Shown piece after piece: positions 1-23,607 of a DNA stretch of 23,607 bases. The DNA is from a virus. Where the stretch lies: the IMG/VR virus record IMGVR_UViG_3300050821_008406, positions 1 to 23,607 of that record. One strand, written 5' to 3'. A program made the translations under genes and the position numbers. The notes under the pieces were generated by a model. The model made no database searches, was not told where the DNA came from, and saw nothing but the letters and a program-made list of their open reading frames with translations. Within the stretch, counting starts at the first letter, position 1. Each line of letters starts with the position of its first letter.

Positions 1-2159
1 GGCGTGGTCCACGCCAGGATCTCGTTATCGATCATGCAGAGATTCGCGCCGGCCAGGTAGTCCGCCGGCGCCGCGGCCGTGAGCAAGTCGAGGTCGACGC
101 CGCCGGCTGCCGAGAGCACGAACCCCGTGGAATCGAACGCCGGCCCACTGGCGGCGTACGCGGCATTGAGCACGCCGGCGGGGCAAAACTCCGACAAGAT
201 CCCGGAGTCGGTGAACCCGCTGCCGGGATTGAGCCAGATCTCGAAGGACTTCTCGGCGACCGCCGGGTCGCGAACGGCCATCGCGAGCGCGTAGATGCCG
301 GCCGGCAGCGCGGAGCTTTGCATAAGAGAGTACGGGAGCTCCACGAGCTGCTCGGCCGAGCACGGCGTGGCGGCGCCGGCCGGGTTCACCCACCCGGACG
401 CCGGCGGAGCGACAAACGCCACGCTGTTAATTCCAAAGATGTCCTCGACCGCGTCGATGCTGATTTTCCCGTCGGTGAGCTCGCCGTAGCTTATGCGCGT
501 GATGCGAAACACTTGGTTCACCACGCCGAGCGGAATCCAAGTGAAACGGAAGAGGCCTCCAGGCCGGAGCTGCCAGGCGGAGCGGTTCGTGACAATTTTG
601 ATCTTGGCCAGGGGATACGTGAGCGTCTTCAGGACCCGCATGGCCACGAGGCCGGCAGCGGCCTCGGAGCTCAGGCCTTTAAAGTCGATGACTTGCGGCC
701 GGACCTCGCCGGTGACGGAAATGTTCGCCGGATCGTACGCGCGGATCGTGCGGTCCTCGAAGTTCGCCTCGCGCGACGAATAGCGCACGTTGAGCAGGTT
801 GCTCGTTTCGCTCCACGAGCCGCGCGAAAAATCCGGCGTGGCCAGGATGTTGTCGACGGTCAGGACCGGCAGCGTCGTCGGGTCGTAGCCGCCGCGCGCG
901 AGGACGATGGTCCACAAGCCGGTCGCCGGGTCGGTGTAAACGAGTCCATCGCAGTGCCGGAGGACTTCACCGACGAGCTGGTCCGCGCTCGCCTGCGTGT
1001 CGAACTGCATGGAGATCCCGAGCCCCTCGGCCGCCAGGGTGACCGCCGCGGCCGTGAAACTTGCCGCGTTCATTCGCGCCGTCGGGATGCCGAGACCGTA
1101 GTCGACGTTCGTGAGCGCCTCGTAGACCGCGAGCGCCGGGTTCGCGTCGCCGGCGATGTTGGCGATACTCGGCCCCTGCGCGAGCGGATCGGGACAGCGC
1201 CGCACCACAAACGCGAGCGGCTTCAAATAGTTCGAGGTCCCCACGTACAGCTGCTTGAAGACCGCGTAGCATTTCCCGCGGTACGCGGACGCCGTGTGGG
1301 AATGCTGCGTCACGATGATGAACTGGTCGCCAGGCGCGAACTGGATCGAGCCCGTGGCGATGAGGACGTTGATGCGGTTGCAGGAAAAGGCCTGGTCGGC
1401 CCAACACCCAAAAGAGGCGTCGCTGTTCTCCGTCGAGTTGCTTTGCGAGCCGGAGACGGAGCCCACCACGGAAAACTTCATCTTTTGAAACGTACCGTGC
1501 AGCGGGTTCGCGTCGATGCCGATGGCGGTGATTGTGAACGTTTCGTCGAGCGCGGCGCTGCCGGCGGACAGCGAAGTGATCACGCCGTTCCCCACGCCGT
1601 GGAAGTCGCTGCCGATTCCCGACTGGTCCGTGACAATGCGGTTCTGCTTCGCGGACAGGTAGTCGTCCGGCTGCTGCGTTTGGAGGCCGCGGTAAAAATT
1701 GATGATCCCGGAGATCCCACCGCCGCCGCCAGGAGCGGTGCCGCCGAAAAGATTAATGCCGGCCGCGGTGACCTGGATATAGTTCTCGCTGCCGTCGCCA
1801 TTCTCGATGACCGCGGTGGTCATTGGGATGGTCTTCACGTCCGCCTGAATATCTACGAGCGCGTCCACGGGCCCGTGGCAGAGCATGAACTGGCAGCCGA
1901 GAAAATACTGGTAGCCGGAAATTTGCGTTCGGCCGAGAGCAAGAATCCCGCCGCCGGTTTTCACCGCGTGGCTTCGCAGGTCGCCCCACCACACGGTGTT
2001 CCCGCCTTTGATCATGCAGGTGCCGAAGACCACTGGAATCGCGCGGCCTTCCTCGGCCGTCGGGACGGAGAAGTCCCCGAGCGCCGACGGCTGCGGCCCC
2101 ACGGGATGCGGAGACAGCAAAACGCCGACTACGGTCGTCGCGACAAAGAGCAGGAGCAG
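1..2159 (-). CDS. Tail-tip / host-specificity-like protein, C-terminus cut by window edge
   Basis: This frame is open without a stop from the TGA at 2207-2205 to the window edge, giving over 710 residues; the C-terminus lies outside. It begins with a hydrophobic stretch (FFWLLLLLFVATTVVGVLL), then 'PTAEEGRAIPVVFGT', 'GYQYFLGCQFMLCHGPVDA', a beta-rich insert near 1590-1300, 'NPALAVYEALTNVDYGLGIPTA', 'TLPVLTVDNILATPDFSRGS' and 'GKISIDAVEDIFG'. This motif order is typical of the large tail-tip proteins of siphoviruses and gene transfer agents (GpJ-like central tail fibre proteins). The likely role is in the baseplate and receptor contact, consistent with its distal position in the operon. The start is unclear. 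No ATG or GTG precedes the hydrophobic segment. CTG at 2159 is used here; TTG 2120 and GTG 2102 are alternatives that lose part or all of that segment. Family assignment is good; the N-terminus is not. Confidence 0.85.
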   Translation of the reverse strand, partial: MLLLFVATTVVGVLLSPHPVGPQPSALGDFSVPTAEEGRAIPVVFGTCMIKGGNTVWWGDLRSHAVKTGGGILALGRTQISGYQYFLGCQFMLCHGPVDALVDIQADVKTIPMTTAVIENGDGSENYIQVTAAGINLFGGTAPGGGGGISGIINFYRGLQTQQPDDYLSAKQNRIVTDQSGIGSDFHGVGNGVITSLSAGSAALDETFTITAIGIDANPLHGTFQKMKFSVVGSVSGSQSNSTENSDASFGCWADQAFSCNRINVLIATGSIQFAPGDQFIIVTQHSHTASAYRGKCYAVFKQLYVGTSNYLKPLAFVVRRCPDPLAQGPSIANIAGDANPALAVYEALTNVDYGLGIPTARMNAASFTAAAVTLAAEGLGISMQFDTQASADQLVGEVLRHCDGLVYTDPATGLWTIVLARGGYDPTTLPVLTVDNILATPDFSRGSWSETSNLLNVRYSSREANFEDRTIRAYDPANISVTGEVRPQVIDFKGLSSEAAAGLVAMRVLKTLTYPLAKIKIVTNRSAWQLRPGGLFRFTWIPLGVVNQVFRITRISYGELTDGKISIDAVEDIFGINSVAFVAPPASGWVNPAGAATPCSAEQLVELPYSLMQSSALPAGIYALAMAVRDPAVAEKSFEIWLNPGSGFTDSGILSEFCPAGVLNAAYAASGPAFDSTGFVLSAAGGVDLDLLTAAAPADYLAGANLCMIDNEILAWTT
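1445..1470. repeat. 26-nt stretch identical to 6914-6939
   Basis: Both copies encode 'VVGSVSGS' on the minus strand inside a beta-rich module, one in the tail-tip gene and the other in the 390-residue structural gene 5.4 kb away. The flanks diverge in DNA but remain similar in protein. Confidence 0.8.
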
Positions 2160-2204
2160 GAGCCAGAAGAAGACGTCACCTCTTTCGCGCGCGCGCGCGG
2201 CGCC

Positions 2205-2432
2205 TCACTTGTTGAGACTGGCCGTGTACGCCGGGTTGAAATACCGAATCAAAAAGTGAAAGTCGACCCACACGAGAATCGGGATCGCGACTTCCTTGGG
2301 AACGTAGTGGATGATGACCTGCGTCAGCATCGGCGTGTGCTTCCCAGTTCCCCACCCCGCCCAGAATTCGTAAAACGTGACGCCGAGAATGATCGCGACC
2401 CAGCCCCACACCCAGTACTTATTCCAGACCAT
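2205..2432 (-). CDS. Small membrane protein between tail hub and tail-tip genes
   Basis: A 75-residue protein starting MVWNKYWVWGW. The ATG at 2432 is chosen because AAAGGAGG lies about 5 bp upstream; a longer in-frame version exists but would overlap the preceding gene without its own site. Residues 5-25 (YWVWGWVAIILGVTFYEFWAG) form a likely membrane helix, and a second hydrophobic aromatic stretch (AIPILVWVDFHFLIRYF) follows near residues 49-65. I do not recognise the family. It begins 11 bp after the hub gene, and its TGA is in the same frame as the downstream tail-tip gene, with no usual start codon between them. Position suggests a role in tail assembly or in the membrane step of infection; this is inference. 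Confidence 0.7.
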   Translation of the reverse strand: MVWNKYWVWGWVAIILGVTFYEFWAGWGTGKHTPMLTQVIIHYVPKEVAIPILVWVDFHFLIRYFNPAYTASLNK

Positions 2433-2443
2433 GACGCCTCCTT

Positions 2444-3241
2444 TTATCCGACACTCGCGCTGCCATCGAACGGGTTCACGGTCGGAATCAGATCGAACCC
2501 GAGAAAACTGATCGTGCGCCCGTAGTGCGCGCACGCGGAAAACGTGAGAGCGCAGCCGGCCGTCCCGGAGACAGAGGCGCCGACGGTCAGGTCGGTGATC
2601 GGCGAGATGAGCGTCACCGTCGCGCCAGCGTGCGCCACTACCATGCGGTATTCGTCGCCGGCCTGCAGGTAGCCGGCCTGCAGCGTGTCCGGCAGCCCGG
2701 CGAACGCGGGAATCGTCAGCACCGTCCCGGTCGAATCAATCGCGGTGACCGTGCCCACGTAGGTGTGCGCCGAGAGTTCCGCGCCGCAGCCGGCGTCGCC
2801 GAAGATGTGCGAGCACGGCGCCTGGTAGAGCTGCTGCGGGATTTTCCTTTGCAATAAGTACTGTGCAGAGTTGCAAGTGAGCTCGCATTGGTCGGTGAAC
2901 CGCGCCGAAGCGATTACGCCGGTGAACAGCACCACGGTCTCCGCGTCGGCGTAGTGCGAGCCAAAGACGGTGATGGCAATCGGCGACGATGGCAGATACG
3001 GGAGGAGCAGCCTGGCCAGCGGGTGGTCCTTCGGAATAAAAACTCTGATCTGGCCGGAGACCACTTCATTCGACTGCTCGACGCCGGTGCGCGAGATCGT
3101 CGAGCTCGCGTACACCTCGCCCAAGTAGGTGATCGGATTGTCGGCGCTGGTGAGCGCGAACGAGATCCCCACACCCTGGAAGAGATAGAGCTCGTAGGGT
3201 TGCGCGGCGTACCCGGATTGCTCGAGCGCGTCGAAACTCAC
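2444..3241 (-). CDS. Distal tail hub protein, DUF2163 / BR0599-like
   Basis: 265 residues from a GTG start that overlaps the upstream stop (GTGA at 3241-3238). The N-terminal half has the pattern of the BR0599/DUF2163 family of phage and gene-transfer-agent hub proteins: 'YELYLFQGVGISFALTSAD', 'YASSTISRTGVEQSNEV', 'VFIPKDHPLARLL', 'VVLFTGVIASARF'. The middle carries a cysteine cluster typical of the family (LTCNSAQYLLQR, then APCSHIFGDAGCG), which in relatives binds an iron-sulfur cluster or metal; here it is inferred. The C-terminal part is beta-rich and ends with cysteine-containing 'CALTFSACAHYGRTISFLGFD'. It sits between the minor tail gene and the tail-tip gene, as expected for a hub protein at the bottom of the tail tube. 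The family call is fairly firm and the metal-binding claim is not tested. Confidence 0.85.
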   Translation of the reverse strand: MSFDALEQSGYAAQPYELYLFQGVGISFALTSADNPITYLGEVYASSTISRTGVEQSNEVVSGQIRVFIPKDHPLARLLLPYLPSSPIAITVFGSHYADAETVVLFTGVIASARFTDQCELTCNSAQYLLQRKIPQQLYQAPCSHIFGDAGCGAELSAHTYVGTVTAIDSTGTVLTIPAFAGLPDTLQAGYLQAGDEYRMVVAHAGATVTLISPITDLTVGASVSGTAGCALTFSACAHYGRTISFLGFDLIPTVNPFDGSASVG

Positions 3242-3738
3242 GGGACCTCCCGCGGAACTTCCACGAGCGAGAGCAGCGACTCGGCGTGGTCCGTCGAATC
3301 CCACTTGATGGACACGCGGTCGGCCTCGAGCCGCACGAGCGTGAGAAACGAAACCATCGTGGTAGCGGCCGGGAAGGCCTTCCCCGTCAGAGCTGAGAGC
3401 GTGAGGTTCTCGGTACCGTCGCCATTATCGATAGCTCCGGTGACCTTGGCGTACACATTGCCGGAGCCGTCGACGGGGATGAAAGCGATGAACCGGCGCG
3501 CCTCCGTCGGAAAGAAAAATCGCGAGTAGAATTCCGACTTGATTCGGATGCCCGAGTCGCTCGCGCCCACGTCCTGGTACAGGACCAGATCCTGGTCCCA
3601 AGTCGGAATCCAAAATGGACTGAACTGCCCGAACCGCCGGAGCATGAACGCGCGGAATGCGGTCACCACGGGATGCGTGTTCAGCCACCACGGGAACTCG
3701 GCCCACGAGCGCGGTGCCGCCTTTGTCCACGACTTCAA
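3238..3738 (-). CDS. Minor tail protein, C-terminal part (reading frame shifted from the upstream part)
   Basis: An open frame of up to 166 codons whose first possible start is a TTG at 3738 without a Shine-Dalgarno site. From about 'APRSWAEFPWWL' onward it reads like the C-terminal domain of a known siphovirus minor tail family: 'VVTAFRAFMLRRFGQFSPFWIPTWDQDLVL' followed by a beta-rich end. The missing N-terminal part is in the preceding frame (4945 downward), which is coding-like until about 'VEVVDKGGT'-type residues near 3725-3715. The two pieces join if the reading frame moves by +1 near 3722-3700. The real product is therefore probably one protein of roughly 565 residues, and this entry is its C-terminal third. 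It ends with a TGA overlapping the GTG start of the hub gene. A stand-alone protein from the TTG start is possible but less likely. Confidence 0.7.
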   Translation of the reverse strand: MKSWTKAAPRSWAEFPWWLNTHPVVTAFRAFMLRRFGQFSPFWIPTWDQDLVLYQDVGASDSGIRIKSEFYSRFFFPTEARRFIAFIPVDGSGNVYAKVTGAIDNGDGTENLTLSALTGKAFPAATTMVSFLTLVRLEADRVSIKWDSTDHAESLLSLVEVPREVP

Positions 3739-4945
3739 TCGGCCCGACTTTCGGATCGATGGTCACCATCGACCGCTTGTAGCTTCGCTTCAGCGGCGCC
3801 TGGCGCCAGTTCGGCGGGATCTCCAGGACGTCGAATCCCATGAACTGCGTCGGCGCCGCGGTGGGAGCCGGCGCCGGCTGCGAGGCCTCGCCGATGAAAT
3901 TCAGGTCCACCTGGTCGATTTCGCTGCTGTGCCTCGCGACGTCGACCGCGGCCGGCAGCCGGCACAGAAAAACGGGAATGACTAGCGACTGCGGACCGCC
4001 AGGCCAGGCGTTCACCGTCGGTGAAGAGACCGTCACGGAACCGGGATTCACGGTGACAATCGAGAGCGCCTCAAATGTGTACTCATCCGCCCATATCGCC
4101 ACGAGGCCGCCCGGAGCGAACTGCCGGTCGGTGGTCACCACGGGAATCACGAACGTGCCGGCCGCGATGGAGGAGAGCAGCGGCTGCGCGTCCGGCCACC
4201 ACGGGACGCCGAACGGTTGGTTTTGCCAGCCCCAAATGAGCGACTCCATGCCGGCGGCGTCGCGCGCGTTGAGCGTGAGCGCGCGAAACCGCATCGCACG
4301 CCGCGGGAGCTGGCGCAGCGCGCGCCGCTGCTCGGCGTCGGAATAGGAGCGGAGCACGTCCGTGAAGTACTCGAGCGTCTCTTCCATTCCTTCGCCCCAC
4401 TCCGGCGCGACGGAAAACAGCGTGATGCGCGAACCGGTGACCTCGAGGTCCGTGCCGGCGACGCCGGTGAAAGCGAAGACCACATCCTGAAGTACTTGTG
4501 CGGGCCCCGCGCCTGGGAGCGTCACCTGGTAGGTGTAGGAATCGAGCGCCGCGAAACTCAGCGGCTCGCCGTGAACGTCGGTGAGCGTGAGACCGCCGGC
4601 GCCCGTGATGGTGATCGATACGAGCGTCTCGATGGACTCGCGAAAAGCGTTCCACACCTCGACGGGAAACTGCGTCGAGGTCAAAACGAACCCGAGCGCC
4701 TTCAGCCGCGGAACGACAATCACTCGGCCGAAGAGTTGCCCGCCGAACGTTTCCATGCGCTGGCCGGCGAGATTCCTGTGAGAGATGGCCACGGCCGGTT
4801 CACCGCGCGCGGGCCCGATGAGAACAGGAGCGCCGAAACCGATAGACCGCGTGCTCGAGAACACCCCCGCGGTAATATCCGACGAGCGATTTGTCGGATC
4901 GAGCCGCACCGCGAAAGAGTTCAGCACACCTGCAAAGTTCGCCAT
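3425..4945 (-). CDS. Minor tail protein, N-terminal part, with a frame break near 3720
   Basis: The ATG at 4945 follows a purine-rich AGGGGA site. Residues 1 to about 405 are coding-like: 'RSIGFGAPVLIGPARGEPA', then a segment typical of phage tail proteins, 'YFTDVLRSYSDAEQRRALR', 'LPRRAMRFRALTLNARDAA' and 'LIWGWQNQPFGVPWWPDAQ', and a beta-rich region to 'RSMVTIDPKVGPIEV'. The last roughly 100 residues of the open frame are rich in Arg, His and Pro and look like out-of-frame translation of the overlapping downstream frame, which carries the family's expected C-terminal domain. I therefore read 4945-3238 as one gene whose frame shifts +1 near 3722-3700. The cause may be an assembly indel, a true mutation or, less likely, recoding. 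It lies between the paired structural genes and the hub gene, fitting a baseplate or distal tail role. Confidence 0.75.
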   Translation of the reverse strand: MANFAGVLNSFAVRLDPTNRSSDITAGVFSSTRSIGFGAPVLIGPARGEPAVAISHRNLAGQRMETFGGQLFGRVIVVPRLKALGFVLTSTQFPVEVWNAFRESIETLVSITITGAGGLTLTDVHGEPLSFAALDSYTYQVTLPGAGPAQVLQDVVFAFTGVAGTDLEVTGSRITLFSVAPEWGEGMEETLEYFTDVLRSYSDAEQRRALRQLPRRAMRFRALTLNARDAAGMESLIWGWQNQPFGVPWWPDAQPLLSSIAAGTFVIPVVTTDRQFAPGGLVAIWADEYTFEALSIVTVNPGSVTVSSPTVNAWPGGPQSLVIPVFLCRLPAAVDVARHSSEIDQVDLNFIGEASQPAPAPTAAPTQFMGFDVLEIPPNWRQAPLKRSYKRSMVTIDPKVGPIEVVDKGGTALVGRVPVVAEHASRGDRIPRVHAPAVRAVQSILDSDLGPGSGPVPGRGRERLGHPNQVGILLAIFLSDGGAPVHRFHPRRRLRQCVRQGHRSYR

Positions 4946-4952
4946 CGGTCCC

Positions 4953-5951
4953 CTACTGCTTCAGGACTGCGAAGTTCGGAAAGAGCTTGTACGTCGTCCC
5001 GCCGAGCACGTATTCGTCGGCGTTCGAAAAACCGTTCCCGACGGCGTTCGCCCAGAAAATATTCGGGAGCGTCCCGAGCATGGAGTACCCGGTGGTCGTT
5101 CCGTCGCGCTGGACCCACAGATAGACGGGGAGCAGATTCGCGCGCCCGTCCTGCGCGCTCGTCTGCTCGTACTGAAATTTATAAGTTTGAGGCCCGTCGG
5201 CGTAGATCGGGAAGTAGGAGCTCATCACGCTGCTCTGGCCTTTGACGGAGCTGTCGCCTTCCCGCCCCGCAAAGCCCTGGTCGCGCGAGCCGATGTCGGT
5301 CGCGATGCTCACCCAGAGCCCGGTGTAGGTGTCGACGTCGGCGCGAACGAAACAACACCCACCGCCCAAATAGTCTCCATTCACCCCTGGGCAATCCGAG
5401 GTACTCGTGTATCCCGGCGCGTTCGCCGCGACAATCACCTCGCCCGCGTAAAAACCAGAGGAGGAGCCGAAGAAATACGGACCGCCCGTCCAGGCGCCGG
5501 CCTTCTGAAGCGAGAGCCCCCACCCCATGTGAACGAAGAGACCCGGAGTTTTCTCCACGACGATGACGATGTTGTCGGCCGTGGAGTCCGCGAAAAAATA
5601 GTAGTTCGAGAAAGGACCGGCGGTGAGTTGCATCCCCACGCCGATAGGAAACGTGGAACTCCCGAGCGGAGCGCCCGTGGATTGACTGCCAAACGGCTGC
5701 CCCGAACTGAACGCCGTCCCGAGCGTCATGTCCAGGACGTAGGCGCCGGCGAGATTCGAATGCCAGGGAACGGAGGCCTCGCCTTCGACCGCGCGCATGT
5801 GGACGAAGTTTCCATTGTGGTGCAGCGACGCCGTCCAGCCGGAGCCTTCGACCGCGCTGCGGTCCTGCGTCCAGCCGAGACTCACGAGCCAGGTGACAAT
5901 CTTCTGGAGCAGGTCGGTCGACGTTGCCGCGGTCCCGGTTTGATAGCTCAT
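4953..5951 (-). CDS. Phage virion/tail-associated structural protein, paralogue of the next gene upstream
   Basis: 332 residues from an ATG at 5951 preceded by AAGAGGAAAAC. It starts 'MSYQTGTAATSTDLLQKIVTWLVSLGW' and is rich in Gly, Ser, Thr and aromatic residues with no membrane segment, as expected of a beta-rich virion protein. It shares its layout with the 390-residue protein encoded just upstream. Both begin with 'MS.Q.GTA' followed by a helix containing 'DLL', both have a central Gly/Tyr-rich region, and both end in a block with 'LLPV.L', a short Gly loop and a closing strand. I do not know its exact role. Its place after the tape measure gene suggests a distal tail or fibre-associated component. 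The gene ends 7 bp before the minor tail start. Confidence 0.75.
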   Translation of the reverse strand: MSYQTGTAATSTDLLQKIVTWLVSLGWTQDRSAVEGSGWTASLHHNGNFVHMRAVEGEASVPWHSNLAGAYVLDMTLGTAFSSGQPFGSQSTGAPLGSSTFPIGVGMQLTAGPFSNYYFFADSTADNIVIVVEKTPGLFVHMGWGLSLQKAGAWTGGPYFFGSSSGFYAGEVIVAANAPGYTSTSDCPGVNGDYLGGGCCFVRADVDTYTGLWVSIATDIGSRDQGFAGREGDSSVKGQSSVMSSYFPIYADGPQTYKFQYEQTSAQDGRANLLPVYLWVQRDGTTTGYSMLGTLPNIFWANAVGNGFSNADEYVLGGTTYKLFPNFAVLKQ

Positions 5952-5960
5952 GTTTTCCTC

Positions 5961-7133
5961 TTAGGCCAGCCGCACCGCAAAAAAATCCGCCTTCGTGTTG
6001 CGGAACACGTTTTGCACCACGAGATACGGAATTCCGGCGACGGTGATCGTGTTCTCGGACCCCTGCGAGAACCCGCTGGTCGCGTGGACCCCGTCGAGCT
6101 CGCCGAAAATATCCGGCGTCGAATCGAACAGCACCACGGGGAGCAGTGGATAACTACCGTCGAGATTCGGCCGCCAGTCGTAGAGCGTCGGACTGACGTA
6201 CGCGAACGGCCACACCTGCCCTGACGTGTGGTCCCCGGAGTAGATGTCGAACCCGCGCCAGGCACCCGACGGGAGCCGGAGCTCGAGCGAGCTCGCGTAG
6301 TCGTTCGGCACGCCGGTCGCGAACGGAATCGGAAAGTTCCGCATCTCGGCGCCCGTGTAACTCCAGCGCCAGGATGGATCGGTCGCGCCCGGTTCGACGT
6401 TGAACGCGAGGTTCCCCCCGACCACGAGCGGGTACGGGAAAGAACCCGGAGCCATGTAGCTCGCCAGGAATCCCAGATACGCCGTGACGTACACGGTGGA
6501 GACCTTGGCGATGACCATCACGCGCCGGCCGCTGGCGATAAACCAGTAGGGAGTCGTGGAGTTCCACAGCGTGAGAACCGGAGACGGATGAGCCTGGCCC
6601 GAGCCGCCGATGTAGCCTGGCTGCGCGTTGAACGCCGCGCCGGAGTTGTACGCGCTGAACCCGCCGAGCCGCCAATTGTAGTAGTCGGTGGGGACGTTCG
6701 AGAAAGTTTTGGCGCCGACGATGATCTGGTCGAGGCCTCCGTTTCCCGGAGCTTGCCAGATCATCTCGGACCCGGCCACGCGCCGGAGTGAAGTCCACGG
6801 CGGGCACACCGCGAACGTGAACGCGTCGCCAGAGATGAACGCCGTCCCGCCGGCCGTGACGGTCAGGTTCGCTTTTGTCGAGGCGAACGCCGTGCCTGCC
6901 GTGCCGGACCCGAGCGAGCCGGAGACGGAGCCCACCACGCCGAAGTGCGTCGCGTCGGTGAACGTGACGGTGATCGTTTCGGCGACGCTGGCGGATCCGC
7001 CGAGCGCCACGATGGTCCCGTTCCCCGTACCGACGAAGGACGGCTTGAGCGCCATGCCGGTCGCCGTTAGAAACGTGTCGAGCTGATTCAAGAGGTCGGC
7101 GTAGTCGGTCGCGGTTCCAATTTGCACGGACAT
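5961..7133 (-). CDS. Phage virion/tail-associated structural protein with beta-rich insert
   Basis: 390 residues; the ATG at 7133 lies one base after the tape measure stop, and its AGGAGC site is inside the end of that gene, so translation is coupled. It begins 'MSVQIGTATDYADLLNQLDTFL'. About residues 37-112 form a beta-rich module ('GNGTIVALGGSASVAETI', then 'FGVVGSVSGSLGSG', then 'LTVTAGGTAFISGDAFTF') that recurs in the large tail-tip protein. The rest (for example 'DYYNWRLGGFSAYNSG', 'PSWRWSYTGAEMRNFPIPF') resembles the 332-residue neighbour in layout. The module appears to be an insertion relative to that neighbour. It is probably a distal tail structural protein; no enzymatic motif was seen. 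Confidence 0.75.
   Translation of the reverse strand: MSVQIGTATDYADLLNQLDTFLTATGMALKPSFVGTGNGTIVALGGSASVAETITVTFTDATHFGVVGSVSGSLGSGTAGTAFASTKANLTVTAGGTAFISGDAFTFAVCPPWTSLRRVAGSEMIWQAPGNGGLDQIIVGAKTFSNVPTDYYNWRLGGFSAYNSGAAFNAQPGYIGGSGQAHPSPVLTLWNSTTPYWFIASGRRVMVIAKVSTVYVTAYLGFLASYMAPGSFPYPLVVGGNLAFNVEPGATDPSWRWSYTGAEMRNFPIPFATGVPNDYASSLELRLPSGAWRGFDIYSGDHTSGQVWPFAYVSPTLYDWRPNLDGSYPLLPVVLFDSTPDIFGELDGVHATSGFSQGSENTITVAGIPYLVVQNVFRNTKADFFAVRLA
6914..6939. repeat. 26-nt stretch identical to 1445-1470
   Basis: Second copy of the repeat shared with the tail-tip gene; it encodes the same 'VVGSVSGS' strand within the inserted beta module at about residues 37-112 of the 390-residue structural protein. 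Confidence 0.8.
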
Positions 7134-7134
7134 T

Positions 7135-9870
7135 TTAAGAGCTCCTCGAAAGCGCCTTCCCCGCGGCCTTCGGATTGTTCGTGAGATGCTGCAGGATGAT
7201 GTTCCCCGCCGCCTTGCTCGAGAGATGCTTTAGAATCAGGCCCTCGTCGAGACTGATTCCCAGATTTATATTCGAGTCGCCTCCACCGCCGGCGCCGGCG
7301 CTGCTTCCCACGAGACCGCCCTCACCGAACTGCATAAGAGGCGCGCTCGCGATAGAGAACGGGCCCATGCCGCGGTTGATAGCATCGAGGGTTCTGACAC
7401 CGATCGTGTCGACCGCTGAGGCTTTCACGACGTACTCGCCGTGAGAGAGCCGCGCGGGAATGGAGTCGGACTTCGGACCGCCAGGACCCGTGATGAGTCC
7501 GCCCTCCGCGGCGCCGAACGTATTCAGTCCGCCCGCGACGCCGCCGACGGAGCCGCCGCCGGAGAACCCTCCCATCGCCGCCTTCAAAAGTTTTGTCACG
7601 AGGAGCTGGATGTACATCTGCGCGATCATTTTCGCGATGGACGACACCACGCTCGAGGCCAGGTTCCTGAACGCCAGGCCGACGTTCTGCGTTCCCTGAA
7701 AAAGCATGTCGAAGGCCCCCGACAGCCCGGTGGTGAGCGACTCCTGCACGCCGGCTCTCAAGGTTTTCATTTGCTGGCCAGCGATGTTGGTTGCCGTCTT
7801 CACCTTGTCGACCTTCGCCTGGAAGTCCGCTGCCTGCGCGACTTCGTCTTCTGTTTTCGCGTTCGCCGTCATCTGGTCGGCAATCAATTGCAGAGCGGGG
7901 AGCTGCTGCCGGTAGAGGTCGAGGATCTGCTGGTCCGCTTGGAGCTGGAAGAGCTTCCCGTTTTGAACCTTGTCCTCGATGGCGGCTTTCTGATCGTCCA
8001 GGACCTTTATCGCGTCGGCTCCAGACTTCTGTTCGTCTTGGAACGCGGCCTGTGCAGTGGCGAACTGTGCGAATGCAGAGACCTTCGCTTTTATTTGCTC
8101 GGGGGAATCGACTCCCTGTTTCTGGAGCGATAGCTCGTACTGTTTGACCTCTACGGCGAGCTCCGCCTTCACCCCCTCCAGCCGTTTGCCCTGCGAGTCG
8201 GCCTGCTTCTTTTCGAACGCCGCGACTTTCGCGTTGTTCTCATCCGTCTGTTTGAACTGCTCGTCGTTCAGCGCCTGGATCTTCGTCCCGGACGTCACGC
8301 GGAGCTCCGTGATTTTCGTTTCCAGTTCGTCGACTTTCCCGAGAGCAGCCAGCCGCGCGCCTTCCTGAACGTCCGCCTCCTTGGGAGTCGCGGCTTTTAG
8401 TTTCGCGTCCGCAGCCTTCGCCACGGAGGCCTTAGCCGCCTCGAGGCCTTTCTCCACGATGGCGATTTCCTCCTCGCTGTCGGACAGGATCGCGGCGCGC
8501 TTCCGTTCGAAGTACTCGTGAATCGAGAGCAGGCCGGTGTCGTACATTTCCTTGTCGACCTGCTCGGTCTGTTTCGCGTACGCGCGGTGGACGGCGAGCT
8601 GGTCCTGCATTTGCTTCTCGAGCAGCGCGAGCGCAGCCTTCGCCGCGGCGCCGGTAGGAGCGGAGGAGTCGATAGCCGGCGCCTCCTTTTGGTCCGGCCG
8701 GAGCCGCGAGATCCGTTCCTTCTTTCGTTTCGCGGCTTCCTCGTCGGACGGGAACAGCGACGCGTAGATTTTGGCCTGCTGCTTTTTGGCGTCGTCGTCG
8801 ATGGCCGCGAGCCGAGCCGTGAACTCCTTCGTCTCGTCGTCTGTGGCGGACAGGAGCTGCACGGACGCGGCGCCGGCCGCCCCCGCGGTCCCGCCCGTGA
8901 TGTAACCGCCGATGGCGGCGAAAGTCGTTTTAGCAAACTCCTTCGTGTGATTGAACGCGTAATCGAAGACTTCCTCGATTTCGGCCGCGGCGTGGCCCGC
9001 GGTTGCGCCCACAGAGAGCAGGCCGAACGCGATGGAGGCGATGACCGTCCCCGCGAGATGCCCCATATCCCTGAACGCGCCGCCGGCGCCGTCGTCCCCG
9101 AGCGCGTCGAGGATGGCGTCGCCCACATCGGAGATCGCCGGGAGCAGCCCTGCTTCGAACTGCGTGGCCATGCCCTTCCCGGCGTCGCTCAGTTCCTGCA
9201 GCGAGGCCTTAGCCGCGCGGAACGAATCCGTGGTGTCCTGGTCCAGGAGCAGCCCGAGCCGCGAGACGGACGCGGTGATTTTGTCGAAACCCTCGCCGGC
9301 GATGGCGTTCGCCACGGGGATGATGTCGGTACCGGCGCGAGCGCCGAACAGCGCCGCGGTGACCGCGGTCTTCTGGAAGGACGCGCTCATCTGCCCGAGC
9401 CGCGTGGTCACGAGCGCGAGCATGGCGTCCGGCTTCAGGCCGATGAAGTCCTTCTGGGTGATCCCGAGCGCCTTAAAACTGACGGCCGCCTTCCCGGTTC
9501 CCTGCTGGAACTCGGTGATAGACTTCGCGGCTTTGATGAGAGCTTTGTCGACGCCCTCGGTGGATACGCCGACTTCCTCGGCGACGTGGTGGAACACAGA
9601 GAGCGTCTGCGTCGAGAGCCCGGTCTTGTCCGCCATCTTCCCGATATCGATGGCGGAATCGAAGGCCTCCTTCCCGATTCGGCCGAGCTCGAGCGCGCCG
9701 GCAGCCAGGACGATGCCCTCGAAGGCCTTCTTGAGAGAGAGCCCGGAGCCGGCCGTCTCGTCCTGCTGCTTCTTCAAGTTTTTTAGTTGGCTAGTGAGCT
9801 CCTTGATGGCCGCGGACACGCCGGCGTCTTCCGCGGTAATTTTGACTTTGATTTCAGGAGCGTCGGCCAT
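7135..9870 (-). CDS. Tail length tape measure protein
   Basis: 911 residues from the ATG at 9870. It starts 'MADAPEIKVKITAEDAGVSA' followed by a coiled-coil start ('AAIKELTSQLKNLKKQQDE'). Near residues 100-250 lie tape-measure-like segments ('GITQKDFIGLKPDAMLAL', 'VTAALFGARAGTDIIPVAN'), then a hydrophobic Gly/Ala region near residue 280, long charged helices rich in Lys, Glu and Gln through residue 700, and a hydrophobic helix near 'VVSSIAKMIAQMYIQLLV'. The C-terminal 'GGLITGPGGPKSDSIPARLS' plus 'HGEYVV' is a widespread tape measure signature. The protein spans the tail tube, sets tail length and is ejected ahead of DNA in siphoviruses; that role is known for the family. By the lambda rule, its size implies a tail shaft of roughly 130-140 nm. 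It follows the chaperone gene by 3 bp. Confidence 0.95.
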   Translation of the reverse strand: MADAPEIKVKITAEDAGVSAAIKELTSQLKNLKKQQDETAGSGLSLKKAFEGIVLAAGALELGRIGKEAFDSAIDIGKMADKTGLSTQTLSVFHHVAEEVGVSTEGVDKALIKAAKSITEFQQGTGKAAVSFKALGITQKDFIGLKPDAMLALVTTRLGQMSASFQKTAVTAALFGARAGTDIIPVANAIAGEGFDKITASVSRLGLLLDQDTTDSFRAAKASLQELSDAGKGMATQFEAGLLPAISDVGDAILDALGDDGAGGAFRDMGHLAGTVIASIAFGLLSVGATAGHAAAEIEEVFDYAFNHTKEFAKTTFAAIGGYITGGTAGAAGAASVQLLSATDDETKEFTARLAAIDDDAKKQQAKIYASLFPSDEEAAKRKKERISRLRPDQKEAPAIDSSAPTGAAAKAALALLEKQMQDQLAVHRAYAKQTEQVDKEMYDTGLLSIHEYFERKRAAILSDSEEEIAIVEKGLEAAKASVAKAADAKLKAATPKEADVQEGARLAALGKVDELETKITELRVTSGTKIQALNDEQFKQTDENNAKVAAFEKKQADSQGKRLEGVKAELAVEVKQYELSLQKQGVDSPEQIKAKVSAFAQFATAQAAFQDEQKSGADAIKVLDDQKAAIEDKVQNGKLFQLQADQQILDLYRQQLPALQLIADQMTANAKTEDEVAQAADFQAKVDKVKTATNIAGQQMKTLRAGVQESLTTGLSGAFDMLFQGTQNVGLAFRNLASSVVSSIAKMIAQMYIQLLVTKLLKAAMGGFSGGGSVGGVAGGLNTFGAAEGGLITGPGGPKSDSIPARLSHGEYVVKASAVDTIGVRTLDAINRGMGPFSIASAPLMQFGEGGLVGSSAGAGGGGDSNINLGISLDEGLILKHLSSKAAGNIILQHLTNNPKAAGKALSRSS

Positions 9871-9873
9871 CGG

Positions 9874-10544
9874 CTAACCCCGCAAGATCCGCGGCATCTT
9901 CGGCGGATCGGCTTTCCTTCTCTGGTGCGGAGCCAGCGAGCTCCACACGAGCAATTCCAATTCGTAGTTCCGCCGCGCGCCGGCTCTCAAAAACTCGAGG
10001 TACGCGAGCAAGAGATCCCGCAGCGGCCACTCGAAAATTTCACGGACCCGCCCCGCGTCGTGATGCGCGACCGCGCGGATTATTGCCGAGAAGTCTCCGA
10101 GGTCGACGGAGCCTCGTTCTTTGTAGGGGGGACCTTTGCGCTCCGGCTCGAAGATTTCTGGGAAGTCTCCGAGGATGGTTCCCCGAACGTAAAAAAACCG
10201 AGGACGAACCCGACAATCTCTCGCTGCATCGCGGTCTTTTCGGCCACGTCGGTGATCGCCGCGAAGCGTTCGGCGTTGGCGTCCGCGTCTTTGCGGCTCC
10301 ACGCCTTGCCCTCCTCGGTGAGACAGCCGGCCAGGATGTGGTGCTTCTGGCCGGTGAGCAGAATGCGAGTGAGCAGGTCCTCGGCGCGCTTTTCTTTTGA
10401 GCGTTGACGGCCGTCGAGGTCGCTGAGGACTTCGACCGCGCCGGCAGCCCGGATGTGCGCGAGAATGTAATCGTCTTGGCTTGCGGTGAGAGCTTCGGTG
10501 ACCTGGCGGAATTTCCTGCCGTCGAGCGTAATCGTTTCGAGCAT
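9874..10544 (-). CDS. Tail assembly chaperone, long GT-type product made by -1 frameshift
   Basis: Translation starts at the ATG at 10544. Moving back one base at the T7 heptamer (10197-10191) joins codons 10544-10191 to 10191-9874 and gives about 223 residues. The new frame reads 'YVRGTILGDFPEIFEPERKG' and later 'GRVREIFEWPLRDLLLAYLE', which is coding-like, whereas the unshifted frame beyond the heptamer is a Ser/Pro/Lys-rich tail. This is the arrangement of lambda G and G-T, whose products hold the tape measure protein and recruit tail tube subunits, and it occupies the expected place between tube and tape measure genes. In lambda the shift occurs in a few percent of ribosomes; the rate here is unknown. 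The frame ends with TAG just before the tape measure start. Confidence 0.88.
10080..10544 (-). CDS. Tail assembly chaperone, short G-type product
   Basis: The unshifted product has 154 residues. The ATG at 10544 has an excellent site (GGAGGAAGTGA) immediately upstream. It begins 'MLETITLDGRKFRQVTEALT' and continues 'ASQDDYILAHIRAAGAVEVL', a mostly helical acidic-to-neutral protein like other phage tail chaperones that precede the tape measure. The slippery T7 run is at codons 116-118 ('VLGFFTFG'). After it, this frame gives a low-complexity Ser/Lys tail and stops at 10080. Function is assigned from position, size and the slip site rather than from a conserved motif. Confidence 0.85.
   Translation of the reverse strand: MLETITLDGRKFRQVTEALTASQDDYILAHIRAAGAVEVLSDLDGRQRSKEKRAEDLLTRILLTGQKHHILAGCLTEEGKAWSRKDADANAERFAAITDVAEKTAMQREIVGFVLGFFTFGEPSSETSQKSSSRSAKVPPTKNEAPSTSETSRQ
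10191..10197 (-). promoter_or_regulatory. -1 ribosomal frameshift slippery heptamer (T TTT TTT)
   Basis: Seven consecutive T on the coding strand, read in the zero frame as GGT TTT TTT ACG. Both tRNAs can re-pair one base back on TTT, so the site has the X_XXY_YYZ form used for -1 shifting in tail chaperone genes. The shifted frame becomes TTT TTT TAC GTT and runs to a stop at 9874, exactly where a T-domain extension is expected. No strong downstream pseudoknot was identified by eye. Confidence 0.85.
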
Positions 10545-10585
10545 TCACTTCCTCCGGGACGGCCACGCCGCCCGCTGACTGCGAT

Positions 10586-10660
10586 GAGGGGAGCCTCGGG
10601 TCAGAAAAGAGACTCCCCTCGACACTCCTAAAGCGTCCCCCCTTCCTGCTTTCAGGACGC
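10586..10660 (-). terminator. Two stem-loops after the tail tube gene
   Basis: Two potential RNA hairpins lie between the tail tube stop and the chaperone start. The arms at 10586-10597 and 10609-10620 form a 12-bp stem with one G-U pair and an 11-nt loop. GCGTCC/GGACGC at 10633-10638 and 10655-10660 form a second stem around a smaller CCTG-AAAG-CAGG hairpin. No run of T follows either, so they are not classic intrinsic terminators. They may protect the 3' end of the abundant tube mRNA or attenuate transcription; that is inference. Confidence 0.4.
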
Positions 10661-10661
10661 C

Positions 10662-11459
10662 CTAAAAGAACGTGTACTCGTAGAACGGCGACAGCGGGTG
10701 GTTGGCCGTGTCGTCGAGAATATTTCCGTCGAGCGTCCAGTTCCCGTAGTCCTCCGTGATGAGCCCGAATTGCCCGTTGGGGTTCAGGTTCACGCGCCAG
10801 ATATCGCAGCCGATTTTCTGGCCGTCGACCGGATCTGGAGAGAACAGGATGTGCCCTTTAACGAACGGCACCGTGGCGGCAGCGACCTGGTCGAAAGACC
10901 CCACGAGCGTGTGGTAGGTGATCGTCACCGCATGCGTCGAGATCGTCGAGCCGACGGGGATGTAGTACAGATTTTGGACCGGGTCCACGAGGATGTAGTC
11001 GGTGCCAGGCGCGAGAATGACGGCGTTCGACGTCAGCACGGGAGGAGTCCCGGTCGGGTCCGCGTTCATCTGCGCCGCGCGAAAGTACCGGCCGATGGCG
11101 TTCGGAGCTTGCGCCGCGGAGATGAGCTGCTCGGCAGTGATGGTCTGCACCGTCTGAACGAGCGTCGTTTTGCCCGCGGCCATTTGCGCGATGGCGACGT
11201 GATTCGAAGAAAAGTCCGTCCCCGTGATGGTGATTTTCGGCTGGCGCTTTTTCACCGCGGTCGCGATGAGCGTCACGTTCTTGTTGAGCGACTGGTAGAG
11301 CTCGGCGATGTCGTCCTTCAGGTCGATCTCGAACTTGGTGCAGTTTCCGAGATGCTGAAGACCCGTGGGCAGTCCTGTGACTAGATCGAAGATGTCGAGC
11401 AGGATAGACCCCTTGCCGAGCATCACCACGTGCGGAACTGGATACAAAATCGATTGCAT
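10662..11459 (-). CDS. Major tail (tube) protein
   Basis: 265 residues. The ATG at 11459 is chosen because AAGGGAGGG lies just upstream; an upstream in-frame extension would run into the previous gene. It begins 'MQSILYPVPHVVMLGKGSIL' and 'LDIFDLVTGLPTGLQHLGNC', then 'KFEIDLKDDIAELYQSLNKN' with 'QPKITITGTDFSSNH', a pattern of beta strands with polar loops typical of phage tail tube subunits. The C-terminal half is also beta-rich ('VGSTISTHAVTITYHTLVG', 'GQKIGCDIWRVNLNPNGQF') and may be an added outer domain. Its position just before the frameshifted chaperones and tape measure is that of lambda gpV. No membrane or signal segment is seen. Function rests mainly on position and fold-like pattern. 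Confidence 0.85.
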   Translation of the reverse strand: MQSILYPVPHVVMLGKGSILLDIFDLVTGLPTGLQHLGNCTKFEIDLKDDIAELYQSLNKNVTLIATAVKKRQPKITITGTDFSSNHVAIAQMAAGKTTLVQTVQTITAEQLISAAQAPNAIGRYFRAAQMNADPTGTPPVLTSNAVILAPGTDYILVDPVQNLYYIPVGSTISTHAVTITYHTLVGSFDQVAAATVPFVKGHILFSPDPVDGQKIGCDIWRVNLNPNGQFGLITEDYGNWTLDGNILDDTANHPLSPFYEYTFF

Positions 11460-11469
11460 TTTCCCTCCC

Positions 11470-11961
11470 TTAAGACTTCGAAGTCGGATCGAGCCTGCTC
11501 GTCCGGTACCGAATGGTGATGCGTAACTTCGCTGAAGCAATGGGAACGTCTCCCTCGCGGGAGCTCCACGTCGTCGCGCCTTCTTCTATGCCATTCGCGA
11601 GACCGCCGAAGGTTTCATCAGCGCCCATCGTGAGAATCGCCCACACGTACAACGGGTCCAGCGCGGCGTCGGGAGAGACTCCAGATGAACCCTGCGCCCG
11701 CAATTCGAGAGCAGCCGAGAGCTGATGCTCGGTTAGCGGAGCGCGGTAGGTTTGCTGGGCTAACGGCTTTGGAGGATCGTCGTCGTCGTAGAGCATGATG
11801 GCCGGAAGCGAATCGTTTTCGATAGCACGCGTGCGCTCGCGGTGAATCGTCAGGCCATCCGGCTTAGAGACAACCGTGCCATCGCGCTTCGTGACGGTTG
11901 AAACACTGAGAGCCGCCACTGCAGCGATGATGATCTGTTCGCGGATCGACGTTGGGACCAA
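11470..11961 (-). CDS. Tail completion / tail terminator-like protein
   Basis: 163 residues from a TTG start at 11961, four bases before which the preceding gene stops; GGAG occurs about 9 bp upstream. It begins 'VPTSIREQIIIAAVAALSV', followed by 'HRERTRAIENDSLPAIMLYD' and later 'WAILTMGADETFGGLANGIE' and 'PIASAKLRITIRYRTSRLDP'. The layout of an N-terminal helix, a strand ending in 'PAIMLYDDDDPP', a helical middle and a final 'ITIRYRT' strand matches tail terminator or completion proteins of the lambda gpU kind, which cap the tail before head joining. It lies between the head-tail joining gene and the tube gene, as expected. The exact family was not proven. Confidence 0.75.
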   Translation of the reverse strand: MVPTSIREQIIIAAVAALSVSTVTKRDGTVVSKPDGLTIHRERTRAIENDSLPAIMLYDDDDPPKPLAQQTYRAPLTEHQLSAALELRAQGSSGVSPDAALDPLYVWAILTMGADETFGGLANGIEEGATTWSSREGDVPIASAKLRITIRYRTSRLDPTSKS

Positions 11962-11964
11962 TGC

Positions 11965-12279
11965 TTAGACTCCGAGCTCAAGCTTCATGGTTCCGCCATC
12001 CTCATCCCCTGGGAGTCGGCCGCGGACGGTGAACGATTTACTGTTGACGATGACTGCAGCACCGACTGCGACGCCGGGAAATGCGGACGTCTGAACTATG
12101 AGAGTCGTCGCCTTCACCAAAACCTGTCCGCGCTCGACGTCCTGTACAACGATCACGTCTGCTTCGTTGAGGAAACCCTTCCCCGCAACACCGCCCACCG
12201 TGATCGGTCTGCCGATGTCCGCAAACATCGCGGTGATATCGGCATCGCCAAACGCGAGAGCGGTGGACGGGATAGGCAC
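11965..12279 (-). CDS. Head-tail joining protein, gpFII-like
   Basis: 104 residues from a GTG at 12279 with AGGAAG about 6 bp upstream. The sequence 'ALAFGDADITAMFADIGRPI' then 'VIVVQDVERGQVLVKATTL' and a closing beta region 'AVIVNSKSFTVRGRLPGDED' fits the small beta-barrel joining proteins related to lambda gpFII, which attach at the portal vertex and provide the tail docking surface. Size (lambda FII is 117 residues) and place after the capsid genes agree. It begins 3 bp after the preceding stop. Confidence 0.75.
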   Translation of the reverse strand: MPIPSTALAFGDADITAMFADIGRPITVGGVAGKGFLNEADVIVVQDVERGQVLVKATTLIVQTSAFPGVAVGAAVIVNSKSFTVRGRLPGDEDGGTMKLELGV

Positions 12280-12282
12280 TGC

Positions 12283-12618
12283 TTACTTCCTAACCTTTGG
12301 AGCAGGACCGGAGATCCGCCGCGGCGCCGGGTCGCGGTTCGTCGGATGCTCCATCCGGTTTACCGTCGTGGCATTGCCGGGATCGCCAGGTTCGGGTTCG
12401 CCTTCGGCGACCGCGGAGCCTTCGCCGATGAGCCGGTGCGCGAGAGCGCGCGAAACTTCGTGGACGGAGTCCTCTTCGGCGTGTTCCGAGCCCAAGAGAA
12501 TGGAGCGCAGGAGGCGAACTCGCCGCGTTCCCCGTCGCTCTTCACGGTTCGCTTCCGGCCGCGGATCGACCGCCGCACCTGCGTCCGGTACTACTTCTGG
12601 ATCTTCATCTGTCGACAT
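12283..12618 (-). CDS. Small charged protein of unknown function after the capsid gene
   Basis: 111 residues from the ATG at 12618, chosen for the GCGAGGAGACG site directly upstream; a longer open frame upstream overlaps the capsid gene and looks non-coding. The protein is highly charged: an acidic start ('STDEDPEVVPDAG'), an Arg/Glu middle ('REERRGTRRVRLLRSILLG'), then a helix ('EEDSVHEVSRALAHRLIGE') and a Pro/Arg/Lys tail. It holds the place of lambda FI, a small head protein that assists packaging, but no sequence relationship is visible. It may be disordered at both ends. Confidence 0.6.
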   Translation of the reverse strand: MSTDEDPEVVPDAGAAVDPRPEANREERRGTRRVRLLRSILLGSEHAEEDSVHEVSRALAHRLIGEGSAVAEGEPEPGDPGNATTVNRMEHPTNRDPAPRRISGPAPKVRK

Positions 12619-12680
12619 CGTCTCCTCGCTTTCTTGGTAGCGCGCGAGCGGAACGAATCCCGCCCACGCGCCACGATTAG

Positions 12681-12698
12681 CCGCGCCAGGGAGCGCGG
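12681..12698 (-). terminator. Short hairpin just after the capsid gene
   Basis: CCGCGC and GCGCGG (12681-12686, 12693-12698) form a 6-bp stem with a 6-nt loop, about 10 bp after the capsid stop and following a short T run on the coding strand. No T run follows, so it is a weak candidate for attenuation or mRNA 3'-end protection between the capsid gene and the next one. Confidence 0.25.
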
Positions 12699-12707
12699 GA
12701 AAAAGAT

Positions 12708-14771
12708 TTACGTGCTGATGACGTACTTCGCCACGACAAACGCCAGGGGGTACTTCAGCGTGACGTCGGTGAGCATGAACGTGGTGAGCTCGATCATTCC
12801 TTGTTTTTTCAGGCGATACGGGTCCACAACTAACTCGAACCCGCTGCCCCACATGGAAATTAAAATGGTTTCAAAAATTCCACGTATGAGCGAATGAAGA
12901 GTCGCGCCGCTCGTGCCCTTCGTGCTGGTTTTGGCGACCTGGTTCGAAGAGGCCGCCTTGTAGCCGTCGACGGTGTTTGCATCGGTCCAGATCGGGAGGC
13001 CGATGGTGTTCCCCAAGCGCGGGAGGCCTTTCAGCGTGGCTTTGATGCCAGGCGTGGTGAGCCATCCGCCGTCGCCGAGCTGGTCGGCGTTCGCATCCTC
13101 GAGCAATCTGGTCATCTTGAGGATGTCCGCCCACGCTGGAGCGCCGCCATTACCGGCGTCAGCGATTACGACGTAGGACTGAACGCCGGCCGTGGCGCCG
13201 ATTCCGACGGGTTGATTCGAGCCCCCGCCGACGATGGCCACGCTGTCGACGGCCAGCGCCATGTCGCGGCCGAGATCTTCCCGCACGAGGGTGTCGACAT
13301 CGATCACCGCCTGCGCGAGTAATTGCCTCGAATAGCTCGAGGAAGACTGGTAGGTCTTCGGCGAGCTCGCGATGGAGCCAAGCGTCAGCGCGGTATCCGC
13401 CACGTCGACGCCGGGATTTTCACCCACCCACGAGCCGGTCGCTTTGCCGGTTTGCTTCGGGTACGCGACGTTATCGCGCAGCCCGGAGATCGTGCGCGCG
13501 CCGAGTTCCTTTACGCGCATCCGGTTGTAGAGGTACTGGATGAACTCCCCCGGCTCGATGTACTTCAGTTCGGCGCCGGCTGTGGCGGTCGCGGAGTCGA
13601 GACCCGCGCGTTCGCCGCGGGGTTTCAACATGCCGGCGAACCGTTTCTCGAGCTCCGGCGTCCAGGCGTGACGGAGACTCCACGGCACAAAGAGGCCGCC
13701 GTGACGCTCGGCCGTCCAATTCTTCTCGATGGAATCGGAGATCTCCATCTCGAAACAATTCGCGCGCGCCGCTGCGCCGGTCGAGGACGCCTCGATGTTG
13801 CGGACGGCGGACATGATCCCGCGTGCCAGGTTGTACTCCTTCTGCTCCTTCTCGGTCAGCGCCAGGCGGTCCGCGCCTTCGGCTGCCGGCTGCGGCAGCG
13901 GAGCGGCGCCGCGCTTGGTGATTTCCTCGAGCGTGAAGCGCGAGAACGCGTCGACGGATTCCCCTTCCGCGATGGCCTTCGCCACGCGGTCGGGATCGAT
14001 TTTGTGGACCTTGCCGAGCCGAATAATTTCAGCGCCGGCGGCCCGTGCATCTGCTACGACAGTTGATGGTTCCACGGTATCCTCCTTGAGATTCGGCTCG
14101 GAAGCCGGACTAGCACTGCGAACTAAAACCGGAAAGACCTTCTCGCCCGCGCGAGATTCGTGCCCCACGCTGAGATCCGCGGGCACAGCCACAGAGCTCG
14201 CCTCCATCGGCGTCCACTTGGTCGCACGATACGTCTCGCCCTCGTCCTTCGAGGCCTTCTCGAGCGTGTATTCGTTGACCGCGTAGCCGACGGAGATGAA
14301 CCGGCGAATGCCGTCCTGAATGTCCCGCTTGACGGCCTGCGCCGGCGCGCTACGAGAGAACCGGAGCTGACCGCGGAGCTTTTTGTCGTCGCCGACTTTC
14401 GACTTCTCGACAATCCCGATGACGGCCTTCGCATCGTGCGAGTCGAGAAACGACAATCCCTTTTTTGCGCGAGAGAGATCCACGGCGCCAGGAGAGTGGT
14501 CGAGAATTTCTTTCCCGAACCATCGCTCCACAGGAGTCTCGGAGGAGATCGAAATGTCGAAACGGTCCTCGTCCGCGCCGGCCTCGACTTCGTCTTCGTC
14601 CTCCGGGTCCGGTTTCTCGCCGGCGTCGGCCCGCGCCTTGCGGCGCAATTCTCGAGCAGCCTTCTCTTCGGCGGTGAGGACCCGCTTCGCCACGGGAACC
14701 ATTTCCAGGATTTCGAACTCCCTGGTGAGCATCGGCAGTGTGCCCTCAAGTCTTGTTTTCGTTACGCTCAT
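12708..14771 (-). CDS. Fused prohead protease (S78) and HK97-type major capsid protein
   Basis: 687 residues. The ATG at 14771 overlaps the portal stop (ATGA), with GAGGGGA upstream. Residues about 1-205 are an HK97-type prohead protease. 'LSFLDSHDAKAVIG' carries the likely catalytic His112 and 'IRRFISVGYAVNEY' the likely Ser160, a 48-residue spacing close to that of HK97 protease. Residues about 215-345 are helical and probably serve as the internal scaffold (delta) region, with cleavage expected near its end. From about residue 345 the sequence is capsid-like: 'ELKYIEPGEFIQYLYNRMRV', 'GSWVGENPGVDVADTALTL', 'SRQLLAQAVIDVDTLVREDL', 'AVDSVAIVGGGSNQPVGI' and 'ILISMWGSGFELVVDPY'. The product self-processes and forms the head shell. 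Such fusions are known in several phage groups. An acidic stretch near residues 55-70 is unusual for the protease N-terminus. Confidence 0.95.
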   Translation of the reverse strand: MSVTKTRLEGTLPMLTREFEILEMVPVAKRVLTAEEKAARELRRKARADAGEKPDPEDEDEVEAGADEDRFDISISSETPVERWFGKEILDHSPGAVDLSRAKKGLSFLDSHDAKAVIGIVEKSKVGDDKKLRGQLRFSRSAPAQAVKRDIQDGIRRFISVGYAVNEYTLEKASKDEGETYRATKWTPMEASSVAVPADLSVGHESRAGEKVFPVLVRSASPASEPNLKEDTVEPSTVVADARAAGAEIIRLGKVHKIDPDRVAKAIAEGESVDAFSRFTLEEITKRGAAPLPQPAAEGADRLALTEKEQKEYNLARGIMSAVRNIEASSTGAAARANCFEMEISDSIEKNWTAERHGGLFVPWSLRHAWTPELEKRFAGMLKPRGERAGLDSATATAGAELKYIEPGEFIQYLYNRMRVKELGARTISGLRDNVAYPKQTGKATGSWVGENPGVDVADTALTLGSIASSPKTYQSSSSYSRQLLAQAVIDVDTLVREDLGRDMALAVDSVAIVGGGSNQPVGIGATAGVQSYVVIADAGNGGAPAWADILKMTRLLEDANADQLGDGGWLTTPGIKATLKGLPRLGNTIGLPIWTDANTVDGYKAASSNQVAKTSTKGTSGATLHSLIRGIFETILISMWGSGFELVVDPYRLKKQGMIELTTFMLTDVTLKYPLAFVVAKYVIST

Positions 14772-16333
14772 TTTTTTCCCCTCAGTGGAATGAGACGGCG
14801 AGACCCAGCCGCCGCAGATTTTTTCCCGTCCTCTTTGTCATCGGCGGCGTCGTCGGCCGCCTCGTCCGGGTTGTCCGGGTTGTCTTCCTCCACCACGGCA
14901 TCCTTCGGACCCTTGTCGACGATGGGAGCCTTCGCGGTGATCGTGAGATGGAGGTCGTAGGTGTCCGCGAGCTTTTCCTCTTCCGCGAGCTGCTCGAAGA
15001 CTTCCTCGAAGTCGCCGCCCTGCTCGGAGATCGCCGCGTCCCGCGTCTGCAGGCCGGCGCCGATTCCAAGAATTGTGGACTGCACGTCCTTAAGCGGATC
15101 GACCCATGCCCAGCCCCGCGGCTGCCACTTGCCGGCACAGAACCGTGCCGGATCGCGCGAGTCGAGCACGAGCACACCCGAGAGCAGCGCCATCGAGATC
15201 CACGGATTGAAGATTGGCTGCAGCATCTGCTCCTTCAAAAACGATTGGAGCATTTTCCACTGGTCGCGCTCGATGAGCAGGCCGGAGCGCATGGAGGAGT
15301 AGTTCACTCCCTCGAGGTCGGACGCCAGCGCGTTGTAGGAGACACCCATCGACGATGCGACGAACCGCAGCATGGCCTTCAGGAACGCCGGGAACGCGGA
15401 GGCGGGATGCTCGGGACTCCACGCCTGGAAGTCGAGGCCAGGCGGCAAAGTTTCAATCACGCCAGGTTGCGCCTCGATGCGGTACTTCGCGTCGGCGTTC
15501 GGCGGGTCGTAGGCGCCGACGTCGGTGTGCTTCAAGAACCCCATCTTCGCGGCGCCCGTGCGCGCAGCGACAAGTTCAGCCTCGACGTAGCCGCCGAGCA
15601 TCCGCATCTCGACCATGCACGGGTGAAACCATGTGATCCCGCGCGTTTGATTCACGCGCTCGGGATCGTAGAGATGCAAAATCTGGTCCGCGGGGATTCG
15701 CGTCCGCACGAGCGAGCCGCCGAGATCGGACGGGTGCTTTTCGTTTACGTGGTACGCGACCGGACGTCCCCACGTGTCGACCTCGACACCCATGCGGATT
15801 TCATTCTCGGCTCGCGACGCGGCGCGAGTGAAGAGATGGTCCACCTGGTCGGCGTCGATGAGCTGCAGCGCGAACCGGTACTTGTTCGGGAAGCCCATAA
15901 CCTTCCGAACGAAGACCTCGCCGTCGGTCGCGATGTTTTTCAGCACGAGCGTCTGCACACCGCGGAAAGAGAGTTTGCCGTCGACCGTGCAGTTCCCCGC
16001 CTGGCCCCACTCGAGCCACGCGTCCTGAATCTTTTCGTTGAATGCGGTGTTCAGGGTTTTGTCATTGTTCCGCACCTGGGGTTGGTAGCCGATTCCTTTT
16101 TCCCCGAGCACGTTCGACGTGAGGATTTTCAGGTAGGACTTCGCGACGGGATTGTTGCGCGAGAGCTCACGCGCGCGCGCGCGGAGCAGCCGCATGTTTC
16201 CTTTGATTTCCTGGTCCGCGGAAAGGATCGCCGCGACCCAGTCCATCGTGAGCCGGCCGCCCATCGCGCCGTTGTAGACCGTGGTCGCGCGCTTCCCGGT
16301 TAGCAGGTTGCCGAGCTTGCGGAGCCAGTTCAT
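14768..16333 (-). CDS. Portal protein, lambda gpB family
   Basis: 521 residues, starting 'MNWLRKLGNLLTGKR' at the ATG at 16333, which overlaps the preceding stop (ATGA). Lambda-family portal motifs are clear: 'RLLRARARELSRNNPVAKSY' then 'LKILTSNVLGEKGIGYQPQV', 'DGKLSFRGVQTLVLKNIATD' followed by 'GEVFVRKV', 'IPADQILHLYDPERVNQTRG' then 'ITWFHP', and 'MGVSYNALASDLEGVNYSS' then 'MRSGLLIERDQW'. The protein forms the dodecameric ring at one head vertex, through which terminase pumps DNA and to which the joining proteins bind. The last about 70 residues are acidic, then Lys-rich, and look disordered. Length matches lambda gpB (533). It lies directly between connector and protease-capsid genes. Confidence 0.95.
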   Translation of the reverse strand: MNWLRKLGNLLTGKRATTVYNGAMGGRLTMDWVAAILSADQEIKGNMRLLRARARELSRNNPVAKSYLKILTSNVLGEKGIGYQPQVRNNDKTLNTAFNEKIQDAWLEWGQAGNCTVDGKLSFRGVQTLVLKNIATDGEVFVRKVMGFPNKYRFALQLIDADQVDHLFTRAASRAENEIRMGVEVDTWGRPVAYHVNEKHPSDLGGSLVRTRIPADQILHLYDPERVNQTRGITWFHPCMVEMRMLGGYVEAELVAARTGAAKMGFLKHTDVGAYDPPNADAKYRIEAQPGVIETLPPGLDFQAWSPEHPASAFPAFLKAMLRFVASSMGVSYNALASDLEGVNYSSMRSGLLIERDQWKMLQSFLKEQMLQPIFNPWISMALLSGVLVLDSRDPARFCAGKWQPRGWAWVDPLKDVQSTILGIGAGLQTRDAAISEQGGDFEEVFEQLAEEEKLADTYDLHLTITAKAPIVDKGPKDAVVEEDNPDNPDEAADDAADDKEDGKKSAAAGSRRLIPLRGKK

Positions 16334-16962
16334 CGCTCGAGGCCCGTCACGTCCTGCCAGGTCGGCGGGTAATCAGGACTCTCTTCCTCGAGCGGGAATG
16401 TCACGCGGTAGGGGACGCCGAGCTGGCCAGGATGCTGCTGGCGCCAGATTGCAGCGCGGAGCAGGCCGCGGGTCTCGCGGAGTTCGGTAACCGTCATTTT
16501 GCTGACGGAGCGGCCGGCGATTTGGTACGCCTGAATCCCGGACGTGAGCCGGCCAGAGAGCGCGGCCTCGACTACCACGAGAGCTTGCTCCTCCCACGTA
16601 TTGAACGCGCCCGCGGCCGCACTGGCCACGTTCGGCTCGATCACAATCACGAGCTCATCGCCCGTGATGTCGTAGGTTTCGCCGGCGAGCGTCGAGTCGA
16701 CGGAGCCGTCGTTCACGAGCCGCTCGGCATAGCGATAGGGGCCCGGAACTAGAGCCGCGGTGTCGGCGGGAACGAACTCGATCTGAAAAACATTTGTGGC
16801 CAGGATCGTGGCGGCCTTGCTGAACTTTTGGGTGAGACCGTTCAGGTAGATCGTGTAGGACCAGCCATCGGACGGGAGGAAGTCGTCGAGGGTTCGCGTG
16901 AACTTGACAGTCGTCCCCGCGGGAAAGTGATCCGGCACGAGATCGGGGATGATTGGAGGCAC
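16330..16962 (-). CDS. Head-tail connector-like protein with an N-terminal beta domain
   Basis: 210 residues from a GTG at 16962, with no good Shine-Dalgarno site; an internal GTG at about residue 9 is an alternative. Residues 12-115 look like a beta sandwich ('FPAGTTVKFTRTLDDFLPSD' then 'GWSYTIYLNG'; 'YRYAERLVNDGSVDSTLAGE'). Residues about 125-180 are helical, 'NTWEEQALVVVEAALSGRLT' then 'YQIAGRSVSKMTVTELRETR' and 'GLLRAAIW', resembling the helix-hairpin-helix of gpW-like joining proteins, which typically carry 'I.GR....T..EL' patterns. Its position just before the portal gene equals lambda W. So it may be a gpW-like adaptor carrying an extra domain. That function is inferred. Confidence 0.75.
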   Translation of the reverse strand: MPPIIPDLVPDHFPAGTTVKFTRTLDDFLPSDGWSYTIYLNGLTQKFSKAATILATNVFQIEFVPADTAALVPGPYRYAERLVNDGSVDSTLAGETYDITGDELVIVIEPNVASAAAGAFNTWEEQALVVVEAALSGRLTSGIQAYQIAGRSVSKMTVTELRETRGLLRAAIWRQQHPGQLGVPYRVTFPLEEESPDYPPTWQDVTGLER

Positions 16963-16994
16963 TGAGGGAAAAGCTACGCTGTTTGCCGCGCGGA

Positions 16995-17023
16995 CATATA
17001 CCAGAGACTTACTCAGTTGTTAG
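16995..17023 (-). promoter_or_regulatory. Candidate promoter before the connector and portal genes
   Basis: Coding-strand CTAACA (17023-17018) and TATATG (17000-16995) are separated by 17 bp, and TGG directly precedes the -10 box (extended -10). It is in the only sizeable gap between the small-gene cassette and the head operon, 33 bp before the GTG at 16962. Four of six -35 bases match the sigma-70 consensus. Seen by eye only. Confidence 0.4.
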
Positions 17024-17038
17024 TTCAGGCAATGGGAA

Positions 17039-17065
17039 CTGCTCCCGAGTAGCGCTCGGGAGCAG
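17039..17065. repeat. Perfect 11-bp inverted repeat (hairpin) in the gap before the connector gene
   Basis: CTGCTCCCGAG and CTCGGGAGCAG flank a 5-nt loop (17050-17054). It lies in the 178-bp non-coding gap 16963-17140. No T run follows on either strand, so a normal intrinsic terminator is doubtful. A protein-binding site or RNA processing hairpin is equally possible. It ends where the next palindrome begins. Confidence 0.65.
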
Positions 17066-17074
17066 CAATTGCTG
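17063..17074. repeat. 12-bp perfect palindrome next to the hairpin
   Basis: CAGCAATTGCTG reads the same on both strands and overlaps the last three bases of the 11-bp inverted repeat. Such a symmetric site suits a dimeric DNA-binding protein. With the hairpin it sits upstream of the candidate promoter at 17023-16995, as an operator or activator site might. Function is inferred. Confidence 0.5.
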
Positions 17075-17140
17075 GGAAAAACAGAAGAGGGGGGCACAGC
17101 GAGGGGATTCGGGTGTCGCGGTTTCTATTTTACGCGTTCT

Positions 17141-17533
17141 TCACCTTGGCGTCTGCATCGACTTCAGAACACCGTTCTGCAGGTAGAGGTACTGCTTCCC
17201 GTATACCCACTGCTCCCGCTGACGTTCGGAGGAGAGCGTGGCGTTGATTTTTTCCGGTTTCCCCCACGAGAGCCGCACCTGGTCGGCGGTCATTCCAATC
17301 GAGACCTCTCCCTGGTCGATGGACTGGCAGACTTCCATCTCCCACTCGGGATGCGCGGAGCAGGCCGCGCGCACTTTGGGATGTTTCAGGAGCTCGAGCG
17401 AGCGCGGCCGCGTTTCCGCCGCGGCCTGAACCGTCTGCGCCTGGACTTGCATCCGCGCCTTCGTGCTCTTGTGCATGACAGAGACGGCGAGGATCGCCAG
17501 CAATAGAACGAACCCGACAATTACCTTTTTCAT
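17141..17533 (-). CDS. Membrane-anchored BamE/SmpA-like small protein
   Basis: 130 residues; the ATG at 17533 overlaps the preceding stop and follows ACGGAGGGAAG. Residues 1-20 (MKKVIVGFVLLLAILAVSVM) are a signal anchor with no lipobox cysteine. Residues 78-128 have the pattern of BamE/SmpA-like domains: 'SIGMTADQVRLSWGKPEKIN' then 'REQWVYG' and 'YLYLQNGVLKSMQ'. Two cysteines (58, 69) before the domain could form a disulfide outside the cytoplasm. BamE-like domains usually belong to host envelope proteins and bind partners there. In a phage this could alter the infected cell's envelope, as morons do, or be host-derived cargo. The domain resemblance is by motif only. It is the last gene of the small-gene cassette. 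Confidence 0.75.
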   Translation of the reverse strand: MKKVIVGFVLLLAILAVSVMHKSTKARMQVQAQTVQAAAETRPRSLELLKHPKVRAACSAHPEWEMEVCQSIDQGEVSIGMTADQVRLSWGKPEKINATLSSERQREQWVYGKQYLYLQNGVLKSMQTPR

Positions 17534-17751
17534 GACTTCCCTCCGTTGACTGAGTTTAACTCAGTCTCCGACATCTTGATCGTGACGCGAACTTCCGTGA
17601 TGCGCTTTCCAGCAATGCCCGGACGCGTGCGGAGAGCTTTAAGACCGCGGCCGGCGGCCACGTCAAAACTTCCGGCGTGGACCGTGACGGTTTGCCAGGC
17701 CAGGTGCGCCTTCACTTCGGGAAAGAACCCGGTGACGCTGAAGGATTTCAT
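17530..17751 (-). CDS. Small basic protein, function unknown
   Basis: 73 residues starting 'MKSFSVTGFFPEVKAHLAWQ'. The ATG at 17751 has GAGG about 10 bp upstream. The pattern is strand, strand, helix ('AAGRGLKALRTRPGI'), strand ('KRITEVRVTIKMSE'), a compact alpha-beta fold that is common in small phage proteins with 'MK.F.V.G' starts. Its TGA overlaps the ATG of the BamE-like gene. I do not recognise a function. Confidence 0.6.
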   Translation of the reverse strand: MKSFSVTGFFPEVKAHLAWQTVTVHAGSFDVAAGRGLKALRTRPGIAGKRITEVRVTIKMSETELNSVNGGKS

Positions 17752-17764
17752 CGGGGCAGCCTCT

Positions 17765-17950
17765 TCACGACTTCACCCCGAAGAGTTTCCGCGAGTCCTC
17801 GAGCCGCGCCAGGACCCGGCCGACGGTGAGACCTTTCTCGAACAACGCGAGACAGGACCCGGTGACCGGGTCGCGGAACAGAACCAGAGAGCCGTCCTCC
17901 GACGGTTGGACGCCAACAAAGAGAGCGCCGGCGAGAGCGACGGCGGTCAT
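17765..17950 (-). CDS. Small protein of unknown function
   Basis: 61 residues, ATG at 17950 overlapping the upstream stop (ATGA). It starts 'MTAVALAGALFVGVQPSEDG', then 'SLVLFRDPVTGSCLALFEKG' and a helix 'TVGRVLARLEDSRKLFG'. The alternating strands and final helix suggest a small folded domain. The first 15 residues are mildly hydrophobic but too short and uncharged for a clear signal peptide. No family is recognised. The coupled overlap supports it being a real gene. Confidence 0.6.
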   Translation of the reverse strand: MTAVALAGALFVGVQPSEDGSLVLFRDPVTGSCLALFEKGLTVGRVLARLEDSRKLFGVKS

Positions 17951-18141
17951 GACTTGCCTGCCTTGTACTCGTTCGCGACCGGCGCGACGCGCTTCAATTC
18001 CGCGGCGACCAGGCGCGCCAGGACTTCCTTCATCGTCGACCGCGTGAGAGCAGCGATGACTTTCAGTTGGTCGCGGACTTCCTGCGTAGTGAGTACTAAC
18101 GCCGACGATGAGACCTTGTCCTTTGGTGGGATACGAATCAC
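17947..18141 (-). CDS. Ribbon-helix-helix-like small protein, possible DNA-binding regulator
   Basis: 64 residues from a GTG at 18141 that overlaps the preceding stop (GTGA) and has GGAGG about 5 bp upstream. A longer upstream frame exists but has no such site. The sequence has a strand ('SSALVLT'), helix ('TQEVRDQLKVIAALTR'), turn ('ST') and second helix ('MKEVLARLVAAELKRV'), the layout of MetJ/Arc ribbon-helix-helix repressors, which bind DNA as dimers through paired strands. If real, it could regulate the cassette or head promoters nearby, where inverted repeats occur. The fold is inferred from pattern only. Confidence 0.65.
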   Translation of the reverse strand: MIRIPPKDKVSSSALVLTTQEVRDQLKVIAALTRSTMKEVLARLVAAELKRVAPVANEYKAGKS

Positions 18142-18284
18142 GAGTTCCTCCAGAGATACCCGGAGAGCTTCCGCCAGGCCGAGCGTTCGAACAGGATGGT
18201 GACCGGAGCCACGGGATACGGAACGTCGTGCTTCAAGAGTTCCGCGATGGAGCGGATCGGCTGCAAGCGGCGCCAGGAGTTCAT
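18138..18284 (-). CDS. 48-residue protein of unknown function
   Basis: A short gene starting ATG at 18284 inside TGATGA, so it overlaps the upstream stop, and ending in a TGA that overlaps the next gene's GTG. It encodes 'MNSWRRLQPIRSIAELLKHD' then 'VPYPVAPVTILFERSAWRKL' and 'SGYLWRNS'. It is basic and Trp-rich with no recognised domain. The upstream GAGGTGC serves as a ribosome site. The double overlap on both sides, and the next gene's ribosome site lying inside its last codons, support it as a real gene. Confidence 0.6.
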   Translation of the reverse strand: MNSWRRLQPIRSIAELLKHDVPYPVAPVTILFERSAWRKLSGYLWRNS

Positions 18285-18595
18285 CAGAGCACCTCTCCCA
18301 TTTCTTCGAGCGCCATGCGGCGCACGATTTCTTCCGCCTCTTCGATTGTGGCGACCACGGCCTCCTCGTCGCCGAACTGCGGGACCGCCACACGGCCGTC
18401 GGCCAGGACCACGGCGTACAGGAAATTAGGAACGGACCCCGTGCCTTCACACGGCGAAGTCCAGACATAGCCGGGATTTTCGTCGAGGTCGTAACCCTGG
18501 TAACCGAACGCCGCGAACGCGGCGCCGAGGTCGGCGTGGTAAACGCAAGTCCAGCGAGTAGCGGAGGAGCCGGTCCAGCGCGTCGGGGATTTCAC
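18284..18595 (-). CDS. Acidic small protein of unknown function
   Basis: 103 residues from a GTG at 18595 that overlaps the preceding TGA. It begins 'KSPTRWTGSSATRWTCVYHA' and contains 'LGAAFAAFGYQGYDLDENPG', 'PNFLYAVVLADGRVAVPQFG' and a final acidic helix 'ATIEEAEEIVRRMALEEMGE'. The middle looks like a small alpha-beta domain. I do not recognise the family. A much longer frame upstream overlaps the terminase and lacks a plausible start. Context in a chain of overlapping small genes is the main support. Confidence 0.6.
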   Translation of the reverse strand: MKSPTRWTGSSATRWTCVYHADLGAAFAAFGYQGYDLDENPGYVWTSPCEGTGSVPNFLYAVVLADGRVAVPQFGDEEAVVATIEEAEEIVRRMALEEMGEVL

Positions 18596-18825
18596 GATTG
18601 CACCGCGAAGTACAGGTCGCCGGCCTTGCGGAGCTTCCCGGTTTCGACCAGGACGCCCATGATGATCTGGTAGTTCTCGAGCGAGACGCCGTGGCCCATC
18701 AGCGCGGCGTACAAGAGGCCGCTCGGAGCGCCGGCCGCGCCGGCGACCGCCACAGACTCGACGATTGCGTTTGCCACGGCCAGTAGAGCCGCTGCGGGGT
18801 TTGCCGTTCCTGGTTTCGTTTTCAC
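18592..18825 (-). CDS. Small winged-helix-like protein, function unknown
   Basis: 77 residues. GTG at 18825 is chosen over GTG at 18876 because ACGGAGGC lies about 8 bp upstream of the former and the latter has no site. After an Ala-rich helix ('PAAALLAVANAIVESVAVAG') comes 'APSGLLYAALMGHGVSLENY', 'QIIMGVLVETGKLRKAGDLY' and 'FAVQS', a helix-helix-wing pattern common in small phage proteins. DNA or protein binding cannot be told apart. It is the first gene of the small-gene cassette after the terminase and follows the AT-rich promoter-like patch. Confidence 0.65.
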   Translation of the reverse strand: MKTKPGTANPAAALLAVANAIVESVAVAGAAGAPSGLLYAALMGHGVSLENYQIIMGVLVETGKLRKAGDLYFAVQS

Positions 18826-18896
18826 TTTTGAAGCCTCCGTGTTTTGGTTCCTTGCCACACACAGAGTTTCGCTCACTTCGGAGGAGAAGTACAGTT

Positions 18897-18928
18897 ATTA
18901 TACGTATCATAGTGGTAATACGTTCCAA
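18897..18928 (-). promoter_or_regulatory. Candidate promoter and operator in an AT-rich patch after the large terminase
   Basis: On the coding strand a perfect TATAAT (18902-18897) lies downstream of TTGGAA (18928-18923), but the spacing is 20 bp, longer than ideal; TATGAT at 18911-18906 is an alternative. An inverted repeat ACGTAT/ATACGT (18902-18907 and 18918-18923) with a 10-nt spacer overlaps the -10 region, as a repressor site would. The base composition drops sharply from GC-rich to AT-rich here. It could drive the small-gene cassette. Confidence 0.45.
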
Positions 18929-18932
18929 TCGA

Positions 18933-20867
18933 TTAACGCCATCCCTGGACCCAAGAAGACCCCCCGCCGGCACGGCCAGGCCCCTCGGATGGCCCGCCAG
19001 AGCCGCCCTGTGGCCCGCCGCTAGGCTCGGTCGGGGGGAGCCGGAGCGCGGCCGCCAGTTCCCCGAGCTTGCGGATCGTGGCCTGGCCGAGGACATAGAG
19101 AGCAGCAAGCGCGTAGACCTCGAGGTCGAGCGCCTCGTTACGCGCGCGCGTTTTGATGTACTCCCGCGTGGTGCCCTTGCCGCGGCGATAGCGACGAACC
19201 GCCTTCTCGGAAGTGAGCTGCGCCAGGTACTCGTCCTCGACGAAGTCCGGCAGGTGCATGAAGCCAGGACCGGGTCCTGGGATTTTCATTCGAGCGAAGA
19301 TGCGGTCCTTCGCCGTGTCGGTTCCGATGAGCCAGAGCTTCACGCGGTATTGATTGTTGATCGAGAACTTCCCGAGAATTTCCTTCCCCGATTCGCTCGA
19401 GCCTTTGAGCGCGAAGATTCGCCGCGCCTGCCGAGCGCGGACAAACCGATAGACGGAGTCGGTGTGCAGGCCGCCGGAGTCGATCATGGTGCAGGCGATT
19501 CGAACTTTCTGACCGGAGCTGTGCTCCCACGTCGAGAGCAGGAACGAATCGAGTTCGTTCCACACGGCCTCCTGGCCGGGATCTCCAAAGAGTTGCTGAT
19601 AGGCGATGAGCCAGGATTCCTCTTTGTCGCCCCACCCCTTCACCACACACTCGAGGCGGTCGGCCTGGACGTCGACGGCCGCGGTGAGCAGCCCCACGCC
19701 GTCGGGGACTTCCGCCTGATACGGCTCGACCCGGCTCTTCAGCGTGAGCGCCTCGACGGAGTCACCCTGCTCCTCCCATGTTTCGCCGAGCCGGAGATTG
19801 ATGAAGGCCTTCAGTTTCTCCGGGTTGTTTTCCTTGTTGGCGTCATGCCACTCCTGCGCGAGCGCGTTCCAGTTTTCCCGCCACGGCGAATACAGCGCGT
19901 TGATGTGGAAGCCCACGGTCGCACGGTCCGGGAACTCGGCGAGCCACTCGCCAGCGTTGAGCATTTGCTGTTTGTAGCGTTCCGGGATGTGCTTCTGACA
20001 GCCGGAGCAGATGTAGGCGACGGACTTCGGGTCGACCTGGCCGTCGGCGTCGACGGAATAGAAGAGGCGGTACATCCCGGAGCCGGCCGGCGGAGTCGGG
20101 TCACGCCAGCGCAGCGGCTGCCGGACGGAACAGAACGGACACGGGACGTGGAAGCGCCGCATGTCGGACCGGAGGAAGTCCCGCTCGATGGGTGAGATCC
20201 CTTTAGGTTTCGCCGGCGTGGAGCCCTTCACGATTTTATAATCCGCGTAACCGTCCGTGCGCCGCGTGCCGATGGCGACCGGGTCACCCTCGCCGTCGAC
20301 ATCGATGGGGTAACCGTCGACCTCATCGAACAGCACCACGGGGACGGGATCGGAGCGGAGACCGGCGCCGGAATTCGCTCCGGTCAGTTTCAGGAACCCG
20401 CCAGGGAATTCCTTCAGCGCGAGCGTGTTCCCCGCGCGCCGAGAGGTCGGCGGTTTGATTTTCAGGCGGAGCGCCGGACAGGATTCGATCATTGGCGTGA
20501 TCCGCTTCTTCCCGTAGTCCTTGGCGTTCTCGATGGTCGGCTGCACGAGCATGATCGGCTTCGGGTCCGCGTCGACGTAGTACCCGCAGATGTTATTGAT
20601 CACCGCGTCGGAGTAGCCCACCTGCGTGCTTTTCTGAATCACCACTTCATGCACGAGCGGGTCGAGGACCACGTCCATCATTTCGATTTGGAATTTCTCC
20701 GGCTTGAACGGACCCGGCCGGGACGTCGTGCCTTTCGGCAGCACACGGTTCCTGACGGCCCACTCGGACACGCTGATATCGGGAGGAGGATCGTAGTGGT
20801 TGTAAACGCGCGCCAGGACCGCGGCGAAGTTAACTAGTGCGCTCGGGTGGGTTTGTGTTTCCGCCAT
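18933..20867 (-). CDS. terL: Terminase large subunit, lambda GpA family
   Basis: 644 residues; the ATG at 20867 lies inside the end of the small subunit gene (38-bp overlap). The ATPase domain shows the variant Walker A 'IQKSTQVGYSDA' (residues 77-88) and Walker B 'VVLFDEVDGYP' (Asp181, Glu182). A zinc-ribbon-like pair 'CPFC' and 'CSGC' follows at residues 243-246 and 287-290. The nuclease half has 'TAAVDVQADRLE' (Asp399) and 'ACTMIDSGG' (Asp463), acidic residues expected in the RNase H-like active site. The enzyme cuts concatemeric DNA and drives it into the prohead through the portal. GpA relatives often use cos sites. The end is Gly/Pro-rich and differs from family members, and is probably flexible. 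Confidence 0.96.
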   Translation of the reverse strand: MAETQTHPSALVNFAAVLARVYNHYDPPPDISVSEWAVRNRVLPKGTTSRPGPFKPEKFQIEMMDVVLDPLVHEVVIQKSTQVGYSDAVINNICGYYVDADPKPIMLVQPTIENAKDYGKKRITPMIESCPALRLKIKPPTSRRAGNTLALKEFPGGFLKLTGANSGAGLRSDPVPVVLFDEVDGYPIDVDGEGDPVAIGTRRTDGYADYKIVKGSTPAKPKGISPIERDFLRSDMRRFHVPCPFCSVRQPLRWRDPTPPAGSGMYRLFYSVDADGQVDPKSVAYICSGCQKHIPERYKQQMLNAGEWLAEFPDRATVGFHINALYSPWRENWNALAQEWHDANKENNPEKLKAFINLRLGETWEEQGDSVEALTLKSRVEPYQAEVPDGVGLLTAAVDVQADRLECVVKGWGDKEESWLIAYQQLFGDPGQEAVWNELDSFLLSTWEHSSGQKVRIACTMIDSGGLHTDSVYRFVRARQARRIFALKGSSESGKEILGKFSINNQYRVKLWLIGTDTAKDRIFARMKIPGPGPGFMHLPDFVEDEYLAQLTSEKAVRRYRRGKGTTREYIKTRARNEALDLEVYALAALYVLGQATIRKLGELAAALRLPPTEPSGGPQGGSGGPSEGPGRAGGGSSWVQGWR

Positions 20868-21333
20868 CGGGTATCGCCTTCGCCAGATACGCGAGCGCTT
20901 CCTTGCAGGCCTTCTCGAGCTTTGCCTGAATCATGATGCGGGACGTTTCGCCCACGAGGTCCGGCGCGAGCCGCGGTGGGATCGCCATGATGCGCGCCTT
21001 CGTTGTGAGCACGAGGTCGGTGAGCCGCGCCTCGATATCGGGGAGCGCCACTACCAGACCGCGCTCGCGCGCGAGCTCCATCTCCCGGAGATCCGCGTCA
21101 GCGCGGAGCAGCCGCACGCGCTCCTCGCGTTCGCCGACGAACCCGCCGTCGAGCGTGGGAACGGCCTTCTTCTCGAGCGCATTCTGCAGGTACCGGATGT
21201 ACCAGAGCATGCATTTGACCGGGTCGTATTGCCCGCGGCCTTCTTTCGGGAGGCCTTCCTTCACGAGTTGGTGGACGCGCTGCTCGGTGAGATTGAGCGC
21301 CTGCGCGATTTTGTCGGCGGCGACGGCGGCCAT
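20830..21333 (-). CDS. terS: Terminase small subunit, Nu1-like
   Basis: 167 residues. The ATG at 21333 is chosen because it follows AGGCGG and starts 4 bp after the preceding stop; the longer frame overlaps that gene. Residues 5-35 form a helix-turn-helix ('DKIAQALNLTEQRVHQLVKE' then 'GLPKEGRGQYDP') like the winged helix of lambda Nu1, which recognises the packaging site. A helical middle ('REERVRLLRADADLREMELA', 'ARLTDLVLTTKARIMAIPPR') matches the oligomerising region of this group. It partners with the overlapping GpA-type large subunit. Confidence 0.9.
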   Translation of the reverse strand: MAAVAADKIAQALNLTEQRVHQLVKEGLPKEGRGQYDPVKCMLWYIRYLQNALEKKAVPTLDGGFVGEREERVRLLRADADLREMELARERGLVVALPDIEARLTDLVLTTKARIMAIPPRLAPDLVGETSRIMIQAKLEKACKEALAYLAKAIPDGGNTNPPERTS

Positions 21334-21337
21334 CCGC

Positions 21338-21658
21338 CTAGCCTTTGACCGGGTCCTGGGTGCCTCGAGCCGCCGCGGCGACGCAGGCGAACGGCGAGTC
21401 GACCTGGAGCTCCCCGTTCTTAATCCAGGAGTGGTAGTGATCGATGGCCCGGAAACTCGGCGTGAGCGAAAGAGTTTCGAGCGTCTCGCCGGTTCGGTTC
21501 CACATGTCGCCCTGTGTCTTCGCCGGCGCTCCTCCACCGATGGGGTTTCTGAAAAACGCCATGCGCTGGCTGCCGCAGTTTGGACAGCGGATCGCGAGCC
21601 CGACTTTCCGCCCGTCGAACTTCCAAAACTCCGCGAAGTCTTTCAGCGGGTAGTTCAT
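21338..21658 (-). CDS. Small CxxC protein (DUF6527-like)
   Basis: 106 residues from the ATG at 21658, which overlaps the methyltransferase stop (ATGA) and follows GAGGGAGGG. 'AIRCPNCGSQRMAFF' is a one-knuckle metal-binding motif. 'WNRTGETLETLSLTPSF' and 'HYHSWIKNGELQ' resemble a family of small phage and bacterial proteins annotated as DUF6527, in which a Trp, 'TLSPS' and 'HSFI..G.' motif follow the cysteines. The function of that family is not known. Zinc binding is likely but would need further ligands, perhaps the His residues near position 77-79. Its position between methyltransferase and terminase suggests no specific role. Confidence 0.7.
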   Translation of the reverse strand: MNYPLKDFAEFWKFDGRKVGLAIRCPNCGSQRMAFFRNPIGGGAPAKTQGDMWNRTGETLETLSLTPSFRAIDHYHSWIKNGELQVDSPFACVAAAARGTQDPVKG

Positions 21659-22965
21659 ACGCGTCCCTCCCTCTTTGCTTTCTTCCCCGTGACCTCTTCC
21701 CACCTGAGAGCGATGACGTCACAGAACTTCGGCTCGAGCTCGCACAGGTACGCGGTGCGGCCGAACTTTTCGCAGGAGATGAGCGTCGAGCCGGAGCCGG
21801 CGAACGGATCGAAGACCACGTCTTTTTTCTTCGTGGAATTGCGTAGCATCTTGTCGATGAGCGCGACCGGCTTCATCGTGGGATGCTCGTCGCTTTTTTT
21901 CGGCTTCGGGATTTTCACCACGCTGGTCTGCAGTTCCTCGATAACCAGTTTCTCCCCGCGGATCTGATACCACTGGTCGCCGAGCCGGAGCCGGTAGAGA
22001 TTCGGTTCGACCTGGGTGAGCGGCGCCTCGAGCATGAACTCGGAGACCGTCGTGGACTTCCGGTCGCCGTACCATTTGTGCGGCCCGCTCGGTTTCCAGC
22101 CGTAGAGGATCGGCTCGTGCTGCCACTGGTAGTCGCTTCGGCCGAGCACGAGCGAGTCCTTGCACCAAATCAGACAGCCGGAGAGTTTGAACCCGGCGTC
22201 GATGAACGCGCCGCGAAAGTTAAGGCCTTCGGTGTCAGCGTGGCAAACGTAGACCGCGGCGCCGTCCTTCAGGACGCGGAACATGACGGAGTACGCGCGG
22301 AGCAGGAACTTTCTGAAGTCGCCGTTCTCCATGTTGTCGTTTTTGATTTTCCCGGCGCCGCCCTCGTAGTTCACGTTGTACGGCGGATCGGTGAAGACCG
22401 CGTCGGCCTTCGCGCCGGCGAAAAGTTTCTCGATGACGAACGGGTCGGTCGAGTCCCCGCAGATGAGCCGGTGCTTCCCGAGCTGGATGAGCTCGCCAGG
22501 AAACGTGACCGGCTTCGCCGGCACGGCCGGCACGGCGTCCTCTTCGGCGCCAGGCAAGAGACCGCCCTGGTCGATGTTCAGGAGCGCGTTGATTTCGTCG
22601 GCGTCGAATCCGGTCGCCTCGAGATTGAACCCGAGCTTTGAGAGATCGCCGAGCTCGAGCGCCAGGAGCTCCTCGTCCCACTCCGCCTCTTCGTGAACGC
22701 GGTTGTCGGCGAGCCGGTAGGCCTTCACCTGCGCCGGCGTGAGATCGCGCGCCACGAGGACGGGGACTTCCTTCATGCCGAGCCGGAGAGCAGCGAGCAG
22801 TCTGGTGTGGCCGACGATGATGACGGAGTCCTTGTCCACCACGATGGGCTGCTTAAAACCGAACTCCTTGATGGACAGCGCCACTTTCTCGACGGCGTCC
22901 TCGTTACGCCGCGGATTTTTTTTGTACGGGAGTACGCGGTCGACCGCCCACATCTCGATTTTCAT
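21655..22965 (-). CDS. ParB-domain and DNA adenine/cytosine-N4 methyltransferase fusion
   Basis: 436 residues. The ATG at 22965 is preceded by GGGAGGAAC; a longer frame upstream overlaps the neighbour and lacks domain support. Residues 1-130 are a ParB/Srx-like N-terminal domain ('VDRVLPYKKNPRRNEDAVEK', 'IVGHTRLLAALRLGMKEVPV'). The methyltransferase follows: catalytic 'DPPY' at 193-196 (motif IV), then the target-recognition part, then the S-adenosylmethionine-binding 'FDPFAGSGST' at 385-394 (motif I). This order is that of beta-group N6-adenine or N4-cytosine enzymes. Residues about 313-352 form an extra beta-rich segment before 'HPTMKP'. ParB-methylase fusions are known in phages; they may modify phage DNA to resist restriction or mark it. 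The target base and site cannot be read here. No restriction partner is nearby, fitting an orphan enzyme. Confidence 0.92.
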   Translation of the reverse strand: MKIEMWAVDRVLPYKKNPRRNEDAVEKVALSIKEFGFKQPIVVDKDSVIIVGHTRLLAALRLGMKEVPVLVARDLTPAQVKAYRLADNRVHEEAEWDEELLALELGDLSKLGFNLEATGFDADEINALLNIDQGGLLPGAEEDAVPAVPAKPVTFPGELIQLGKHRLICGDSTDPFVIEKLFAGAKADAVFTDPPYNVNYEGGAGKIKNDNMENGDFRKFLLRAYSVMFRVLKDGAAVYVCHADTEGLNFRGAFIDAGFKLSGCLIWCKDSLVLGRSDYQWQHEPILYGWKPSGPHKWYGDRKSTTVSEFMLEAPLTQVEPNLYRLRLGDQWYQIRGEKLVIEELQTSVVKIPKPKKSDEHPTMKPVALIDKMLRNSTKKKDVVFDPFAGSGSTLISCEKFGRTAYLCELEPKFCDVIALRWEEVTGKKAKREGRV

Positions 22966-22970
22966 TGGCG

Positions 22971-23201
22971 TCAGTTCCTCCCCGCCTGCCGGAGCCGGCG
23001 CCGCGCGTGCTTGAGCAGTTGCTGGTACTGCTCCGGCGTGATTTCTGCTTCCTGGACGCTGGTCGGAGAGTGGCCGGCAGCGTACGCCAGGAAAAGAACT
23101 TGGCCGTCCGTGCAAAAATCGTTCACGCGTCGGTTCGCCGCGGTGCAGGCGGAGCAGCCGGCCACGTGAGCCCGGAGCGCCTCGAGAGATTTGTCAGCCA
23201 C
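22971..23201 (-). CDS. Small cysteine-containing protein of unknown function
   Basis: 76 residues from a GTG at 23201 with GGAGGGGGG just upstream. Near the N-terminus 'LRAHVAGCSACTAANRRVND' then 'FC' gives an H-x3-C-x2-C motif plus a third Cys, like zinc-binding anti-sigma factors, but the rest ('ITPEQYQQLLKHARRRLRQA') is a basic helix with no membrane segment. Similar 'HV.GC..C' openings are frequent in small phage proteins. It stops 5 bp before the methyltransferase start and is the first recognisable gene of the minus-strand operon. Confidence 0.65.
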   Translation of the reverse strand: MADKSLEALRAHVAGCSACTAANRRVNDFCTDGQVLFLAYAAGHSPTSVQEAEITPEQYQQLLKHARRRLRQAGRN

Positions 23202-23384
23202 GGCCCCCCTCCTTCCGAAACTAAACTAAAGTCCGTAAAAAAAACTCGGTGCGTGGTCATCTTTCGACCTCGCCTTCACCCGCGGACCGGCACCCCCACG
23301 GGGAGGACCCTACGCGAACGCCAGGCCGGCCGGTCGAATGACCACAGCGAGCCACGCGAGGCCAAGCGCCACGAGCCACGCCAC

Positions 23385-23412
23385 GAGCACACACACACAC
23401 ACGAGCACACAC
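23385..23412. repeat. (CA)n-type direct repeat, two adjacent copies of GAGCACACAC
   Basis: Two copies of the 10-bp unit start at 23385 and 23403, with more CA dinucleotides between them. A third copy lies at 23477. Dinucleotide runs of this length are uncommon in phage genomes with otherwise mixed GC-rich sequence. Confidence 0.6.
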
Positions 23413-23461
23413 AAGCGCCGCCTGCAGCGAGCGCAGGCACACACGGGCACATAGACACCGC

Positions 23462-23502
23462 TAGATCCCCACGGTTGAGCACACACACAGATAGATCCCC
23501 AC
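23462..23502. repeat. Direct repeat TAGATCCCCAC, two copies 30 bp apart
   Basis: Identical 11-bp copies at 23462-23472 and 23492-23502 flank the third GAGCACACAC unit. The 30-bp spacing is close to three helical turns, which would put both on one face of the DNA, as binding sites of one protein would be. No known iteron or cos motif was recognised. Confidence 0.5.
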
Positions 23503-23607
23503 ACGCGCGCGTACCACACAGCCACGAGCGCGCCGGCGGCAGGTTTGGTACGAAACTTGCTGTGGTGATGACGGTCGAAACACGAGCAGCAAAGCAGCCG
23601 CGAGTAC

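Follow-up and report, generated by a model that had tools for sequence, protein, structure and literature searches.

What does a phage genome hold between the gene for its large terminase and that for its connector when the two are separated by more than a kilobase of small reading frames, and are these frames part of the packaging and head machinery or cargo that is carried along with it? The question is posed by the window analyzed here, a 23,607-nt (23.6-kb) fragment of an uncultured temperate phage (IMG/VR record IMGVR_UViG_3300050821_008406). The interval 17141–18825 on the minus strand of the window is filled by seven ORFs, designated A to G (Table 1). To its left lies the gene for a gpA-type large terminase (TerL), and to its right the gene for a head-tail joining protein (connector), after which comes the portal gene.

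The interval encodes a genuine array of seven genes

A sequence-only reading had described this interval as a cassette of seven small genes of 48–130 residues with near-continuous stop-start overlaps. All seven ORFs are present at that place on the minus strand and five of the six junctions overlap, by 4 nt at A/B, C/D, D/E and F/G and by 1 nt at B/C, with a 13-nt gap at E/F. Gene calls were made with a codon-usage caller written for the analysis, which returned exactly ORFs A to G. The codon-usage chain score was 191, covering 86% of the interval, whereas 100 dinucleotide shuffles averaged 6 and did not exceed 30, and the opposite strand scored 7. Genes C to G were also compared with those of a relative, L005, which revealed purifying selection on genes D, E, F and G (dN/dS 0.13–0.42), and the test for gene C was not significant (p = 0.09). 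As the chain score is far above the values for the shuffled sequences and genes D to G are under purifying selection, the array is real and did not arise by chance.

Table 1. Features of the terminase-connector slot in the window and loci of the leader RNA in relatives.
Feature	Position	Strand	Evidence
TerL, gpA-type large terminase; left slot boundary	18933..20867	-	Pfam GpA_nuclease 5e-95, GpA_ATPase 5e-64
AT-rich leader, TerL to gene A	18826..18932	-	Alignment A10
Gene A, 77 aa	18592..18825	-	ORF; phrog_15190 E = 0.0099
Gene B, 103 aa, family f10	18284..18595	-	ORF, family clustering
Gene C, 48 aa, family f5	18138..18284	-	Comparison with NlpC/P60-like genes of relatives
Gene D, 64 aa, family f6, RHH-like	17947..18141	-	Antitox_RHH E = 0.13; dN/dS 0.26 (vs. 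L005)
Gene E, 61 aa, family f3	17765..17950	-	Alignment A4; dN/dS 0.42 (vs. L005)
Gene F, 73 aa, family f1	17530..17751	-	Alignment A2; model pLDDT 84
Gene G, 130 aa, family f7	17141..17533	-	Model pLDDT 87; E. coli BamE Z 7.3
Non-coding right boundary, gene G to connector	16963..17140	-	Alignment A11 (9 loci)
Hairpin, 11-bp stem, 5-nt loop	17039..17065	-	0/100 shuffles as good
Head-tail joining protein (connector), right neighbor	16330..16962	-	phrog_5774 E = 1.2e-17
Leader RNA of relatives	L010, L011, L021, L025, L030, L053, L057, L101, L140, L143, L145		TerL-to-first-gene gap (L143: after lysis genes)

Relatives of the phage and their host

A scan of IMG/VR with the TerL protein yielded 52 viral loci with 63–95% identity, and a genome scan located a prophage with a 92% identical TerL in a MAG of Terriglobia (Acidobacteriota). 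The slot of this prophage contains E-like, small-membrane and F-like genes. No TerL with at least 60% identity was found in the phage records of the collection, and the relatives compared here are metagenomic contigs that were retrieved by pattern. A near-complete relative of 41.6 kb, G001, possesses a TerL that is 95% identical to that of the window. Gene content indicates that the phage family is temperate, because G001 encodes a serine recombinase and, as judged by eye, a repressor-like gene, and because the Terriglobia genome harbors a prophage. One prophage end (G008:C49, ~74.9–75.5 kb; L076) abuts a sequence that by eye resembles the C-terminal portion of a gene of ComM/YifB type, suggesting integration within that gene. 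A separate ORF of 436 aa is located upstream of the terminase genes in the window (21655–22965, minus strand); its N-terminus appears ParB/methyltransferase-like by eye and the ORF is conserved in G001 and in the Terriglobia prophage.

Slot content turns over between conserved neighbors

In 34 intact loci, the window included, the TerL-to-connector interval extends from 60 to 4637 bp with a median of 1562 bp. Five of these intervals are 419 bp or shorter, and in some relatives the slot is nearly absent (60–339 bp). The slot ORFs, including those of some contigs that are cut before the connector, comprise 35 families and 46 singletons. Thus, the content of the slot turns over strongly while TerL, the connector and the portal stay conserved. 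The sequence-only reading had looked to related phages for variable gene content and had regarded the constant presence of the same seven genes as the sign of a structural module: content varied as described, and the set of seven was not found in any other sampled locus. The L005 locus, whose TerL is 95% identical, has genes C to G in common with the window and a different gene where the window has A and B. TerL and portal are only 164–1040 nt apart at 19 gpA-type loci that are more distantly related, compared to ~2.6 kb in the window, and the insertion is therefore a feature of this phage group.

The lysis genes of G001 form a separate set, with a GH19-type endolysin (3e-7) and small membrane proteins at positions 2046–3973, away from the slot. 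The possibility that the slot is the lysis module of the family consequently was discarded. Since slot content and length vary, the set of seven recurs in none of the sampled relatives and the G001 lysis genes are located elsewhere, the slot very probably consists of exchangeable cargo and is not structural. The proposal that such an insertion carries morons or anti-defence genes accordingly holds as far as a variable insertion that is not a fixed structural module is concerned, but its anti-defence part found no backing in PADLOC, with which six window proteins and four proteins of relatives gave nothing below E = 0.012, a search that covers characterized systems.

Shared genes keep a strict order and the last gene is often exported

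The pairwise order of recurrent families was counted over the slots and eight further loci and agreed with the majority in 159 of 161 cases (permutations: mean 115, maximum 131), a test that overstates independence as the loci are related. The usual order is f5 (gene C), f6 (D), f3 (E), f2, f1 (F), followed by an exported protein of family f4, f11, f13 or f7 (G). Family f2, a small membrane protein with a single segment and a basic tail, is absent from the window. Random cargo would not require an order this strict, which counts against the cargo explanation.

An export-like hydrophobic start was detected in 19 of the 28 last slot genes versus 19 of the 80 other slot genes (Fisher p = 6e-5), and the exported last genes belong to unrelated families. 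Two types of f4 are chromosomal in Terriglobia (88/101 and 16/151 sampled genomes), which suggests capture from hosts. Similar genes also were found downstream of lysis genes rather than between TerL and connector: L120 (3612–4587) contains NlpC/P60-like f5, f3 and RHH genes, with an RHH_5-like gene (2e-4) at the end of the cassette, and L143 (2974–4085) carries the leader RNA described below with two F-like genes. Thus, the slot unit is not tied to packaging.

Conserved flanks and a structured leader RNA in relatives

The leader that separates TerL from gene A has a GC content of 0.43 and, when the window is aligned with L005, L116, L016, L017, L020 and L006 (alignment A10), displays the conserved blocks TTGGAAC, TATAATAACTGTACTT and GAGCGAA. 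A possible CTCTGTGT/ACACGGAG stem, read by eye after these blocks, would enclose the Shine-Dalgarno sequence GGAGG of gene A, which starts with GTG. At the opposite end, the region before the connector is kept whichever slot gene lies ahead of it and includes the conserved block TGAGTAAGTCTCT (alignment A11). The hairpin that the earlier reading had noted at this end of the cassette is indeed present; its core, GCTCCC/GGGAGC, is conserved, and a T run occurs in some relatives and not in the window, making the element attenuator- or terminator-like. The promoter-like patches of the same reading proved weaker than claimed, as a consensus scan of the window found no sigma-70 promoter and only a conserved AT-rich block is evident. 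No canonical intrinsic terminator was detected in the window, in which terminator-like sites occur at chance level. The conserved flanks nevertheless look like exchange boundaries, perhaps comprising a promoter and an attenuator, and a promoter or terminator belonging to the cassette itself is hinted at by this conservation.

The window-type leader is replaced in 11 relatives by a structured leader RNA of 70 nt whose stem covaries. Double changes were found in 8 of 11 pairs, and the covariation value was 0.473 against 0.170 in shuffles (0/500). Seven of the 11 sequences served to build the model and match it by construction. The tail of the RNA is conserved (CTAAC..ACAAAGYGAGG), and the element is positioned upstream of slot-type genes; at most of the loci it precedes a conserved N-terminus, M.A...LPE, on otherwise different proteins. 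Rfam yielded no match at gathering score in 11 loci and chance-level matches only in the window slot, and the leader RNA model did not match the window.

Genes A to F

Searches of Pfam, PHROGs, NCBIfam and PADLOC provided no confident family name for any of genes A to G and no match to a known defence, anti-defence or exclusion family among the slot proteins. The winged helix that had been attributed to gene A was not confirmed and is a likeness by eye only. Relatives of this gene occur in unrelated phages, and in three probably related contigs they are situated beside a gene for an ArdC N-terminal domain; genes A and F had no match in phage records. The gene B family, f10, was found in four slots.

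Gene C consists of only the cytoplasmic head and the last codons of what is a membrane-anchored NlpC/P60-like hydrolase in some relatives, the catalytic domain being absent. The f5 proteins of L017, L020 and L022 resemble NlpC/P60 (E = 9e-5 to 7e-3), with a Pfam match at E = 1e-4 that falls just under the cut-off, and similar sequences are carried by L016 and L120. Comparison of L003 (3234–3353) with L022 (7207–7761) revealed a clean in-frame deletion of 435 bp in the membrane-anchored NlpC/P60-like gene that leaves an ORF of 39 aa and preserves the overlap with gene D. Gene C of the window is probably a degenerate remnant of a peptidoglycan hydrolase similar to that in L003, and probably persists because the ribosome-binding site of gene D lies within its 3′ end. 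A clean deletion in the window itself was considered and dropped: it is clean only between L003 and L022, and the tail that the window has in common may be the ribosome-binding site of gene D.

The sequence-only reading had included a ribbon-helix-helix-like protein, and gene D does resemble Antitox_RHH, but weakly, at 12.9 bits against a cut-off of 27.2. The gene E family was counted in 16 slots and that of gene F, the commonest slot gene, in 23. The model of the F protein has a beta-beta-alpha-beta fold. Assignment of F as eL20-like or Gp2-like was rejected, as the best Foldseek E value was 0.2 and the VIA Z scores of 6.4 and 5.2, respectively, are at the level of a common arrangement; a sequence search of the PDB found nothing for F. 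Homologues of F were present in two of 299 Terriglobia genomes, namely in the prophage and in G090. The G090 homologue (L125, L126) is placed between TrbI/VirB10-like and VirB11-like (T2SSE) genes of a type IV secretion operon, and one f4 slot-gene type weakly resembles TrbI.

Gene G

The AlphaFold model of the G protein comprises a long N-terminal helix and a C-terminal domain (residues 75–130). The domain superimposes on E. coli BamE with an rmsd of 1.6 and 26% identity over 51 residues, and many BamE chains are among the best VIA matches with Z values up to 7.3, where values under 8 may mean a common arrangement only. BLIP, OsmE and a T6SS immunity protein also match, and BLIP-type domains score alike. 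The helix-loop-helix and sheet of the domain are shared with BamE (SmpA/OmlA) and BLIP/OsmE-type domains. In contrast to BamE, the membrane helix of G is apparently uncleaved and a lipoprotein signal is missing, as the N-terminal hydrophobic segment has no cysteine close to its end that could form a lipobox. As the lipobox is absent and no Pfam family, BamE included, matches G at E < 1, G was not filed as a BamE lipoprotein; of the membrane-anchored BamE-like protein suggested previously, the fold was confirmed. The model is consistent with a predicted inner-membrane-anchored protein that would expose a BamE/BLIP-type domain to the periplasm, and G may work like the binding domains of this type.

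The only match to G in phage records covers 55 residues, in Moraxella phages. A gene with a G-like domain is located beside recombinase and repressor-like genes in L112, and another in L114 is separated by 1.9 kb from a gene for a TIR protein of the Thoeris ThsB type (3998–4243 and 6094–6483). The L114 phage has a MuB-like ATPase, as judged by eye.

Possible roles of the cassette

Taken as a whole, the slot is best explained as an exchangeable moron-type cassette that acts on the host and is translated as a coupled operon, an explanation for which confidence is evenly balanced. The cassette would reside between the genes for terminase and connector in a family of temperate tailed phages that infect Terriglobia and be swapped by recombination in the conserved flanks, with TerL and the leader on the left and the hairpin region and connector on the right. 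Genes A to G would be translated as a tightly coupled operon whose products most likely act on the host cell, altering its envelope or defences, rather than in the virion. The G protein, anchored in the inner membrane, would present its BamE/BLIP-type domain to the periplasm and would obstruct entry or envelope steps on which competing phages depend, D and perhaps A would be regulators, and B, E and F would act as cytoplasmic helpers or inhibitors. This target and phenotype, with G acting at the envelope to bring about lysogenic conversion or the exclusion of superinfecting phages, is a tentative proposal that presupposes expression in the lysogen. The same-strand place among the head genes would equally allow expression in the lytic phase.

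Lytic-phase expression would suit a cassette for host takeover or anti-defence, in which small proteins produced late, together with those of the head, would act as inhibitors of host functions or defences, like many other tiny proteins of phages. The position of the slot on the same strand as, and between, late genes and its tight coupling agree with this role, as does the proximity of gene A relatives to ArdC N-terminal-domain genes. T7 Gp2 is an inhibitor of host RNA polymerase, and the three strands and one helix of F are arranged as in Gp2 (rmsd 2.7 over 51). However, the F-Gp2 match is below the level at which it would mean more than a common arrangement and has no counterpart in sequence, PADLOC matches are lacking, and the exported last genes fit the envelope better, so that host takeover appears somewhat unlikely. 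Toxin-antitoxin or regulatory action centered on D and its neighbors might be suggested by the antitoxin-like character of D and by the second RHH-like gene in L120, but no toxin family was matched, D is missing from most slots and its neighbors change between relatives, which makes this role very improbable.

Both the location between TerL and connector and the strict order of shared genes would be expected of virion or assembly auxiliaries, such as dispensable helpers of head decoration, packaging or head completion that differ from one relative to the next. Against such auxiliaries stand the near-absence of the slot in some relatives, the unrelated content in others, the export signals and NlpC/P60-like domains of slot genes and the occurrence of the unit away from packaging genes in L120 and L143; the idea is improbable. 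Exported, small membrane and NlpC/P60-type genes also might constitute a displaced lysis or entry module acting as a second lysis cassette, with the f5 hydrolases and with f2 resembling some holins in its single membrane segment and basic tail. This is highly improbable given that G001 possesses a separate lysis set and that the window and most slots lack the hydrolase domain.

Discussion

The locus had been put forward as the best candidate in the window for an undescribed system. The slot is rather a further case of a recognized type of locus, the phage morons, with a few unusual features, and variable slots of 1–5 kb between two conserved phage genes have already been described (PMC9122126). 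Like prophage morons (PMC7067206), it would be variable temperate-phage cargo that is dispensable by comparison and encodes exported proteins, but it is located on the late-gene strand and is a multi-gene array in conserved order instead of one gene. The antiviral hotspots of P2/P4-type phages (PMC9122126), of which that in P2 lies between a replication gene and the portal gene, likewise measure ~1–5 kb, are flanked by two conserved genes and show high turnover, whereas the slot here has terminase and connector flanks and tiny genes without known defence domains. The Ltp-type superinfection-exclusion lipoproteins, encoded in the lysogeny module of Streptococcus phages, are by description small, exported, prophage-encoded envelope proteins as proposed for G, which differs in lacking a lipobox and in its predicted helix anchor (PMC3952083). 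The Tunturi viruses, which are tailed phages and also have hosts among the Acidobacteriota, are by description likewise predicted to carry moron genes (PMC11924767).

A wider reading regards the slot as a portable array of ordered genes, equipped with a regulatory leader and exchange boundaries of its own, by which phages across the Acidobacteriota swap envelope-directed exclusion factors, and the leader RNA of relatives as a new class of cis-regulatory RNA controlling phage cargo; this reading is put forward as unlikely. Acidobacteriota rank with the most common bacteria of soil, and only a small number of their phages have been cultured. The slot is fixed and easily located and would allow dozens of small proteins, many without a match in any library, to be collected and screened for exclusion and anti-defence activity. 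How phages exchange cargo while leaving the packaging genes unbroken may also be studied here, with the array in its fixed order, the portable unit and the leader RNA seen in relatives as a case.
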